A stretch of DNA of 64,000 bases. It comes from Vulcanimicrobium alpinum (lineage in GTDB: Bacteria > Vulcanimicrobiota > Vulcanimicrobiia > Vulcanimicrobiales > Vulcanimicrobiaceae). Position numbers and translations under genes: made by a program. The stretch covers positions 2,546,484-2,610,483 of the forward strand of contig NZ_AP025523.1 in the NCBI RefSeq assembly GCF_027923555.1. Reading direction: 5' to 3'. Below the pieces are notes generated by a model. That model saw only the letters and a list, made by a program, of their open reading frames with translations, made no database searches and had not been told where the DNA came from. Positions 1-64,000 of the stretch are shown in pieces (the first letter of the stretch is position 1; each line of letters opens with the position of its first letter).

Positions 1-479
1 GAGAGGGTCGCGCGCAACGCCGCCGACTCCCCGGCGGCGAGCGACCGCGCGAGCAGGGCACTGAGGCTTTGTACCAATGCGACGTTCGCAGCCGAGGCGG
101 GCGTGGAACTGCACGAGCGGAGGAAGTCGCGAGCGATGCCGCCGCCGCGAGCGCCCTCGGGGCACCCGTGCCCGAGGTCGTTCGTCACGGCCGGCTCAGT
201 TGCAGACCGGCGGGCACGACGTGAGGATGATGACGGCGGCGATCAGGGACAGCGTGAGCACGATGGCGTTCCTCCAGGCGCAAGCGATGCTCGAACGCTA
301 GCCCAGACGCGCCGACCGCTCGTGCGTCAAACGACCCAAATCTGATGAAATGCCCGACGGCTCCAGCGTTTTTTGCACAACCGGAGCGACGGTCGCCCCG
401 GGAATCCGCCGGGCCCCGGAGAACGCGAGCGCACCGGCCGATACCCCGGCAGAACCCACCGGAGAACACGCTGCTGTCT
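1..479. other. Left-edge non-coding or unresolved region
   Basis: No convincing full-length gene is visible before the GTG start at 480. The open frames on both strands here have arginine-rich translations typical of shadow frames in GC-rich DNA. The only item with gene-like signals is a 21-codon minus-strand reading frame at 196-261, listed separately. The segment 300-479 is the leader of the LuxR-type gene and contains a GGAGAA Shine-Dalgarno-like hexamer at 461-466. Confidence 0.5.
196..261 (-). CDS. Possible 21-aa hydrophobic small peptide
   Basis: This is a short minus-strand frame starting with GTG at 261 and ending with TGA at 196-198. A GGAGG sequence lies nine bases upstream of the GTG (271-275 on the + strand), which is near-ideal spacing. 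The translation is a continuous hydrophobic stretch (VLTLSLIAAVIIL) followed by a cysteine-proline tail (TSCPPVCN). It looks like a tiny membrane or membrane-anchored peptide rather than a shadow frame. I do not recognise it, and there is no homology evidence. It is divergent from the regulator that follows. Conservation of the SD and of the CPPVC tail in related genomes would be needed to accept it. Confidence 0.3.
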   Translation of the reverse strand: MLTLSLIAAVIILTSCPPVCN

Positions 480-1952
480 GTGCACGACGCCCCCGCGGTT
501 ACGCTCGAGCATGTGTATGCCGTCGCGACGCGCGGATCGGTCGCCGAGATCGACGAATTGCTCGCCGTTTACGCCGCGGCGCGCCGTCTCAAGGATGCGA
601 TGCCGACGGGCCTGCGCGGGATGCGCGCCTCGATCTCCGGCGACGTCGCCGGCGGCATCGCGCTGCTGCGCCGCGCGGTCGCGCACGCCGCCGATCCCGA
701 ACGCCAGTACCTGATCGACATGCTGGTCCCCCTGTTGATCTCGACGGCCGATCTCGACGGCGCCGACGAAGCGCTGCGCGCGACGAACGATGCGGTGGCG
801 TGTCTGATCCCGGCGGCGCTCGCCCTGCGCGCCGTCGTCGCGGCGCAGCGCGGCCGCGACGAGCAGAGCCGCGCGCTCGCCAAACGCGCCGTGGGCGACG
901 AACGCGCGCTCGAGATGCCGATCGTCGCGGCGCGGATCCTGCAGCGCGTCGCGCTCGCGGCGCTCTACCGTCAGGAGTTCGAAGAAGCGCAAGAGCGCGC
1001 GCTCGCCGCGGCGCGCGCCTACGAAACAATCGGCGCGCATCGCAACGCAGCGGTTGCGTATTCGGTCCTCTACGTGATCGCGCACGACTGGACGTGCGAT
1101 CCCGAGATCACCCGGCTTTACGCCGAACGGATGACGATCAGCAGCGAGCGCGCCGGCGACGTCTCGATGCAGAACAACGGTCTGGTCGCGCAATTCGGCA
1201 TCGCCGCGGAAGCCGGCGACGACGAGCGGCTGGCGTCGATCCGCGCGCGCCTGCTCGCGAACCCGATGAGCGAACAGTTCGGCGAACGGTTCGCCTGCGT
1301 GCTCGCCGAGTCGCTGATGCACGGCTGGGCCGGCCGCTTCGACGTCGCCGAAGCGACGATCGCCGCGTTCGCCGCCGCCGACGGGCGCAGCCTCCCGGAG
1401 ATCTCGCTCTGCGAGTCGCTGCTGGCGCTCTTCGACGCCGCACGCTGGGACGTCGTCGCGGCGCGCCGGCGCGCGCATCTGGTGCTGAGCCGGACGGCGC
1501 ACCACGCCGATCCCGAACCGCTGTACGACGCGCATTCGCGGCGCATCGCGCGCATCATCGCCGCGTCGGTCTGCATCCTCGTCGGCGAGTCGGCGCGCGG
1601 CGTTCGCGCGCTCACTAAGCGCTTCGATCCCGACGGCGCGTTCGCGGTGCTCGCGACGCAGCACCATCTCGACGAGCGTGCCGTGCCGCCGATCATGCGC
1701 GGCTACGCGCGGCTGATCAACGTCGTCCGCGACGCGGCGGTGCGCAACGCCCCGAAACTCGGCCTCACCCGCGCCGAGATGGACGTCCTGCGCGCGCTTC
1801 CCGACGGCGCGACCCTCGAGCAGATCGCCGCCGAGTTCGGCAAGTCACGCAAGACGATCGCGCGCCAGGTGGGCGCGATCTACGACAAGCTCGAGGTCTC
1901 GAATCGCGCGCAGGCCGTACAGCGAGCGCGCGATCTGGGGATGTACCTCTAG
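480..1952 (+). CDS. Transcriptional regulator, helical-repeat N-terminus with LuxR-type HTH
   Basis: A protein of about 490 residues. The first ~400 residues are alanine-rich amphipathic helices in a TPR-like arrangement (for example around QEFEEAQERALAAARAY), with no recognised enzymatic motif. The last ~60 residues form a LuxR/GerE-type DNA-binding domain: LTRAEMDVLRALPDGATLE, then QIAAEFGKSRKTIARQ and IYDKLEVSNRAQAVQRA. This is the scanning helix, recognition helix and fourth helix order of NarL/LuxR effectors. No receiver domain or ATP-binding (MalT/STAND) P-loop is seen, so the trigger is unknown. The GTG at 480 is chosen because GGAGAA precedes it at 461-466; the frame is open to 345 but that extension is arginine/proline-rich. 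Its stop overlaps the stop of the convergent peptidase by four bases. Confidence 0.75.
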   Translation: MHDAPAVTLEHVYAVATRGSVAEIDELLAVYAAARRLKDAMPTGLRGMRASISGDVAGGIALLRRAVAHAADPERQYLIDMLVPLLISTADLDGADEALRATNDAVACLIPAALALRAVVAAQRGRDEQSRALAKRAVGDERALEMPIVAARILQRVALAALYRQEFEEAQERALAAARAYETIGAHRNAAVAYSVLYVIAHDWTCDPEITRLYAERMTISSERAGDVSMQNNGLVAQFGIAAEAGDDERLASIRARLLANPMSEQFGERFACVLAESLMHGWAGRFDVAEATIAAFAAADGRSLPEISLCESLLALFDAARWDVVAARRRAHLVLSRTAHHADPEPLYDAHSRRIARIIAASVCILVGESARGVRALTKRFDPDGAFAVLATQHHLDERAVPPIMRGYARLINVVRDAAVRNAPKLGLTRAEMDVLRALPDGATLEQIAAEFGKSRKTIARQVGAIYDKLEVSNRAQAVQRARDLGMYL

Positions 1953-4003
1953 CGCGCCGCGGGGACGGGCTCGGGCTCGGCCTCGCCGGCGAGCGGCCGG
2001 AACAGCGCGCCCGCTTCGTCGGGGACCGCCGGAGCCCCGGCGGGTTCCAGATGCCGCACGAACCAGTTTCCGATCGCGCGCAGCCGCAGGACGCGGCTGC
2101 GCGGCTTCCCGCTGCGCGAGAGTTCGTGTCCGGTATCCACGAAGCGCACGAACTCGGTGTTCGTGCGGCCGAGCCGGCGCAGCAGGGTGAAGAGCTGTTC
2201 GCCCTGATCGATCGGACAGCGATAGTCGCGCTCGCTGTGCTCGACGAGCAGCGGCGCGGCGATCGCGTGCGCGGCGCGCATCGGCGAGCGTTCGAAGAGC
2301 ACGCGGCCCGCGTCGTCGGCCATCCGCGCGTCGAGTTCGTTTTCGAGGAACCAGCCGATATCGGAGGCGCCGACCTCGCTGACGAAATCGTTGACCGCGC
2401 GCATCGACACGCCGGCCGCGAAGCGGTCGCTGTGCCCCAGCAGCCACGTCGTCATGAAACCGCCGTACGAACCGCCGGCGACGCCGAGGCGCGCGGTATC
2501 GAACGTCCCCTGCGCGAGCGCGCCGTCGAGGATGCACAGAACGTCGCTCGCATCGAGCTCGCCCCACTTCCCCACGATCGCGTTTGCGTAGGCGTGGCCG
2601 TACGACTGCGAACCGCGCGGGTTCCCATACGCGACCGCGATGCCGTTCGCCGCGAGCATCTGGAACTCGAAGAAGAACGTCGCGCCGTAGGCCGCGTGCG
2701 GTCCGCCGTGGACCTCCAGCACCAGCGGCGGCCGCGCCTCGGTCGAGGCGGCCGGCGCGATGAGCCAGCCGTCGAGCACGGTGCCGTCGTCGGCCTTCGG
2801 CCGATAGCGGACCGGCGCGACGACGCGCTTCTCGGCGAGCCACGGGTTCAGACCGGTCAGCGTGCGCTCCCCGCCGTACGGTTCGAGCAGAGCGACCTCG
2901 TTGGGAATCGTCGGCGTCGCGTACGTGAACGCGATCGCGCCGTCATTCGCGACGCTCATCCCGAAGATGTGGCGTTCGCCGCCGGCGAGGACGCGCGTCG
3001 CCGTGCCGTCGCGCGCGAACGCGCGAAGCACCGTCGCGCCCTCTTCGCACACGGGCACGATCAGCTCGCGATCGTCGGCGGTCCACACCGGCGCGATCGG
3101 GGCATGACCGCCGCGCAGATCGCTGGCGAGATGATCGCCCACGGTGCGGCCTAACCCCGCCGAGAGCGAGCGCGGCGCACCGCCCGCCACCGGGACGACC
3201 AGCAGTTCTTCGTCGAAACGGCCGCCGCCGTCGTCGCCGTGCAGGTGCCCGATGTACGCGATCTCGCGCCCGTCGTGCGCGTATGCAGGCGCCGCGGCGG
3301 GACCGGCGGCGTTCGTGAGGCGGCCGATCTCCCCGCCGCGCGCATCGATCGTGCAGACGTCGGCGAGCGCGTACGACGTCTCGGGTTGATCGATACGCGC
3401 GGTGAACGCAATGCGCTTGCCGTCCGGAGACCACGCCGGCGACGCGACGTCGAAATCGCCGTGCGTCAGCCGCGTCGTCTCGCCGGTCGCGACGTCGATC
3501 GTGAAGAGATGCTTGCGCGTGCCGTCGAGCAGCCCGTCGGCGTCGCTCTTGAACGGCAGCTGACGGAAGTGCCGGGCACCGCTCGCGGCGTCGTGATAGG
3601 CGCGCGCGCTGAGCGGATCGTGCGGCGCGGTCGCGACGAACGCGAGCCGCGACGCATCGGGCGACCACGCCAGCGCGACGATCTTCGGATAGGTCTCGCC
3701 GAGCGGCGCCGCTTCGCCGCCCGCAAACGGCAGGAGATAGATGCGGGCCGCGCCGTCGCGCTCGGCGACGAACGCGAGCGCGGAGCCGTCGGGCGCGGGC
3801 CGCGGCAGCCGATCGTTCGTGCCGCGCGTGAACGGCCGGTCGGCACCGTCGCGGTCGACGCGGTGGATCGCGCCGCGGGTCTCGTCGGCCTCGCGGTCCT
3901 GATACGCGCGGCGATAGAACACGGCCGCGCCGTCCGCTTGAATGTTCGGGTCGGCGCAGAGCACAATGCGGAGCAGGTCGCTCGGTACGAGAGGAGTGGT
4001 CAT
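1949..4003 (-). CDS. S9-family prolyl oligopeptidase-like serine peptidase
   Basis: A 684-residue cytoplasmic peptidase of the acylaminoacyl-peptidase/S9C type. The N-terminal ~380 residues carry TolB-like beta-propeller blades (repeated WSPDxxRLAF-type strands such as ALAWSPDASRLAFVA and PAWSPDGKRIAFTA). The C-terminal alpha/beta hydrolase domain has the nucleophile elbow GGSYGGF near residue 511, an acid in HSERDYRCP and the catalytic His in DTGHELSRSG. No signal peptide is visible. It probably cleaves short peptides or removes N-acylated residues, but the substrate cannot be read from sequence. It is divergently transcribed from the small amidase-like gene with only ~25 bp between starts, so both promoters lie inside neighbouring coding DNA or overlap. 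Confidence 0.9.
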   Translation of the reverse strand: MTTPLVPSDLLRIVLCADPNIQADGAAVFYRRAYQDREADETRGAIHRVDRDGADRPFTRGTNDRLPRPAPDGSALAFVAERDGAARIYLLPFAGGEAAPLGETYPKIVALAWSPDASRLAFVATAPHDPLSARAYHDAASGARHFRQLPFKSDADGLLDGTRKHLFTIDVATGETTRLTHGDFDVASPAWSPDGKRIAFTARIDQPETSYALADVCTIDARGGEIGRLTNAAGPAAAPAYAHDGREIAYIGHLHGDDGGGRFDEELLVVPVAGGAPRSLSAGLGRTVGDHLASDLRGGHAPIAPVWTADDRELIVPVCEEGATVLRAFARDGTATRVLAGGERHIFGMSVANDGAIAFTYATPTIPNEVALLEPYGGERTLTGLNPWLAEKRVVAPVRYRPKADDGTVLDGWLIAPAASTEARPPLVLEVHGGPHAAYGATFFFEFQMLAANGIAVAYGNPRGSQSYGHAYANAIVGKWGELDASDVLCILDGALAQGTFDTARLGVAGGSYGGFMTTWLLGHSDRFAAGVSMRAVNDFVSEVGASDIGWFLENELDARMADDAGRVLFERSPMRAAHAIAAPLLVEHSERDYRCPIDQGEQLFTLLRRLGRTNTEFVRFVDTGHELSRSGKPRSRVLRLRAIGNWFVRHLEPAGAPAVPDEAGALFRPLAGEAEPEPVPAAR

Positions 4004-4028
4004 CGCCGCCGAGGATTAGGGCGACGTG

Positions 4029-4643
4029 ATGCGGCTTCCCGCGCGGTCTGCATTTCTTGCCGTCGCGCTGCTTGCAGCGAGCATGGCGGGAGCGCGGGCC
4101 GAGACGGGCGACGTCGTGATCCAAGCCGGTCACCAGGGACGCCCTGCGAGCTGCGCGCCGCTTCACGTGCGCGCGTGCAATCTGGGAACGAGCGGTGCAA
4201 ACGGCGCGCTCGAGCGCGACTGGACCCCGATCGTCGCCGACGCCGCCGCCCGCATCCTGCGCGCGCAGGGCTACGCCGTGATCCGCCGGCCCGCCGACTA
4301 CGCCGAGCACGACTCCGCGCGCGCCGCGGTCTTCCTGCACTTTGACGGCGCCGAACCGTGCGCGAGCGGTGCGTCCGTCGGCTTCCCTCCGAGCGCGCGG
4401 AGCGAATTCGTCAGCGAATGGGAACGACGCTACCGGGCCTGGTTTCCGTACCGCTTCGTCGGCGAAAACATCAGCGACAACGAATCGCAGTACTACGGGT
4501 TTCGAAAGGTGGATGCGCCCGACAAGATGCTGATCGAGTTCGGAGAGATGACCTGTCCCGCGCAGTTCGCGTGGATGGCGCCGCGGCTGCACGAGATGGG
4601 TGAGCGTCTCGCCGCGTTTCTGATTCACGAGCTGCCGCGGTGA
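4029..4643 (+). CDS. Secreted N-acetylmuramoyl-L-alanine amidase-like protein
   Basis: About 204 residues starting with a cleavable signal peptide (hydrophobic LAVALLAASMAG then ARAE). The mature part begins VVIQAGHQGRPASC, and AAVFLHFDGAEPC lies further on. This GHQ...HFDG pattern resembles the GHGG...SxHxN zinc-site arrangement of Amidase_3 proteins, with the second His placed in HFDG. A zinc-ligand Glu may be the one in IEFGEMTCP. The family call is moderate because the core is short and divergent. ATG at 4029 is used, with AGGG eight bases upstream; an in-frame GTG immediately precedes it. Its TGA overlaps the GTG of the beta-lactamase-like gene, so the two are translationally coupled and probably act together on periplasmic cell wall. 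Confidence 0.6.
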   Translation: MRLPARSAFLAVALLAASMAGARAETGDVVIQAGHQGRPASCAPLHVRACNLGTSGANGALERDWTPIVADAAARILRAQGYAVIRRPADYAEHDSARAAVFLHFDGAEPCASGASVGFPPSARSEFVSEWERRYRAWFPYRFVGENISDNESQYYGFRKVDAPDKMLIEFGEMTCPAQFAWMAPRLHEMGERLAAFLIHELPR

Positions 4644-5515
4644 AACGGACCGCGTTTCTCGGCGGGGCGGCGGCGGCCGTCGCCGCGCTGCCGCACCGCG
4701 CCGGCGCGCAGCCGTCGCTCGATCTGCGCGAAGTCCTCGACGCGATTCCCGGGGTCACCGGCGTGTTCGCGCGCACGATGGCGCCCGGCCCCGCGAGCTT
4801 CACCTGGCGCGCGAACGAACGGTTCGCCTCCGCGTCGGTGATCAAGCTCGCGATCATGACGACCGTCTATCGCGCGTACGACGCCGGAACGGCGCACCCC
4901 GAGCAGCTGATCCGCACGCGCGCCGACGACCTCATCGGCGGTTCCGACGTGCTGCTCGGATCGCCGGCCGGGACGCCGTGGAAGCTCGACACGCTGGTAA
5001 AAGCGATGATCCACGTCAGCGACAACTCCGCCTCGAACACGCTGATCACCCACTTCGGGATCGACACGATCAACAACGTGATGCAGCAGGCGGGGATGAC
5101 GTCCTCACGGTTGGGGCGTCACTTCGCCGACGTCGTCCCGTCCTGGCACAAGAGCGCGAACGTGGTGACGCCCAACGACGTCGCGACGCTGCTCTACGCG
5201 ATCGAGAAAGGCTCGCGCGAAGGCGTGCGGACGATCGCAAGCGCGCAGAGCTGCCGCGCGATGATCAACGTGATGCTGGGCAACGACGACACGACGAAGA
5301 TCGTGCGCGGCCTGCCGAAAGGGACGCCGTGCGCGCACAAGACGGGCGAGATCGACGGCGTGCGCAACGACGCGGCGATCGTGGACCCGTTCGGCGAGGT
5401 TCCGTACATCCTGGTCGTGCTGACGCGCGATCTGCGCGACGTCTCCGCCGGCAACGCCGGCATCGGCGCGATCGCGCACCGCGTCGACGCCGCCCTGCGC
5501 GGCAGCGCCACGTAG
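4640..5515 (+). CDS. Class A beta-lactamase-like serine hydrolase
   Basis: A 291-residue exported protein (signal-like MKRTAFLGGAAAAVAALPHRAGAQ). It carries the three serine-penicillin-recognising motifs in correct spacing: S66-V-I-K69, S127-D-N129 and K234-T-G236. The Omega-loop segment after RLGRHF lacks the usual ExxLN signature; an Asp falls where Glu166 would align and the Asn170 position is Val. Deacylation may therefore be poor, and the enzyme could be a muropeptide hydrolase or slow lactamase rather than a resistance enzyme. The GTG start overlaps the preceding TGA (GTGA). Its pairing with an amidase-like gene supports a peptidoglycan role. Fold and family are confident; beta-lactam hydrolysis is not. 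Confidence 0.8.
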   Translation: MKRTAFLGGAAAAVAALPHRAGAQPSLDLREVLDAIPGVTGVFARTMAPGPASFTWRANERFASASVIKLAIMTTVYRAYDAGTAHPEQLIRTRADDLIGGSDVLLGSPAGTPWKLDTLVKAMIHVSDNSASNTLITHFGIDTINNVMQQAGMTSSRLGRHFADVVPSWHKSANVVTPNDVATLLYAIEKGSREGVRTIASAQSCRAMINVMLGNDDTTKIVRGLPKGTPCAHKTGEIDGVRNDAAIVDPFGEVPYILVVLTRDLRDVSAGNAGIGAIAHRVDAALRGSAT

Positions 5516-5533
5516 CCGAACCTGTCCCGGCGG

Positions 5534-6355
5534 TTACTCGAAGAGCGAGCGCTGTTCCACCAGCGTGGGCCGTGCATGCGGCACGCCGAGCGCGGCGTAA
5601 ACGTCGCGCACCGTCTGCGGCGAGTGCCCGGCGAACTCGTTGTTCGCGTAGCCGGCGACGCGCGCGAGCGACGCGCCGGCGTCGCGGATCGCTTCAGCCC
5701 AGCGAGCGATGCGTTCGCTGCGATCGACCTGCACGCGATCGAAGCGCGCGAACGCTTCGCGCGCTCCCATCCACCGCAGATAGGCGTGCGAAGCAACGGG
5801 CCGGCGCACTTCGTGGAGCATCGCGTCGAGCGGAACGAAACTGCCGTCGGTCGCCGCCACGGCCACGCCGTGCGAGCCGAGTGCGTCCCGCATCCGGCGG
5901 TGCGCGTCGCCGCGAAACCACGAACCGTCGCGCAGTTCGACGGCCCAGCGCGGACCGCGCGGGAGCGCGGCGACGAACGCCTCGAGCGTCGCGATCTCGC
6001 CGGCCTCGAAGTCGGGCGGCATCTGCACCAGCACCGCCTCGAGCCGTCCGTCCAATTCGTCGAGCATTGCGACGAACGCGGCGAGCGGTGCCGCGGCGTT
6101 GCGGAGCCGCTGCTCGTGGGTGATCTCGCGCGGCAGCTTCACCGCGAACGAGAAGCCGGCCGGGACCTGCGCCGCCCAGCGCGCGAGGCGGCCGGGCGGC
6201 GGCGTCCCGTAAAACGTCGCGTCGATCTCGACGCTGGAGAACTCGCGCGCGTAGGCGTGCAGGTAGCCCTCGGGGCGCGTCCCCGCATCGTACAGCGTCC
6301 CGACCCAGTCGGGATACGCCCAGCTCTGGGTGCCGAGCGCGAGGTGCGGGATCAG
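5534..6355 (-). CDS. DUF72 family protein (TIM-barrel, YecE-like)
   Basis: A DUF72 protein of ~273 residues. The family N-terminus is readable upstream of the first canonical start: LALGTQSWAYPDWVG, then AREFSSVEIDATFYG and FSFAVKLPREITHE. The C-terminus has WAVELRDGSWF, RMRDALGSHGVAV, YLRWMG and YANNEFAGHSPQTV, all typical. No ATG, GTG or TTG exists in frame before 6142, yet the conserved barrel start lies upstream of that. The likely start is the CTG at 6353-6355, which overlaps the TGA of the upstream cyclophilin gene. The function of DUF72 proteins is not established. It is co-transcribed with the cyclophilin. Confidence 0.85.
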   Translation of the reverse strand: MIPHLALGTQSWAYPDWVGTLYDAGTRPEGYLHAYAREFSSVEIDATFYGTPPPGRLARWAAQVPAGFSFAVKLPREITHEQRLRNAAAPLAAFVAMLDELDGRLEAVLVQMPPDFEAGEIATLEAFVAALPRGPRWAVELRDGSWFRGDAHRRMRDALGSHGVAVAATDGSFVPLDAMLHEVRRPVASHAYLRWMGAREAFARFDRVQVDRSERIARWAEAIRDAGASLARVAGYANNEFAGHSPQTVRDVYAALGVPHARPTLVEQRSLFE

Positions 6356-6852
6356 CCCTCTGCCGGTCCGGGCTCGATCGCGACCTGCACCATCGGGTCG
6401 CCGGCGCGGATCGCGTCGACGACGGTCTGCCCCTCGACGACGTGCCCGAAGACGGTGTACTGGCGGTTCAGGAACGGCGCGTCCTCGAGGACGATGTAGA
6501 ACTGACTGCCGGCCGAGTTGGGGTTGCTCGACCGCGCCATCGCGACCGTCCCCTTTACGTGCGGACGTTCGTTGAATTCCGCGTCGAGGTTGTAGCCCGG
6601 GCCGCCGGTGCCGTTCCCCGCCGGGTCACCGCCCTGGATGACGAAGCCCGGTTCGTACCGGTGGAAGGTCAGGCCGTCGTAGAATCGGGCCCGCGCCAAT
6701 TTGATGAACGCCGCGCTGTGCTGCGGCGCGACGTCGGGGTAGAACCGGACGACGATCTCGCCCTTGGGCGTGGTGATGCGCGCGCGGGCGGTCTTCGCTT
6801 CCTCGGCGAGCGTCTGCAGTTCGTCGCCCGTGGGCTTCGTATAGGTGGCCAT
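6352..6852 (-). CDS. Cyclophilin-type peptidyl-prolyl cis-trans isomerase
   Basis: A 166-residue single-domain cyclophilin. Recognisable family blocks are FIKLARARFYDGLTFHRYEPGFVIQGGDP, split here as FYDGLTFHRYEP and FVIQGGDPAGNGTGGPGY, then FNERPHVKGTVAMARSS, SAGSQFYIVLEDAPFLNRQYTVFGHVVEG. The catalytic Arg is in FHRYEP, and the Gln of the active-site QFYI block is present. There is no signal peptide, so it acts in the cytoplasm. The ATG at 6852 is preferred over the longer frame, whose extra 42 residues are arginine-rich. Stop and the DUF72 start overlap. It catalyses proline isomerisation during folding. Confidence 0.93.
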   Translation of the reverse strand: MATYTKPTGDELQTLAEEAKTARARITTPKGEIVVRFYPDVAPQHSAAFIKLARARFYDGLTFHRYEPGFVIQGGDPAGNGTGGPGYNLDAEFNERPHVKGTVAMARSSNPNSAGSQFYIVLEDAPFLNRQYTVFGHVVEGQTVVDAIRAGDPMVQVAIEPGPAEG

Positions 6853-6962
6853 CGGGCAGATCCTACGGCGCCGGGATCGCCGTGCCCCGCAGGGTTTCCG
6901 CCGCCGCAAAACGGGGTACACGCCCTCCGAAACTTCGTCACATCGTTGAAGAGCAAGGGAGC

Positions 6963-7442
6963 ATGGACGGGACGGCACGGATCCCGGCGGGAGCGGGCGC
7001 GTCGCTGCGGTTGCGCGTGCCGCCGGATCCTCGATATGGGCGCTACGTTCGCGACCGGGTCGCCGGGTTCGCGCAGTCGCACGGCGTCCCCGAGATCGAC
7101 GTTGCCGAGTTCGTCACCGCGGTCGCCGAGGGGCTGGCCAACGCGATCGAGCACTCCGGCGCGAGCGACTCGATCGAGGTTGCCTGCTGGCTGGTCGGCG
7201 GCGACCAGCTCTTCGCCACCGTGGTTGATTACGGGCAGGGCTTCGAGCCCCCCGAGACCGTCCTGACCGAGCCTGCGCTTCCCGACGTGATGTCGGAACG
7301 CGGCCGCGGACTCCCGCTCATGAAGAAGTTCACCGACCTCTTCAGCGTGCGGAGCACGCCGGGGAAGGGGACCTCGGTGATCCTCGGGCGCAGCGTCCGG
7401 CGGCGGGCCGACCGGGACGATTCGGCGGCGATCGCCGGCTAA
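6963..7442 (+). CDS. RsbW/SpoIIAB-type anti-sigma ATP-binding protein
   Basis: About 159 residues with a GHKL ATPase fold of the HATPase_c_2 group. The N-box is EGLANAIEHSGA, the G1 region is VVDYGQGFEPP, the G2 region is GRGLPLMKKFTDLFSV, and the C-terminal strand is GKGTSVIL. Such proteins bind and inhibit a sigma factor and phosphorylate a partner anti-anti-sigma protein. No partner is encoded next to it. ATG at 6963 follows an AGGGAG Shine-Dalgarno. It ends only ~58 bp before bchN in the same direction; the putative operator at 7450-7467 sits between, so co-transcription with bchN is possible but not required. Confidence 0.85.
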   Translation: MDGTARIPAGAGASLRLRVPPDPRYGRYVRDRVAGFAQSHGVPEIDVAEFVTAVAEGLANAIEHSGASDSIEVACWLVGGDQLFATVVDYGQGFEPPETVLTEPALPDVMSERGRGLPLMKKFTDLFSVRSTPGKGTSVILGRSVRRRADRDDSAAIAG

Positions 7443-7449
7443 ACGCGGC

Positions 7450-7467
7450 GGGTGACTGCGGTCACCC
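7450..7467. promoter_or_regulatory. Palindromic operator candidate upstream of bchN
   Basis: The sequence GGGTGACTGCGGTCACCC is a perfect 6-bp inverted repeat with a 6-bp spacer, in the Crp/FNR geometry (GTGA-N6-TCAC core). It lies 34 bp before the bchN GTG. The same GGTGA-N6-TCACC core occurs at 22246-22261 before bchF. The window encodes one Crp/FNR-family protein (22433-23107), the natural candidate ligand. Binding is inferred. Confidence 0.6.
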
Positions 7468-7500
7468 ACCGCCTTCCCGCGGACATGCGACGATTGTCGC

Positions 7501-8772
7501 GTGTTCGACACGGCAATCGAGACCCTCGAGCGCGATGATTTCTGTTCGCTGGCGCCGATCGGCTGGCTGCATCACAAGATGCAGGACGCGTTCTTTCTGG
7601 TCGTCGGGACGCAGTCGTGCCAAGGATTTCTGCAGACCGCGCTCGGTGTGATGGTGTTCGCGAAGCCGCGCTTCGCGACTGCCGTTCTCGATGAGGACGA
7701 TCTCTCCGGCCGCGACGCGCTGACCGCGCTGCTGCCGCTGGCGCGCACCGTCGTCGCCGAACATGCGCCGCGGGCGATCTTTCTCGGCTCGACCTGCACG
7801 CCCGAGATCTTGAAGATGAACGTCTCCGGCTGCGCTCCGGCGATCGAACGCGAGACCGGCGTGCGCGTCTACCCGGCGCGGATGGACGGCTTCGACGCGT
7901 CGTACACGCAAGGCGAAGACCACGTTCTGCAGGCGATGCTGGCGCGCACGCCCGCCGGCGGCGAGACGCCGAATCTCGTCGTGCTCGGCTGCCTCTCGGC
8001 GATCGAGGAAGCCGAGATCCGCCTGGAGTGCGCGGCGATGGAGATCCCCGAGCCGCGCTTCATCCCTGCTGAGAGCGCGCTCGATCTGGCGCCGGTCGGG
8101 CCGCGGACGGTGATCGCTCCGGTGAATCCCTATCTGTTCGACGCGACCGCCTGGGCGAAGCGTGAGCGCAAGGCGACGATCCTGAGCGCGCCGTTCCCGT
8201 ACGGTCCCGACGGCAGCCGCGCGTTCTACGAAGCGCTCGGCGCCGCGTTCGGAAGATCCGTCTCGTACGCGGAACGCGAGCGCGCGGCATGGGCGTCGCT
8301 CGAAGGCGAGCTGACGGCGCTGCGCGGGCGAACGATCGCGTTCGCCTCCGACGCGATGGTCGAACTGCCCCTCGCCCGCACGCTGCGCGCGGCGGGCGCG
8401 CGCGTGCCGTACGTCGGCACGCCGAACGTCTACCGGAAGTTTCACGCGCCGGAGACGGCGCTGCTCGAAGGCGTGGAGATCGCTGAGCGGCCCGACCGCT
8501 TCGCGACGTTCGCCAAGCTGACGGAGCATGCTCCCGACGTCGTCGTCGCCAACCTCAACATCGCGAACGCCCTGGAGGGGATGGGGTTCGCGGTCAAGTG
8601 GTCGACGGAGCTCACGTTCCAGCCGATCCACGGCTTCAGCGGCGCGCAGTCGCTCTTCGCGATGTTCGCCGCAACGCTGCGCCGCCACGACGCGCTCGCC
8701 GGCCACCGCGCAAAAGCCGGCAGCGAGACGCATCCGATCTCGATGGACTTTTTCCTGGAGTCCCACCGGTGA
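7501..8772 (+). CDS. bchN: Light-independent protochlorophyllide reductase subunit N
   Basis: A 423-residue BchN/ChlN. With BchB it forms the NifDK-like catalytic component of DPOR, which reduces ring D of protochlorophyllide using electrons from BchL. Three [4Fe-4S] ligand cysteines are present: C15 (DDFCSLAP), C40 (GTQSCQGF) and C99 (GSTCTPEI), matching the family's three BchN ligands. Other family blocks are FLQTALGVMVFAKPRFA and TQGEDHVLQAML. The GTG at 7501 is used; there is no strong SD. It heads the bchN-bchB-bchG-bchP run, in which junctions overlap or nearly abut. bchL is absent from the window and must be elsewhere if DPOR works. Confidence 0.95.
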   Translation: MFDTAIETLERDDFCSLAPIGWLHHKMQDAFFLVVGTQSCQGFLQTALGVMVFAKPRFATAVLDEDDLSGRDALTALLPLARTVVAEHAPRAIFLGSTCTPEILKMNVSGCAPAIERETGVRVYPARMDGFDASYTQGEDHVLQAMLARTPAGGETPNLVVLGCLSAIEEAEIRLECAAMEIPEPRFIPAESALDLAPVGPRTVIAPVNPYLFDATAWAKRERKATILSAPFPYGPDGSRAFYEALGAAFGRSVSYAERERAAWASLEGELTALRGRTIAFASDAMVELPLARTLRAAGARVPYVGTPNVYRKFHAPETALLEGVEIAERPDRFATFAKLTEHAPDVVVANLNIANALEGMGFAVKWSTELTFQPIHGFSGAQSLFAMFAATLRRHDALAGHRAKAGSETHPISMDFFLESHR

Positions 8773-10277
8773 AGCTCGCGATCTGGTCGTATCAGGCACC
8801 GGCGCATGTCGGCGTCTCGATGTGCGCCTCGTCGATCAACGGCGTGCACACCGTCCTGCGCGCCCCCAAGGGCGACGGCTACGCGACGATCATGCTGGCG
8901 ATGTTCGAACGCCTGGGCGTCCTCCCGCCGCTGACGATCAACGCGCTCACCGAAGGGACCTTGGCCGGCGCGCCTGCCGATCTCCCGCGCGTGCTGCGCG
9001 AGATCGACGCGCGCGTGAAGCCCAAGGCGATCCTCGTCACCCGCAGCGCGACGGCGGCCGTCCTTCAGGAACCGCTCGACGGCGAGTTCGGCACGATGAC
9101 GCCCGGCGAACTCGGCGCGGAGGTGATCTTCGGCGCATCGCACCCGGTTCGCGACAACGAGACGACCGCGTTCGCGCTCACCTTGCGCCAGCTCGTCGCC
9201 CATGTCGCCGCCGACTGCGCGCGCACCGAAACGCCGTCGGTGAACATCCTCGGTCCGGCGCTGCTCGGCTTCCACGACCACAGCAACGTGCGCGCGCTGC
9301 GCGCGCTCTTCGCCGCGATCGGCGTCGACGTCAACGCCGTCGTCCCGCTCGGCGCGACCGTCGACGACCTGCGCACGCTCGGCCGCGCCTGGCTCAACGT
9401 CTCGCTGGTGCACGAACGCACCGCCCCGCTCGTCGCGTACCTGCGCGAGCGTTACGGCACGCCGAGCGTCGACGCACTCCCCTACGGAGAAGCAGGAACG
9501 ACGCGGTTCCTGCGCGAGGTCTGCGCGACGCTCGAGCTCCCCGCCGACCGCATCGCCGCTGCCGCGCGGGAGTCGCAGCTCGGCTGGTACGCGCGCACCG
9601 TCGACGCGCACGCGCTCTCGACCAAACGTGTCGCGGTCTTCGGCACGCCCACCACGGCGGCCGGGATCGCCCGGGTCCTGCACGACGAGCTCGACATGCG
9701 CGTCGAGTGGGTCGGCACGTACGTCCGCGAGTACGGCGACTGGCTCTCGGCGCGCGTCGCCGACGTGACCGGCCGCATCCTCGTCACCGACGATTATCGG
9801 GAGGTCGCGCAGGCGATCGACGAGACTCGCCCCGACATCGTCTTTGGCTCGCAGATGGAACGTCACGCCGCGAGCGCGCACGGGATTCCGTGCGCGGTGA
9901 TCTCGCCGCCGGCGCACATCCTCAACTTTCCGCTCTCCTACGCGCCGTTCGTCGCGTACGAGGGCGCGAATTATCTCGCCGACGTCGTCAATCGCACGCA
10001 AGTGCTCGGCCTCGAACACCATCTGATCGAAACGTTCGGGCCCCGCGGCCAAGGACGCTTCGCCGAGCAGGCGCCGGAGGGACTCGACGAACCCGCCGTC
10101 GCCGCCGCCGAAGGCGCTCCGCAGTGGGATCCGTCGGCAGAACGGCTCGTCGGGCGCATCCCCTTCTTCGTGCGCAAAAAGGCGCGCGCTAACATCGAGA
10201 AGTACGCGCGCGAGCAGCGGCTCGCGGTGATCGACGAACGCGTCGTGCTCGCGGCGCGGGAACACGTCGGTGGCTAA
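8769..10277 (+). CDS. bchB: Light-independent protochlorophyllide reductase subunit B
   Basis: A 502-residue BchB. The N-terminus MKLAIWSYQAPAHVG and APKGDGYATIM match the family. Asp36 in GDGY falls exactly at the residue that supplies the non-cysteine fourth ligand of the BchN-BchB cluster in characterised enzymes. The C-terminal ~50 residues (WDPSAERLVGRIPFFVRKKAR...NIEKYAREQR) form the conserved tail domain near the substrate. The GTG at 8769 overlaps the bchN stop (GTGA), and the frame's upstream extension to 8598 is a shadow inside bchN. It ends 8 bp inside bchG. It works in the cytoplasm as the BchN partner. Confidence 0.95.
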   Translation: MKLAIWSYQAPAHVGVSMCASSINGVHTVLRAPKGDGYATIMLAMFERLGVLPPLTINALTEGTLAGAPADLPRVLREIDARVKPKAILVTRSATAAVLQEPLDGEFGTMTPGELGAEVIFGASHPVRDNETTAFALTLRQLVAHVAADCARTETPSVNILGPALLGFHDHSNVRALRALFAAIGVDVNAVVPLGATVDDLRTLGRAWLNVSLVHERTAPLVAYLRERYGTPSVDALPYGEAGTTRFLREVCATLELPADRIAAAARESQLGWYARTVDAHALSTKRVAVFGTPTTAAGIARVLHDELDMRVEWVGTYVREYGDWLSARVADVTGRILVTDDYREVAQAIDETRPDIVFGSQMERHAASAHGIPCAVISPPAHILNFPLSYAPFVAYEGANYLADVVNRTQVLGLEHHLIETFGPRGQGRFAEQAPEGLDEPAVAAAEGAPQWDPSAERLVGRIPFFVRKKARANIEKYAREQRLAVIDERVVLAAREHVGG

Positions 10278-11265
10278 GGGGACGCCTGCGCTCGACGAGC
10301 GCACCGTCTTCGGCGCAGCGGCGCGCAGCAGCGTCTCCACGGTCGGCCGCTTCGGCGCCGTCCTGCTGCCGTTCGGCGACAAGCACGCCGGCGCGGCGGC
10401 GATCAACGCGTCGCTCAAAACGTTCGCGAAGCCCGGGACGTGGTTTGCGCCGATGTGGGCGATCATGGTCGGGGCGGTCGCCGGCGGCGCGCGCTGGGAC
10501 GCGCTCTCGCTGGTGAAGATCGTCGCCGCGATGGCGCTCGCCGGCCCGTTGCTGTGCGCCTTCTCGCAGATCGTCAACGACTGGTGCGATCGCGACGTCG
10601 ACCGTATCAACGAACCCGACCGGCCGACCGCTGCGAACCTGCTCGCCCCGCGCACCATCGTGCTCGTCGCCGCCGGGCTCGCCCTCGCTGCGCTCGCGCT
10701 CGCGTACGCGCTCGGCACCGCGGTGCTCGCGATCGCCGCGCTGGGACTCGTGCTCGCGCTCGCGTACAGCGTCCCGCCGCTGCGCCTCAAGGCGCGCAAC
10801 GGCTGGCTCGCCAACGCGGCGTGCGCGTTCGCCTACGAAGGGTGTGCGTGGGTCGCCGGCGCGGCGGCGTTCGGACACGTCACACGGGGGACGCTCGTCC
10901 TCGCGACGCTCTACTCGCTCGGCTCGCACGGGCTGATGACGCTCAACGATTTCAAGAGCATCGACGGCGATCGCCGCCTGGGCTTGCGCTCGATTCCGGC
11001 GATGCTGGGGATCCGCGGGGCGCTGATGCAAGCCTTCGCGTTCATCGACGTGTTTCAGGTCCTTGCGATCGGCTACGTCCTGGCGCACCGCGCGTGGATC
11101 GCGGCAGCGTTCATGCTCGTCCTGTTCGCAGTGCAGCTGCCGATGCAGCGCCGCATGGCGCGCGATCCCGCCGCCCTTGCACCGTGGTACTGCGCCAGCG
11201 CGATCCCGCCGTTCGTGTGGGGTATGCTGGCCGCCGCTCTCGCCATCCGCTACGGGGGGTTCTAG
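10270..11265 (+). CDS. bchG: Bacteriochlorophyll synthase (UbiA prenyltransferase)
   Basis: A 331-residue polytopic membrane protein of the UbiA superfamily. It esterifies bacteriochlorophyllide a with geranylgeranyl or phytyl diphosphate. The first Asp-rich motif is NDWCDRDVDRINEPDRP near residues 99-115, and the second is NDFKSIDGDRRLGLRS near 218-233; these bind Mg-diphosphate. Hydrophobic segments between them (LALAALALAYALGTAVLAIAA, split by turns) give the usual eight to nine helices. GTG at 10270 overlaps the end of bchB, and bchP starts 3 bp after its stop, so the two tail enzymes are coupled. Confidence 0.93.
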   Translation: MAKGTPALDERTVFGAAARSSVSTVGRFGAVLLPFGDKHAGAAAINASLKTFAKPGTWFAPMWAIMVGAVAGGARWDALSLVKIVAAMALAGPLLCAFSQIVNDWCDRDVDRINEPDRPTAANLLAPRTIVLVAAGLALAALALAYALGTAVLAIAALGLVLALAYSVPPLRLKARNGWLANAACAFAYEGCAWVAGAAAFGHVTRGTLVLATLYSLGSHGLMTLNDFKSIDGDRRLGLRSIPAMLGIRGALMQAFAFIDVFQVLAIGYVLAHRAWIAAAFMLVLFAVQLPMQRRMARDPAALAPWYCASAIPPFVWGMLAAALAIRYGGF

Positions 11266-11268
11266 CTC

Positions 11269-12558
11269 ATGCCGAAGGTTCTGGTCGTCGGTGCGAACGT
11301 CGGGGGTGCGATCGCGGCGGGCGATCTCGCAGCGCAAGGCTGGGACGTCACGCTGATCGAGCGCGATCTCAAGCGCAAGAAGCCGTGCGGCGGAGCGATC
11401 CCGCCGAAGGCGATCAGCGAGTTCGGCGTCCCGGAGACGATCATCGAACGCAAGACGACGCGCGCGGTCATAATCGGCCCCAGCGGCTCGGAAGTCGCGA
11501 TGGACGTGCGCGGGTCGAAGAAGCGACCCGACGACTACATCATCATGGTCACGCGCGAGGTGCTCGACCGCACGATGCGGGAGCGTGCCGCGAACGCCGG
11601 TGCCGACGTGCGCGAGGCGTCCTTCGTCTCGCACGAGCAGCACGCCGACGGGGTGCGCGTGAAGCTGCACTATCGCGACGGCCGCGAAGAACTCGTCAAT
11701 TACGATTACCTGATCGGCGCCGACGGCGCCGGCTCAGCGGTCGCGAAATCGTGCGGCCGCGCCCCGCAGCGCCACGCTTCGGCGATTCAGGAACGGCTCG
11801 CACTCCCCGACGACGCGATGGCGTACTACGAGAACACCGCCGAACTCTACCTCGGCGACGACATCTCGCCCGATTTCTACGGCTGGGTGTTCCCGAAGAG
11901 CGATCACGTCGCGGTCGGCACCGGCTGCCGTCCCGAGCACGCGAACCAGACCTATCAGTTCCTGGAAGGCGTGAAGCGGCGCGCCGGCCCGAAACTCCGC
12001 GGCGCACGCCGGATCCTGCTCGAAGGTCATCCGCTTCCGATGCAGCGCTACAAGAAGTTCGTCTACGGGCGCACGATGCTCGTCGGCGACGCCGCGGGGC
12101 TGGTCGCGCACACCTCCGGCGAGGGGATCTACTTCTCGATGGCCTCGGCACGGATCGCGGCGCAGGTGCTGCATCTGAGCGCGACCGATCATCGCACCGC
12201 GCTGACGCGGTACGAGAAACTCTGGCAGAAAAAATACGGCGCGATGTTCGACTTCCTCGAGTTCCTCGAGCAGATCTCGTACACGAACAACTTCGCGCGC
12301 GAGTTCTTCGTCGACATGTGCTCGACGCGCGACGTGCAGCGCTTCACCTTCGATTCCTATCTCTTCAAGGAAATGGCGCAGCTGAAGCCGGGCGATCACT
12401 TCCAGATGGCCTTCGAAGCGGCGAACCGCGCGATCGCAACCTGGTTCTGGAAGCGCCGCCCGATCGCCGACGCACCGCCGTTGATCACCGCCAAAGAAGC
12501 GCTCCAAGCGACCCGCCAAGCGATCCGCGAAGGCGTCACCGCCGACGCCGTCGCGTAG
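11269..12558 (+). CDS. bchP: Geranylgeranyl reductase
   Basis: A 429-residue FAD-dependent reductase that converts the geranylgeranyl tail of bacteriochlorophyll to phytyl. The dinucleotide-binding start reads VLVVGANVGGAIAAGDLAAQG, with ANVGGA in place of the usual GxGxxG, followed by ERDLKRKKPCGGAIPPKAI, the family's substrate-side CGG(G/A)xPP signature. YLIGADGAGSAVAK and GRTMLVGDAAGLVAHTSGEGIYFSM are the FAD-contact motifs. ATG at 11269 is 3 bp after bchG. It is the last gene of the bchNBGP run; a large palindrome follows that may stop or stabilise the transcript. Confidence 0.93.
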   Translation: MPKVLVVGANVGGAIAAGDLAAQGWDVTLIERDLKRKKPCGGAIPPKAISEFGVPETIIERKTTRAVIIGPSGSEVAMDVRGSKKRPDDYIIMVTREVLDRTMRERAANAGADVREASFVSHEQHADGVRVKLHYRDGREELVNYDYLIGADGAGSAVAKSCGRAPQRHASAIQERLALPDDAMAYYENTAELYLGDDISPDFYGWVFPKSDHVAVGTGCRPEHANQTYQFLEGVKRRAGPKLRGARRILLEGHPLPMQRYKKFVYGRTMLVGDAAGLVAHTSGEGIYFSMASARIAAQVLHLSATDHRTALTRYEKLWQKKYGAMFDFLEFLEQISYTNNFAREFFVDMCSTRDVQRFTFDSYLFKEMAQLKPGDHFQMAFEAANRAIATWFWKRRPIADAPPLITAKEALQATRQAIREGVTADAVA

Positions 12559-12563
12559 CGCCC

Positions 12564-12662
12564 GCGTCACGCTGAGCCCCTCGTCACGCTGAGCGTGTCG
12601 AAGCGCGGCCGCCTGCGCGCATGAAGGGAGGCGGCGCTTCGACGAACTCAGCGTGACGAGGG
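12564..12662. repeat. REP-like palindrome with a partial direct copy
   Basis: Two 28-base arms, 12578-12605 and 12635-12662, are inverted copies with about 25 of 28 positions paired; the common core is CTCGTCACGCTGAG...GTCGAAGCG. They surround a 29-base GC-rich loop. A truncated direct copy (GTCACGCTGAGCCC) precedes the left arm, and another occurs at 38619-38640. It sits between bchP and the M28 peptidase. It could fold into a strong transcript hairpin, but no U-tract follows, so it is called a repetitive extragenic palindrome rather than a terminator. Confidence 0.7.
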
Positions 12663-12692
12663 AGCCGTAAGGCGCGCGCGGTAAGCGGCCCG

Positions 12693-14036
12693 ATGCCTCT
12701 GCGTCGTCTTCTCGCCGCGAGCGTCGCGGCGCTCGCGCTCACCGCGCCGGCTCGCGCCGACGTCCCCGCGCCGCCCCTCGACCCCGCAATCGTCGCCGCG
12801 CTCGCCGCCGTCTCGCCGGCGGAGCTGCGCGCCACCGACGCCGGCTTGGTTGCATTCGGCACGCGCTCGACGTTCTCGGAACAGGCCGGGAGCAAGCGCG
12901 GCGTCTTCGCCGCCCGCGCGTACCTCGTCCAACGCTTCCGCCGCATCGCCGCCGCCACGAACGGCCGCATGACCGTCGCGCTCGATACCTACACCCAGCC
13001 GGCCGATCCCAAGAAGCGGATCCCGCGCCAGGTCGTGATCTCGTCGGTCGTCGCGACCCTGCGCGGCGACGATCCGAGCGGGCGAACCTACGTGATGTCC
13101 AGCCACTACGACTCACGCAACAGCAATAACGACGACGGCGAGCACGACGCGCCCGGTGCCGACGACAACGGCTCGGGGACCGCGGCGGTGGTCGAGGCGG
13201 CCCGCGTTCTGGCGAACGTGCCGCTTCACGCGACGGTCGTCTTCGCCTGCTTCGACGCCGAGGAGCAAGGTCTGTTCGGCAGCGCGCATTATGCCAAGAC
13301 CCTCAAGGATGCGCACGTCGACGTGCAGGGCGACATCAACAACGACATCATCGGCGCGTCGGTCGGCGACGACGGCATCAAGCGCGACAACGTCGTGCGA
13401 ATCTTCTCCGAAGCCCTGCCGCCGGGGACCGATCCCGCCCGGATCAACGTCGTCGGCGGTGAGAACGATTCGCCGTCACGCGAGCTCGCGCGGTTCGCGA
13501 AGGAGACCGGCGACGCGTACCCGACGGGGCTCCACGGCCTGATCGTCTACCGCGCCGACCGCTTTCTGCGCGGCGGCGATCACGAGTCGTTCAACGCCGA
13601 AGGCTTCCCCGCGATTCGCTACGTCGAGCCGGTCGAAACCTTCGCGCACCAGCACCAGGACGTGCGCGTCGAAGCCGGCGTTCAGTACGGCGACCTACTG
13701 CAGTACGAGGACTTCGACTACCTCGCGCGCGTGACGCGCTACAACATCGCGACGGTCGCGTCGCTCGCGCTCGCTCCGGCCCCGCCGAAGGCGACGATCG
13801 AAACGAAGGTGCTCACCAACGACACGACCTTAACCTGGACCGCCGTCCCGCGGGCGGTGCGCTACGAGATCGTGCGCCGTGCGACGAGCGACGCGCTATG
13901 GACCGACGTCCAGGATGCCGGAAACGCCGCCACCGCGACCCTGAAGTTCTCGAAGGACAACTGGCTCTTCGGCGTGCGCAGCGTCGACGCGCAGGGCCAT
14001 CGCTCCGTCGCCGCCTATCCGGCTCCCGTGCGCTGA
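12693..14036 (+). CDS. Secreted M28-family zinc aminopeptidase
   Basis: A 447-residue exported protein (signal peptide RLLAASVAALALTAPARA). The M28 di-zinc site is complete: His in MSSHYDSRN, bridging Asp in GADDNGSG, Glu-Glu in FDAEEQGLFG, a ligand Asp in NNDIIG, and His in ETFAHQHQD. The C-terminal ~90 residues (TKVLTNDTTLTWTAVPRAVRYEI) look like a fibronectin type III module. It likely removes N-terminal residues from peptides outside the cytoplasm. It follows bchP but across a palindrome, so co-expression with the photosynthesis genes is doubtful. Convergent with phhB. Confidence 0.9.
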   Translation: MPLRRLLAASVAALALTAPARADVPAPPLDPAIVAALAAVSPAELRATDAGLVAFGTRSTFSEQAGSKRGVFAARAYLVQRFRRIAAATNGRMTVALDTYTQPADPKKRIPRQVVISSVVATLRGDDPSGRTYVMSSHYDSRNSNNDDGEHDAPGADDNGSGTAAVVEAARVLANVPLHATVVFACFDAEEQGLFGSAHYAKTLKDAHVDVQGDINNDIIGASVGDDGIKRDNVVRIFSEALPPGTDPARINVVGGENDSPSRELARFAKETGDAYPTGLHGLIVYRADRFLRGGDHESFNAEGFPAIRYVEPVETFAHQHQDVRVEAGVQYGDLLQYEDFDYLARVTRYNIATVASLALAPAPPKATIETKVLTNDTTLTWTAVPRAVRYEIVRRATSDALWTDVQDAGNAATATLKFSKDNWLFGVRSVDAQGHRSVAAYPAPVR

Positions 14037-14069
14037 GAACGCGCGACGCGTCGCGGCCGTAGACGCTTA

Positions 14070-14312
14070 TTAGAGCGCGTCGATCGCGCGCGCGAGCGCG
14101 ACGTCGCGGTCGGTAATCGCTCCGACGTCGTGCGACCAGGTGCGGATCGTCACTTCGTTCCACGACAGTGCGATGTCAGGATGATGGTCGAGCCGGTTCG
14201 CGGCCTGGGCGACGGCGTTGACGAACGAAATCGCGCCGTCGAAGTTCTTGAGGTCGAAGACTTTGACGAGCGCTTCGCCGTCGTTCGTCCAGCCCGGCGG
14301 TGTCTCGATCAT
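14070..14312 (-). CDS. phhB: 4a-hydroxytetrahydrobiopterin dehydratase (PCD/DCoH)
   Basis: An 80-residue protein with the pterin-4a-carbinolamine dehydratase signature: FDLKNFDGAISFVNAVAQAAN, then LDHHPDIALSWNEVTIRTWSHDVG, in which the HHP and later His form the active site. It dehydrates 4a-hydroxy-pterins; in bacteria without aromatic amino acid hydroxylases it is also linked to Moco and folate chemistry. The ATG at 14312 overlaps the hemL TGA (ATGA). It is the last gene of the long bchF-to-phhB unit. Nothing in the window shows a pterin-dependent hydroxylase. Confidence 0.9.
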   Translation of the reverse strand: MIETPPGWTNDGEALVKVFDLKNFDGAISFVNAVAQAANRLDHHPDIALSWNEVTIRTWSHDVGAITDRDVALARAIDAL

Positions 14313-15595
14313 ACGATTCCCTTCGCGCGTAGATCGCGCAGCGACGCTTCGATCGCGCCGGCGGTGAAGGCGACGTCGTCGTCGCCGTGCGCGGTCGAGA
14401 GAAACATGACCTCGTTGTGCGAGGGCGGCAGCAGCACGCCCCGCTCGCGCATCGCGTGATAGAATGCCGCATAGGCACGCTGATCGTCGCGCTGCTGGTC
14501 GTCGTACGACCGTGTCGGCGGTCCGGACCGGAACTTGAAATCGACGATCGAGGCGAGCTGCAGGACGGCATAGTCGAGCGCAAGCGCGCGGAGGGACGCG
14601 CGGATCGATGCGGCGAGCGCGCGCGCGCGCCGCTCCGTCTGGGCCAGCACGTCCGCATGCGTTTCGAGATAGTCGAGAACCCGCAGCCCGAGCGCGATCC
14701 CGAAGGGCATCCCCGCGTGCGTCCCGCCGGTGAACGCAGGACCGTCGGGCGCGAGCATCGCCATGATCTCCGCGCGCCCGCCGAACGCCGCGACCGGAAA
14801 ACCGCCGCCGAGAACCTTGCCGACCGTCGTCAGATCCGGCGTGACGCCGACGCGAGCTTGCGCGCCGCCCAGACCCAGCCGCAGCCACGTGATGATCTCG
14901 TCGAAGATGAGCACCGCACCGCAGCGGTCGGCGCGCGCACGCAAGCCTTCGAGGAAGCCCGGCACGGTCTCGACCAGGCCCATATTCCCGCACACCGGCT
15001 CGACGAGGATCGCGGCGACGCGACCGTCGAGCATCGCCAGCAAACGGTCGACGTCGTCGAGATCGTTGTAGCGTGCGACGGCGAGGTCGCCGACGACCGC
15101 GCGCGGGATCCCCGAGCCGCCGGCGTGCGGGGTTTCCGCCGACGCGCCGGCGTCCTGCAGCGCGAGATCGAAGTGGCCGTGATAATTGCCGGAAAATTTC
15201 AGCACCGCGTCGCGGCCGGTCCACGCGCGCGCGACGCGGATCGCGCTCTGCACCGCCTCGCTGCCGGTCGTCGTGAAGCGCAGGCGCTCCATCGACGGCA
15301 GGTGACCGCGGATGCGCTCGGCGAGCGCGAGTTCGTCGGGCGACGTCGAGCCGTACACGACGCCGCGCGCCGCGAGCGCGTCGAGGCCGCCCAGAAACGG
15401 CGGGGTGTGCCCGAACAGCAGCGGACCGTAAGCCATCACGTAGTCGGCGTAGCGGCGACCCTGCTCGTCGTAGGCATACGGCCCTTCCGCGCGCACGCAA
15501 ACGAACGGGTCGCCGCCGACACGGCGGCCCGCCCGGACCGGTGAACTCGCACCGCCGGCGAGAACGGCGTCGAGCGCTACGCGAGCGTCGAGGAT
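14309..15595 (-). CDS. hemL: Glutamate-1-semialdehyde 2,1-aminomutase
   Basis: A PLP enzyme making 5-aminolevulinate in the C5 pathway, the entry to haem and bacteriochlorophyll. Family blocks: GGASSPVRAGRRVGGDPF, ADYVMAYGPLLFGH, FTTTGSEAVQSAIRVARA, FSGNYHGHFD, EPVCGNMGLV, DEIITWLR, and the PLP-lysine block LTTVGKVLGGGFP. Then GPAFTGGTHAGMP. DEIITWLR replaces the common DEVMTGFR. There is no ATG, GTG or TTG upstream of the SPVR motif in this frame. The best start is ATC at 15593-15595, preceded by a strong GGAGGGAG, which gives 428 residues, the normal family length. A CTG further upstream is an alternative. The start lies inside the PYP-like gene. Confidence 0.9.
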   Translation of the reverse strand: MLDARVALDAVLAGGASSPVRAGRRVGGDPFVCVRAEGPYAYDEQGRRYADYVMAYGPLLFGHTPPFLGGLDALAARGVVYGSTSPDELALAERIRGHLPSMERLRFTTTGSEAVQSAIRVARAWTGRDAVLKFSGNYHGHFDLALQDAGASAETPHAGGSGIPRAVVGDLAVARYNDLDDVDRLLAMLDGRVAAILVEPVCGNMGLVETVPGFLEGLRARADRCGAVLIFDEIITWLRLGLGGAQARVGVTPDLTTVGKVLGGGFPVAAFGGRAEIMAMLAPDGPAFTGGTHAGMPFGIALGLRVLDYLETHADVLAQTERRARALAASIRASLRALALDYAVLQLASIVDFKFRSGPPTRSYDDQQRDDQRAYAAFYHAMRERGVLLPPSHNEVMFLSTAHGDDDVAFTAGAIEASLRDLRAKGIV

Positions 15596-15984
15596 GGCTC
15601 TCCCTCCGGAACCTGGTTCCGCAGCACGCAGATCGTCGCGCGATCCGAATCGTTCGCCAGCCGCACGAACACGACGGTGACCCGCTGCGGGCCGTGCGGA
15701 AACGCGAAGACGAATTCGAACGGCTCGACCGAGGTGTCCTGCGAATCGAGAAACGTCGTGAAACGGCCTTCGAAATCTTTGATCGCCGTGCACGGCGCCA
15801 GGTCGTGGAAGAAGTTGAGGCCGACGACCGATTTGCCGCCCATGTGTGCCAGATTGCGCTCGTATGCGTTGTATTCGAGGATCGCGCCGGTGCGATCGAC
15901 GACGATCACGCCGAACGGCAACCGGTCCAGCTCCTCGCCGCTCAGGCGCGACGCGAGATCGAGATCGGACGGGTGGAAATTCAC
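15577..15984 (-). CDS. Photoactive yellow protein (PYP) homologue, PAS-domain photosensor candidate
   Basis: A 135-residue single PAS domain that aligns without gaps to Halorhodospira PYP through the chromophore region at a constant offset of four residues. LPFGVIVVDRTGAILEYNAYE matches the PYP [21 protein letters not shown] region, and VGLNFFHDLAPCT matches IGKNFFKDVAPCT. The residues that matter in PYP are kept: Tyr42 (here Y38), Glu46 (E42) and the p-coumarate-binding Cys69 (C65). Thr50 and Arg52 are replaced by Ala46 and Met48. GTG at 15984 overlaps the TGA of the dprA-like gene, with GGAGG just upstream. No tyrosine ammonia lyase or coumarate-CoA ligase is in the window, so chromophore supply is unproven. 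It may instead be a non-photoactive PAS sensor. Confidence 0.8.
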   Translation of the reverse strand: MNFHPSDLDLASRLSGEELDRLPFGVIVVDRTGAILEYNAYERNLAHMGGKSVVGLNFFHDLAPCTAIKDFEGRFTTFLDSQDTSVEPFEFVFAFPHGPQRVTVVFVRLANDSDRATICVLRNQVPEGEPSSTLA

Positions 15985-16784
15985 GAGACCTCCAGGCCTG
16001 GGATGACGGAGAGTATATGCGATGCGGCACGTTGCGCATCCCACGGAAGTCGATCTGCGCCGGCGGCGAGCGCGGCGCGGTTGCCGCCGGCGTCGCTCTC
16101 GAGGGCGAACCGCGGACGCCCGGACCGCTCGGCGAACCGGAGGGTATGCATCGCGCCGCCATCGGCGTCGGATTCGACGAGCACGACGGCGTCGGCGTGC
16201 GCGGCCTGCAGGCGGTCGCGCCGCACCAGCGACCAGCGCGTCGCGGGATCGTGCGGCGCGCGCTCCGCCGCGACCGCGCCGCCGCCGGCGACGATCGCGT
16301 CGGCGAGCGCTTCGTGTTCGGGCGGAAAGGTGCGCGCGATCCCGGTCCCGACATACGCGATCGTCGCGACGCCGGCGGCGAGCGCGCCGCGATGCGCCGC
16401 CGCGTCGACGCCGTGCGCGAGGCCGCTCACCACCGGCCGCCCGATCGCGCGGGCGAGCGCATTCGCGAAGGCGCAGGCGCGTTCGCTCGCGTCGCGCGCC
16501 CCGACGACCGCGATCCCGCCTGCGGCGAGCCTGCCGCGCACCGCGAGAAACGCGGGCGGATCGGCGAGATCGTCAAAGCCGCGCGGCCAGTCCGGATCGC
16601 CCGGCGTCACCAGCCGCGCACCGAGCGCTTCGAGCGCCGCGAGATCGACGCGCGCGTCGCGTCGCGCTTCGGCGAGCCGCAACGCCGATTCAGCCCCGAG
16701 CCACGCCCGCAGCGGCGCGGAGTCGCCGCGGCCGAGCGCGCGCAGCGGACGCGCCGGCACGCGCAGCCGCCACGCCGCCAGCAA
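15981..16784 (-). CDS. Divergent DprA/Smf-family nucleotide-binding protein
   Basis: About 267 residues with the SMF/DprA Rossmann core: AVVGARDASERACAFANALARAIG, VVSGLAHGVDAAAHRGALAAG, TIAYVGTGIARTFPPEHEAL and a GGGAVAAERAPHDPATRW segment. The usual RNRIIAGLS motif after this is altered (VRRDRLQAAHADAVVLVE), and the SGSLITA motif is DGGAMHTLR. DNA-processing function in transformation is therefore less certain; the fold is clear. Start options are TTG at 16784 (used) or CTG at 16808, which would overlap the bchZ TGA. It sits between bchZ and the PYP-like gene in the same overlapping unit, an odd context for a competence protein. Confidence 0.75.
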   Translation of the reverse strand: MLAAWRLRVPARPLRALGRGDSAPLRAWLGAESALRLAEARRDARVDLAALEALGARLVTPGDPDWPRGFDDLADPPAFLAVRGRLAAGGIAVVGARDASERACAFANALARAIGRPVVSGLAHGVDAAAHRGALAAGVATIAYVGTGIARTFPPEHEALADAIVAGGGAVAAERAPHDPATRWSLVRRDRLQAAHADAVVLVESDADGGAMHTLRFAERSGRPRFALESDAGGNRAALAAGADRLPWDAQRAASHILSVIPGLEVS

Positions 16785-16804
16785 GGGCAGATCCCGGAAC
16801 GGGT

Positions 16805-18385
16805 TCAGGGCGAGAAACGCGCCGTGATCTCGTCGACGATCGCGAGGTCCACGTCGGTCCTCCGTTCGCGCGCGAGCTTCTCGGATTCGGCACGCAGCTT
16901 CTTGTTGACGGAGACGCGCACGAAGAACGGGACGCGCTTCGTCACGCGCTCCGCCTGCGCTTTCGCCTCGTCCGTCCACGTGACGACGGCGTTCTGTCCT
17001 TTGCCGGTGTCAGTCTGCGCCTGCGGCGCGGCGCTGAGGATCTGGCGCGTCGTCACGTCGGCCCGCACCGGCGGCGCCTTCGAGGTCGGCAGGTTCGCGA
17101 AGAGCACGTCGAAGAGCGTCTCGCAGACGACCTGCAGCAGCCACACCGCGCCCGCGTAGCCGACGAACGGCGTCCCGGTCGCGCGGCGCACGACGGCGCC
17201 GGGAAACGACACCTGCATGAAGCGCGACGGCATGCGCTCCTGCGCGACGATCATCCGCTCGTTGATCGACCCCAGCACCAGCATCGGCGACGGGCTCGCG
17301 TCGGCGAGCGCGGCGCGCACCGCGTCGCTGGGCGCGCTCTCCGGACCGGTGCGGTACGCGCTGAACGCGATCGGCAGCCCGAGTTCGCCGCCGAGATAGC
17401 GTTCGAGGCCGTCTTTGTACGTCGGCGGCGCGACGATCGCGATCGGTGCGTTTGCGAAGAAGTCGGAGTGCGTCGAGTTCCAGATGTCTTTCCATGCCGC
17501 GAGCGTCGATTTTTTCTCGGCGGCGATGAACGCGGCGGCCTGTTCGCGCAAACCGAGCGTCTCGCCGAGCCCGCGCAGGAACGTCGTCGTCTCCTCGAGC
17601 CCGAACGGCGCGTGAAAGACCGGCAAGCCGACCTCGCGCGCGAGCGAGATGCCGAACTCTTTGTAGAGAACCACGAGCGCGTCGCCGTCGGCGAGATCGG
17701 CGGTCTCCCACGACGCGGCCTTGAACGGATAAACGAGACCGACGTCGGCACCGATCCCCCGGATCAGCCGTTCGATCTCCGCGAGATCGGAGTACGAGTT
17801 GAAGCATCCGTACGTCGGCCCGATGAGGTGCACGCGGGGTTTGGTCTTCGGAACGGCCGGCGCATCGGCGGGCCGCACGAAGTGAGCGCGGTGCTCCCAC
17901 AGGAAGAGCAGGGCGCGGTCGCGCGCCTTCCACTCGTCGTCGTCGAGCGCGTGCGCATCGAAGAAGAGCGCCGACCCTTTCACGTCCTCGTCGATCGTCG
18001 TCCACGCGCCGCCGATGAGTTCGGAGACCGGCGTCGAGACGATGATCACCTGACGCCCCTCGACGCTCGCGCGCGCGACCTTCTCCTTGAGCGCAGGGAG
18101 CGTCCCGGTGATCGTCACCTCGTTCTCTGAGAGTTCCGAACAGGTGACATTCTGCAGGTACGGGATGCTGTCGGTGTAGTTGATGACGGCGACCGCCGGC
18201 ATCACGTGGCATCCGACCGGTCCGTCGAGCACGACGTTCACGTCGCGCAGCGACGCGAACGCCTGCATCGCGCCGGTGTCGCCGCCGCCGTGATCGAGAT
18301 CGGTCACCTGCTTGCGGATCGGCGTGTTCACCACGTCCGACGGCAGCTCGCTGGGCTTGACCGAAGGCCGGACGCCGACCGCCAT
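16805..18385 (-). CDS. bchZ: Chlorophyllide a reductase subunit Z
   Basis: A 526-residue BchZ. With BchY it forms the NifDK-like catalytic part of COR, which reduces ring B of chlorophyllide; BchX is the reductase. N-terminal GGGDTGAMQAFASLRDVNV, DGPVGCHVMPAVAVINYTDSIPY and NVTCSELSENEVTITGT hold the conserved Cys and substrate-site residues. GPTYGCFNSYSDL follows, and the C-terminal VTWTDEAKAQAERVTKRVPFFVR block is the BchB/BchZ-type tail. ATG at 18385 is two bases after bchY. Part of bchFCXYZ. Confidence 0.95.
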   Translation of the reverse strand: MAVGVRPSVKPSELPSDVVNTPIRKQVTDLDHGGGDTGAMQAFASLRDVNVVLDGPVGCHVMPAVAVINYTDSIPYLQNVTCSELSENEVTITGTLPALKEKVARASVEGRQVIIVSTPVSELIGGAWTTIDEDVKGSALFFDAHALDDDEWKARDRALLFLWEHRAHFVRPADAPAVPKTKPRVHLIGPTYGCFNSYSDLAEIERLIRGIGADVGLVYPFKAASWETADLADGDALVVLYKEFGISLAREVGLPVFHAPFGLEETTTFLRGLGETLGLREQAAAFIAAEKKSTLAAWKDIWNSTHSDFFANAPIAIVAPPTYKDGLERYLGGELGLPIAFSAYRTGPESAPSDAVRAALADASPSPMLVLGSINERMIVAQERMPSRFMQVSFPGAVVRRATGTPFVGYAGAVWLLQVVCETLFDVLFANLPTSKAPPVRADVTTRQILSAAPQAQTDTGKGQNAVVTWTDEAKAQAERVTKRVPFFVRVSVNKKLRAESEKLARERRTDVDLAIVDEITARFSP

Positions 18386-18387
18386 CG

Positions 18388-19695
18388 CTACAGCGCTCCG
18401 TTTGCCTGCAGGTGCGTGGTCAGATCGATCGCCGGTGCCGCCCAGGACGTGTACGTCCGCGCCGGGGCGTCCTCATCGTCGGCGAAGAACCGCGCGACCT
18501 TGTCGTAGCGCTCCTTCGCCCGATGCGTCTGCGTCACGAGCTGCAGCACTGCGGTCGCACCTTCGGCGAGCATCAGCGATCGCGTGGCGATCGCGTTGGT
18601 GTAGTAGATCGACGGGATCCCCAGCTCTTTGGCGTGCGCGCACAGGGGCGTCGTTCCGATCACCAGGTCGTAGGGGTGATTCGTCAGCGCGCCGATCTCG
18701 TCGTCGAAATTCGCGCCGTACAGCACGGTGCAGCCGTGCGCTGCGAGCCACGCTTCTTCTTCGCGCGCGAGCGGATTCGCGTTCACGGCCGTCGAGAGAA
18801 ACGGCACCTTCGCTCCCGCTTCGAGCAGCAGCCGCACCAGCAGGAACTCGTGCCCTTCGTACCCCGCGACCATCACGGTGAGCCCGTCGAGCGGGTACTC
18901 CGAGATCGCGGCCTCGACGCGCGCCTTCTCCTCGCGAGCGACCATCCGCACGCGCGTCTCGTCGAGCGCGAGCGCCGCACCGACGTCGACGATCCATTTC
19001 TCGGTCCCCGCGATCCCTACCGGCGCGCCTTCGACGAACGGCAGGCCCTGCTTCATCTTCATGCGCTTCACCGATTCGGAGTAGAACGGGTGCAGCGGTG
19101 CGTTCAGCGCGCCGTCGACCATCGCGACGTAATCGGCCCAGCGCGGACCCGGGACCGTCGTGTTCACGTGCGAACCGATCCGGCGCAGCACGCCGTCGAG
19201 CACGATCGGGTCGCTCGGGAAAATCTCGCCGATCAGGTTGACGCCCGAGCGCTGCTTGCGCTGCGGCGGGAGCCGCCAGACCAGCGAGTCGACGACGATG
19301 TCTTTCGCGCGCGCGTGCGTGTGCACCGAATAGGCCGGCAGCGGGACGTAGATGACCTCGGTCGCGCCGACCTGCTTGGGCAGCAAGTCGAACGGCAGCC
19401 CGACGGTATCGCTCACGCACAGCGAGCAGATCGGAATGATCGCCGGCGAGTGCTTCTCCGCGATGTCGTGCACCATCGCGCGCAGCTCGTCGAACATCGA
19501 GCCCTTCGCCCAAATCTCGCTCGAGACGCCGGGCGAACGGATCGGCCGGTTTGCGACGTAAAAATGCGCCACGAACGTGTGCCCGTACAGACACCCGTCA
19601 CCGCTGGAGATGACGATCGGAACCGCGTCCTCCATTCGCAGCAGATTCCGCACCGCCCCGAACGCGGGGCACATCGACGAAGGCTGCTTACTCAT
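18388..19695 (-). CDS. bchY: Chlorophyllide a reductase subunit Y
   Basis: A 435-residue BchY. Cys-containing blocks at the N-terminus are SSMCPAFGAVRNLLRMEDAVPIVIS (split as MCPAFGAV and AVPIVISSGDGCLYGHTFV) and IPICSLCVSDTVGLP, consistent with [4Fe-4S] ligation at the BchY-BchZ interface. The C-terminal half has VMVAGYEGHEFLLVRLLLEAG and DLVIGTTPLCAHAKELGIP, both typical of this NifD/ChlN-like family. It acts with BchZ on chlorophyllide a. ATG at 19695 lies 33 bp after the bchX stop. Confidence 0.95.
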   Translation of the reverse strand: MSKQPSSMCPAFGAVRNLLRMEDAVPIVISSGDGCLYGHTFVAHFYVANRPIRSPGVSSEIWAKGSMFDELRAMVHDIAEKHSPAIIPICSLCVSDTVGLPFDLLPKQVGATEVIYVPLPAYSVHTHARAKDIVVDSLVWRLPPQRKQRSGVNLIGEIFPSDPIVLDGVLRRIGSHVNTTVPGPRWADYVAMVDGALNAPLHPFYSESVKRMKMKQGLPFVEGAPVGIAGTEKWIVDVGAALALDETRVRMVAREEKARVEAAISEYPLDGLTVMVAGYEGHEFLLVRLLLEAGAKVPFLSTAVNANPLAREEEAWLAAHGCTVLYGANFDDEIGALTNHPYDLVIGTTPLCAHAKELGIPSIYYTNAIATRSLMLAEGATAVLQLVTQTHRAKERYDKVARFFADDEDAPARTYTSWAAPAIDLTTHLQANGAL

Positions 19696-19728
19696 ACCAA
19701 CCCCACGGCACGCTCCGCGCGCGTCACG

Positions 19729-20736
19729 CTAGGAGGCGCGTTCCCAGGCGCCGGCGGGAACGGCACCGCCTCCGACGCTCACGATGACGGGGCCGAGCAG
19801 ACGATGGGCGTCTTCTTCCGCTTCGAGGTAGCGATGATCGTCGAGGCCGCCGTTGGGGATTCCCACCAGCGGATCGTCCTCGCCGAGCGACCACAATTCG
19901 TCCGCGGTGACCGCCGTCCCGTCCATCTCGGCCGCGTTCCCCGTCAGCGACATCATGAACTCGACGAAATCCACTTTGTTCGGCGTCACCGCGGCGCGCG
20001 TGTCGATCGACTCGATCACCTTCGCGACCGCGTCCTGCACGGCGGCATGCGGCACGCCGTCGACGAGCACTTCATCCTGCGGGAGCAGCGGCAGCTTCGC
20101 GAGCACCGGGATCCCGAGCCACTCGGCCAGCTTGTCGGCTTTTCCGCTGCCGTCGTCTTTGTTGACGAACAGCCCCAGGCACCGCGTGCGCCCGCCGTTC
20201 TCGGCGAAATACCGCACCGCCGACGCGATGTTGGTCGCGGCGTAGAGGCTCTGCCCCTCGTTGCTGCAGACGATGATGAGCTTGTCGGCCATCGAACGCG
20301 CGATCGGCGTCCCGAACCCGCCGCACACGACGTCGCCGAGAAAGTCGAGCAGCATGTACTGGAAGTTCCACTCCGAGAGGCCCCACTTCTCGAGGAGCTG
20401 GAACCCGAAGGTGATCCCGCGCCCGCCGCATCCGCGCGCCGACTCGGGCCCGCCGAGCTCGACGCAGTACACGCCTTCGCCTTTGAAGATGATGTGCTCG
20501 GGGCCGAGGTCGTCGGCCTTTCCCTCGGCTTCGAACTTCGCCCAGGTCCCCAGCAGCGTGGGGATCAGCGCGCCGCCGAAATGCGTGACGACCGAGTCGT
20601 GCTTCGGATCGCAGCCCATCTGCAGCACGCGTTTGCCGCGATCGACCAGCGCCTTCGCCGTCATGCTGGTCAGAAACGACTTGCCGGCGCCGCCTTTGCC
20701 GTAGATCGCGACCGTGCTGTTCTTGCTTACGCCCAT
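19729..20736 (-). CDS. bchX: Chlorophyllide a reductase iron protein subunit X
   Basis: A 335-residue NifH-like ATPase that delivers electrons to BchYZ. The P-loop is YGKGGAGKSFLTS (residues 12-24), switch regions are in GCDPKHDSVV and LLDFLGDVVCGGFGTP, and the two cluster cysteines are in ARGCGGRGI and VVCGGFG, giving the bridging [4Fe-4S] of the dimer. A C-terminal extension of about 50 residues after the NifH core is usual for BchX. ATG at 20736 is used because upstream residues in the same frame are arginine-rich shadow of bchC. It overlaps bchC by ten bases. Confidence 0.95.
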   Translation of the reverse strand: MGVSKNSTVAIYGKGGAGKSFLTSMTAKALVDRGKRVLQMGCDPKHDSVVTHFGGALIPTLLGTWAKFEAEGKADDLGPEHIIFKGEGVYCVELGGPESARGCGGRGITFGFQLLEKWGLSEWNFQYMLLDFLGDVVCGGFGTPIARSMADKLIIVCSNEGQSLYAATNIASAVRYFAENGGRTRCLGLFVNKDDGSGKADKLAEWLGIPVLAKLPLLPQDEVLVDGVPHAAVQDAVAKVIESIDTRAAVTPNKVDFVEFMMSLTGNAAEMDGTAVTADELWSLGEDDPLVGIPNGGLDDHRYLEAEEDAHRLLGPVIVSVGGGAVPAGAWERAS

Positions 20737-21719
20737 CGCAGTATCACCTTCAGGGTCGAGGAGTCGTGGAACGCCACGCGATACGCGCTCTCGTACCGTT
20801 CCACCGGGTACGTCTCCGACGCGAGATCGTCGACGCGGACGCGGCCGTCCGCGATCGCGTCTCGCGCTGCAAGCAGATCGCCGTGCTCCCACTCGCGCGC
20901 GACGACCAGCGACGGCTCGCGCACGAAGAGTTCCGGGAACGACGTCTCGAGGCGATCGTAGTACGACATTACGACGATCGTGCCGCGCGGCCGCAGCACG
21001 CCCGCGATCCGCGCGAGCAGTTCGCTCTTGCCGGTGCATTCGAACGCGATGTCGATCGGCGCCGGGCCGCCGCCGTGCGCGCCGTGCCCGTGACCGTGAC
21101 CGTGACCGTGCGGTGCGGCGGCCGGAACGTCGAGCGAGATCCGTTCGACGCCGGGGATGCGGCCCAGGCGCGCTTCGGCGAGATCGGATTCGAACACCGT
21201 CGCGCCGGCCGCGACGAGAAAGCGCGCGACGAACTGGCCGATCGCACCCATCCCGATCACGGCGCAGCGCTTCCCGGCGACGTCGCCCGCGCGCAGCACG
21301 CCGTGCAGCGAGGTAGCGGCGAGTGCGAGCAGCGGTGCGTGCGCGAGGGGGATACCGTGCAGCGGAACGACTTGCGCCGCGCTCTTGATGAGCTGAGACG
21401 ACTGGCCGCCGAACGCGGCGACGACGTCGGCGTAGCAGCGCGCGCCGCCGACGAATACGTCGTCGCCGACCGCGACGTTCGTCACGTCGCGGCCGGCCGC
21501 GGTGACGACGCCGACCGCTTCGTAGCCGGGGACGAGGGGGTATTGCATCCCCGGCATCCCCGGAAGCTTGCCGTCGAAGAGCAGACGTTCGGTGCCCGCG
21601 GAGATCGACGAGTAGCGCGTCTCGACGGCGACCTCGTCGTCGGCCATCGGACGCAGCTCGACGTCGCGCAGCGCGAGCCGCCCCGCTTCGGAGAACACGA
21701 CCGCGCGCGCCGAACTCAT
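20727..21719 (-). CDS. bchC: 3-hydroxyethyl bacteriochlorophyllide a dehydrogenase
   Basis: A 330-residue medium-chain dehydrogenase that oxidises the C3 hydroxyethyl group made by BchF to acetyl. Visible are the N-terminal RYSSISAGTERLLFDGKLPGMPG, PLVPGYEAVGVV, the NAD site CAVIGMGAIGQFVARFL, and IAFECTGKSELLARIAGVLRPRGTIVVM. Between the Rossmann strands there is an unusual His/Gly insertion, APHGHGHGHGHGAHGGG, encoded by tandem CCGTGA-type hexamers around 21083-21115. It could be a metal-binding loop or neutral slippage. ATG at 21719 overlaps the bchF stop (ATGA). Confidence 0.93.
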   Translation of the reverse strand: MSSARAVVFSEAGRLALRDVELRPMADDEVAVETRYSSISAGTERLLFDGKLPGMPGMQYPLVPGYEAVGVVTAAGRDVTNVAVGDDVFVGGARCYADVVAAFGGQSSQLIKSAAQVVPLHGIPLAHAPLLALAATSLHGVLRAGDVAGKRCAVIGMGAIGQFVARFLVAAGATVFESDLAEARLGRIPGVERISLDVPAAAPHGHGHGHGHGAHGGGPAPIDIAFECTGKSELLARIAGVLRPRGTIVVMSYYDRLETSFPELFVREPSLVVAREWEHGDLLAARDAIADGRVRVDDLASETYPVERYESAYRVAFHDSSTLKVILRWA

Positions 21720-22186
21720 TCGGCGCGTACCTGAACCGCTGCGGTCTGGCGATTGTGCTGATGCGTGCGCCACACGTACTGCGCGACGTTCGCCGCGTAG
21801 ACCGTATACGCGAAGAGCAGCATCCCGATCACGGAGACGAGGTTGTCGGTGTGCGTGTACGCCATCGCGAGATAGCCGCCGTGCAGCAGCAGCACGATGA
21901 CGGTGACGGTGTCTTCGAACAGGAACGCCGGCGCGAACCAGTAGTAGCCGTAGACGTCCTTCTCCCACAGCGCGCCGGTCACGACCGCACCGAGCATCAG
22001 CGCGATCTTGAACAGCACCGATTCGTGCACGACGTCGAAGGTGACGGCACCGCGGAAATACAGCACCAGGAGCACGACGCTGACGACGAACGCGAGCAGC
22101 TGTCCGATCGCAAAGATCGGATGGATCGTGGTCCACACGCTGGCTCGCCGGCGCGCCCGCACCTGTTCCGTATTCACAACCGCCAT
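21716..22186 (-). CDS. bchF: 2-vinyl bacteriochlorophyllide hydratase
   Basis: A 156-residue integral membrane protein with four predicted helices. Family marks are WTTIHPIFAIGQLLAFVVS, ALMLGAVVTGALWEKDVYG, FAPAFLFEDTVTVIVLLLH and YTVYAANVAQYVW. It hydrates the C3 vinyl group, providing the substrate for BchC. It heads the bchF-C-X-Y-Z-dprA-PYP-hemL-phhB unit, in which almost every junction overlaps or abuts. The ATG at 22186 lies 60 bp downstream (- strand) of the GGTGA-N6-TCACC palindrome. There is no other start in the frame that would give a longer membrane protein of normal size. Confidence 0.9.
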   Translation of the reverse strand: MAVVNTEQVRARRRASVWTTIHPIFAIGQLLAFVVSVVLLVLYFRGAVTFDVVHESVLFKIALMLGAVVTGALWEKDVYGYYWFAPAFLFEDTVTVIVLLLHGGYLAMAYTHTDNLVSVIGMLLFAYTVYAANVAQYVWRTHQHNRQTAAVQVRAE

Positions 22187-22245
22187 CCGCGAGGTGTGCC
22201 CCCTTCTCTCTCCTCGTCATCGTAGGGAGCACGGGAGACGCGGAC

Positions 22246-22261
22246 GGTGATAGTGGTCACC
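22246..22261. promoter_or_regulatory. Palindromic operator candidate upstream of bchF
   Basis: GGTGATAGTGGTCACC is an inverted repeat with 5-bp arms and a 6-bp spacer, matching the site before bchN (7450-7467) in both arms and in the GG that ends the spacer. It lies 60 bp from the bchF start. The Crp/FNR-family geometry and the neighbouring Crp/FNR gene make it a likely shared control site. The surrounding 22187-22364 region holds no gene. Confidence 0.6.
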
Positions 22262-22364
22262 CGGTCCGCGCATGAGCCCGAGGGGCCATCGGCGAGCCAG
22301 GAGGTCCGCTTTGCGCCCCGGGGGTCACCGGGCCGGCCGGCGACCCGGCCGCGCGGCGATCGTG

Positions 22365-22402
22365 ACAAGAAAACACCCCGTCGTACGGGGCGTACGACGG
22401 GG
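22365..22402 (-). terminator. Rho-independent terminator after the puf/Crp transcript
   Basis: On the minus strand an 11-bp perfect stem (CCCCGTCGTAC / GTACGACGGGG, 22376-22402) with a short GCCCC loop is followed by TGTTTTCTTG. It lies ~30 bp past the stop of the Crp/FNR-family gene and ends the pufBALMC-regulator transcript before the bchF promoter region. Confidence 0.8.
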
Positions 22403-22432
22403 CGCAAGACCTGCGACGACGCGCAGCAGGGG

Positions 22433-23107
22433 TCAGACGATGAGCGCTTCGAGGCTCGCGACGTTGGTGATCTCGAGCGACGCGGCGTGACCGTCGGAGA
22501 CGTAGCCCTGCTGGCGGAAGCGCGCCATGTTCCGCGAGACGGTCTCGCGCGCGGTCCCGATCATGTTCGCCAGATCCTGATGCGTCACGGGGAGATCGAT
22601 CCGAACACCCGCTTCGGTCGGCACGCCGTACTGCTTCGAGAAGCGCACCAGCACGCGGGCCAGCCGCGAGGCGACGTCGCGGCCGCGGAAGTCGTCGAGC
22701 AAGGTCAGCGCGTCGGAGACTTGCTCGGAGATGCGCAGCATGAACGCCGCCAGCCGTTCGGGCCGCGTGCGCACCGCACGCTCGAACTCCGCGTTGTCGA
22801 TCATCGCGATTTCGGCCGGTTCCATCGTCTCGAGGAAGACTTCGCGCCAGTACCCGTTGAGCACCGCGCGGTCGCTCCAGATTGCGCCCGTCTGCAGGAT
22901 CGCGATGAGGATCTCGCGTCCGCTGGACAGCAGCTTCGTCACCTTCACGGTTCCGGAGACGATCGTGAACGTGCGGTGCGGCGCGCTCTCGGGGTCGGAG
23001 ATCGACGCGCCGGCTTCACACCGGCGAATCTGCGCGTTGGCAAACGCCTCGCGAATCTGGATCGGGAATCCTTCGATTTCGCCGGCGTCCGGCAGACTCC
23101 AAAACAT
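22433..23107 (-). CDS. Crp/FNR-family transcriptional regulator
   Basis: About 224 residues: a cyclic-nucleotide-binding-like beta-roll (residues ~30-120, with TFTIVSGTVKVTKLLSSGRE), a long dimer helix, and a winged HTH at ~175-196 (VTHQDLANMIGTARETVSRN). The recognition helix has R-E-T-V-S-R, keeping the Glu and Arg contacts that read GTGA half-sites in Crp-type proteins. Only one Cys lies near the N-terminus, so an FNR-type [4Fe-4S] sensor is not present. ATG at 23107 is used; GTG at 23113 is an alternative. It sits 8 bp behind pufC in the puf operon, so it is likely a photosynthesis regulator. Ligand unknown. Confidence 0.88.
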   Translation of the reverse strand: MFWSLPDAGEIEGFPIQIREAFANAQIRRCEAGASISDPESAPHRTFTIVSGTVKVTKLLSSGREILIAILQTGAIWSDRAVLNGYWREVFLETMEPAEIAMIDNAEFERAVRTRPERLAAFMLRISEQVSDALTLLDDFRGRDVASRLARVLVRFSKQYGVPTEAGVRIDLPVTHQDLANMIGTARETVSRNMARFRQQGYVSDGHAASLEITNVASLEALIV

Positions 23108-23115
23108 ATCCACGG

Positions 23116-24060
23116 TTAGGGCTGCGCTCCCGACGCGAGATGGGCGCCCGGGTTCTCGTGAACCTCGGGATGGGCGGCCTTCGGATCGACCGGCGTTTGA
23201 TCGAGCGCGGCGGTGACCATGCGAGTCGGCCACTTAGCGCCTTGGTGACACGTGTAGCATGTGACCGCTTTGATGTTTGCCGGCAGATACTCGTGATTGA
23301 TGGCATCGACCATCCGCCACATGCGATGCGCGATTTGGTTGGTCGGATAGTACTGCAGCGAGATGAAATCGGCGGTGTTGTGGCAAAACAGGCAGTTCAC
23401 GCCGAGCGATCGGGCGACGCCGTACATCGAGTTCACGGTGTAACCGGCCTGCTTCTGGTTCTTGTAGCGGTAGTCGAGATACTGAACCGGGACCACGTTG
23501 TACTGGACCGCCATCCGCGGCTGGCCGCGGTGACACGTGACGCATCCGACCGCGCCCGAGACGGCGTAGTTCGGATAGTCCTTGTGCACCGGGTCGATGT
23601 ACTGCGCGTTGGCCGCGACGACCATCTTGGCCATGAGGCGCGCAGCCTTCTTGGTCGACGTGTCGTACGCGTAATTCTGCGCGTTGTGGCAATACGTGCA
23701 TTGGACGCCGAGCGACGACGCGAAGTACGTCATCTGCCCGATCAATTGCGCGTACGAGTACTTCGTGTAGACCTGCACGTTGTAGAGGCGGCCGGGAACG
23801 TACTCGTGCGGCACCGTCTTCGGCTGGGTCGAGAAGTCGAGCGGTGCGGTTTGATCGACGGGCCCGTAGCCTTTGGCTTGATCGGCGGTGACCTGCTGAG
23901 AATCTTGCGCGCCGAGACCGCCGGAGAGGTTGGTGATCTTCGGGACCGGCGTCGATGCCGGCCCCGCGGCGCGCGCTTGGTCGACGAGCGGCTGCACCGC
24001 GCCGGAGAGCGCGAGCGTCGCGACGATCACGGAAGGACCGAGCCAGCGACGCAGGTTCAC
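23116..24060 (-). CDS. pufC: Photosynthetic reaction centre tetraheme cytochrome c subunit
   Basis: A 314-residue exported cytochrome with four CxxCH haem sites at about residues 121 (CTYCH), 173 (CVTCH), 223 (CLFCH) and 268 (CYTCH), in the paired spacing of PufC. Distal Met ligands are probably in the repeated helices before each site (LMAKMV, MWRMV). It re-reduces the photo-oxidised special pair. The N-terminus is a signal sequence or uncleaved anchor (PSVIVATLALSGAV). No lipobox cysteine is present, unlike lipid-anchored PufC of some purple bacteria. GTG at 24060 overlaps the pufM stop. Confidence 0.95.
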   Translation of the reverse strand: MNLRRWLGPSVIVATLALSGAVQPLVDQARAAGPASTPVPKITNLSGGLGAQDSQQVTADQAKGYGPVDQTAPLDFSTQPKTVPHEYVPGRLYNVQVYTKYSYAQLIGQMTYFASSLGVQCTYCHNAQNYAYDTSTKKAARLMAKMVVAANAQYIDPVHKDYPNYAVSGAVGCVTCHRGQPRMAVQYNVVPVQYLDYRYKNQKQAGYTVNSMYGVARSLGVNCLFCHNTADFISLQYYPTNQIAHRMWRMVDAINHEYLPANIKAVTCYTCHQGAKWPTRMVTAALDQTPVDPKAAHPEVHENPGAHLASGAQP

Positions 24061-25106
24061 GGCTTCTGCACCGAGGTTTCGTTCAGCGGCGTCGTTTTCG
24101 GATACCCCGGCACCGGCAGCCCCGGCTGGATCACCAGCGGCTGTTCACCGGGACGTCCGTTGATCGCAGAGCGCGTGATCGGTCCGTACTGCTGCACGGT
24201 CCCATGATCGACCGCCCACACGTACCAATCGTTCGTCACCCAGCCCGTCGTGATCACGCCGATCGCGCCGGCGAGCGTGGTCATCGTTGCAAACCACCAA
24301 ATCCAGTCGTGAATCGTCTTCGGGTTGGCGTTGAAGCCCATCGTCCAGCGCCAGAACAGCATCGACTTGTGCGAGCCCGAGTGCATGTCTTTGATCTCGG
24401 AGTCCTCGTGGTGGCTGCCCTCGGACGACGTTGCGAGAATCGTCCCGCCGTGCATCCCCCATAGCATCGTCGAACCGAGCAGGAAGAAGATCGAGAGCTG
24501 GTGCCACGGATTGTAATAGAAGTTGCCCCACAGCACGCTGATGTTCTGCGCCCAATCGAGGTCGACGTTGAGGCCGAAGCCCGGTGCCTCCGCCCACGAT
24601 CCCATGATAAGCGGACGGATCACCCAGATCGACGTCGTCAGCGAGATCGCCGAAACGAACGCGAAGAACAGATACGGCCGCCATTGGAAGCGCATCAGGC
24701 GTTCCCAGCAGCGCAGTCCCCAGAAGCCGACCGACGCCGCCCAGAACGTCATCACCGCCATCCAGTAGCCGCCGTGCGCCCATGAGTTCGGGAACGCGAG
24801 GCCGTTGTCGGGCGGCAGGACCTGGATGTTCGCGAAATAGCGGATGTAGTCGGCGAAGTTGTCGTTGACTTGCTGGAGGCCGCCGAGGATCTCGACCGCG
24901 AGGCCCACGATGAAGGTCGCGACGCTGAGCGTTCCCCACAGTCCCAGCCACACCGTCCCGATCTGCGCGTCGACGTGGAAGCGGTTGAGGAACTCCCATC
25001 GCATCGCGACGCCGAGCCGCGCGCCGAGCGGATCGAGTTCGTCCTTGATGCTCGGTTCGGGAAGCTCGAGCGGATGAGAGGGCGCGGCCTCGATGATGAC
25101 AGCCAC
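24057..25106 (-). CDS. pufM: Photosynthetic reaction centre subunit M
   Basis: A 349-residue five-helix reaction centre subunit. The special-pair ligand His is in YYNPWHQLSIFF. Non-haem iron ligands can be counted on the Rhodobacter numbering without gaps: His219 in GMHGG, Glu234 in the segment after SSEGSHH, and His266 in KTIHDW. The DE-loop has the normal length but is unusually His/Ser-rich (EGSHHEDSEIKDMHSGSH). LFWRWTMGFNA and NDWYVWAVDHG are conserved. The C-terminus extends ~35 residues beyond short M subunits, as in PufC-containing centres. The upstream gap to pufL is 11 bp. Confidence 0.96.
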   Translation of the reverse strand: MAVIIEAAPSHPLELPEPSIKDELDPLGARLGVAMRWEFLNRFHVDAQIGTVWLGLWGTLSVATFIVGLAVEILGGLQQVNDNFADYIRYFANIQVLPPDNGLAFPNSWAHGGYWMAVMTFWAASVGFWGLRCWERLMRFQWRPYLFFAFVSAISLTTSIWVIRPLIMGSWAEAPGFGLNVDLDWAQNISVLWGNFYYNPWHQLSIFFLLGSTMLWGMHGGTILATSSEGSHHEDSEIKDMHSGSHKSMLFWRWTMGFNANPKTIHDWIWWFATMTTLAGAIGVITTGWVTNDWYVWAVDHGTVQQYGPITRSAINGRPGEQPLVIQPGLPVPGYPKTTPLNETSVQKP

Positions 25107-25117
25107 GTGCGTCTACC

Positions 25118-25942
25118 TCAGTGAATCCACGGCGGGATGTTCCAGCGCCAGAAGTCGACCCAGTCCTGCACCAGCGTTCCGGAGGTCAGGATGCAGAGGT
25201 CGCTCATCGCCAGCGTGAACACCGCCAGGTACAGGCCCAGGCGATGGATCCCGTACTCGCCGATCGAGTACGCGATGTAATCGCGCCAGAAGTTGTCTTC
25301 GCGCAGCATCTCTTTGCGCGGGTTCTTGTCCGTGTTGTAGGTGCCGAGGATCGCACTGCCGTGCATCGCGAGGATCATCGCGGTGAGGAAGAATCCGAGC
25401 ACGGCCCACGCGTGAAACGGGTTGAGATACCAGTTCATGTAGCGAAAACCGGTGTTCGAGACCCACGTGAGGTGGCTGGAGTACGAAAGGTCGAACCCCT
25501 CGCACCAGCAGCCCATCAGCACCGGGCGAATGATCTGCAGCGAAACCCACGCCGAGATCGCGAGGCTGAACATCGCCGGCACGTGATAGCCCATCTCGAG
25601 CTTGCGGCAGATGTCCACTTCGCGAAGTGCCCACGCGACGAACGCGATCGTCGCGAGGATGACGACGGCTTGCCATGCGCCGCCGTTGAGGAACGAGTGC
25701 GCGAAGCCGAGTCCGACGTCACGCTGCGGAGGATGGACGTTGGCACGAACGAGATCGAGATCGCCTTGCAGGACGACCGCGAGGAACAGCACGCCGGTCC
25801 CGAGCGCCGCAGTGAGCACCGCGACAACCCCCCACAACCCGACATAGAAGCGTCCGAACCAGAAGTCGAACGGGTCGCGTCCCAGCAGCCCGGCAAGGAA
25901 CGTCCCGCCGGGCTTCCGGTACACCGACTCCCACTCGAGCAC
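25118..25942 (-). CDS. pufL: Photosynthetic reaction centre subunit L
   Basis: A 274-residue L subunit. FDFWFGRFYVGLWG opens helix A, HLTWVSNTGFRYMNWYLNPFH carries the special-pair His, LAMHGSAIL the first iron ligand, and EYGIHRLGL the second. REDNFWRDYIAYSIG keeps the Glu-Asp pair and the Ser that feed protons to QB. The DE loop is one residue shorter than in Rhodobacter. GTG at 25942 is used; no ATG is available nearby. Together with PufM it binds the bacteriochlorophylls, pheophytins and quinones. Confidence 0.96.
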   Translation of the reverse strand: MLEWESVYRKPGGTFLAGLLGRDPFDFWFGRFYVGLWGVVAVLTAALGTGVLFLAVVLQGDLDLVRANVHPPQRDVGLGFAHSFLNGGAWQAVVILATIAFVAWALREVDICRKLEMGYHVPAMFSLAISAWVSLQIIRPVLMGCWCEGFDLSYSSHLTWVSNTGFRYMNWYLNPFHAWAVLGFFLTAMILAMHGSAILGTYNTDKNPRKEMLREDNFWRDYIAYSIGEYGIHRLGLYLAVFTLAMSDLCILTSGTLVQDWVDFWRWNIPPWIH

Positions 25943-25963
25943 TGCGGTGCCGCCCCGCCCGCG

Positions 25964-26155
25964 CTACTTGGCGCCCGGCGCTGGGTTGACTTGCGTTTGA
26001 CTCGTTGACGTTTCGGTTGCGGCCGAGATCCACTGACCCGCGTTGTACTTCGACGACGAGAGCAGGATGAAATGGATCAGGAACGCGACCAGCGCACCGG
26101 CGACGCAATACGCGGCGAGGTTGGCGCGGAAGCTGTACTGACGACGTACGATCAT
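25964..26155 (-). CDS. pufA: Light-harvesting 1 alpha subunit
   Basis: A 63-residue single-TM peptide. The membrane helix AAYCVAGALVAFLIHFILLSSSKYN carries the bacteriochlorophyll-ligand His in LIHFILLS, the hallmark of LH1 alpha. A basic N-terminus (MIVRRQYSFR) faces the cytoplasm, and a polar periplasmic tail of ~25 residues follows. Twelve bases separate it from pufB; the pufA-pufL gap is only 21 bp and shows no hairpin of the sort that stabilises pufBA message in some purple bacteria. Confidence 0.93.
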   Translation of the reverse strand: MIVRRQYSFRANLAAYCVAGALVAFLIHFILLSSSKYNAGQWISAATETSTSQTQVNPAPGAK

Positions 26156-26167
26156 GGTCGGCGTCTC

Positions 26168-26362
26168 CTAGATGAACGGCTTGTAGGAGTAGGCGAGGAC
26201 GTGCGCCACGATCGCGACCACGAAGAATCCCCACGATCCGTACACGACGAATTTGTGGACTGTCCAGTCCGCGTTGTTGAAGAGGTGGCGATAGGCCTCA
26301 GGTACTTGGTCGGCGTCGACCTCATACGAAGCGGGCCCCACCGCCGGTTCCAGATTTGCCAT
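26168..26362 (-). CDS. pufB: Light-harvesting 1 beta subunit
   Basis: A 64-residue single-TM peptide. The helix FVVYGSWGFFVVAIVAHVLAY contains the bacteriochlorophyll-ligand His in IVAHVL, and a second His (TVHKF) lies before it, as in LH1 beta chains. The acidic N-terminus (ASYEVDADQVPEAYRHLF) is cytoplasmic. ATG at 26362 is preceded by a GGGGG run. It is the first gene of pufBALMC; the promoter must lie in 26363-26512, where a GTAG-N6-CTAC palindrome is found. Confidence 0.93.
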   Translation of the reverse strand: MANLEPAVGPASYEVDADQVPEAYRHLFNNADWTVHKFVVYGSWGFFVVAIVAHVLAYSYKPFI

Positions 26363-26443
26363 GCGACCCCCATGACGATAGGTGGAGTGGCCGCCGGGTA
26401 GCGGCTCTAGCGCTTACGGTAATCGTTCCGAACGGGGGGCGGT

Positions 26444-26457
26444 GTAGTGGGTGCTAC
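26444..26457. promoter_or_regulatory. Palindrome upstream of pufB
   Basis: GTAGTGGGTGCTAC has 4-bp inverted arms and a 6-bp spacer, 82 bp before the pufB ATG. The same GTAG-N6-CTAC form recurs at 27213-27226, ahead of the divergent 150-aa gene and MetE-like gene. It may be an operator for a photosynthesis regulator. The remainder of 26363-26512 has no gene and must hold the puf promoter. Confidence 0.4.
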
Positions 26458-26512
26458 GGGGTCTCGCCTCGCAGCGCACCGTGAAACGGAAGGCGTCTCC
26501 TGCGTGGCGGAC

Positions 26513-26545
26513 ACAAAAAGACCGCGGCGCGCCAAGCGCGCGCGG
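26513..26545 (-). terminator. Rho-independent terminator between the 44-aa gene and puf
   Basis: On the minus strand CCGCGCGCGC-TTGG-CGCGCCGCGG forms a long GC stem with one bulge (26522-26545), directly followed by TCTTTTTG. It lies ~32 bp downstream of the 44-aa gene stop. It separates the 150-aa/44-aa transcript from pufBALMC, so puf has its own promoter. Confidence 0.8.
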
Positions 26546-26576
26546 GAGCGAATCGCCGACCACGCGTCGCGCGCGG

Positions 26577-26711
26577 CTACTGCTTGAGCGACTTGCCGCG
26601 CGTCCACGGCCACGGGATCACCGCCAGCGCCGGCGCCAGCAGCAGCGCGCCTCCGAACAGGAAGATGCAGAACAGCACCTGCCAACTCGGGATGAAAAAG
26701 TGTGACCACAT
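26577..26711 (-). CDS. 44-aa single-TM protein, unrecognised, puf-adjacent
   Basis: A 44-residue reading frame: MWSHFFIPSWQVL, then a hydrophobic helix (FCIFLFGGALLLAPALAVI) and a short basic tail (PWPWTRGKSLKQ). The Trp-rich ends and single helix are typical of small subunits that sit beside membrane pigment complexes. A GGGAG Shine-Dalgarno lies about 8 bp upstream of ATG at 26711. It starts 14 bp after the 150-aa gene and is followed by a terminator, so the two form a unit. I do not recognise the family. An auxiliary reaction-centre/LH1 subunit or an assembly factor is a plausible but unproven role. Confidence 0.7.
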   Translation of the reverse strand: MWSHFFIPSWQVLFCIFLFGGALLLAPALAVIPWPWTRGKSLKQ

Positions 26712-26725
26712 CGCGCGTGCTCCCG

Positions 26726-27178
26726 CTACAATCCGCGCAGCGACGGCAGCGTCGGCACGTCTTGCGGCATCAGACCGACCTCGAGGCAGTGATCCCAGAT
26801 CGCGTGCGCGGCGTACGTGTCGGGGACGATCTGCGCGACGACGCGATCGCCCTCGAGCCGCGCGTCGAAAATTTTGGGGTCGGCGGCGAGCAGCTGCAGG
26901 AAATGCACGCTGTCGGTCACCACGTCGGGCGCCGCGATCGAGCGCAGCGGGACCGAGATCTCGATCTGCGGCGGGATCGCGAAGCCTTTGCTCACGAGCC
27001 TCCCGATCATCGCCGTGATGTTGCCGGGAAACTGCATCTGCAGCGAGAGCACCGAGCTCTGCGCGTCCCAGGACGGCGCCCACGTCCCCGCGGAGCGATA
27101 CACCGTGTCGGCGGCCAGTTGGCCCGTCGCCCGGCCGCTCGCTTGGAGCGGGATGCGGAGCGTCGCAAAAGCGCCCAT
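26726..27178 (-). CDS. 150-aa conserved-looking protein of unknown function
   Basis: A soluble 150-residue protein with no signal peptide or TM helix. Readable stretches are ATLRIPLQASGRATGQLA, WDAQSSVLSLQMQFPGNITAM, RLVSKGFAIPPQIEISVPLR and CLEVGLMPQDVPTLPSL. Alternating beta strands and helices suggest a compact alpha/beta domain. I do not recognise it. The codon usage is that of a real gene, the ATG at 27178 is well placed, and it is followed closely by the 44-aa membrane gene. Location between the crt and puf genes makes a photosynthesis-related role likely by context only. Confidence 0.7.
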   Translation of the reverse strand: MGAFATLRIPLQASGRATGQLAADTVYRSAGTWAPSWDAQSSVLSLQMQFPGNITAMIGRLVSKGFAIPPQIEISVPLRSIAAPDVVTDSVHFLQLLAADPKIFDARLEGDRVVAQIVPDTYAAHAIWDHCLEVGLMPQDVPTLPSLRGL

Positions 27179-27212
27179 GCGGACACGATACGGGAGTGGT
27201 GGGGGACGGGAC

Positions 27213-27226
27213 GTAGCGAACGCTAC
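27213..27226. promoter_or_regulatory. Palindrome in the 150-aa / MetE-like divergent region
   Basis: GTAGCGAACGCTAC is an inverted repeat with six paired bases on each side allowing GTAGCG/CGCTAC (spacer AA), and it also fits the GTAG-N6-CTAC form seen at 26444-26457. It lies 34 bp before the 150-aa gene ATG and 3 bp before the GTG of the MetE-like gene. It could control either divergent gene. Confidence 0.4.
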
Positions 27227-27229
27227 ACC

Positions 27230-28348
27230 GTGGCCACCCCGACGACGAATCCGTTCCGCGCCGATCAGATCGGCAGCCTCCTCCGCCCGGGGCCGCTGCT
27301 GGACGCGCGTCACGCCGGCGCCCCCGCGGCCGAACTGCGCGCGCTCGAAGACGCCGCGATCCCCGCCGTCCTGGAGCGTCAGCGCGAGACCGGCCTGCAG
27401 ATCTTCGCCGACGGCGAGTTCCGCCGCGGCGGGTTCATGACCGACCTGACCGACGCCGTCGACGGGTTCGATGAGGGCGACGCGATCCAGCGCTCGTGGA
27501 GCGCCGGCGGCGGGACCGCGACGGCGCCGAGCGCGGTGCGCGGTGCGCGGGATCGTCAATCGAAGCTCCGTCAGACGCGGCGGCTCACCGCGCTCAAGCT
27601 CCCGTTTCTGCTCGCGCACAGCCCGGGGCCGATCAAGATGACGCTCCCGAGCGCCAACCAATTCCCCGCCATTTCCTATAAGAAGGGCGCCAGCGAAGCG
27701 GCCTATCCCGATCCCTCCGCATTCCTCGCCGACGTCACGGCGATCGTCGCGGCCGAGACGCGTGCGCTTGCGCGAGAGGGCGTCGCATACCTGCAGATCG
27801 ACGCGCCGCGCTACAGTTACTATCTCGATCCGAAGTGGCGCGACTTTCTGCGCGCCGAGTTCGGCGAACCGGACGCGCTGCTCGCGGAGGCGATCGCCGC
27901 CGACAATGCGTGCTTCCGCGCGGCGCGCGCCGCGAATCCCGAAGTGACGCTCGCGATCAACCTCTGCCGCGGCAACAACCGCAGTCAGTGGTATGCGTCG
28001 GGCGGATACGACGCGATCGCCGAACAGCTCTTCACCCAGCTCGAAGTCGACCGGTTTCGGCTCGAGTACGACGACGAGCGCTCGGGGACGTTCGCGCCGC
28101 TGCGCTTCGTCCCGCGCTCCAAGATCGTCGTGCTCGGTCTCGTCTCGTCGAAGACCGGTGCGCTCGAAGACGCGGACGCCCTCAAGCGGCGCATCGAGGA
28201 CGCGAGCCGCGTCCTGCCGCTCGAAAACCTCGCGCTGAGCCCGCAGTGGGGCTTCGCATCGATGGCGGAAGGCAACGTCATCACGGAGGACGAGCAGTGG
28301 GCGAAGCTGCGGCTCGTCGTCGAGACCGCGCGCGCGGTGTGGGGTTGA
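27230..28348 (+). CDS. MetE C-terminal-domain-like methyltransferase
   Basis: A 372-residue protein of the cobalamin-independent methionine synthase/UROD-like barrel group. NPFRADQIGSLLRP and LQIFADGEFRRGGFM are typical of stand-alone MetE-C homologues, followed by HSPGPIKMTLPSANQFPA, YLQIDAPRYSYY, AINLCRGNNRSQW with a probable zinc-ligand Cys, RLEYDDERSGTFAPL, and ALSPQWGFAS. Full MetE has an extra N-terminal barrel that is missing here, so it may transfer a methyl group from a different donor. GTG at 27230 is used. Neighbouring pigment genes may be coincidental. Confidence 0.85.
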   Translation: MATPTTNPFRADQIGSLLRPGPLLDARHAGAPAAELRALEDAAIPAVLERQRETGLQIFADGEFRRGGFMTDLTDAVDGFDEGDAIQRSWSAGGGTATAPSAVRGARDRQSKLRQTRRLTALKLPFLLAHSPGPIKMTLPSANQFPAISYKKGASEAAYPDPSAFLADVTAIVAAETRALAREGVAYLQIDAPRYSYYLDPKWRDFLRAEFGEPDALLAEAIAADNACFRAARAANPEVTLAINLCRGNNRSQWYASGGYDAIAEQLFTQLEVDRFRLEYDDERSGTFAPLRFVPRSKIVVLGLVSSKTGALEDADALKRRIEDASRVLPLENLALSPQWGFASMAEGNVITEDEQWAKLRLVVETARAVWG

Positions 28349-28466
28349 CGCGCAGTCGCATCGCGACGCCGGCGTCGACGCGCCCGCGGCGGTGCTTGCG
28401 CCGCTGAACTTGCTGCGCGAAAGTCCGTCGCTCGTCGGGATCTTCTTGCGGTTCGCCGGCCGAGCT

Positions 28467-29381
28467 TCAGCGCGCGAAGGCGACCGTCAGCGCGGTGAGC
28501 ATCTTGGCGCGGAACGGCACGTATGCGCGGCGCCGGAACACGTCGAAGTCGTTGGCTTCGATCCGTTCCAGGATGCGGCGGTAGAGCGAGAGCGCGAGCC
28601 GCACGGTGTAGCGCGACTCCGGCGAGAGCATCGCGATGCCGGGCTCGGCTTCCGCGTACATCTTGCGCACGCGATCGATCTCGAAGGCCATCAGCGCCGT
28701 GAACCGCTCGTCGATCACCTCTTCGAGGATCGCGCTTTCGCTGCAGCCGAAGCGCTGCAGATCTTCCGCGGGGAGATAGATGCGGTCCATGCGCGCGTCT
28801 TCTCCGACATCGCGCAGGATGTTGGTCATCTGCATCGCGCGTCCCAGCGCGATCCCGTAGGCCGCCGCTTCGGGCGTCATCGTGCCGAGGATCGGCATCA
28901 CGAGCAGGCCGACCGTCGACGCGACGAGGTAGCAGTACTCGCGCAGCTCGTCGTAGGTGTCGTAGCGGCGGATCGTTACGTCCATCCGCGCACCGCGCAG
29001 GAGGTCGAGCCCCGGTTCGATCGGGATGTTGAAGCGCTGGGCGGAATCCGCGAACGCGGCGAAGATCGGATCGGTCGTGATCCCGTTGTAGGCGGCGACG
29101 AGCTGACGCTCCCAAGCGTCGATCGCGTCGAGCCGCTCGCGCGCCGGGGCAATGCGGTCGATGATATCGTCGGCGGTGCGGCAGAACGCGTACACCGCCC
29201 ACACCGCGCGCTTCTTCTCCGCGCTCAGGAAGAGCGAGCTCAAGTAGAACGTCTTCGAGTGAAAACGCACGATCTCGCGGCACGTACGGTAGCAGTCGCC
29301 GAGCCGCTCGTCGCCGAGCGTCCCGACCTCCCCGAGCGGCGCGTGCGCGCCGCCGTCAGGCGCGAGCACGCTGCTCCGCAA
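28467..29381 (-). CDS. crtB: Phytoene synthase
   Basis: A 304-residue squalene/phytoene synthase. Two Asp-rich Mg-diphosphate motifs are clear: FCRTADDIID near residue 65-75 and NILRDVGEDARMDRIYLP near 190-207. HSKTFYLSSLFL and YCYLVASTVGLLVMPILG are family blocks. It condenses two GGPP to phytoene. The first start is TTG at 29381, which overlaps the end of crtP by 26 bp; GTG at 29369 is also possible. It is the second gene of crtP-crtB. Confidence 0.93.
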   Translation of the reverse strand: MRSSVLAPDGGAHAPLGEVGTLGDERLGDCYRTCREIVRFHSKTFYLSSLFLSAEKKRAVWAVYAFCRTADDIIDRIAPARERLDAIDAWERQLVAAYNGITTDPIFAAFADSAQRFNIPIEPGLDLLRGARMDVTIRRYDTYDELREYCYLVASTVGLLVMPILGTMTPEAAAYGIALGRAMQMTNILRDVGEDARMDRIYLPAEDLQRFGCSESAILEEVIDERFTALMAFEIDRVRKMYAEAEPGIAMLSPESRYTVRLALSLYRRILERIEANDFDVFRRRAYVPFRAKMLTALTVAFAR

Positions 29382-30741
29382 GCAGTGCGTCGACGGCGCC
29401 GCGCGCGCTGCGCACCGCGCCCTCGATGCTGGCGGGGAACCGCGTGTTGACGTAGCAGCCGGCCAGAAACAGATTGCGCACCGGAGTGCGCGCGCCGGGC
29501 CGCAGCCGCTCCGCGCCCGGACTCGCGCGGTAGACGCTCTTGGGAACGCGCACCAGCTTCGCTTTCACCAGGTGCTCGCGCGTCGCCAGCGGGTAGAGCT
29601 TGCCGAGGTCTTCCATGATGCGCGCGACGACCGTCTCGTCGTCGAGCGTGATGAGCTCGTCGGCGGGCGCGACGCAGGCCTCGATGAACGATCGCCCTTC
29701 CCATTCGTAGCCGGGCGACGCCTGGCCGAGATCGGCGTGCACGCTCAGCACCGTCCCCGGCGAGAACATCAGATTGGTAAACGGCGAGACGGGCCGGTCG
29801 AACCACAGGTGCGCGTTGATGATCGGCGAGCTCTCGAGCTTCGCGATCCCGTGGATGCTCGGGTCGCGCAGCATCTCGGCGGGGAGGATCTTCTTCGCAT
29901 CGTGGACCGGCGTCGCGAGGATCACGCTGCCGGCTTCGAAGGTGCGCCCGTCGCGCGTCTTCGCGCCGATGCAGCGGTCGCCGCTGAAGAGCAGCTCCGC
30001 GACCGCGGCGGTCGACTCGATCTGCACGCCCCGCTTGCGCACGTGCGCGGCGAGCGGTTCGACGAAGCGCGGCCCCGGCGGTCCGTCGAGAAAACCGGCG
30101 CGGCTGGCGTTCCGTTCCGAGGCGAAGTAGGCCATGACGCGCAGCATCGCTTCGGCCGAGATCCGTTCCACCGGCGTGAAGTTGAGCGCGAGCGCCATCG
30201 GCGCGAAGAACGTCTGGAGCATGTGCTCCGACATCCCGCGCCGCCGGTGCCACTCGGCATAGGTGATGTCGTCCTGCTTCTCCGCGTACTCGTGATCGCG
30301 CAGCAGCACCGGAAGCGTCCCCTTCGCGAAGAGCACCTTCTCCCAGTTGTTGAACACGTATTTCGCGTTGAGTACCGCGCCGATGCCGTTGAGCGGCGAG
30401 GGCGCGTCGACGAACCGGAACTCCTCGTAGACGGGCTTGCCGTTCCAGCGCGGCGAGAAGTGCGGCGGCATCGCCCACGTCAGCGCGTGCGGCTGCCAGA
30501 GGACGTGGTGTGCGATCCCCACTTCCTTCAGCAGCGCATGCAGCGAGGCGTAGCCGCCGAAGAACGCGTGCAGGCCGGTCTCGAGGATGTCGCCGTCGCG
30601 GTCGCGCCACGACGAAAGCTTGCCGCCCAGAATCGGCCGCTTCTCCAAGACGGTCGCCGTGCGGCCCGCGTCGGCCAAAAACTGGGCGGCGGCGAGACCT
30701 GCAGGTCCGCCCCCGACGATCAGCGTGTCAACCATTACCAC
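29356..30741 (-). CDS. crtP: CrtP/PDS-type 15-cis-phytoene desaturase
   Basis: A 461-residue FAD enzyme. The dinucleotide site is VDTLIVGGGPAGLAAAQFLADAG, followed by EKRPILGGKLSSW. DILETGLHAFFGGYASLHALL, PSPLNGIGAVL, FFAPMALALNFTPVERIS and FLDGPPGPRFVEPL follow plant/cyanobacterial PDS closely rather than bacterial CrtI. The C-terminal signature NLFLAGCYVNTRFPASIEGAVRSA is the usual carotenoid-oxidase FAD motif. PDS-type enzymes make zeta-carotene from phytoene, so a further desaturase or isomerase should exist elsewhere. ATG at 30735-30741 is used; the two Met codons are alternatives. Confidence 0.88.
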   Translation of the reverse strand: MVMVDTLIVGGGPAGLAAAQFLADAGRTATVLEKRPILGGKLSSWRDRDGDILETGLHAFFGGYASLHALLKEVGIAHHVLWQPHALTWAMPPHFSPRWNGKPVYEEFRFVDAPSPLNGIGAVLNAKYVFNNWEKVLFAKGTLPVLLRDHEYAEKQDDITYAEWHRRRGMSEHMLQTFFAPMALALNFTPVERISAEAMLRVMAYFASERNASRAGFLDGPPGPRFVEPLAAHVRKRGVQIESTAAVAELLFSGDRCIGAKTRDGRTFEAGSVILATPVHDAKKILPAEMLRDPSIHGIAKLESSPIINAHLWFDRPVSPFTNLMFSPGTVLSVHADLGQASPGYEWEGRSFIEACVAPADELITLDDETVVARIMEDLGKLYPLATREHLVKAKLVRVPKSVYRASPGAERLRPGARTPVRNLFLAGCYVNTRFPASIEGAVRSARGAVDALLAEQRARA

Positions 30742-30862
30742 TTCTGACGTGTACTAGGAACGAATCGTAACAGGCGGTGACGGGACGCACTCAACATCTC
30801 CCGAACTCCCCCTGAGGTCATCGTAGGTTAGTATCCACGGCAAAGGTTGTAGCTCCCGCTTC

Positions 30863-31948
30863 ATGTCGACCACCATCGAGATCGTCCCCGCGACCAACAT
30901 CCGCGAGCTCGTGGCCTCCCTCCCGATCGCGGAGGAGGTGCTCACCGAGTTCGGCCTGCACTGCGCCGGTTGCGGCGTCAATAAGTACGAGACGATCGGC
31001 CAGGGCGCCGCGGCTCACGGCCTGCGGGTCGAGCCGATCGTCGCCGCGCTGGTGCAGGCCCGGCTCTCCGGGCGCGTTCCGACCATCATGAACGAAGACC
31101 GGACGCCGCAGCGCCGCGCGCCGGGCGAGTTCAACCGGCGGGCACGCTTCCGCTACGTCGTCCCGGTGATGTCCGGGAAGGGCGGCGTCGGAAAGTCGCT
31201 GACGACCGGGCTGTTCGCGGTCGGTCTGCGCCGGGCCGGGATGAAGGTCGGGATCCTCGATGCCGACATCACCGGTCCGTCGATCCCGCGCCTGTTCGGT
31301 TTGCGCACGCCGCTCGGCCTCGAGCCCGACCCCGCGACGCCGGCGGGCCAGCAGCCCAAACCGCTCATGGTGCCGGCAACCTCGCGCTCGGCCATCGAGA
31401 TCGTCAGCTCCAACCTGCTCACCGATCAGGAGGACACCGCGATGATCTGGCGCGGGCCGATCCTCTCCGGCGTCATCCGCCAGTTCTACGAGCAGGCCCT
31501 CTGGAGCGACCTCGACTACCTGCTCATCGACCTGCCGCCGGGCACCTCCGACGCGCCGCTCACGGTGCTGCAGTCGCTCGCGGTCGACGGGATCGTGCTG
31601 GTCACGATGCCGCAGCGTCTGGCGACGATGATCGTGCGCAAAGCCGCGAACCTCGTGCATCAGTTGAAGAAACCGATCGTCGGCGTCGTCGAGAACATGT
31701 CGTACTTCGTCGCGCCCGACACGGGGAAGCGCTACGACGTCTTCGGTCCGTCGTACGCCGATCAGGTCGCCGACTTGGCCGGCGCGCCGCTCTTCGCGCG
31801 GATGCCGATCGATCCGAACCTCGTCGCGCTTGCCGACGCCGGGCGCATCGAAGAGATCGACGATCCGATCGTCGACGTGCTCGCCCAGCAGCTCCAGCGT
31901 GCGATGGCGGCGCGTCCGAAGCAGGCGGAAACAATCTCGATCATCTGA
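30863..31948 (+). CDS. DUF1858-Mrp/NBP35 P-loop ATPase fusion
   Basis: A 361-residue protein. Residues ~1-65 match DUF1858 (LPIAEEVLTEFGLHCAGCGV, then YETIGQGAAAHGL), a small domain with a CxxC often found with iron-sulfur or NO-related proteins. Residues ~95-350 are an Mrp/ApbC ATPase: P-loop MSGKGGVGKSLTTG, ILDADITGPSIPRLFG, LIDLPPGTSDAPLTVLQ and VENMSYFVAPDTGKRYDVFG. Mrp proteins are iron-sulfur cluster carriers. The C-terminal CxxC of many Mrp proteins is not seen after VENMSYF. It diverges from crtP across ~120 bp. An iron-sulfur supply role for the BchNB/XYZ clusters is possible but is inferred. Confidence 0.88.
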   Translation: MSTTIEIVPATNIRELVASLPIAEEVLTEFGLHCAGCGVNKYETIGQGAAAHGLRVEPIVAALVQARLSGRVPTIMNEDRTPQRRAPGEFNRRARFRYVVPVMSGKGGVGKSLTTGLFAVGLRRAGMKVGILDADITGPSIPRLFGLRTPLGLEPDPATPAGQQPKPLMVPATSRSAIEIVSSNLLTDQEDTAMIWRGPILSGVIRQFYEQALWSDLDYLLIDLPPGTSDAPLTVLQSLAVDGIVLVTMPQRLATMIVRKAANLVHQLKKPIVGVVENMSYFVAPDTGKRYDVFGPSYADQVADLAGAPLFARMPIDPNLVALADAGRIEEIDDPIVDVLAQQLQRAMAARPKQAETISII

Positions 31949-33452
31949 GCTCCGCGACGCACGTGCCGTCGCTCCACGTCTGCGCGACCCGTACGCCTTC
32001 AAACGTGCGCTGCGCGATCGGGTCGCCGTCGAGGACGACGAAGTCCGCGGCCAGCCCCGGCGCGAGACGCCCCGTCCTCGCTTCGGCATGTCCGAAGCGC
32101 GCCGCATCGTAGGTGTACATGAGCAGCGCGTCCTCGACGTCGAGCCGTTCGTCCGCGTTGTGGTGCGCGCACGCGGCGCGCATCCCGTCGAGCGGCGAGA
32201 GGCGGCAGACCGGGCTATCGTCTCCCCCGACCAGCGTCGCGCCGGCCCGCTTCGCCGACGCGAGCGCGTTCATCGTCCGCGCGCGCGGCGCGCCGAGGCG
32301 CACGTCGTACATCCCGCCCGGAAAGCCCCAATACGCATCGAACTGCGGCTGCATCGAGAGGAATATCCCGAGGTGCGCGCAGCGCGCGATCTGCGCCGGC
32401 GTCGCGATCTCGAAGTGCTCGATGAAGTGGCGGTTGCGGGGCGACGGACGGCCGCCCAGGACGCGCTCCCACGCCGCGATGCACTGCTCGATCGCGCGGT
32501 CGCCGATCGCGTGCACGCCGGCGCTGATCCCCAGCGCTTCCGCGTCCGCGAAGTAGCGCTCGACCTCGTCGTCGCCGTGCATCAAGTGTCCGCAGCCGTC
32601 ACGATCGTGATACGGCTCGCTCACCGCCGCGGTTCCGCTCCCGATGCTGCCGTCGAGGAAGACGTCGCCGCCGACGTACGGGAGGCCGAGGTCGCGCGCG
32701 AACGCCGGTTCGCGTTCGCAGATTTTCGGATGCCACTTGGCGGCGCCGGCGTCGCGCAGCGCCGCGATCTCGGCACGGTAGGCATCGTGCGAGCCCAGGC
32801 CGACGAGCTGAACGTGCAGGTGGAGCGCCCCCTCGCGCAGCGCGGTCTGCGTTGCACGGCGATCGGCGGCGCGCTTCGCCTCGGCCGGCAGCGCGCCGAG
32901 GATCGCGGACTGCGCGCGCCAGTTGGCCTCGAGGAAGAGCCGCCCCGTCGGCGTGCCATCGACGTCACGCTCGATTCCCGGGAGCTCCGGCGGGAGATCG
33001 GCGAACGCGAGCGCCTTGCGGTTGAGGACGCAGGAATGCCCGTCGACGCGCGCGAGCATCGCAATCGCGTCGGGGTGATGGGCGTCGATCGGGGCCGCGC
33101 TCGCGCTCCCGCCGTCGTCCCAGTGCGACTCGTCGTAATTGCCGCCGACCACGAAGGCGCCGCGCGGCAGCGCGGCGATCTGCCGCGCATACGACGCCGC
33201 GTCGCGTACGGCGCTGAAATCGTACGGTCCGAGAAACAGGCCGGTGTCCGTCAGGTGCACGTGACAGTCGGCGAACGCCGGGTAGAGCGCGCGCCCGTCG
33301 AGGTCGACGACCGGGATATCGCGGCCCGCCTCTCGCAGATCGAGCGAGGCGATGCGGCCGTCCGAAACGACGAAGCCGTCGAACCGCAGCCACGCTCCGC
33401 TCGACGGATCATAGGTCGCGCAGGGGCCGCCGGTTACTGCGAACGTCGACAC
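31941..33452 (-). CDS. YtcJ-like amidohydrolase
   Basis: A 503-residue Amidohydro_3 protein. Metal-site blocks are LYPAFADCHVHLTDTG (HxH), DGHSCVLNRKAL, ISAGVHAIGDRAI, RHFIEHFEIA and VGGDDSPVCRLSPLDGM; the C-terminus LAPGLAADFVVLDGDP closes the small beta domain. No signal peptide, so cytoplasmic; the physiological substrate of this group is usually unknown. Its last codons overlap the Mrp gene convergently. The first ~15 codons share sequence with 35881-35929. Confidence 0.88.
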   Translation of the reverse strand: MSTFAVTGGPCATYDPSSGAWLRFDGFVVSDGRIASLDLREAGRDIPVVDLDGRALYPAFADCHVHLTDTGLFLGPYDFSAVRDAASYARQIAALPRGAFVVGGNYDESHWDDGGSASAAPIDAHHPDAIAMLARVDGHSCVLNRKALAFADLPPELPGIERDVDGTPTGRLFLEANWRAQSAILGALPAEAKRAADRRATQTALREGALHLHVQLVGLGSHDAYRAEIAALRDAGAAKWHPKICEREPAFARDLGLPYVGGDVFLDGSIGSGTAAVSEPYHDRDGCGHLMHGDDEVERYFADAEALGISAGVHAIGDRAIEQCIAAWERVLGGRPSPRNRHFIEHFEIATPAQIARCAHLGIFLSMQPQFDAYWGFPGGMYDVRLGAPRARTMNALASAKRAGATLVGGDDSPVCRLSPLDGMRAACAHHNADERLDVEDALLMYTYDAARFGHAEARTGRLAPGLAADFVVLDGDPIAQRTFEGVRVAQTWSDGTCVAELR

Positions 33453-33491
33453 AACGAAGGCAGTTCTCGCGCGCGCCGCGCTCTTACTCTC

Positions 33492-33852
33492 TCAGCCGCT
33501 GGGGATCGTGACGACGATCTTCCGACGAGGTTCCCGCGGACAGCTGCCGCAACGAAGCGGAGGCTTCGGCGAAGTCGAACGACGCGGCGATCGGAATACG
33601 AAGCTCCCCGCGCGCAATCAGCTCGTACACTTGCGCCGTCGTCGTCATCGCCTGTTCCATGCGGATATAGCGCACGGAGACCGAATGACCGGCGTCGGGC
33701 GGGCCGAAGAATGTGGAGATCAACATCCCCCGGGCCGCACGACGGCGGCACTCGCGCGGAGCGCGTCGCCGGCGGCGACCAGATCGACCAGCGACGTCGT
33801 CGAAACGCAGGGCCTCGACGTCACCGTACTCGTCGGCTACGAGCGCGCGCAC
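33492..33852 (-). pseudogene. Decayed NADPH:quinone oxidoreductase (zinc-type dehydrogenase superfamily)
   Basis: Only the two ends of a ~330-residue medium-chain reductase remain. From GTG at 33852 the start reads VRALVADEYGDVEALRFDDV, then the sequence jumps to a C-terminal segment in another frame: DLVAAGDALRASAAVVRPGG, MLISTFFGPPD, RMEQAMTTTAQVYELIARGEL, FDFAEASASLRQL. The expected ending KIVVTIPSG is present only after a further frameshift near 33530 and stops at TGA 33492-33494. The NADPH-binding domain is deleted. It is a non-functional remnant between the amidohydrolase and the AraC regulator. Confidence 0.8.
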
Positions 33853-33918
33853 GCCAGGGATGCCGATCCGCAAAGCGTAGTCATCGCTCCTATGCTGCCA
33901 CGGCAAGGAGCGTAAGGA

Positions 33919-34752
33919 GTGGACTTTTCCGGACGCGGCGCGCGGCTGTACGTCCAGCTCGGACACGGAGACGGTGAGCGTCGCCGCGCGACTGTGGAAG
34001 GGTACGGCACCCCCACGGCCGTCGAACGCTTGATCGGATCGCGCATGCAAGGCTTCACGTCGGTGGTGCGCGTCGAGCGCGGCGACGGGTTCGTGCAGAC
34101 GCCGCTGGGTCGGATCGCGATCAAAGCCGGCGACGTGCTGGTGATGCCGGCCGGCGACGTCGTGCACGGTTTCTACGGGCCGCATCGCACGGAAACACTC
34201 GCGCTGCCCGTACTGATCGAAACGGGCGCCGTGATCCGCGCGAGCGAACTGCCGCGCAGCTTGTTCGAGCTCGACGATTCGCGCGTTCTGGCACGCCTGC
34301 AGTACGCGCCGCACGATCGCGCCATCCGCCGATCGACGCACGAGACCGTCCTCGCACGCGCAATCCGCACGATCGCGCACGACCCGTGGACGGCACGGCT
34401 GTCGCGCATCGCGCACGGGTTGGGGTATACGACCGACGGTCTCACCGCGTTGATGCATCGCTGGACCGGCAACGGCTTCGCGCGTTGGCGCGACGCGCTG
34501 GCGATGGCGAGCTCGCGGGACGTGCTGGCGACGGCGCCGACGGTGGCAGCGGCGGCGCGCGAGCTCGCCGTCGATCCTCACTATCTTCATCGGCGCTTTG
34601 CGCTCGCACACGGCACGACGCCGCTGCGCTGGCGGGCCTCGCCGACGCTTCCGCCCGATGCGATCGCGCATCACTGGGACGCGATCGGACGCTTCCTCTT
34701 CGGTCACGCGTCGCCGGCGACGGTCGTCCGAGGCGACGTCGCACGACACTGA
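33919..34752 (+). CDS. AraC-like transcriptional regulator
   Basis: A 277-residue protein with a cupin-like N-terminal half (GDGFVQTPLGRIAIKAGDVLVMPAGDVVHGF, read in two parts) and two helix-turn-helix motifs in the C-terminal ~110 residues (ARLSRIAHGLGYTTDGLTALMHRWTG and VAAAARELAVDPHYLHRRFALAHGTTPLRWR). The second ends like the AraC/XylS signature. GTG at 33919 is the first possible start after an in-frame stop; the SD sits too close, so a start further in is possible. It is upstream of the dehalogenase gene in the same direction and could regulate it. Confidence 0.75.
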   Translation: MDFSGRGARLYVQLGHGDGERRRATVEGYGTPTAVERLIGSRMQGFTSVVRVERGDGFVQTPLGRIAIKAGDVLVMPAGDVVHGFYGPHRTETLALPVLIETGAVIRASELPRSLFELDDSRVLARLQYAPHDRAIRRSTHETVLARAIRTIAHDPWTARLSRIAHGLGYTTDGLTALMHRWTGNGFARWRDALAMASSRDVLATAPTVAAAARELAVDPHYLHRRFALAHGTTPLRWRASPTLPPDAIAHHWDAIGRFLFGHASPATVVRGDVARH

Positions 34753-34811
34753 ACGCGAAACCATCCGGATTCGTCCACTCTTTCGACACGGCGGGATGGT
34801 ACCGTGCCGAC

Positions 34812-35777
34812 ATGCACGATACGATGACCCGTCGCACCGCCGCGCGCCTGATCGCGGCGAGTACCGCCGCCGTCGCGGCGGTGCGGCCGTTCCACGCCGA
34901 AGCCGCCCCCTCGAAAACGATCAGCCCCGTCGATCCGCATCCGCGCAAACGCGTCACGGTCCTCGACGCTTCTATGAGTTACGTCGAGGTCGGCAGCGGC
35001 GATCCGATCGTGCTGTTGCACGGGAACCCGACGTGGTCGTATCTGTGGCGCAACGTCATCAGCGGCTTGCACGGGACGGGCCGGCTGCTCGCGCCCGATC
35101 TCGTCGGGATGGGGCAATCGAGTCCCTCGCCGCAACGCCGGTACCAGGTCGTCGATCACGCGCGGTATCTGGACGCGTGGTTCGATGCAGTCGGGGCGAC
35201 GAAGAACGTCACGCTCGTGCTGCATGACTGGGGTTCGGCGCTGGGGTTTCACCGCGCCGCGCGGTTTCCCGATCAAGTCCGCGCGATCGCGCACATGGAG
35301 GCGATCATCCAGGATCGCACGTGGGCGGAATTCGGTCCGTTCGAACAGACGTTTCGGACGTTGCGCTCGCCGAAGGGCGAGGAACTCGTCCTCGACCACG
35401 ACTTCTTCGTCGAGCAGGTGCTTCCGCACGCCGTCCTGCGCAAGCTAGGCCCGGACGAGCTCGAACACTATCGAGCTCCCTTCCGCACGCGCGCGTCGCG
35501 CTGGCCGACGCTGATCTTCCCACGCGAGATCCCCGTTGAGGGGCAGCCGGCCGACGTGGCGGCGATCGTCGCAAACAGTAAGCGCTATCTTTCGGCGGCG
35601 ACGATTCCGAAGACGTTCATCAACGTCGTTCCGGGCACGATCTCGGAGTCCGCTCGGGCCGCTGCGCGCAGGTTTCCCAACACCAAGGAAGTCACGGTCA
35701 AGGGCATCCACTACGTTCAGGAGGACTCCCCCGCGCAGATCGCCGATGCGGTGCGCGACCTGCTGACGCGCGCGTAG
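34812..35777 (+). CDS. Exported haloalkane dehalogenase (HLD-II type)
   Basis: A 321-residue alpha/beta hydrolase with the full HLD-II set: halide-binding Asn72 in HGNPTWSYLWR, nucleophile Asp139 and Trp140 in LVLHDWGSALGFH, acid Glu163 in AHMEAIIQD, and His near 300 in GIHYVQEDSP. It hydrolyses carbon-halogen bonds to alcohol and halide. The N-terminus TRRTAARLIAASTAAVAA looks like a twin-arginine-style export signal, unlike the cytoplasmic DhaA and LinB. ATG at 34812 is used; ATG at 34824 would start directly at the RR motif. It follows the AraC-type regulator. Confidence 0.88.
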   Translation: MHDTMTRRTAARLIAASTAAVAAVRPFHAEAAPSKTISPVDPHPRKRVTVLDASMSYVEVGSGDPIVLLHGNPTWSYLWRNVISGLHGTGRLLAPDLVGMGQSSPSPQRRYQVVDHARYLDAWFDAVGATKNVTLVLHDWGSALGFHRAARFPDQVRAIAHMEAIIQDRTWAEFGPFEQTFRTLRSPKGEELVLDHDFFVEQVLPHAVLRKLGPDELEHYRAPFRTRASRWPTLIFPREIPVEGQPADVAAIVANSKRYLSAATIPKTFINVVPGTISESARAAARRFPNTKEVTVKGIHYVQEDSPAQIADAVRDLLTRA

Positions 35778-35929
35778 TTACCACGGGTAGGCCGCCCGGC
35801 CGACGAGATCGCTGCGACCGCCGGCGACGATCGTTCCGTTGAACCGATGACGGACTCTGCTCGACCTATCCAGGGAACAGCAGGGCCGCCGGTCACCGCG
35901 AACGTCGTCACGACGAAGGAGATTCTCGC
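35778..35929. other. Intergenic segment with a 49-bp duplicated block
   Basis: No gene is supported. Bases 35881-35929 match 33421-33470 at about 42 of 50 positions with one gap; the earlier copy is the 5' end of the amidohydrolase. On the minus strand 35782-35850 can be read as a short orphan C-terminus (FNGTIVAGGRSDLVGRAAYPW then stop), perhaps a gene remnant. The right end supplies an AAGGAG Shine-Dalgarno for the DUF4139 gene. Confidence 0.5.
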
Positions 35930-37345
35930 ATGCGTAGCGCTCTCAGCCTCGCGCTTTCGCTCGCCGCCGCGCTCGCCGCGAGCGCCGGCGCCGAACCCGG
36001 CGAACACGTCAGCACCCTCGCCGATCAGCGCGGCGTGGGGCTCACCATCTACAACACCGATCTCGCGCTGGTGCGCGACCGGCGCCGGCTCGATCTCCCG
36101 AAAGGCGAATCGCGGCTCGCGCTGCGCGACGTGAGCGCGCAGATTCAGCCGGAGACGGCGCTCCTGCAGACCCTCGGATCACCGGAACGGCTCAGCGTGA
36201 TCGAGCAGAACTTCGACTTCGATCTGCTCTCGCCGCAGAAGCTGCTGCAGAAGTACGTCGGGCGCGACGTCGACGTCGTGCACGTCGATCCGCGGGCCGG
36301 CGCGCGGCGCACCGAACGCGCGCGCGTCCTCGCGACGAACGACGGCGTCGTCCTGCGCTACCCCGACCGCATCGAGACCTCGATCGACGGACACCTCGCG
36401 TTTCCGTCGCTCCCCGCCGACCTGCGCGACCGGCCGACGCTGGTGAGCGAGGTCGAGAACGCGCGCGACGGGACGCAGGACGTCGAATTGACCTATCTCA
36501 CCGGCGGACTGACCTGGAAAGCCGACTACACCGCACTGCTCAACGCGAACGACACCGCGCTCGATCTGCGCGGGCTCATCACCTTGCGCAACACCAGCGG
36601 CACGACCTACACGGGCGCCAACGTCCAGCTCGTCGCCGGGAACGTCAACGTCGTGCGTTCGGAACTGCAGAGCGCCCCGAAGAATCTCGCCGTCATCGGC
36701 AACGCCGCCGCGCGCCCGTCGGAACAGAGCCTCTTCGAGTACCACCTCTACACGCTGCCGCGCAAGACGACCGTCGCCGACAATCAAACGAAACAGGTCG
36801 AACTGCTGACGGCGCCCGCCGTCGCCGTCACGAAAACGCTGGAACTGCGAGGCGCGCCCTATTACTATCGGTCGCAGGCGCCGGACCTGGGGGCGCGGCT
36901 TCCGGTCGGGACGTATGTCTCGTTCGTCAACAACGGTGCCGGCCTCGCCGTCCCGCTTCCGCAAGGCGCGGTGCGGGTCTACAAGCGCGACCTCTCCGGC
37001 ACCGCGCAGTTCGTCGGGAGCGATACGATCGAGCACACGCCCAAAGGCGAGACGATCCGCCTCCACCTCGGCGACGCCTTCGACGTGACGGCGCGCAAAA
37101 AGCAGACCGAGTGGCGAGTGCTCGAGCCCGCGGGGACGTACGAGAGCGCCTACGAGATCGTCCTGCGCAACGCGAAGACCGCCCCCGAAACGGTCCTCGT
37201 CGTCGAGCCGATCGGCGGCGAATGGACGATTCTCGAATCGTCCGCGCCGTACAAGAAGTCGTCGTCGTCGACGGCGTCGTGGGCGATTCGCGTCCCGGCG
37301 GGCGGCGCCGCGACCCTCACCTATCGCGTGCGCGTCCGCTACTGA
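35930..37345 (+). CDS. Secreted DUF4139-domain protein
   Basis: A 471-residue exported protein (signal SALSLALSLAAALAASAGA). It shows the DUF4139 pattern: GVGLTIYNTDLALVRDRRRLDLPKG at the N-terminus, ELTYLTGGLTWKADYTALLN in the middle, TLRNTSGTTYTGANVQLVAG, then LELRGAPYYYRS and LPQGAVRVYKRD. The fold is a series of beta-sandwich domains; the function is not known. ATG at 35930 is preceded by AAGGAG at an 8-bp distance. No obvious operon partner. Confidence 0.85.
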   Translation: MRSALSLALSLAAALAASAGAEPGEHVSTLADQRGVGLTIYNTDLALVRDRRRLDLPKGESRLALRDVSAQIQPETALLQTLGSPERLSVIEQNFDFDLLSPQKLLQKYVGRDVDVVHVDPRAGARRTERARVLATNDGVVLRYPDRIETSIDGHLAFPSLPADLRDRPTLVSEVENARDGTQDVELTYLTGGLTWKADYTALLNANDTALDLRGLITLRNTSGTTYTGANVQLVAGNVNVVRSELQSAPKNLAVIGNAAARPSEQSLFEYHLYTLPRKTTVADNQTKQVELLTAPAVAVTKTLELRGAPYYYRSQAPDLGARLPVGTYVSFVNNGAGLAVPLPQGAVRVYKRDLSGTAQFVGSDTIEHTPKGETIRLHLGDAFDVTARKKQTEWRVLEPAGTYESAYEIVLRNAKTAPETVLVVEPIGGEWTILESSAPYKKSSSSTASWAIRVPAGGAATLTYRVRVRY

Positions 37346-37443
37346 TCGCGCTGCCGTCCCTGCAAGCGTGACGCCGCACGACAGGCGCGGCGGCGCGCGA
37401 ACGGGTACAGGTAGCCGGTCATGACCCCTCCGACGACGACGCG

Positions 37444-38628
37444 ATGACGGCGAAGACCGTGCGGCTCGGCCTCCTGGGCGCTGCCGCGGGGCTCGGTTTC
37501 GGCTACACGGCGGTGCGCGCGGTGCAGGCGCTGCGGGATCAGCGTACGCCCTATCCGCTGCTTCCCGAGCGCGACCCGCAACGGTACGGGCGCGTCCGCC
37601 GCGCGCTCTCGCTGGCCGCGATCGGCCGCGAAGCCGCCGGGCTCGCCGTCACCGCGTTCGCGATCGGCGATCCGCTCGACCGCGCGCTGCAGCCGTTACC
37701 GCGGCCGCTGCGCGCACCCGCGTTCGCGCTGACGGTGGCGGCGATCGACGCCGTGCACGGTCTCGCGGTCGAGTACGTCGACGGCTTCGTGATCGAGCGG
37801 ATCTACGGCAACTCCGATCAGACGGCACGCGCCTGGTTTGCCGATCGCATCAAGGCGACGGCGCTCGGCGCAGGGGTCACCGCGGTGCTCGTCGCGCTCT
37901 TCGACGCGCTCGTCGTACGCGCGCCGCGCAGTTGGCCGTGGCTGACGATCGCCGCGACGCCGCCGCTGCTCGCGGTCGCGACCGTCATCGTGCCGACGTT
38001 CGTGATGCCGCTTTTCAACCGCTACGAACCGGTCACCGGCGAACTCGAAACGGCGATCCGCGCGCTCGCCGACCGCTACGGCGTCGGCAACGCGTCGATC
38101 CTGCGTTTCGACATGAGCCGTCAGACGAAGAAAGCCAACGCCTTCGTTACCGGCGTGCTCGGCACCGAGCGCATCGCGCTGGGCGACACGCTGATCGATG
38201 CGTTCGCCGACGACGAGACGCTCTTCGTCGTCGCGCACGAACTCGGTCACTACGTGCGCCGCGATCCGTGGCTGGGGATCGCGCTCTCAACGGGCGCGGT
38301 CGCCGTCACGATCCTGGGCGCGAACGCCCTGCTGCGCCGCACGACCGGCCGCGGCCTCGACGGGCCGGCGCAGGGAGCGCGGCTCGCGTTTTATGCGGCG
38401 CTGCTGCAGTTCGCATTCGGACCGCTCGCGAACGCGACATCGCGCGGGATGGAAGCGCGCGCGGACCGCTTCGCGCTCGCCGCCACGGGCGACTACGACG
38501 CGGGGATCCGCGCGTTCCGCCGCCTCGCCGAACAGAACCTCGCCGAACTCGAACCGCCGCGCTGGGCCGAACTCCTCTTCGCCTCGCACCCCTCCCTCGC
38601 CTCACGCATCCGCGCCCTGTCACGCTGA
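37444..38628 (+). CDS. M48-family membrane metallopeptidase (Ste24-like)
   Basis: A 394-residue integral membrane zinc protease. HELGHYVRRD near residue 265 is the HExxH motif, the third zinc ligand Glu is in GMEARADRFAL, and ANAFVTGVLGTERIALGDTLID is the M48A segment before the site. Several hydrophobic helices (for example TPPLLAVATVIVPTFVMPLF) surround it. Ste24-type enzymes act in membrane protein turnover. It ends just before a fragment of the REP-like repeat. Confidence 0.9.
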   Translation: MTAKTVRLGLLGAAAGLGFGYTAVRAVQALRDQRTPYPLLPERDPQRYGRVRRALSLAAIGREAAGLAVTAFAIGDPLDRALQPLPRPLRAPAFALTVAAIDAVHGLAVEYVDGFVIERIYGNSDQTARAWFADRIKATALGAGVTAVLVALFDALVVRAPRSWPWLTIAATPPLLAVATVIVPTFVMPLFNRYEPVTGELETAIRALADRYGVGNASILRFDMSRQTKKANAFVTGVLGTERIALGDTLIDAFADDETLFVVAHELGHYVRRDPWLGIALSTGAVAVTILGANALLRRTTGRGLDGPAQGARLAFYAALLQFAFGPLANATSRGMEARADRFALAATGDYDAGIRAFRRLAEQNLAELEPPRWAELLFASHPSLASRIRALSR

Positions 38629-38640
38629 GCCCGTCGTCAC
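38619..38640. repeat. Fragment of the REP-like palindrome
   Basis: GTCACGCTGAGCCCGTCGTCACG matches the left part of the repeat at 12564-12590. The inverted partner arm is missing. It overlaps the end of the M48 gene and lies in the gap to the convergent DUF2461 gene. Confidence 0.55.
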
Positions 38641-38643
38641 GCC

Positions 38644-39378
38644 CTATTCGAATTCGTCGTCCCGGTCGGCGGCCGTGCGTTCTTCAGCGCGAGCGTGGGT
38701 GTCGAGCCAGCGGACGAACGGCGCGGTCGCGCGCATCGCGTCGTGGAAGACGGCGCGGGCTCCGCGCTCGGTGAACTCGGCGTCGGTGACGTCGCGGCGC
38801 AGGAGGTAGTTGCGCGCGCGGATCAGCGGCAGGCGCGGGTGCGTCTTGGGGAAGCCGCGCGGGGTGATCCGCAGCGGTTCCGTGTCGAGCGGAAGGTACG
38901 GACGGATCGCCGCGCTGCGCAGGATGCGGTCGAACGCGCGCGCGTCCGCACCGTCCTCGGCGAACGTCGAGCGCAGCGCGTGCAGCGCCGGCTTCTCGGG
39001 GACGTAGATCCCCGCGCTGAAGTGGACCCTTCCCGGCGCGACGTGCAGATAGTAGCCCGCGTACGCGCCGTTCTTCCCGCCCGGCGAGAGCCACGCCGAG
39101 AGCCACGTCTTGTACGGATCGCGGCCGGTATGAAAGCGCGTGTCGTTCGCGAGCCGGAACAGGCACGCGCGCGGATCGACGTGCGCAAGCCGGTCGTCGG
39201 AGCGCGCGCCGGCGAGCACCAGCATCGTCACGAGGTCTTCCCAGGCGTGACGGACGTGGCCGTGCCAGTCGGCGCGGTGGGCGTGAAACCAGGTGCGGTC
39301 GTTGTTCCGCTTGAGCCCGCGCAGGAAGCGGAACGTGCGCGCGACGTCGAGCGGATCGTCAGAGCGCTTCGATCGCAT
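38644..39378 (-). CDS. DUF2461 family protein
   Basis: A 244-residue cytoplasmic protein. Family marks are FRFLRGLKRNNDRTWFHAHR, LFRLANDTRFHTGRDPYKTWLSAW, GYYLHVAPGRVHFSAGIYVPE and the C-terminal FPKTHPRLPLIRARNYLLRRD. The function of DUF2461 is not known. ATG at 39378 lies inside the end of the glycosyltransferase gene (20-bp overlap), so the two are co-transcribed. Confidence 0.88.
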   Translation of the reverse strand: MRSKRSDDPLDVARTFRFLRGLKRNNDRTWFHAHRADWHGHVRHAWEDLVTMLVLAGARSDDRLAHVDPRACLFRLANDTRFHTGRDPYKTWLSAWLSPGGKNGAYAGYYLHVAPGRVHFSAGIYVPEKPALHALRSTFAEDGADARAFDRILRSAAIRPYLPLDTEPLRITPRGFPKTHPRLPLIRARNYLLRRDVTDAEFTERGARAVFHDAMRATAPFVRWLDTHARAEERTAADRDDEFE

Positions 39379-40417
39379 CCCACATCCGCGCTTCGATCGC
39401 GTTCCACGTGCGCGCCTGCGCGTGCGCGACCCCGCGCGCGACGCGCTCGCCGTCGCCGCGAAGCGCCGCACGCGCCGCCGCCACGAACCCCAGCGCGTCG
39501 TCCGCCAGGAAGACCGCGTCCGCAAACTCCGCGGCGACGTCGGCGATCGCCGTCGACACCACCGGCGTGCGCGCGGCGAAGTATTCGAGCGTCTTCGTCG
39601 GCGAGATGAACTCGGTGGCGCGGTTGCGCGCGAACGGCATCAGTGCGACGTCGAAGCCGGCGAGCCACGAGGGCAGACCGTCGTACGCGACCCCGCCGGT
39701 GAGATGGACGTTGGGCCGGCGCGGCAGGCGCGCCGGATCGAGCTTCACGACCGGACCGACGAGCAGCACGTGCCCGTCGGGGAACGCCTCGGCGAGCGCA
39801 TCGATTAGCGCGACGTCGATGCGTTCGTCGATCACGCCGACGTAGCCGAAGACCGGTCCTCGCAGCCCCGCCGCGAGCGGATGCGGCGCGACGTCGGCGC
39901 TGAAGCGCTCGAATTCGACGCCGCTCGGCTCGCAGCGCGCCTTCGCGCCCAGTGCAGCGCGCTTCGCGTAAAGCGAACGTCCGCCGCAGAAGACCAGATC
40001 GGCGCGCGCGAGGACATCACGGTCGTGCTCGGCCATCCCGGCCGGCGCGAAGTCGAACTGCGCGAGTTCGTCCATCACGTCGTAGACGAGCGGCGCGGCG
40101 TCGAACGCATCGGCGAGCGCGCGCATCATCGGCGTGTAGAGCCACACCCCGGCCGTCCCGGCGCCGGCGACGGCGCGCGCCGTCGCGATCGCGTCGTCGT
40201 CGACCAGCGGCGGCGACCAGCCCCGCCGGCGCCGCGGACGCACGACGGTCACGCCACCGTCGCGCAGGATCTCGTCGCGGTCTTCGTGCGCCGCGAACGG
40301 TTCCTCGACGACGACGACGGGGACGCGCCGTGCGATCCGCGAGAGCAGATGATGCGGCCGCTGCCACACGCCGTCCCACCGCAGATGCAAGCCCGCAACG
40401 AACGCGCGCGGCGTCAC
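39359..40417 (-). CDS. Glycosyltransferase, GT-B fold
   Basis: About 352 residues. The N-terminal domain starts FVAGLHLRWDGVWQRPHHLLSRIA, a block seen in glycosyltransferases acting on exopolysaccharide or teichuronic-type polymers. The C-terminal domain has GPVFGYVGVIDERIDVALI, RPNVHLTGGVAYDGLPSWLAGFDVALMPF and the donor-site ISPTKTLEYFAARTPVVST. The acceptor is unknown. GTG at 40417 is used, because longer frames run into the divergent ArsR gene. The 128-bp gap to that gene holds both promoters. Confidence 0.8.
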   Translation of the reverse strand: MTPRAFVAGLHLRWDGVWQRPHHLLSRIARRVPVVVVEEPFAAHEDRDEILRDGGVTVVRPRRRRGWSPPLVDDDAIATARAVAGAGTAGVWLYTPMMRALADAFDAAPLVYDVMDELAQFDFAPAGMAEHDRDVLARADLVFCGGRSLYAKRAALGAKARCEPSGVEFERFSADVAPHPLAAGLRGPVFGYVGVIDERIDVALIDALAEAFPDGHVLLVGPVVKLDPARLPRRPNVHLTGGVAYDGLPSWLAGFDVALMPFARNRATEFISPTKTLEYFAARTPVVSTAIADVAAEFADAVFLADDALGFVAAARAALRGDGERVARGVAHAQARTWNAIEARMWDAIEAL

Positions 40418-40522
40418 CGGCGCGCGCCGCCGGGGAAGTACGGAAAGGGTTCCGGATCGTGCACGATCCGTTGGGTACGGCGCACCCGATGCGAATCCCG
40501 GGGCGCCGAAGGGCACCGACGC

Positions 40523-40546
40523 ATATTCGCGAAATCTCTTGAATAT
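40523..40546. promoter_or_regulatory. Putative ArsR-family operator
   Basis: ATATTC-N12-GAATAT is a perfect 6-bp inverted repeat in AT-rich sequence, standing out in GC-rich DNA. It covers the start codon region of the ArsR-rhodanese gene (ATG 40545). Such a position suits autorepression, and the same site could affect the divergent glycosyltransferase. Confidence 0.6.
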
Positions 40547-41228
40547 GGCACGAGCGGCCGAAGCGCGGCGCAAACGGCAGTTCAAGGACGCGGTGTACGC
40601 CGCAGCGGCGCGCGTCCCGGCGGCGCTCGCCAACCGTCATCGTCTCGAACTCCTCGATTTGCTCTCCCAGCGGCCGCGCGCCGTCGCCGACGTCGCGGCC
40701 GAGGCAGGGATCACGATCGCCAACGCCTCCCAGCATCTGCAGGTCCTGGCGCGCTGCGGGCTGGTTGCGGTCGAACGGCGCGGCACGTATGCCTTCTATC
40801 GCGCGGCGGGACCGCCGGTCTTCCGACTGCTCGCCGAGATCCGCGCGATCGCCTCGTCGATCGACGCGCGCGTCGCCGACGCGGAGCGCGCGTATCTGGG
40901 TTCGCGCGAGCCGTGCATCCCGACGTACGGCGAGGCGTGCGGCGCCCTCGACGACCCGCGAACGATCCTCCTCGATGCGCGTCCGCGCGAAGAATACGAG
41001 GCCGCGCACCTGCCCGGGGCGATCAGCGCACCGCTCGATGCCTTGCGATCGGGAACGATCGGGTTGACGCGTTCAAGGCGGTACGTCGTCTATTGCCGCG
41101 GTCCGTACTGCGTCTTCGCCGACGACGCGGTCCTGCTGCTGCGCGAACGCGGCTTCGACGCTACTCGCCTTGCACTCGGACCTGCGGAATGGGTCGCCGC
41201 CGGCGGTGAGGTCCAGCGTGCCGGCTGA
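40545..41228 (+). CDS. ArsR-family regulator fused to a rhodanese domain
   Basis: A 227-residue fusion. Residues ~15-95 are an ArsR winged HTH (HRLELLDLLSQRPRAVADVA, then NASQHLQVLARCGLVAVERRG). Residues ~120-220 are rhodanese: ILLDARPREEYEAAHLPGAIS and the active loop YCRGPYCVFADDA with the catalytic Cys. The fusion suggests sensing of reactive sulfur species or regulation by sulfur transfer. ATG at 40545 or TTG at 40539 may start it. It overlaps the MFS gene by 11 bp; the MBL gene follows, forming a small sulfur-related cassette. Confidence 0.9.
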   Translation: MARAAEARRKRQFKDAVYAAAARVPAALANRHRLELLDLLSQRPRAVADVAAEAGITIANASQHLQVLARCGLVAVERRGTYAFYRAAGPPVFRLLAEIRAIASSIDARVADAERAYLGSREPCIPTYGEACGALDDPRTILLDARPREEYEAAHLPGAISAPLDALRSGTIGLTRSRRYVVYCRGPYCVFADDAVLLLRERGFDATRLALGPAEWVAAGGEVQRAG

Positions 41229-42450
41229 CGGCGTGCGGCTCGGGCTGGCCGCGAACGCGCGGCAATTCTGGCTGCTCGTCGTGGTGAACGCGTTCGTGGG
41301 AGCGATGGTCGGGATGGAGCGCGACGTGCTGCCGCTCGTTGGAACGCGCCTCTTCGGACTTACCTCGGAGACTGCGGTGCTCTCGTTTATCGTCACGTTC
41401 GGCATCACCAAAGCCCTCGCAAACCTCTACGCCGGTCATGCGGCCGACCGCGTCGGCCGCAAACCGCTGCTCGTCGCGGGCTGGCTGATCGCAATCCCGG
41501 TGCCGTTTCTCCTCATGTTCGCGCCGTCGTGGAACGGAATCGTCTTCGCAAACGTGCTTCTCGGGATCAACCAGGGCCTGTGCTGGTCGATGACGGTCGT
41601 GATGAAGATCGACCTCGTCGGCCCGCGCCGGCGCGGGCTGGCGATGGGACTCAATGAATTCGCGGGCTATCTCGCCGTCGGCGTTGCAGCGTACGCCTCG
41701 GGCATTATCGCCGCCGCGTACGGGTTGCGGCCGTGGCCGTTCGCGCTCGGGATCGTTTCGATCGCCGCGGCGCTCCTGATCTCGGTCTGCTTCGTGCGCG
41801 AGACGCACGGTCACGCGCGCGTCGAGGCGGCGCAGCGCGACGCCTGCGATGCCCGGCCGTCGTTCGGCGCGCTGTTTGCACGCGTCTCGTGGCGCGATCG
41901 CACGCTTTCGGCGATCAGCCAGGCCGGGCTCGTCAACAACCTCAACGACGGTCTTGCGTGGGGGCTGCTCCCGCTGCACTTCGCCGCGGCCGGGCTCGCG
42001 CTCGAACGCATCGCTCTGCTTGCCGCCGTCTATCCGGCGACATGGGGGTTGTGTCAGTTGGCAACGGGTGCGCTCTCCGATCGCATGGGACGCAAAGGGA
42101 TGATCGTCGGGGGGATGTGGAGCCAAGCCGTGGCGATCGCCCTCTTTCTCACGCCCGCGAACTTCGCCGCATGGTTCGCGGCTGCCGTACTGCTCGGCGT
42201 CGGCACGGCGATGGTGTATCCTACGCTGCTGGCCGCGATCGGCGACGTCGTCGACCCGCTCGTGCGCGCGTCGTCGGTCGGCGTCTACCGGCTCTGGCGC
42301 GACTCCGGCTACGCCTTCGGCGCGCTGCTCGCAGGCGCCGTCGCCCAGACGCTCGGTCACAACGCCGCGATCGCCATCGTCGCGACGATCACGTTCCTGT
42401 CGGGCGCGATCGTCGCCATGCGCATGCGCGAAACGTGCCCCTCCGCCTGA
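41218..42450 (+). CDS. MFS transporter
   Basis: A 410-residue protein with 12 predicted helices. The MFS motif A between helices 2 and 3 is YAGHAADRVGRKPLLVAG, repeated in the second half as LATGALSDRMGRKGMIVGG. The start GTG at 41218 overlaps the ArsR-rhodanese stop. Substrate unknown; the context suggests export or import of a sulfur compound or metalloid. It has no fused extra domain. Confidence 0.88.
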   Translation: MPADGVRLGLAANARQFWLLVVVNAFVGAMVGMERDVLPLVGTRLFGLTSETAVLSFIVTFGITKALANLYAGHAADRVGRKPLLVAGWLIAIPVPFLLMFAPSWNGIVFANVLLGINQGLCWSMTVVMKIDLVGPRRRGLAMGLNEFAGYLAVGVAAYASGIIAAAYGLRPWPFALGIVSIAAALLISVCFVRETHGHARVEAAQRDACDARPSFGALFARVSWRDRTLSAISQAGLVNNLNDGLAWGLLPLHFAAAGLALERIALLAAVYPATWGLCQLATGALSDRMGRKGMIVGGMWSQAVAIALFLTPANFAAWFAAAVLLGVGTAMVYPTLLAAIGDVVDPLVRASSVGVYRLWRDSGYAFGALLAGAVAQTLGHNAAIAIVATITFLSGAIVAMRMRETCPSA

Positions 42451-42475
42451 TCCGCCTCGTTCCGGGAGCATCGCC

Positions 42476-43195
42476 GTGATTTTTCGTCAGATTCTACGCG
42501 CAGCAACCGGCTGCGCTTCGTACGTCTTCGGTTGAGGCGGCCAGGGCCGCGCAGCGGTCGTCGATCCTCAGTTCGAGGTCGCTCACTATGAAGAACTCGC
42601 CGCCTCCCACGCGATGAAGATCGAAGCGGTCTTCGCGACGCACGTGCACGCCGATCACCGCTCCGGCGCTCGCGCGCTCGCCGATCGCACGGGCGCGACG
42701 CTCTATCAGCACCGCTCGGCCGCGCTCGCCTATCCCTTCGCCCCGCTCGACGACGGCACCGAGATTTCGCTCGGAAACGTCGTCATACGCGCGATGCACA
42801 CGCCGGGCCATACGCCCGAGAGCGTCTGCCTGCTCGTCACCGACCGAACGCGCGCCGCGGAGCCGTGGTTCGTGTTGACCGGGGATACGCTCTTCGTCGG
42901 CGACGTCGGCCGGCCGGATTTCGGCGGCGACGACGCGGGGCGCAGCCTTTACGCGTCTCTCCAGCGTCTGCTCGCGCTTCCCGACCACGTCGAGGTCTAT
43001 CCGGCGCACATCTCGGGGAGCCCGTGCGGACGCGCGATGAGCGGCAAGCCGTCGTCGACAATCGGATTCGAGCGACGCTTCAATGCCGCGCTTCAGGCCC
43101 CTGATCGCGATGCGTTCGTGGCGATGCTCTTCGAGGGACTGCCGGAGAAGCCGGCGTCGTTCGCCGAGATGATCGCCGCCAACCGCGCGGGCTAG
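42476..43195 (+). pseudogene. MBL-fold hydrolase (persulfide-dioxygenase/rhodanese-associated type) interrupted by in-frame TGA
   Basis: From GTG at 42476 the frame reads VIFRQILRAATGCASYVFG, stops at TGA 42533-42535, and continues without a shift as GGQGRAAVVDPQFEVAHYEEL and then FATHVHADHRSGARAL (HxHxDH), HTPGHTPESV, LTGDTLFVGDVGRPD and VYPAHISGSPCG. The N-terminal strand is needed for the fold, so a restart at ATG 42614 would give a truncated protein. The TGA falls where relatives often have Gly, Cys or another residue. A disabled gene, a base error or recoding are the options. No clear bacterial SECIS follows. It lies directly after the MFS gene. Confidence 0.75.
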
Positions 43196-44541
43196 AGCCG
43201 CCCGGCTTCCTGCACACGCCCGCCGACCAGATGATCGCCTTCGGGCTCGCCGCGATCGCGACGCGCCAGCAGTTCGCTCGGCGGGATTGCGCGGTCGTCG
43301 CGCTCCCACCAGCCCGCGCGGCGCGGCGCAGTGATCCGGCCGGTGCGTACGAGTTCGGCGATCGCGTCGGCGACGGCGGTCGGCCGCGGCTCGCCGCGCG
43401 GTCCGGCGAACGTGAACACGCCGTCCTCGGCGACGCCTGCGTCGTCGCGCAGGAGCGAGTGCCAGTCGGTCATCCCGAACGCCGCCCACGCGCCGACCGC
43501 GCGGACATCGACCCCGGCATCGCGCAAAGCGCGCACGTCGTCGACGTGCTGCGCGAGCCAGCGCACGCGCTCCGGCGCGGGGGCATGCACGTGCACCTCG
43601 CCGAGGGCCAGCGGAAGACGCAGGCGTTCGGCGGCAGCCCACAATAGGGGCGCCGCGCGCGGCGCCTCTTCACCCGCGACGTAGACCGCCGGAACGTCGC
43701 CGATGCTGCCGTCCGGCGCGGTGAACACGTAGCGTTCCGAGTGCGGATAGTGATTGAAGGCGACCAGATCCGGCGCCGTCGCGCGTGATTCGAGCGCCGC
43801 GAGTTCCGCCGCGAGCACGCCGCCACGATCGAGCAGAAACCCGCTCAGCGGATGCGCGGCGCCGACGCGGCCGGCAACGAGTTCGGCGGAGAGAAACATC
43901 CGCTCGCGCAGGAACGCGACATAGTCGCGGACGCCGTCGTCGCCGGCGGTGAAGCGCTGCAGGTCTTCGGTGAGGACGAATTCGGCGCCGGGGACGATCG
44001 CGCGGATGCGCGCCATCGCTTCCTGCTGCGCGAGCGTCTGATGGACCATCGAGCGGCCGAAGGCGTGGTCGTCGGCGAGGTTCGGAAACCACACCCCGTA
44101 GAGCGTCGCGAAGCGCGCCGTGGTGAGAGGCTCGTTGATCGGCGTCCACCGGCGGACCCACGGAAACGCCCGTGCAACCGCCTCAGCGTAGTCGGCGAAG
44201 AGCGCCGGGAACGCCGGGTCGAGCAGGTCGGTGTAGCGCGGGCCGCTGCCGTGATGCAGCAGCGTGACGATCGGTTCGATCCCCGCGTCGCGCAGCAGGC
44301 TCAGACGCCGCTCGGCCCAGCGCAGATCGATCTCCGCGGGATCAACGGGCGCCGCGCGCTCCCACAGCACCGGGGTGCGCGACGCGTCGATCCGCAGCGA
44401 CGCGAGCAGCGCGACGTCGCCGTCGCGCCGATCGTGTCCCGTCAGCGCGAGCTGATCGACGATGCGGTTCGCGTCGACCCGCGCGACCGTCGGTTCGGGC
44501 GACGCCCAAACCTCGAAGCCGCGGGCGTTAGAGCGCGACAA
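43192..44541 (-). CDS. GH1-like glycosidase-fold protein
   Basis: A 449-residue protein whose sequence fits the beta-glucosidase-like N-terminal half found in fusion proteins annotated as dTDP-4-dehydrorhamnose reductases: GFEVWASPEPTVARVDANRIVDQL, RIDASRTPVLWERAAP, GIEPIVTLLHHGSGPRYTDLLDP and FPWVRRWTPINEPLTTARF, which contains the NEP acid/base block. A second Glu is in LALGEVHVHAP. The reductase half is absent. The TTG start at 44541 overlaps folE2 and a later start is possible. Substrate unknown. Confidence 0.75.
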   Translation of the reverse strand: MSRSNARGFEVWASPEPTVARVDANRIVDQLALTGHDRRDGDVALLASLRIDASRTPVLWERAAPVDPAEIDLRWAERRLSLLRDAGIEPIVTLLHHGSGPRYTDLLDPAFPALFADYAEAVARAFPWVRRWTPINEPLTTARFATLYGVWFPNLADDHAFGRSMVHQTLAQQEAMARIRAIVPGAEFVLTEDLQRFTAGDDGVRDYVAFLRERMFLSAELVAGRVGAAHPLSGFLLDRGGVLAAELAALESRATAPDLVAFNHYPHSERYVFTAPDGSIGDVPAVYVAGEEAPRAAPLLWAAAERLRLPLALGEVHVHAPAPERVRWLAQHVDDVRALRDAGVDVRAVGAWAAFGMTDWHSLLRDDAGVAEDGVFTFAGPRGEPRPTAVADAIAELVRTGRITAPRRAGWWERDDRAIPPSELLARRDRGEPEGDHLVGGRVQEAGRL

Positions 44542-46009
44542 CGGGGGACGGACGGGTGCCGAGCCAGGTCGCGAGATCGGTCTTGACGTCGATGTGCGTC
44601 CCGTCGCGCAGCTCGCGGCGGAACTCGCCGAACAGACCGAACGCTTCGGCGAACGCGTCGTGCTTGTGGATCGACTCGTAGTTCACTTGGCTCGCGCCGA
44701 TGTACGTCGTGTCGGGGAAGTCCGCGTACATGTCGAGCGCGCGCGCGAGGATCCCGCGCACGACGTCTTCGACGAACTTCGGGTTGTGATGCGCTTTGTT
44801 GACGATGAAGAACTCGTCGGGACGCTTGAGCAGGTCGTACGTCTCGCTCGACATCGACGACTCGACGATCTCGACGAGATCCTCGGCGCGGATCTCTTCG
44901 GCGAACGCCGCGTCGGCGCCGATGTACACGCCGCCGCGTCCGCGCTGGTTGTGCGTCGCGACTGGCAGCGCGTCGAGCGCGCGCGTCGCGTCGGCTTCGC
45001 TGAATCCGGCATCCATCAGCTCGCGCAGGCTGTGCTCGCGCACCATCAACTGGGCGCACGGGCAGGCCGTCATCCCTTCGGCTTCGACCCCGACGATGCG
45101 GCGCGTACCGTGGGCGTCGGCATGCGCGATGCTCACCAGCGTGTACGTCTCCTCGGTGCGCTTCCCGCTCACCGGCGTCCAGCGCTCGAGTCCGAAGTCG
45201 GCGCGCAGCCGCACGTCGGCGCGTAACGCGCCCTGCGAGCGCACGATCTCGCGCGCGATCTGCTCGGTGAGGTGCTCGACGCGCGAGGGCTTCTCGCGCC
45301 GGTTAAGCACGTCGAGCGTGGCCGCTTCCAGCAATTCGGAGAAGCGCGACATATGCACGCCGGCCTTGTCGGGCGCGAGGTCGGCGACCATCGTGAAGTC
45401 GCCGTGGAAGAGCCGCTCTTCGCCGCCGACGTTGAGCCGGATCAGATGCTTCACCGACGAGACGCCGACGCGGTTGAGCGAGAGGCGCACGTCGGGTGCC
45501 TCTTCCTGACGATTGGCGATGAAGTGGACCGCGCGCGCCTTGCGCTGGACCCAGCGCTTATCGACCTTTTGCGCGAGCGCCGAGATCGTCTCGCCGCTGC
45601 GCGGCTCGACGACGTCGGGCGCGATCTCGGCGAGCGGGATCAGGTTGAACGCGCGCCCGGCGAGATACGGGTGCGGCACCTCGAAGCGCCCGAAGTCGGC
45701 GACGAGCCCGTCGATGAGCAGGATGTCGATGTCGATCGGGCGCGCATCGAGCGGCGTGCGCGTCTGGCGCCCGATCGCGGTTTCGATCCCGCGGACCACG
45801 GCTTCGAACGCCAGCGGTTCAAGCGTCGTCGCAAGCTTGGCGGCGACGTTGAGGAACGCCGGGCCGGCGACGCCGCCGGCGGGCGCCGTCTCGTAGTACG
45901 AGGAGACCGCCTCGACCGTCGCCTCGCGACGAAGGCGCTGCAGCGCGCCGAGGATCGTGCTTTGCCGATCGCCGAGATTCGATCCCAGACCGACGTAAAC
46001 CGTGGGCAT
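44528..46009 (-). CDS. FolK-FolE2 fusion: HPPK plus GTP cyclohydrolase IB
   Basis: A single 493-residue frame. Residues 1-~150 are 6-hydroxymethyl-dihydropterin pyrophosphokinase (VYVGLGSNLGDRQSTI, SSYYETAPAGGVAGPAFLN, ARPIDIDILLIDG, VPHPYLAGRAF). Residues ~175-493 are FolE2 (NRVGVSSVKHLIRL, FTMVADLAPDKAGVHMSRF, the catalytic-Cys block TACPCAQLM at ~316-318 and THNQRGRGG with His353). FolE2 makes dihydroneopterin triphosphate from GTP, the first step; FolK acts several steps later. There is no in-frame break or start between them. ATG at 46009 is 8 bp after folP. FolB must be elsewhere. Confidence 0.92.
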   Translation of the reverse strand: MPTVYVGLGSNLGDRQSTILGALQRLRREATVEAVSSYYETAPAGGVAGPAFLNVAAKLATTLEPLAFEAVVRGIETAIGRQTRTPLDARPIDIDILLIDGLVADFGRFEVPHPYLAGRAFNLIPLAEIAPDVVEPRSGETISALAQKVDKRWVQRKARAVHFIANRQEEAPDVRLSLNRVGVSSVKHLIRLNVGGEERLFHGDFTMVADLAPDKAGVHMSRFSELLEAATLDVLNRREKPSRVEHLTEQIAREIVRSQGALRADVRLRADFGLERWTPVSGKRTEETYTLVSIAHADAHGTRRIVGVEAEGMTACPCAQLMVREHSLRELMDAGFSEADATRALDALPVATHNQRGRGGVYIGADAAFAEEIRAEDLVEIVESSMSSETYDLLKRPDEFFIVNKAHHNPKFVEDVVRGILARALDMYADFPDTTYIGASQVNYESIHKHDAFAEAFGLFGEFRRELRDGTHIDVKTDLATWLGTRPSPVVAL

Positions 46010-46017
46010 ACTCGCTC

Positions 46018-47241
46018 TTAGACCGCCGGCGAGCGTTCCAAGTTGCCCGCCGCCTCCGGCGTGCCGGGCATCGCGGGCGCAATTGCCAGGGCGCGCCGGC
46101 GTTCGGGCGCGGTCGCGGCCATCATCCGGGCCAATTGCACCGTCTCTTCGACGTCGTGCACCCGCAGGATGCGCGCGCCGGCGCTGATCCCAATCGCCGC
46201 CGTCGCGAGCGAGGGAACGAGCAGTTCCTTCGCCGGCCGATCGAAGACGCGCCCGATGAAGCTCTTGCGCGAACTGGCGAACAGTATCGGAAAGCCGAGC
46301 GCCCTTAGTTCGCCGAACCGCTCGAGGATCTCGAGATCGGTCTGCGGCTCCTTCCCGAACTCGAGCCCCGGGTCGATCGCGATCGCGTCGCGCGCGACGC
46401 CGGCGGCAATCGCGCGTTCGGTGCGTTCGTGCAGAAACGCGACGATCTCGGCGAGCGCGTCTTCGTAGACGTACGCCTGCGGATCGCGTTTGTTGAGCTC
46501 GCCTTTGAGGTGCATGACCACCAGGCCGGCGCCGTGCGTCGCGACGACGCCCGCGAGGTCGGGATCGGAGAGGCCGCTGCAGTCGTTGATCAGGTGCGCG
46601 CCGGCGGCGAGCGCGGCGTCGGCGACGCTCGCCTTGAACGTGTCGATCGAGATCGCGACGTCGATCCCGGCGTCGACGATCGCCTGGACCGCGGGGACGA
46701 CGCGGTCGCGCTCTTCGGCGGCGGCGATACGCGGGTTCCAATGCGCGTAGGACTGTCCGCCGACGTCGACGAGCGACGCCCCCGCGGCCGACATCGCGCG
46801 CGTTTTCGCGACGGCGGCGTCGACGCCGCTCACGCGCTCGTAGAACGAATCCGGCGTGACGTTGACGATCCCCATCACGCGCGCTTCGTCGGCGACATCG
46901 AGCGTGCGCGCGCGGAGGCGCAGCGGCGACGGCTTCTGCGCGCTGCGCCGCAGCGCAGCGCGCAGCACGTCGATCGTCGCACCGGCGTGCGGCACGGCGG
47001 CGCGCGCAGCATCCAACTGCGCGACGCTCGCGCCGACCAACATTTCACGGCCGGCGTCGCACACCACGGCGCCGGCGCCGCGCAGCGCCGCGCGCACGTC
47101 GCCGGCGAGCGGTCCGTCGACGGCGATCACCGCGGCATCGGCGGCGGCCGCGAGCGCGCGGGCATCGCCGGGCGGCAGCGCGCCGCCGTAGCGTTCGGCG
47201 AGCGAGTCGGCGGCACGGGTCACGAGCGAGCGGGCGATCAC
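46018..47241 (-). CDS. folP: Dihydropteroate synthase with N-terminal extension
   Basis: A 407-residue protein. The C-terminal ~290 residues are DHPS: VMGIVNVTPDSFYERVSGV, GASLVDVGGQSY, SIDTFKASVADAALAAGAHLINDCSGL (read as two blocks), VVMHLKGE, AIDPGLEFGKEP and LFASSRKSFIGRVF. An N-terminal ~115 residues of unknown fold (LAAAADAAVIAVDGPLAGDVRAALRGAGAV) precede it. It joins pterin pyrophosphate with p-aminobenzoate. It leads the folP-folK::folE2 operon. GTG at 47241 is the first start. Confidence 0.9.
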   Translation of the reverse strand: MIARSLVTRAADSLAERYGGALPPGDARALAAAADAAVIAVDGPLAGDVRAALRGAGAVVCDAGREMLVGASVAQLDAARAAVPHAGATIDVLRAALRRSAQKPSPLRLRARTLDVADEARVMGIVNVTPDSFYERVSGVDAAVAKTRAMSAAGASLVDVGGQSYAHWNPRIAAAEERDRVVPAVQAIVDAGIDVAISIDTFKASVADAALAAGAHLINDCSGLSDPDLAGVVATHGAGLVVMHLKGELNKRDPQAYVYEDALAEIVAFLHERTERAIAAGVARDAIAIDPGLEFGKEPQTDLEILERFGELRALGFPILFASSRKSFIGRVFDRPAKELLVPSLATAAIGISAGARILRVHDVEETVQLARMMAATAPERRRALAIAPAMPGTPEAAGNLERSPAV

Positions 47242-47343
47242 AACGGATCGTTCGACCCGGATGCGCCGTTCTCAGGTTCCCGAGGTTTGAGGGCCTCGGC
47301 GGTGCGGGCACGAGCGTGAGCCGGTGAAGACGAGGAGAGAGAC

Positions 47344-47572
47344 GTGGCAGCATCGGCGCGCAAGCCGGCCCTGCGCAAGGGGACGAAAGTGGAATGGGAC
47401 GCCTCGCAAGGCACCGTCAAAGGAACCATCAAGAAGGTCGTCACCTCGACGACGCGCGTGAAAAAGGCACGTCGCCAAGGCGTCGCCCGAGCATCCGGAA
47501 GTGCTGGTGAAAAGCGACCGCACCGGCGCCGAAGCGGTGCACCTGCCGAGCGAACTGCGCAAGCGCAGTTGA
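47344..47572 (+). pseudogene. DUF2945-type (HVA1 family) small protein with a one-base frameshift
   Basis: The first half reads LRKGTKVEWDASQGTVKGTIKKVVTSTTRVK, a DUF2945 Tudor-like start. The second half, HVAKASPEHPEVLVKSDRTGAEAVHLPSEL, is in the +1 frame and ends at TGA 47570-47572. The shift falls at a run of five A (47461-47465); four A would restore the ~76-residue protein. It may be a real slip, a base error, or a programmed site. The GTG start at 47344 diverges from folP. Confidence 0.75.
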
Positions 47573-47595
47573 CGCCGCAGCGCCGCAGCGGCGCG

Positions 47596-50421
47596 CTAGA
47601 TGTTGCGGATGTTCTGCGCGCTGAGCACGCCGTGGACGCGAGCGTGCAGGTCGAGCAGGTGCGCGCGGGTCCCTTCGTCGCTCGCTCCCGCGGCGCCGCG
47701 GACGAGCCGTTCGTCGAGTCTGGTGAGCTGGTAGCGCGCCAGCGCCTGCGTCTCGCGCGGCAGGCCCAGCTGATCGGCGAAGAGCGACGGGAGCGCCGCG
47801 ATCTCCATCTCCAGATCAGCGAAGCGGCGCTGGAGTTCGCGATGCGCCGGCGTGATCGACCGGCTGCCGACGTCGTCGAAGACCGCCGCGTTCGTCCAGG
47901 CGTAGAGATCGGCGAGCGTCATCGTCTCGCCGGGGCGCCGCACCTTCAGCTCCTGGTCCGCGACGCGCGCGAGCGTGAGCGGCGAGAACATCTCCGCGAT
48001 CACGTCGTCCTGCACTTCGCCGATCACCTCGCGGATCGGGAAGTCGGGACGGACGATGCGGTTGGCGCCCCAGTGCACGCCGTAGCGCGTCGGAGCCGCC
48101 GCGTTCAGGAGTTCCGGCGGGTAGCGGAACGCGCGCGACGAGAGAATCGAGCGGTCGATCAGGCCGAAGGCGCGCCGCTGTTCGGCGCGCGGAATCGAAG
48201 CGAACGGCAGCGGCGCGCCCGGCTGATCGCGATGCGAGCGCGAGGTGTAGATTCCGCCGACGTACTTCGACGCGAGCAGCCCCGCATCGAGCTGATCTTC
48301 CAGTACGGTGATCAAACCGGTCCGCAGATCCTGATAGGTGCGCGTATCGCCGCGGTAGTGCCGCGTGAGCCCCTGCGTCACCGCGTCGTCGACGCGCAAT
48401 TGCTCGTCGATCGAGGCCAGCGGATCGCTCCCCAGATCGAAGCGCTGAATGCGCGGATCGATCGAGAGCACGCTGGCGTCTTCGTCCGTCCCGTACGCGA
48501 GCCCGGGCTGGGTGGAGCGCGCGGCGATTCTGCCGAGCGCGACGCGCTCGTCGGCGGAACTCCGCACGTTGGGGAAGCTGCGATAGCCGTATTCGATCGC
48601 CCACTCGTCGTAGACGCCGACGCGCGTCGGGAAGTAGTCGGCTTGCCGCATCCCCGGCGCCGCGATGTTGGCGGGCGTGTAGTCCATGACCGAGGCGGTA
48701 GTGCCGTGCACGCGCGTGAACGCCGGATCGTGCAGTTGGGCGGTGCCGTACGCCGTCGAGCCGCGGAAGTTGTGCCGCAGTCCGAGCGTGTGGCCGACTT
48801 CGTGCATCACCGTGGCGTAGAGCCACTCCTGCGCGTAGCGTTCGCGGTCGGCGGCGGTCGCACGCGGATTCTGCGCCAGCATCAGCGTCCCGAGCGCCGC
48901 CTGGGCGACCGAACCTTCCTGATACGCGCACACCCGGGCGTCGTCGTCGCCGTCACCGTCGGTCGGTGCGCTCACTGTCAAACCCAGCGCCTTCGCTGCG
49001 TAGGCGTTGCGCGCGGCCGCCTGCTGAGCCGGCGCGATGCGGTCGACATAGCCGCGCTTCACGCCGCGCAGCGACTCACCGTCGATGACGACCTCGGCGC
49101 GGATGATCTGTCCCGTGTCGGGATCGCTCACGTGCGGACTGTAGGCGCTGAAGTCGGGCTGGACCGACGTGATCCAGCGAACCGTCGTGTAGCGCGCGTC
49201 GTCGGGGTCCCAGTTCGGATCGTTCGGCGGGTCTTTCACGACGATCGCGTGCGGCCGGCCGACCTTCGCGAACGCTTCGTTCCAGGCCAGGATCCCGCGC
49301 CGGACGGTCGCGCGATACTCCGTCGGGATCTCGTTGGTCAAATAGAATGTGATCGGACCGTCGTCCAGATTCCAGCGATCGATGAACCGCTCGAACGGCG
49401 TCACCGCGGCGTCGTTGCCGTAGCGGCGGCGCGCGGTGATGAAATAGCCGATCCGGTCGTCGGCGAGACGCGGCACGAAACGCGGGTCGCGTTCCGGCGG
49501 CGCAACGATGCTGTAGTGCATCACCACCGGGATCCCGCGCCCGTCGGGGACGGTCGGCAGCGCGTTCGCCGGCCCGTTGAACGCCAGGTTGACGCTCACT
49601 TCGTCGTTGCGCGGTAACGCTTTGGTCGCGCCGTAGTACGACTTGCTCGCATCGACCGAGAACGACGGCCGCACGCTGAGCACGAGCAGCCCCGGCAGCG
49701 ACGGCGGCGTCACGCCGCGCCCCAAATCGCTCCCCACCCCCTCGAAGTCGGTCAGGAAGATCGACGGCGAGACGACGGTATGCTTCTTCTCCGGATCCTC
49801 GGCGACGATCGGCGTCGAGAGAATCACCGAATCCGCAACGCTGATCGCGAGCGAGTTCGCCGCCGCCGACCCCTTCTCGGCAACGTACCGGGTGTTCGGC
49901 GTAATCCACAACACCCGCTTGCCGACGCGCTTGAACGTGACTTGCAGCGGATCGTAGACCCGCCCCGCAAACGCCCCGCTCCCGACCCCGCGCTCGATCG
50001 ACGGCAAGATGATGTACGTGCGATCGAAATTCTCCGGCTTCAGATCGAAGTACAGCTCTTCGTCCTTGCGCAGCAGATCGATCACGCCCGCCTGCGGAGC
50101 AATCCCCTTCGCAAACGCCGCATATGACTGCGGATTCCCCAGCGTCAGCCCGAGCGGCAGCGCACTCGCCGACGGCGACGCCCCACCGTTCACCCGCACG
50201 CCGCCGGGACCCGGCGACCCCTGCGGCTCCGGCGAGGGCGTCCCCAGCGGCGAGACCGGCACGGGCACCGGCGTCCCGCTCGCCGCCGCCTTCGGCACCG
50301 CCGAAGGCGCAGCCGAAGCCGCCGCTGCCGCAGGAACCGCGTTCCCCGCACCCTGCGCAGCGGCAAACGACGCCGTCACACTCAACGCAGCCACCAAACA
50401 AACCGCCACAAGCCGCACCAT
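47596..50421 (-). CDS. Secreted zinc metalloprotease, DUF5117/DUF4953-type
   Basis: About 941 residues. Signal peptide MVRLVAVCLVAALSVTASFAA, then a Pro/Ala/Ser-rich linker (~50 residues), then a beta-rich domain (FDRTYIILPSIERG, RVLWITPNTRYVAEKGS). The zinc site MHEVGHTLGLRHNFRGS (HExxHxxGxxH) is near residue 545, followed by SVMDYTPANIAAPG, the Met-turn. It is a metzincin-like enzyme of the large TonB-linked peptidase group. ATG at 50421 is chosen because it gives a clean signal peptide; the frame extends upstream with low-quality sequence. Confidence 0.9.
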   Translation of the reverse strand: MVRLVAVCLVAALSVTASFAAAQGAGNAVPAAAAASAAPSAVPKAAASGTPVPVPVSPLGTPSPEPQGSPGPGGVRVNGGASPSASALPLGLTLGNPQSYAAFAKGIAPQAGVIDLLRKDEELYFDLKPENFDRTYIILPSIERGVGSGAFAGRVYDPLQVTFKRVGKRVLWITPNTRYVAEKGSAAANSLAISVADSVILSTPIVAEDPEKKHTVVSPSIFLTDFEGVGSDLGRGVTPPSLPGLLVLSVRPSFSVDASKSYYGATKALPRNDEVSVNLAFNGPANALPTVPDGRGIPVVMHYSIVAPPERDPRFVPRLADDRIGYFITARRRYGNDAAVTPFERFIDRWNLDDGPITFYLTNEIPTEYRATVRRGILAWNEAFAKVGRPHAIVVKDPPNDPNWDPDDARYTTVRWITSVQPDFSAYSPHVSDPDTGQIIRAEVVIDGESLRGVKRGYVDRIAPAQQAAARNAYAAKALGLTVSAPTDGDGDDDARVCAYQEGSVAQAALGTLMLAQNPRATAADRERYAQEWLYATVMHEVGHTLGLRHNFRGSTAYGTAQLHDPAFTRVHGTTASVMDYTPANIAAPGMRQADYFPTRVGVYDEWAIEYGYRSFPNVRSSADERVALGRIAARSTQPGLAYGTDEDASVLSIDPRIQRFDLGSDPLASIDEQLRVDDAVTQGLTRHYRGDTRTYQDLRTGLITVLEDQLDAGLLASKYVGGIYTSRSHRDQPGAPLPFASIPRAEQRRAFGLIDRSILSSRAFRYPPELLNAAAPTRYGVHWGANRIVRPDFPIREVIGEVQDDVIAEMFSPLTLARVADQELKVRRPGETMTLADLYAWTNAAVFDDVGSRSITPAHRELQRRFADLEMEIAALPSLFADQLGLPRETQALARYQLTRLDERLVRGAAGASDEGTRAHLLDLHARVHGVLSAQNIRNI

Positions 50422-50484
50422 CGAGCCGGAAAGATTCCACACCCCACCCGCCAAGCCCGCCGCGCGCCCCCCGGGCCCGACCAT

Positions 50485-50630
50485 GTCGGCGCCTGCGGTG
50501 CGCGGCTGCGGCGGGCACTCTGAACGAGCGCAGGCCCGGAGGGCCGAGAGCGACGTGAAGACGTAGCGTTCGTCGCGCACGACGCGCGAGGAACGCGTGC
50601 CCGCCGCGACCGCACACCGCAGGCGCCGAC
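50485..50630. repeat. 146-bp element with 34-bp inverted ends
   Basis: The arms 50485-50518 and 50597-50630 are inverted copies matching at 31 of 34 positions (core GTCGGCGCCTGCGGTG...GCGGCGGGCAC). The 78-bp centre contains shorter self-complementary parts (GGCCCGGAGGGCC). No coding potential. It lies in the 227-bp gap between two genes. The form is that of a REP-type or MITE-like intergenic element. Confidence 0.65.
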
Positions 50631-50648
50631 CGCCACCACCGACCCCGC

Positions 50649-52247
50649 TCAGCGCGGCGAGAACGTCCAATTCCCGGCGTTTGCCGTTTGCGTGATGAAC
50701 GAGGGCGTGAACCCCCCGAACCCGTCGCGCAGCGCCGAGATCTTCACCGGCGATCCGAGAAAGTGCAGTGGCACATCGCGCACCAGCAGCGCTTCGATCC
50801 GCGCGTACGCGCGTTTGCGCGCCGCCGGTTCGTACGACGCGAGCGCCTCCCGCTGCGCCGCGTCCATCGCTGCGCTGCAGTAGAACGAATGGTTGTAGCC
50901 CGCCGGCGGCCGGTCGGCGCAGAGAAATTGGCCGCTATCGTCGGGATCCATTCCCGCGAACCAGCCGTACAGCGCGATGTCGTACTTGCCGCGCGGCAGG
51001 ATCCCGCCTTGCGACGCCGGCGCATCGTAGATATCGCTGTTGTAGGAGTGCACGTCTGCCCGCACGCCGATCGAGGCGAGTTCGCTCTGCAGGAGCACCG
51101 ACTCACGGCGGTAGCTCTGCGAGGCGCCGAAGATCGCGAGGTCGAGACGGAGCGGATGCGCCGGCCCGTACCCGGCTCTCGCGAGCAGCGCACGCGCCGC
51201 GGCGGGATCGTGCGGGATCGGCGCGAGGTGCGGATCGGCCGCCCACAGCACCGCCGGCAGATCGGCGATCGCGCGCTGGTAGAAGCCGTAGACGACGTTG
51301 CGGCGAAACGCCTGCGCGTCGGCGACGAGCGCGACGGCGCGGCGGACGCGCACGTCGGCGGCCGGCCCGCGGCCGTTGTTCATCATGATCCCCCAGTACC
51401 CGTTGATCGGCGTCGTCGCGAGCGTGACGTGCGGGATCGTGCGCGCGAGCGCCGCCGCGTTCGCGGAGAGGTTGATGAGGCCGTCCAGTTCGCCCGTGCG
51501 CAGTCCCACGAGCTGCGTGTTCTCGTCGGCGATGAACCGCACGCGCAGGCGCGCGATGTGCGGCGCGCCGCCCCAGTACTGCGCGTTCGCTTCCAGATCG
51601 ACGCGATCGCCGCGCTGCCACGACACGAACCGGAACGGTCCCGTGCCGACGGGATGCTGGGCCAGCGGCGTGCGCGACGCGTCGCCGCCGGTCAGCAGAT
51701 GCGCCGGCGAGAGATAATACGGAGCATCGCTCTCGGCGAAAACGGTTCCGACGAACGGCGCGAACGGTCGCTTGAGACGGAAGCGCACCGTGAGCGGATC
51801 CGGCGTTTCGACGCGCGAGACGACATCGTAGCCGTGGCGCGTCTCGACCGGATTCGCCGCGTTCATCACCGCGCGAAACGACGCCGCGACGTCGGCGCTG
51901 GTGAACGGCGAACCGTCGTGCCAGCGGACGCCCGAGCGCAGACGGTAGGTGATCGTGAGGCCGTCGCGGCTGATCCCACCGTTCGCGCGCGTCGGAACGG
52001 CTGCCGCAAGGGCGGGGATCGGATTGCCCCGGGCATCCGACGAGATCAGCGGATCGTAGATGAGCCGCAGCATCTCGTTGTCGTCGACCGACTGGCCGAG
52101 GAACGAGACCAGCGTGTGCGGCTCGACGACGAGCGCGATGCGCACCGGCGCCGAGCCGTGGCCCGGCGCCGCCGCCGACGACGGTGCGGAACCCCCGCAG
52201 CCCGCTGCCGCGAGCAGCGCGATCAGCGTGACGACGCGGCGCAGCAC
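50649..52247 (-). CDS. Peptide/oligopeptide ABC transporter substrate-binding lipoprotein
   Basis: A 532-residue SBP_bac_5 protein. The lipobox is LAAAGCGG with the acylated Cys at 17. Family blocks: SFLGQSVDDNEMLRLIYDPL, ITYRLRSGVRWHDGSPFTSADVAASF, HPVGTGPFRFVSWQRGDRVDLEAN and YDIALYGWFAGMDPDD. It would bind peptides or similar solutes outside the membrane. No permease or ATPase genes are adjacent, so it uses partners encoded elsewhere. The downstream gene, across a palindromic element, is the metalloprotease. Confidence 0.9.
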   Translation of the reverse strand: MLRRVVTLIALLAAAGCGGSAPSSAAAPGHGSAPVRIALVVEPHTLVSFLGQSVDDNEMLRLIYDPLISSDARGNPIPALAAAVPTRANGGISRDGLTITYRLRSGVRWHDGSPFTSADVAASFRAVMNAANPVETRHGYDVVSRVETPDPLTVRFRLKRPFAPFVGTVFAESDAPYYLSPAHLLTGGDASRTPLAQHPVGTGPFRFVSWQRGDRVDLEANAQYWGGAPHIARLRVRFIADENTQLVGLRTGELDGLINLSANAAALARTIPHVTLATTPINGYWGIMMNNGRGPAADVRVRRAVALVADAQAFRRNVVYGFYQRAIADLPAVLWAADPHLAPIPHDPAAARALLARAGYGPAHPLRLDLAIFGASQSYRRESVLLQSELASIGVRADVHSYNSDIYDAPASQGGILPRGKYDIALYGWFAGMDPDDSGQFLCADRPPAGYNHSFYCSAAMDAAQREALASYEPAARKRAYARIEALLVRDVPLHFLGSPVKISALRDGFGGFTPSFITQTANAGNWTFSPR

Positions 52248-52248
52248 C

Positions 52249-55167
52249 TCAGTCGGGCTCGCCGAAGAGCGGGTGCACGTTGCGTTCGCCGCGGTGCAGG
52301 TAGTCGACGCCGTCCATCCACGCCGGCCGCGGCGCGCCCATCAGCCAGTAGTCGAACCACTCGTCGAGATGCACGGTCCAGTACTTCTGCGCTTCTCGGC
52401 CGCGCAGATTGTGGTCTTCGCCGTCGAACGAAAACAGATACGCTTCCTTGCCGAGCCGCCGCATCGCGGTGATGTACTCGATCCCTTCGAACTGCGGTAC
52501 CGCCCCGTCGAGTTCGTTGTGGATCGTCAGATACGGCGTCGTCACGCTGCGGATCCCGAACAAGCCGGAATTCTCGAGGTAGAGATCGGGGCGTTCCCAC
52601 GGCGGCGCGCCGATGCGCGACTGGCCGCGTTCGTACTGCGATTCGCGGACGTTTCCGCTCTCGAGCCGGATCCCGCCGTACGCGCCGATCATGTCGTCGA
52701 CTGCCGCGCCGGCCTCCACCGCGCGGAAACGGTGCGTCTGCGTGATCAGATAGTTGATTTGGTACGCGGCCCACGAGTGTCCCGCGATCGCGAGCCGCTT
52801 CGGGTCGACGTATCCAGTCGCGATCGCGGCGTCGACCGCCGGCATGATGCAGTGCAGCGCGCTGCGCCCGGGATGCCCGGCGACGTACTTCACGTCGGGA
52901 AGCAGCATGACGTACCCGCGCGAGACGTAGCGCGCAAAGTTCGGGCTCGTCCCCGGCGCGGGCGTGCTGTACGTGTGGAACGTACCGGTGAAGGTCTCGT
53001 AGAAATACGTGAGCAGCGGCGCGGCACGGTTCTTCTGCAGGCCGTCGGGGACGATGAGGATCGCGCGCATCGGTGCCCCGTCGCACGCGCGATAGGAGAT
53101 CAGCCGTTCCGTTCCCCACCGGTAGTTTTTCTGCTGCGGGTTGGCGTCCGTGACTTGCACCGGCGCTGCGAACGACGCGTCGGTCGCCCACAGATCGCGA
53201 GAACGCCGGAACGACTCGCGCGAGAACACGTAACGATCGGCGCGGCGCGCGGCGAGCGGAGGCTGCGTGTAGCGGTGCAGGCTGTCGTTGAAGACGGTGC
53301 GCGTCCCCTGCACGATCTCGTCGGCACGGAAGAGCGACTGCGGGACGCCGCCGCCGGCGGGGAGCCGGGCGTACCCGCTCGCGTAGGTGCGGGTATCGAT
53401 CTGCGCGAGAAGCAGTGGAGTATCGAGCGCGTATGCGTCCGCCTCGCGATCCGGCTGCACGGCGGAATAGACGGTGCGCGCCGCGCGGCCCGCACCGCGC
53501 GTGAGATTCGTCGCTGCGCCGGTCTCGGGGTTCGCCAGCCAGATGTCGTACTGGTCGTACAGCAGCACGCCGCGATCGCCGGCGATCCAGCCGCCGGTGC
53601 CGTACGGCGGCGGCGGTGCAGGATGATCGTCGTCGACGTTCCAGAACGCGATCGGCGCGCGCGTCGCGAGCATCGTCCGTTTGCCGTCGGCGGTGCGGAT
53701 CGCTGCCCAGTGCCGCGACCGTTCTTCCCACAGCAGCGCGTAGCGGCCGCCGGGCGAGAGCGATCCTTCCTGTGCCCCACGCGCGAGCAGCCGCCGCCCG
53801 CCGTCCGCGAGCGCGACCGCGTACAAGTCGGCCCGGTCGTCCGCCGTCCACGAACGGGAGCGGCGATACGCGCGGTAGTCTTTGCCCAGCGCGACGGCGG
53901 GGTTGCGATTGACCTCGACATCGCGCAGCGCGGGCGAACCCAACTGCGCGAAGCGCTGCGCCGCGACGTCGTAAACGGCGAGATACGTGCGCTTGCGTTC
54001 CTGCTCGGCGTCGTGCTTCTGCTGCGACTGCAGCACGTCGTCGTGCCACGTCCACAGATCGACCTTCATCGGCTCCGGCGTCCCGGACGGGCGCGGTGTC
54101 GGCGCCGCCGCGGTTCCGAGGAAGACGCGCGCGCCGTCGCGCGAGAATTCCGGCGCCCGGTCAGCGCTCGGCGCCGTGCCGTCGGCGAGCCCCGGCGTCC
54201 CGAGATCGACGGCCTTGCGCGCAGCGAGCGGCGTCGCGCGCAGATCGACGACGTAGAGAGCATCGTGCGGGACATCGCCGGCAAACGACGCGGCGTCGCT
54301 GAGAAACGCCAGCGACGAGCCATCGCGCGCGAACGCCGGCTTGCGGTACCGTCCGGCTCCGGTCAGCACGTCGGTGGTCGCGGCGCGCGCGACGTCGTAG
54401 ACGTGCAGACCGTCACCGCGGCCGTCTTTGGTCTCGGTCGCGTACGCGATGAAGCGGCCGTCGTCGGAGACGGCGATATCGGTCGCATTCGGCGCCGTGA
54501 CCGATTTCGCGGTTGCGAGATCACGGATCGTCACCGGGGCCGACGGATCTTTCGTCTTGTCGGCTTTGGGCGCCGGCGACGCCGACGCGGATGGCGACGG
54601 AGCCGGAGACGCACCGGGCCGCGGCGATGCGGCCGGTGATGCGCTCGCCGCCGGCGCAGCCGACGGCGACGGCGAGGGCGACGGTTCGGCGCGATAGGCG
54701 ATCGTCGTTCCGGCGTCTTTCGGAACCGCGACGATCTTGACGTCGTCGACGATCGTCGCGCCCGCGGCGCTCTGCAGGTCGAGGATTCCGATCCCGTTCT
54801 TCGGCTGCTGCGCTTCGGGCTTCTTCGCTTTCTTCGCGGCGTCGACGTCCTTCTTCGCCGCAACGTGCGTGAAGACGACGAAGCGGCCGTCGGCGGTGAA
54901 CGCCGGAGCGTTGCCGCGCGGTTCGCGTCGTTCGGCGCCGCTGCGCAGATCGCGCACGACCAGCGTCGGATCGCCGTCCTCGGGCGTCAGCGCATACGCG
55001 AGATGCGTGCCGTCGTCGGAGAGGACGGGCGTGCGGATCGCGTTCCAACCGTCATACGCGCGATAGTCGAGCGGCGGCGGCAGTGCTGCGGCGGCCGCCG
55101 TCCGCGGCACGGTGGGCAGGAGCGTGCACGCGAGCGCAAGCGCGAGGGTAGCACGGGCGCCGAACAT
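52249..55167 (-). CDS. Secreted S9-family prolyl oligopeptidase-like protein
   Basis: About 972 residues with a signal peptide (RATLALALACTLLPTVPRTAAA). A beta-propeller region contains a Pro/Ser/Ala low-complexity insert (~190-225, AEPSPSPSPSAAPAASASP). The C-terminal hydrolase has a nucleophile elbow AIAGHSWAAYQINYL near residue 797; WAAY replaces the usual YGGY. The acid is in HNELDGAVP and the His in FDGEDHNLRG. ATG at 55167 is preferred because GGAGG precedes it; TTG at 55188 overlaps that site. It sits between ilvE and the SBP, and with the SBP and the metalloprotease suggests a peptide-scavenging theme. Confidence 0.88.
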   Translation of the reverse strand: MFGARATLALALACTLLPTVPRTAAAAALPPPLDYRAYDGWNAIRTPVLSDDGTHLAYALTPEDGDPTLVVRDLRSGAERREPRGNAPAFTADGRFVVFTHVAAKKDVDAAKKAKKPEAQQPKNGIGILDLQSAAGATIVDDVKIVAVPKDAGTTIAYRAEPSPSPSPSAAPAASASPAASPRPGASPAPSPSASASPAPKADKTKDPSAPVTIRDLATAKSVTAPNATDIAVSDDGRFIAYATETKDGRGDGLHVYDVARAATTDVLTGAGRYRKPAFARDGSSLAFLSDAASFAGDVPHDALYVVDLRATPLAARKAVDLGTPGLADGTAPSADRAPEFSRDGARVFLGTAAAPTPRPSGTPEPMKVDLWTWHDDVLQSQQKHDAEQERKRTYLAVYDVAAQRFAQLGSPALRDVEVNRNPAVALGKDYRAYRRSRSWTADDRADLYAVALADGGRRLLARGAQEGSLSPGGRYALLWEERSRHWAAIRTADGKRTMLATRAPIAFWNVDDDHPAPPPPYGTGGWIAGDRGVLLYDQYDIWLANPETGAATNLTRGAGRAARTVYSAVQPDREADAYALDTPLLLAQIDTRTYASGYARLPAGGGVPQSLFRADEIVQGTRTVFNDSLHRYTQPPLAARRADRYVFSRESFRRSRDLWATDASFAAPVQVTDANPQQKNYRWGTERLISYRACDGAPMRAILIVPDGLQKNRAAPLLTYFYETFTGTFHTYSTPAPGTSPNFARYVSRGYVMLLPDVKYVAGHPGRSALHCIMPAVDAAIATGYVDPKRLAIAGHSWAAYQINYLITQTHRFRAVEAGAAVDDMIGAYGGIRLESGNVRESQYERGQSRIGAPPWERPDLYLENSGLFGIRSVTTPYLTIHNELDGAVPQFEGIEYITAMRRLGKEAYLFSFDGEDHNLRGREAQKYWTVHLDEWFDYWLMGAPRPAWMDGVDYLHRGERNVHPLFGEPD

Positions 55168-55191
55168 CCGGCGTCCGTACCTCCGCAATCG

Positions 55192-56115
55192 CTAGGAAAC
55201 CTGCGTCCCGACCGGCGTCAGCCACGGACCCGGTGCGGCGCGTTCGCCCCGGACGACGGCGTGGTAGGTGGTGCGCAGCCGTTCGGTGATCGGCCCTTCC
55301 TGCGCCCAGTGCGTGTCGTCGATCCGCGAGATCGGCACGACCTCGGCGGCGGTGCCGGTGAAGAACGCTTCTTCGGCCTGCTGCAGATCCTCGAGGGTCA
55401 GCGGGCGCACGCGGCTGGTGATCCCCGCGTCGCGCGCGAGCGCGAGCACGCTCGCGCGCGTGATCCCCGGGAGGATGTCGGCCTCGGCGTCGTTGGTGAT
55501 GAGCACGCCGTCGCGCACGACGAAGATGTTTTCGCCCGAACCTTCGGCGACCTCACCGCGATCGTTGAGCAGGATCGTTTCGCCGAAGCCGCGGTTCTGC
55601 GCGTCGGCGAGCGCGCGGATCGAGTTCGTGTAGTGACCGCCGGCCTTCACCGTCGAGGGCAGCGCGCGCGACGGCGTCTTCATGAACGGTGAGATCGTCG
55701 CGGTGATCGTCGCGACGCCGCCGGCGAAGAGACCGTCGAACGGCAGCACGCCGATCATCACGTGCACGGGACACTCGCGGCCCGGATTCAGACGCACCGT
55801 CTCGCCGCCGAAGAACGCCAACGGACGGACGTACGCCGCACTGCGTCCGCTCGCGCGCACCGTCTCGACGATCGCATCCAAAAGTCCCTGCGCGTCGTAG
55901 GCGAGCTCCATGCCGTACGCGGCCGCGCCGGCGATCAGCCGGTCGACGTGTTCGCGAAGCCGGAAGATCGACGGTCCGTCCGGCGTCGGGTAGACGCGAA
56001 TCCCTTCAAACACCGACGAGCCGTAGTGCAGCGCGTGGGTGAGCGCGTGCACATGCAGCTGGTCGTCGTCGAGGAGGCGGCCGTCGAGCCACACGGTGGT
56101 GGCGGTCCGGGTCAT
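55192..56115 (-). CDS. ilvE: Branched-chain amino acid aminotransferase
   Basis: A 307-residue fold-type IV PLP enzyme. VHALTHALHYGSSVFEGIRVY, AYVRPLAFFGGE, the PLP-lysine block STVKAGGHYTNSIRAL, ILLNDRGEVAEGSGENIFVVRDG, ILPGITRASVLALARDAG and EEAFFTGTAAEVVPI are all family-typical. It interconverts Leu, Ile, Val and their keto acids. ATG at 56115. A leader peptide (56201-56278) and a 13-bp hairpin (56144-56176) lie upstream, suggesting attenuation control. Confidence 0.95.
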   Translation of the reverse strand: MTRTATTVWLDGRLLDDDQLHVHALTHALHYGSSVFEGIRVYPTPDGPSIFRLREHVDRLIAGAAAYGMELAYDAQGLLDAIVETVRASGRSAAYVRPLAFFGGETVRLNPGRECPVHVMIGVLPFDGLFAGGVATITATISPFMKTPSRALPSTVKAGGHYTNSIRALADAQNRGFGETILLNDRGEVAEGSGENIFVVRDGVLITNDAEADILPGITRASVLALARDAGITSRVRPLTLEDLQQAEEAFFTGTAAEVVPISRIDDTHWAQEGPITERLRTTYHAVVRGERAAPGPWLTPVGTQVS

Positions 56116-56143
56116 CACGGGCGATCTCTCCTGGTGAAACGAC

Positions 56144-56176
56144 GAACGCCCCGGCCTTGCATCGGCCGGGGCGTTC
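56144..56176 (-). promoter_or_regulatory. Perfect 13-bp hairpin in the ilvE leader
   Basis: GAACGCCCCGGCC and its exact complement are separated by a seven-base loop. The hairpin lies between a small leader ORF and the ilvE start. On the minus strand it is followed by GTCGTTTCACC, a weak U-tract only, then a GGAGAG Shine-Dalgarno and the ilvE ATG. It may act as an attenuator terminator or as a translational switch. Confidence 0.65.
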
Positions 56177-56200
56177 GTTCGCAGGTGTTTTGCTGGGGTC

Positions 56201-56278
56201 TTACGCGAACGACGATCCGGCCGGCGGGCAAATCCCGACGGTAAGAGAGAACACCGGAAACGCGTAGCGCGACGCCAT
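56201..56278 (-). CDS. Possible 25-aa ilvE leader peptide
   Basis: A short frame from ATG 56278 to TAA 56201-56203: MASRYAFPVFSLTVGICPPAGSSFA. It contains Val, Leu, Val and Ile in a row of eight residues (VFSLTVGI) just before the hairpin that precedes ilvE. This is the arrangement expected for a branched-chain amino acid attenuator. The SD is weak and the peptide is not unusually rich in Ile/Leu/Val, so it remains tentative. Confidence 0.4.
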   Translation of the reverse strand: MASRYAFPVFSLTVGICPPAGSSFA

Positions 56279-56352
56279 CGGACGCCCACCGTAACACGCG
56301 CTCTGCCGGACGGTCAAGCCGCCGCCCCCCTCGCCCATCGCGGAGGTTCTCG

Positions 56353-56835
56353 ATGAAACGGTTCGCGCTGGTACTCGCGACCCTGCTGCTGGCCGGCTCG
56401 CGGCCGCTCGCCGCGGACGCCGACGCATCGCGACAAGCCGACGTCGAGCGCAAAGGCAAGGCCGTGATGCCGTTCGATCAATCCGCATCGATGCACGTGT
56501 TCGTCCCGACGGCGCGCGGCGGCGTGCAGACCGTCATGGTGCACGACGGCGATCCGGCGCAGGTGGCGCTGGTGCGGTCGCACCTGCGGGCCGAGGCGGC
56601 GCGGTTCGCGCGCGGCGATTTTCGCGACCCGGCGGCGATCCACGGGACGCGCATGCCGGGGCTGCGGACGCTGAGCGCCGGCGCGGGCCGTATCGCCGTC
56701 ACGTACGCCGACGTCGCGACCGGGGGCCGCATCACCTATGCGACGGGCGATCCCCGTCTCGTCAGGGCCTTGCACGCCTGGTTTGCCGCGCAGGTGAGGG
56801 ACCACGGTCGCCGCGTCATGTCTTCGCTGGAGTAA
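56353..56835 (+). CDS. Conserved exported protein of unknown function
   Basis: A 160-residue protein with a signal peptide (RFALVLATLLLAGSRPLAA). The mature part has VMPFDQSASMHVFVPTARGG, VQTVMVHDGDPAQVALVRSHLRAEAARFARGDF and DPAAIHGTRMPGL. This set is shared by small periplasmic proteins that are often labelled aspartate carbamoyltransferase in databases; it has no carbamoyltransferase motifs, so that name should not be used. The conserved Met and His residues may bind metal, which is a guess. It diverges from the ilvE leader. Confidence 0.7.
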   Translation: MKRFALVLATLLLAGSRPLAADADASRQADVERKGKAVMPFDQSASMHVFVPTARGGVQTVMVHDGDPAQVALVRSHLRAEAARFARGDFRDPAAIHGTRMPGLRTLSAGAGRIAVTYADVATGGRITYATGDPRLVRALHAWFAAQVRDHGRRVMSSLE

Positions 56836-56929
56836 GAGGAGGCGAGGAGGTTTGAGCACGCGCGGAAGCGGGTACCAAGGTCGGCGAGGGTCTCCCCAGC
56901 ACAACTTCTCACTACGCCCTTGGGATAAC

Positions 56930-56965
56930 GGCGCCGTCCGCACCAACTACGAGGTGGACGGCGCC
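56930..56965. terminator. Hairpin at the modC 3' end
   Basis: GGCGCCGTCC and GGACGGCGCC form a perfect 10-bp stem with a 16-base loop, spanning the modC stop codon. No clear T-run follows on either strand, so termination is possible but not certain. The rest of 56836-56946 has no supported gene. Confidence 0.4.
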
Positions 56966-57612
56966 GCTCTCGTTTCGGGGCTCAGTAGCCCGCGCTCGAT
57001 GCGCAGCACCCGTGCGCCGAACTCGACGATATCGGCCTCGTCGTGCGTGACGAGAACGACCGGGACGTCGAGCGCTCCCAGCGTTTCGCGGACGGTGCGG
57101 CGCACGGCAGCGCGCGTCGCGGGATCGAGCGCGGAGAACGGTTCGTCCAGCAAGAGGGCGCGCGGTTCCCAGGCCAGCGCCCGCGCCAGCGCGACGCGCT
57201 GGCGTTCCCCCCCGGAGAGCGCGCGCGGCCGCGCGTGCGCGAGGCGGTCGATCCCCAGCCGCTCGAGCCACGTGCGCGCGACCGCGTCGCGGTGCGCGCG
57301 CGCGATCCCGCGCGCAGCGAGCCCGTAGCCGACGTTCGCCAGCACGTCGAGGTGCGGGAAGAGCGCGTAGTCCTGAAAGACGTACGCGATGTTGCGGTGA
57401 TACGGCCGGACATGGTGGGCGCGGTCGTCGAGGATCGCGTCGTCGAGCTGCACGATCCCCTCGCCCGGACGCGTCAGCCCCGCGATCGTGCGCAGCAGCG
57501 TCGTCTTCCCCGCGCCGCTCGGCCCTGCGAGGACGGTGACGCCGCGGTCGAACGTCGCGGCGATCGTCAGCGTGAACTCGCGCAGATGCGTGCGCACCTC
57601 GACGCGGATCAT
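56947..57612 (-). CDS. modC: Molybdate ABC transporter ATP-binding protein
   Basis: A 221-residue ATPase. Walker A is LAGPSGAGKTTLLRT, the Q-loop is in AYVFQDYALFPHL, the signature LSGGERQRVALARAL and Walker B RALLLDEPFSALD are intact, and the switch His is in VLVTHDEADI. It lacks the C-terminal MOP (molybdate-sensing) domain of longer ModC proteins. ATG at 57612 overlaps the modB stop (ATGA). It powers uptake by ModAB. Confidence 0.92.
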   Translation of the reverse strand: MIRVEVRTHLREFTLTIAATFDRGVTVLAGPSGAGKTTLLRTIAGLTRPGEGIVQLDDAILDDRAHHVRPYHRNIAYVFQDYALFPHLDVLANVGYGLAARGIARAHRDAVARTWLERLGIDRLAHARPRALSGGERQRVALARALAWEPRALLLDEPFSALDPATRAAVRRTVRETLGALDVPVVLVTHDEADIVEFGARVLRIERGLLSPETRAAPSTS

Positions 57613-58382
57613 GCCGCGCGCCGTTCGAAGATCCGCGCCGTGACGACGACCGCGATCGCGACCGTGATCAGCACGATCGCGAGCGCCGCGGCGAGATCGA
57701 GATCGCCGCTTTCGAGCCCGAGATACACGGCGAGCGGCAGCGTCTGCGTGACGCCGGGGAGGTTGCCGGCGAACATGATCGTCGCCCCAAACTCGCCGAG
57801 CGCGCGCGCCCACGCCAGCACCGCGCCGCCGGCGAGCGCCGGCAGCGCGAGCGGGACGGTGATGCGCGCGAAGGTCCGCAACGGCCCCATCCCCAGCGTC
57901 GCCGACGCGTCCTCGAGCGCGCGGTCGACGCTCAGAAATCCGGTCCGTGCGGCGCGCACGTAGAACGGAGCACCGACGAAGATCTGCGCGATCACGACCG
58001 CGGCGGTCGTGAACGCGAGGCGGACGTGCAGCGCGTCGAGCAGCGGCGCCGCGGCGCCGAAGCGTCCAAAGGTGAAGAGCAGCGCGAGCCCGGCGACGGC
58101 GGGCGGCACCACGATCGGAAGATCGACGAGCGCATCGATCGCAGTCCGCCCGCGAAACGTGCCGCGCGCCAGCACGTAGGCAAGCGGCGTGCCGAACAGC
58201 AGGGTCAGCGCAAGCGAGCACGCGGTGGTGACGAGCGAGATGCGCAGCGCGTTCTGCGCCGCACCGCTCGCGAGCGCAGCGGCGAACGACGCGGGCGAGA
58301 GGTGCAGGTACAGCATTGCGATCGGAGCCGCGATGAAGAGCGCGAAGAGCGCCGCGGCGGTCGCGACCGCGGCGCGAATCAT
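57609..58382 (-). CDS. modB: Molybdate ABC transporter permease
   Basis: A 257-residue permease with about five to six TM helices. The EAA loop is ALEDASATLGMGPLRTFARITVPLALPAL, read around residues 155-185, the site that contacts ModC. Other family features are the VDLPIVVPPAVAGLALL region and GEFGATIMFAGNLPGVTQTLPLAVY. Start ATG 58382 overlaps the modA stop (ATGA). Confidence 0.93.
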   Translation of the reverse strand: MIRAAVATAAALFALFIAAPIAMLYLHLSPASFAAALASGAAQNALRISLVTTACSLALTLLFGTPLAYVLARGTFRGRTAIDALVDLPIVVPPAVAGLALLFTFGRFGAAAPLLDALHVRLAFTTAAVVIAQIFVGAPFYVRAARTGFLSVDRALEDASATLGMGPLRTFARITVPLALPALAGGAVLAWARALGEFGATIMFAGNLPGVTQTLPLAVYLGLESGDLDLAAALAIVLITVAIAVVVTARIFERRAA

Positions 58383-59149
58383 TCCTCGAAGCCGCGCGCT
58401 TTCAGAAAGGCAAGGCCCGCGGGCGAGGTGATGAAGTCGACGAACGCCTTCGCGCCGCTCGCGTTGGGCGCCGCCTTGAGCACCGCGATCGGATACGTCG
58501 CCTGCGGGGCGGTCGCGGGCGGAAAGCGCAGAACGCGCACCTTCGACGCGATCTGCGGCGTGACGTCGGTCGCATAGACGATTCCGGCGTCCGCCTCACC
58601 CAGCGCCACCTTCGTCGCGACGGCCTTCACGTCGGTTTCTTCGCTCACCACGTTCGCGTTCACACCGGCGACGTAGTTCGCGCCAAACGCCGGGTCCTTC
58701 GCCAGAGTGACCAGCGCCGTGCGCGCGTACGCACCGACGGGAACCGTAGGCGCGGCGAGCACGATCTTGACGCCGCCCTTCGCGAGGTCGGCGAGCGACG
58801 CGACGTTCCGCGCGGAGGAGCGTACCACGACGACGAGGCTGTTGTGCGCGAGCGTCTTCGGCTCGTTCGTGAGCGCGGAGACGCGCTGCATCTGCGCCGC
58901 GTTCGCGGCGACGAACACGTCGGCGGGCGCACCTTGCAGGAGCTGCGCCGCGAGCGCGTCGGAGCCGCCGAAGTCGAAGCGCACCATCGTGCCGCCGCTC
59001 GCTTTGGTGAACGCCGGAGCCGCGGCTTCAAAGGCCTCTTTTAACGATGCCGCCGCATAGACGATAACCGGATCGGCTGCGCCCGCAGCGAGCGGCGAGG
59101 CGACGAGCCCCGCGACGGCGGCGATCTGCAGCATGGTGATGCGACGCAT
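58379..59149 (-). CDS. modA: Molybdate ABC transporter substrate-binding protein
   Basis: A 256-residue periplasmic binding protein (signal MLQIAAVAGLVASPLAAGA). VYAAASLKEAFEAAAPAF, VRFDFGGSDALAAQLLQGAPADVFVAAN, LVVVVRSS, VPVGAYARTAL and GEADAGIVYATDV hold the family's oxyanion-binding Ser, Ala and Tyr positions. It binds molybdate or tungstate. ATG at 59149 gives a good signal peptide. No Moco-type riboswitch could be recognised in the 133-bp gap to the divergent HATPase gene. Confidence 0.93.
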   Translation of the reverse strand: MRRITMLQIAAVAGLVASPLAAGAADPVIVYAAASLKEAFEAAAPAFTKASGGTMVRFDFGGSDALAAQLLQGAPADVFVAANAAQMQRVSALTNEPKTLAHNSLVVVVRSSARNVASLADLAKGGVKIVLAAPTVPVGAYARTALVTLAKDPAFGANYVAGVNANVVSEETDVKAVATKVALGEADAGIVYATDVTPQIASKVRVLRFPPATAPQATYPIAVLKAAPNASGAKAFVDFITSPAGLAFLKARGFEE

Positions 59150-59282
59150 GGCCCGACCCGCTACGACCGTCCGCGCGACACGACCTGTCGCGCGCGGGGG
59201 CAGGGATACTCCTGCTCGCGGAGCATCCTTACGGCCCGCCCTTCGCAGCCGCATCTCGTCCGGCGGGGATGTGGAGGGAATC

Positions 59283-59732
59283 ATGTCGGCACTGGACCCG
59301 CGTCTGGAGCACGATCGCGTCGTGTTGGAAGACGACGAGGAGCGTTGGACGGTTCGCGCGGCGCACGCAAAGATCGCGGCGCGTCTGCGGCACGCGTTTC
59401 GCGACTACCTCGAAACATACGGCCATCCCGACTCCGACTTCGCCGCCGCGGAATCGGTGTACGGCGAGCTGATCTCTACTTGCGTGCTCCACGCACCCGG
59501 CGCGATCCGCGTCGAGTTCCGTTGGGCGGACGCGACGCTGACCGTCACCGACACCAGCGACCGGCTGCGCATGTGGCCGTTCTCCGCCGACGACAGCCGC
59601 GCGGAGTCGACGCATCACGCCTTCGCGATCGTTCGCGGGCTGTGCGATCACGTGCGCGTCACGCGCGATCCCGACGGCGGGACGCGCGCAAGCGTCGTGC
59701 TCCCCGTGACGCGCCGGGAGACGCGCCGCTAA
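59283..59732 (+). CDS. HATPase_c_2-type anti-sigma-like protein
   Basis: A 149-residue protein with a degenerate GHKL fold: AAESVYGELISTCVLHAPGAIRVEF in the N-box place (E...N replaced), LTVTDTSDRL for G1 and AFAIVRGLCDHVRVTRDPDGGTRASVVLPV at the end. The N-box Asn is missing, so ATP binding may be impaired. Such single-domain proteins act in sigma-factor partner switching. ATG at 59283 follows GGAGGGA. Divergent from modA. The other HATPase protein is at 6963. Confidence 0.7.
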   Translation: MSALDPRLEHDRVVLEDDEERWTVRAAHAKIAARLRHAFRDYLETYGHPDSDFAAAESVYGELISTCVLHAPGAIRVEFRWADATLTVTDTSDRLRMWPFSADDSRAESTHHAFAIVRGLCDHVRVTRDPDGGTRASVVLPVTRRETRR

Positions 59733-59980
59733 CCGGCTTCCGCCAGCGCTTTCGTGCCGGCGACGCCGGCGCGCAGCGCCGCTTCCCACGGACCGGCCTC
59801 GACGTCCGCCGGATCGTGCGGCGTCCAGTTCATGAGGAACTCCAGGACCACGCCGTCGCGCTCGTAGATCGCGTTCGTCACGAAACCGGCGAACCGCGGG
59901 TGATCGACGAGTTTGAAGAGCACGACGCGCGCCGACTCGTCCCAGACGATGATCTCGTCGAGACGCGCAGGGGCATGACG
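59729..59980 (-). pseudogene. 5'-truncated AtaL-like SRPBCC (DUF1857) fragment
   Basis: The frame contains RLDEIIVWDESARVVLFKLVDHPRFAG and GVVLEFLMNWTPHDPADVE, which resemble the C-terminal half of AtaL-like/DUF1857 proteins of ~150 residues. The N-terminal half is missing; an in-frame TGA lies at 59981-59983. It overlaps the 3' end of the epimerase gene in another frame. Upstream residues CTEFEGRDV in the epimerase frame could be part of the old AtaL sequence, implying a frameshift near 59975. A GTG at 59923 could make a 64-residue product. Confidence 0.55.
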
Positions 59981-60870
59981 TCACGGCCTTCGAATTCGGT
60001 GCAGTCGCCAAGCAGGGTGTCGCGCAGCGGCGCCCGCGACGGACGCCATTCCGGCGGTGCTTCGCCGGGATCGGCGAGCGCGTCCCACGTCGCCGCGTCG
60101 GCGTATTCGCCCAGCAGCGAACGGGCCTCGGCAAGCGGCCACGCTTCGGTCTCGCCGCGTCCCCGCACCGCGAGCGCGACCAGCGTCGCGAGATCGCGCT
60201 GCGCGAGATGTTCGCGCGACGACGGAGCGTACACGCGGGCGGCCTCGCCCGTCTCGAGGATCGCGGCGTACGCATCGGCGAGATCGTCGACGTGCACCGT
60301 CGACCAGCGCGCGCTGCCTTCGCCCACGTATCGCACGCGGCCCCGTTCGCGGGCGTCCCGCAGCATCCCACGCAGCACGACGCCGCCTCCGCGGCGTCCG
60401 TACGCGAGCGGCGGACGCACGACGCTGACGGCGACGCCGCGCCGCAGTCCGTCCAGCGCGCGATACTCGTTGGCGACGCGCCAGTGCCACGGCGGCGCGG
60501 CGGCGTCGGGACGCTCCTCGGCCGGATAGGCGGCGATCCCCGGCGGGAGCGCGAGCGTGCTGGTGTATACGAGCCTGTTTCCGGTTCCCTTGAGCGCCTC
60601 GATCAGCGCGTCGACGGCACGCCGTTCGACCGCGCCGCCGTTGGCCGGCTCGTACGCAGCGTGGACGATCGCGTCGGCGCCGTACGCGTGCTCGAAGAGC
60701 ATCTCGAGCGCGCGCAAATCGAGGACGCGCGTGCGCGCGCCCGACGCGCCCGCGCTTGCGGCCTGTTGGTCGTCGCGCACGAGCGCGAGCACGTCGTGGT
60801 CGCGACGCCGCAACGCGCCGACGATCGCCGCACCGAGATAGCCGCCCGCACCGGTGACGACGACGCGCAC
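59878..60870 (-). CDS. NAD-dependent epimerase/dehydratase family protein
   Basis: About 330 residues. The SDR NAD site is VRVVVTGAGGYLGAAIVGALRRR; FEHAYGADAIVHAAYEP, NRLVYTSTLALPPG and the extended-SDR catalytic segment WRVANEYRAL in which Tyr takes the YxxxK position but Lys is not seen follow. SVVRPPLAYGRRGGG and WSTVHVDDLADAYAAIL complete the set. The missing Lys may mean a non-catalytic or altered protein. The last ~30 residues (after TEFEGRDV) are low-quality and overlap the AtaL fragment, so the native end may have been lost. Confidence 0.78.
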   Translation of the reverse strand: MRVVVTGAGGYLGAAIVGALRRRDHDVLALVRDDQQAASAGASGARTRVLDLRALEMLFEHAYGADAIVHAAYEPANGGAVERRAVDALIEALKGTGNRLVYTSTLALPPGIAAYPAEERPDAAAPPWHWRVANEYRALDGLRRGVAVSVVRPPLAYGRRGGGVVLRGMLRDARERGRVRYVGEGSARWSTVHVDDLADAYAAILETGEAARVYAPSSREHLAQRDLATLVALAVRGRGETEAWPLAEARSLLGEYADAATWDALADPGEAPPEWRPSRAPLRDTLLGDCTEFEGRDVMPLRVSTRSSSGTSRRASCSSNSSITRGSPVS

Positions 60871-60875
60871 GTCGA

Positions 60876-61400
60876 TCAGTGGCGGCCGGCGGGCGGGACG
60901 GCCCACGTGTAGGCCGTCGACGGCTCGACGTTCGGCGGCAGATCGATCGGCGCCGCCGTTCCGGCGGGACCGAGGTGCCGGATGAACGCATGGATCGCCG
61001 CGAGGTCGCGATCGCTCATCTTCCCGTGGCTGAAATTCCACCACGGCATCGGCCCGGGACCGTTGCTCGTTCGAAAGAGCTGAACCCAGGCCGTCACGGG
61101 AAGCGCATGTGCGAACAGCCGCAGATTCGGCGGGTACGCGGTTCCCCACGGCCCGCGCGAACCGACGCTCGAGCCCGTGAGCCACGCCGATTCGGGGAGC
61201 GTGCCGTTCGAGACGGCCCAGCCCGGCGTATGACAGTCGTTGCAGCCCGCGGACTGCACCACATAGCGGCCCGCGGCAATCTGAGACGATGCTTCGACGT
61301 GCGGCGGTCCGGCGGCGACGCCGCCTCGTGCGCACCACGCGATCGCCGCGGCCGCGCAGGCCGCCGAGAGCAGTGCCCAAACACCGGAACGAGCGAACAA
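60876..61400 (-). CDS. Monohaem c-type cytochrome
   Basis: A 174-residue exported protein: hydrophobic signal (GVWALLSAACAAAAIAW), one haem site CNDCH near residue 53, and a probable distal Met in GPGPMPWWNFSH. It resembles the small electron-carrying cytochromes found with membrane dehydrogenases. TTG at 61400 is used, with GGAGG five bases before, shared with the end of the MFS gene. It lies between an MFS gene and an epimerase, so the partner is unclear; a link to phototrophic electron transfer is possible but unsupported. Confidence 0.85.
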   Translation of the reverse strand: MFARSGVWALLSAACAAAAIAWCARGGVAAGPPHVEASSQIAAGRYVVQSAGCNDCHTPGWAVSNGTLPESAWLTGSSVGSRGPWGTAYPPNLRLFAHALPVTAWVQLFRTSNGPGPMPWWNFSHGKMSDRDLAAIHAFIRHLGPAGTAAPIDLPPNVEPSTAYTWAVPPAGRH

Positions 61401-62978
61401 TCAAACCTCCATCGCGACGCGCGCGGGGGCGCCGTCGCCGGCGCGGCGCGGCCGCAAGAAGACGACAAGCGGAACGAACACGAACGTGAGCACGCCGACG
61501 AAACGCGCCGTGTCGGCGTACGCGAGAACGACCGATTGCCCGGCGACGAGCGCATCGAGCCGTGCGCGCGCGCTCGCCGAGCGTTCGCCGCCGTGCTCGG
61601 CGAGGTACGCGCGCACCGGAGCACGTCCCATCGCGACGCGTAAGCCGAGTTCCGTCTGATGCAGGGTCGTATCGCGCGCGATGAGCGTAACGAGGATCGC
61701 GGTCGCGATGCTCCCGCCCATCTGCCGCGCGAGGTTGAACATCGACGACGCTTTGGGAACGTCGTCGATCGGGGCACTCGAGAACACCACGAGCGAGAGC
61801 GGGACGAAGATCTGCGCGAGGCCGAGGCCGCTCAGCGCGAGGGGCCACAAGAACGTCCAAAACGATGAGATCGACGTCGTCACGTTCGCGAGCCACAGGT
61901 TCGAGATCGCGAGCATCACGAAGCCGGCGCCGATCTGCAGCCGCGGGTCGGTCTTTCCGCTCGCGGCGAGCCGCGCCGACGGCGGCGTCAGCAGCATCAC
62001 GAACAGCGCGCGGAAGAGAATCACCTCGCCGGCCATCGTCGCGGTGAAACCGAGCGACGATTCGACGTACTGCGGGAGCGTCACCAGACTTCCCATCAGC
62101 GAGACGCCCAGACACATCCCCAGCAGGCTCCCGGCGGCGACGCCGGGATTCTTGAGCACGCGCAGGTCGACGACCGGCGCGCGCGTTCCGAACAGCGACC
62201 ACGTCACGAACGCTGCGAGGCCGCACGCGGCGAGCACGGTCATCGTCACGATGAGCCGGTCGCCGAACCAGTCCTTCTCCTGTCCTTGGTCGAGGACGTA
62301 CTGCAGCGCGCCCAGGCCGACCGCGAGCAGCGCCACGCCCACGGCGTCGAGCGGGAGCCGTTCGGCGCGTTCGGGATCGCGCAGAAAACGCGCGACGATC
62401 GCGGCGGCCAGCAGCCCGACCGGGACGTTGACGAAAAACACCCACGGCCACGAGAAGTTGTCCGTGAGCGTCCCGCCCAGCAGCGGCCCGATCGTCGGGC
62501 CCACCACCGCGCCGATCGCAAAGACGCCCTGCGCGATCCCCTGACTGCGCTCGGGATAGGTGTCGCGCAGGATCGCCTGCGAGGTCGAGATCAAGCCGCC
62601 GCCCCCCGTCCCCTGCACGACGCGCCAGAAGACGATCTCGGCGAGCGAGTGCGAGAGACCGCACATGAGCGACGCGCCGACGAAGATCGAGATCGACGCG
62701 AGATAGTAGCGGCGCCGGCCGAAGCGGTGCTGCAGCCACGGCGTGAGCGGGATGACGACGGTGTTCGCGACGAGATACCCGGTGACGACGAACGCGCCTT
62801 CCTGCTGGCTCGCGCCGATGTTCCCTTGGATGTACGGCAGCGCAACGTTGACGATCGTCGTGTCGATCAGTTCGAGCAGCGTCGCGAGCACGATCCCGAT
62901 CGTGATGATCGCGCGGCGTGCGCCGTACTCGACGACGGGGCTCCAGGCGGCGTCGCGGGATGCGTCGCTCGCGCTCAT
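61401..62978 (-). CDS. DHA2-family (EmrB/QacA-type) MFS efflux transporter
   Basis: A 525-residue 14-helix MFS protein. TLLELIDTTIVNVALPYIQGNIGAS is the first-helix motif D1 of DHA2, then PLTPWLQHRFGRRRYYLAS (motif A), RVVQGTGGGGLISTSQAILRD (motif B), and GPTIGPLLGGTLTDNFSWPWVFFVNVPVG (motif C plus the following). It exports drugs with an EmrA-like adaptor and TolC. ATG at 62978 overlaps the tolC fragment stop (ATGA). No adaptor is visible, and tolC is broken, so efflux may be lost unless other copies exist. Confidence 0.92.
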   Translation of the reverse strand: MSASDASRDAAWSPVVEYGARRAIITIGIVLATLLELIDTTIVNVALPYIQGNIGASQQEGAFVVTGYLVANTVVIPLTPWLQHRFGRRRYYLASISIFVGASLMCGLSHSLAEIVFWRVVQGTGGGGLISTSQAILRDTYPERSQGIAQGVFAIGAVVGPTIGPLLGGTLTDNFSWPWVFFVNVPVGLLAAAIVARFLRDPERAERLPLDAVGVALLAVGLGALQYVLDQGQEKDWFGDRLIVTMTVLAACGLAAFVTWSLFGTRAPVVDLRVLKNPGVAAGSLLGMCLGVSLMGSLVTLPQYVESSLGFTATMAGEVILFRALFVMLLTPPSARLAASGKTDPRLQIGAGFVMLAISNLWLANVTTSISSFWTFLWPLALSGLGLAQIFVPLSLVVFSSAPIDDVPKASSMFNLARQMGGSIATAILVTLIARDTTLHQTELGLRVAMGRAPVRAYLAEHGGERSASARARLDALVAGQSVVLAYADTARFVGVLTFVFVPLVVFLRPRRAGDGAPARVAMEV

Positions 62979-63235
62979 CGTCCCGCCGCGACGCCGGTGC
63001 CAGCCCGCTCGACGTCGATCCCGTTGCGCGCGAAGATCGTCCCGGTCACGCGTTCGAGCTCGACGACAGCTTTGTTGTAGTCGGACTGTGCCTGCAGTTC
63101 CCGCCCCTGATTGGTCGCTAGGTCGACGAGGCGCTGCAGCACGAGAAACGTCGTCGAACTGCCGCGCGCGAACTTTCGCTGTTCGCTCTCGTACACCGTC
63201 TGCGCGGCCTCGCGCGCCGCGCGCGACGCGCCTAG
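62975..63235 (-). pseudogene. 3' remnant of a TolC-family outer-membrane factor gene
   Basis: The frame reads LGASRAAREAAQTVYESEQRKFARG, then SSTTFLVLQRLVDLATNQGRELQAQ and NKAVVELERVTGT, the C-terminal coiled part of TolC-type proteins, ending at TGA 62975-62977. Everything before LLGAS has been replaced by IS sequence (63236 onward), so ~85 residues of an originally ~450-residue protein remain. A run-on frame into the IS exists (to 63376) but is not native. Confidence 0.85.
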
Positions 63236-64000
63236 CAGCCCCGTGAAAAAATCGGCGCGTGGTTCGCGAACTGCCCGTTCAGCACGGTTTTCGGGAGGTC
63301 GGCGGACCTCTCGAAGCCCGTTGCCGAGCGGTTCATCTCGAAAACGCCCCCTCGGGTCAGCATCACTTCGCATCATGTCGCGGCCCTCAGATTGCGTATC
63401 CTGATCAAGTTGTACGCCGCGGCCGTCCAGCGCACAATGTCGCCGACCAGATCAAGCCCGCGGAAATGCACCTTGCGCAATCGGCCGATCGTCTTGCCCC
63501 ACCCGAAGCTCTCCTCGATCAACTTGCGCCTGCGTTGACTCACCGTGTAGCCCGGATGGCGGACGGTTCGGCGGTCGATCGCGCTGCGGCGACGGGTCGT
63601 ATTTTGAGCAACGTGCGGCGTCACGTTGAGCGCTCGCAACGCCTCGACAAAGTCTTTGGTATCGTACGCCTTGTCGGCGCCGAGCGTGATTCGGTTGCTT
63701 CCGCTGACCCCGCGAATCAATTCCAGCGCTGCTTCGCGTTCGGCGATCCCGGTCGCGCGAGTGGTCTTCACGCCGACTATCAAGCCGTTGCGATTCTCCA
63801 TCAGAGCATGTCCGAGATAGCCGAGAATCGCCGGCGCGCCGCTGCTCTTGCGGTACAACCGCGCGTCCGGATCGGTACTCGAGACGTGCGTCTCGTTGCT
63901 GCGCGGCCGGCCACGAAAGTTCACGCCCTCGTTGCGACCGCCGCTCGAGGTCGGCGGTTCGTCGTCCGACTTGGGCCGAAAGCTCTTGTGGCTGGCCCAC
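63236..64000 (-). mobile_element. IS5-family insertion sequence, cut by the window edge
   Basis: The element starts at about 63236, where TolC homology ends at CTAG followed by CAGCCCCGTGAAAAAATC, a plausible terminal repeat. It runs past 64000, so the other end is not visible. It contains the transposase 3' part (63373-64000) and a 137-bp non-coding end. CTAG at the junction fits the targets of several IS5-group elements, but the duplication cannot be checked. Confidence 0.75.
63373..64000 (-). CDS. IS5-family transposase, partial at the right edge
   Basis: The visible ~208 C-terminal residues carry SHKSFRPKSDDEPPTSSGGRN, FRGRPRSNETHVSSTDPDARLYRKS with the first Asp of the DDE core, LMENRNGLIVGVKTTRATG, ITLGADKAYDTKDFVEALRAL with the second Asp, PHVAQNTTRRRSAIDRRT, and SQRRRKLIEESFGWGKTIGRLRKVHFRGL with the Glu in the ESFGW motif. 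The start is outside the window. TGA at 63373-63375. Confidence 0.92.
   Translation of the reverse strand, partial: WASHKSFRPKSDDEPPTSSGGRNEGVNFRGRPRSNETHVSSTDPDARLYRKSSGAPAILGYLGHALMENRNGLIVGVKTTRATGIAEREAALELIRGVSGSNRITLGADKAYDTKDFVEALRALNVTPHVAQNTTRRRSAIDRRTVRHPGYTVSQRRRKLIEESFGWGKTIGRLRKVHFRGLDLVGDIVRWTAAAYNLIRIRNLRAAT

Follow-up and report, generated by a model that had tools for sequence, protein, structure and literature searches.

Accessory genes of the photosynthetic apparatus in purple bacteria are small, lie around the puf and puh operons, occur in phototrophs only, are co-expressed with the reaction-centre (RC) and light-harvesting (LH) genes and evolve fast. The gene pair described here, P0001 and P0002, is similar in these traits, but P0001 has no sequence or domain relation to the purple-bacterial factors LhaA/PucC, PuhB, PuhC, PuhE, PufQ and PufX and, as a soluble protein with a predicted tandem ferredoxin-like fold, it differs from these membrane-type factors. 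PuhA, PufX, RC-S, RC-U and protein X occupy the same niche around the RC-LH1 complex that is proposed below for P0001 and P0002; no sequence match to any of them was found, and predicted topology and fold differ as well. The pair was found in a genome of the Eremiobacterota, the third lineage with type II reaction centres (PMC6664022), which has one cultured member. As far as we found, no RC complex from this phylum has been solved in the literature searched, and the best match to PufL in the Protein Data Bank (PDB) is a distant L chain. PuhA (PF03967) did not exceed the cut-off in any of seven genomes, including all the phototrophs, nor in P0001 or P0002, in agreement with the reported lack of PuhA in phototrophic Eremiobacterota (PMC6664022).

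The window, the 64-kb stretch of DNA that was analysed, is part of the complete 3,508,363-bp genome of Vulcanimicrobium alpinum (G000), and its gene order (pufBALMC, bchFCXYZ, bchNBGP and a photoactive-yellow-protein homologue) is as in V. alpinum WC8-2 (PMC9758169). The puf operon lies on the minus strand at 23116-26362 (pufB 26362-26168, pufA 26155-25964, pufL 25942-25118, pufM 25106-24057, pufC 24060-23116), and is followed directly after pufC by a gene for a Crp/FNR-family regulator (22433-23107, minus strand), as in all six phototrophs of the phylum. Upstream of pufB, on the same strand, are P0001 (26726-27178; ATG at 27178, stop at 26726), which encodes a soluble protein of 150 amino acids, and P0002 (26577-26711; ATG at 26711, stop at 26577), which begins 14 nt after P0001 and encodes a 44-aa peptide with a single transmembrane (TM) segment. 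The ATG at 27178 is the start conserved throughout the P0001 family alignment, and a GGGAG motif is found at Shine-Dalgarno distance ahead of P0002; together with the coordinates, these features agree with the preliminary description of the two as adjacent, co-directional genes with plausible starts. Their GC3 values are 0.90 and 0.91, respectively. None of the 135 stop-free wrong-frame windows of equal length reaches the codon score of P0002, which is therefore not a chance open reading frame (ORF). Both are genuine genes, P0002 being coding-like in its codon usage and, judged by position, co-transcribed with P0001.

About 160 bp ahead of pufB, on the same strand, lies a GC-rich hairpin, CCGCGCGCGC-TTG-GCGCGC-CGCGG (26545-26522), followed by TC-TTTTT (hairpin plus T-run, 26545-26515). 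At -17.3 kcal/mol it is the strongest hairpin beside any of the 15 T5 runs in the window, and hence plausible as a terminator-like element; random positions gave a mean of -7.5 kcal/mol, with about 5% at or below -18. It had been described as a clear rho-independent terminator; a plain scanner detects no terminator, and the 76-nt stretch taken whole folds no better than shuffled sequences (z-score -0.33). Given this terminator-like hairpin, P0001 and P0002 probably form a short transcript of their own that is closed before puf.

The distribution of P0001 was investigated in 149 genomes of the phylum, where protein and profile searches had the same outcome. PufL and BchF are each present in six genomes, and these are the identical six: the window genome, G118, G060, G061, G090 and G095. 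P0001 is present in all six of them and in one of the 143 others (hypergeometric 5e-10, with kinship ignored). All seven members have profile E-values below 1e-51 and the remaining matches are at chance level, with a gap from 6e-52 to 9e-4 between members and the rest. A match in G076 (E 0.0095) was ruled out, as it lies inside a metallo-beta-lactamase-like ORF.

The seventh carrier, G096, has neither pufL nor bchF, and its locus, on a single contig, consists of the aminotransferase gene, a P0001 without its C-terminal tail, and then mrp. A frame that starts directly after the P0001 stop, 'LKKNFNFNAVVAAYLAAGIALALLAHFLATRPGYAWLYR', is a remnant of LH1 alpha (PufA), with an alignment score of 110, whereas shuffled sequences reach at most 46; this stranded remnant (L035:8053-7934) abuts the truncated P0001. 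G096 branches within the clade of G061, G090 and G095 in both the P0001 and mrp trees, and its locus is most simply explained by a deletion that took the photosynthesis cluster and left stumps of P0001 and pufA. Because the pufA remnant sits at the deletion joint, the P0001 of G096 is a relic, and G096 was ruled out as a genuine non-phototrophic carrier. The preliminary description had proposed looking for the pair in all puf-containing genomes and in non-phototrophic relatives. P0001 behaves as expected of a phototrophy gene (6/6 against a single relic in 143), and P0002 does not, with no homologue in the other phototrophs or in any other genome searched. Within Eremiobacterota, P0001 is strictly tied to phototrophy and, by presence and absence, is a photosystem-specific gene of the phylum.

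Outside Eremiobacterota, the search for P0001 covered plasmids, on which no relatives were found, and GTDB by one pattern scan, which returned three Eremiobacterota loci only, all already known; a broader alignment yielded no usable pattern. The P0001 and PufL trees have the same main split, {G000, G118, G060} versus {G061, G090, G095}, and P0001 has diverged at about ten times the rate of PufL, which points to an accessory rather than a core subunit. Two phototrophic Eremiobacterota metagenome-assembled genomes (JANYGA01 and CAJCIN01; L038 and L039) are deposited as 'Rhodospirillales bacterium'.

In this family, the photosynthesis cluster is flanked by a class-III aminotransferase gene on one side and mrp on the other. 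The phototrophy block of the window (15577-27178, minus strand) comprises a PAS/PYP-like gene, bchZYXCF, crp, pufCMLAB, P0002 and P0001, and is absent as a unit from the non-phototrophic congeners G128 and G126, where the order is aminotransferase, metE-like gene, crtB, crtI and mrp. These two genomes (loci L109 and L114) lack exactly these 11.6 kb, from the PAS/PYP-like gene to P0001, at the corresponding site between the aminotransferase and metE-like genes, and P0001 is lost together with puf and bch. A separate bchNBGP block (about 7501-12558) is also missing at its site in the congeners. Phototrophy within the genus could reflect either gain or repeated loss.

The neighbourhood of P0001 in the other phototrophs raises the possibility that it handles pigment, either by aiding the enzymes of carotenoid or bacteriochlorophyll (BChl) synthesis or by delivering carotenoid to LH1. 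G118, G061 and G095 carry mrp, then P0001-crtI-crtB and then pufBALMC-crp-bchF (in G095 over two contigs), which places P0001 directly before crtI-crtB, and in G090 and G060 it adjoins crtB. Against this, both congeners and G092 retain the carotenoid genes crtI and crtB at the same locus without P0001, so that its role is not in carotenoid synthesis as such, and its absence from these relatives means that it tracks the RC and BChl genes. Furthermore, P0001 in the window has shifted to the puf side, away from the crt genes, with the palindrome of puf (see below) rather than one of crt. On balance we regard pigment handling as unlikely, although carotenoid delivery to LH1, as distinct from synthesis, is possible.

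Searches with P0001 and its alignment against Pfam, NCBIfam and PDB sequences gave nothing significant, and P0002 has no Pfam match. P0001 is covered by no family library or solved structure and is unmentioned in the literature searched, and as part of the joint explanation preferred below it would found an undescribed protein family. AlphaFold2 predictions for four natural members (mean pLDDT 86.5) contain two ferredoxin-like beta-alpha-beta-beta-alpha-beta units, between which hhalign detected no homology, and the most conserved feature of the family is a P-G-(N/D) turn ahead of the second helix. Foldseek matched the model to pairs of ACT domains and to tandem HMA domains, with a best TM-score of 0.46 (CopA). 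By predicted fold P0001 does resemble tandem HMA domains such as the N-terminus of CopA (1p6t/2rml), with the same two units in one chain of ~150 aa (Foldseek E 2e-4 for tandem HMA), at TM-scores of 0.45-0.46. Unlike in CopA, however, the CxxC motif of the beta1-alpha1 loop is absent from all seven P0001 members, no Cys or His is conserved among them, and the HMA profile PF00403 matches none at E<=10. The lack of conserved Cys or His makes a function as metal chaperone unlikely.

The best Foldseek E-value (4.9e-05) belongs to an ACT pair, the aspartokinase regulatory subunit 2re1, to which P0001 has a TM-score of 0.31 and 13% identity, without any kinase or amino-acid context. The presence of such ACT pairs among the top matches could be taken to mean that P0001 tunes puf and LH expression as a small regulator or sensor, through ACT-like ligand binding or as a partner of the Crp-family protein. 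Small genes under an operator on which they feed back are common, and this counts in favour of such a role. Conversely, the TM-scores to ACT pairs are low (0.26-0.36), and no DNA-binding domain, Pfam match or conserved ligand-type residues were recognised in P0001; a regulatory role therefore appears improbable to us.

P0002 does contain a single TM helix, but is not Trp-ended as had been stated: the helix ends with PWPW and is then followed by the basic tail TRGKSLKQ. From its charge distribution, an N-out/C-in orientation is predicted. The proposed likeness to PufX, protein X and RC-S/RC-U chains could not be upheld, since P0002 has no match among PDB photosystem chains at E<=10, no homologue in other phototrophs and charges that point to N-out/C-in; what it has in common with PufX or protein X is no more than its size. 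Small PufX-type peptides diverge fast, and a structural analogy with P0002 is conceivable. An LH alpha or beta identity is not indicated either, with no His in the helix and no match to PF00556. Having no relative in the other genomes searched, P0002 cannot be a common subunit of the Eremiobacterota photosystem.

The helix of P0002 also bears some likeness to PufM, and the peptide might be a duplicated PufM fragment from the helix D region (M residues 192-215), either kept or decaying. Their local alignment scores 51 against 31.4 ± 4.9 for shuffled sequences (p 0.002), above all non-RC hydrophobic windows tested, and only 3 of 5000 shuffles score higher in the profile search. Yet that search yields 6.9 bits, only 8 of 24 positions are identical, the similarity was noticed post hoc and P0002 is without the special-pair His of PufM. 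The likeness to helix D is suggestive only, and we consider descent from PufM highly doubtful. Other short TM ORFs near puf (34 aa in G060; 43-44 aa in G095 and G090) are unrelated to P0002. The 43-44-aa single-TM peptide, encoded between crp and bchF (L033:6560-6694 and L037:2883-3014), is 57% identical between G095 and G090 and has opposite orientations relative to the cluster.

A palindrome, GTAG-N6-CTAC, occurs twice in the window, against 0.07 expected, and the 3.5-Mb genome has four copies in all: one each before pufB, P0001 and a second LH beta-alpha pair, and one within an mnmA-like coding sequence. The operator-like copy GTAGCGAACGCTAC (27213-27226) lies 35 bp ahead of the start codon of P0001; its second neighbour is the divergent metE-like gene, with a GTG start at 27230, 3 bp away, and the congeners have no such site at their metE-like start. 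The copy GTAGTGGGTGCTAC (26444-26457) precedes the start of pufB by 82 bp. The palindrome precedes pufB in five of five assembled puf promoters, being also present upstream of pufB in G118 and about 90 bp before it in G061, G060 and G090; G095 ends at a contig edge. It likewise precedes the second LH pair in three of three genomes (window genome, G118 and G060). This conservation before pufB and the second LH pairs makes the palindrome very likely, as judged from the sequences, a putative operator shared by the RC and antenna operons, a set that P0001-P0002 would have joined in this species.

No palindrome was found before the bch genes of the window, and its presence at puf and the second LH pair speaks for P0001 working with proteins rather than in pigment synthesis. 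The other exact matches examined in the other phototrophs have no antenna genes beside them. None of the five other phototrophs has an exact palindrome before P0001, the best being that of G118 with one mismatch; as P0001 is located with crt in these genomes, co-regulation with puf is indicated here only. A one-mismatch copy, GTAG-N6-CTTC, lies just before mrp (window 30849-30862; G118, L029:9901-9914), where it could serve the divergent operon of crt or P0001 as a weaker site. Half-sites of Crp/FNR sites are likewise 6 bp apart, and if the palindrome is a working operator, the Crp-family protein encoded after pufC would be a candidate reader.

The second LH pair lies far from puf (G000:C1, about 658001-658480; L124:1501-1979), and homologous pairs are present in G118 (L132) and G060 (L118). 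Its beta subunit matches PF00556 at E 0.003, below the Pfam cut-off. The V. alpinum paper mentions pufBALMC alone (PMC9758169), and the second pair could explain the 798-nm band.

Present in all the phototrophs of the phylum that were sampled, absent from non-phototrophic relatives and linked here to a switch in common with the LH genes, P0001 probably encodes a part or a builder of the photosystem. The reading we prefer, with a probability of roughly 60%, is that P0001 represents a new family and a candidate accessory or assembly factor of the RC-LH apparatus, with P0002 as a lineage-specific membrane peptide. Both had been put forward as undescribed components or assembly factors; distribution and palindrome support this for P0001, whereas P0002 occurs in this genome only. 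As a small, presumably cytoplasmic protein with tandem ferredoxin-like domains and no metal ligands, P0001 would be made together with the antenna and RC proteins and would attach, on the cytoplasmic side of the RC-LH complex, to Puf/LH proteins that are still being made or already complete. Its role would be that of a soluble accessory factor of the RC-antenna apparatus, most likely in assembly, or else structural. P0002, made off the same short transcript, might contact P0001 as a partner or provide an extra helix of the complex.

A stronger structural role, in which P0001 is a stoichiometric subunit capping the cytoplasmic face of the H-less RC and is held or sealed here by the P0002 helix, seems improbable. 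It is more doubtful still, to the point of being very improbable, that P0002, with its TM helix and basic C-terminus, and soluble P0001 form a split stand-in for the missing H subunit. The lack of a PuhA match in any Eremiobacterota phototroph (see also PMC6664022), the predicted N-out/C-in orientation of P0002, the adjacency of the two genes and the palindrome in common with puf are consistent with such a replacement; however, P0002 is absent from the other phototrophs, P0001 has no PRC-barrel-like fold and Chloroflexota RCs function without H (PMC6664022).

For this phylum, the palindrome defines a first candidate regulon, consisting of puf, the second antenna operon and P0001-P0002. As a gene that tracks phototrophy and is lost with it, P0001 makes a list of one for the replacement of known assembly or H-type factors. 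Its link to phototrophy, its loss and its association with the RC and antenna switch make it a testable candidate in an unusual photosystem.
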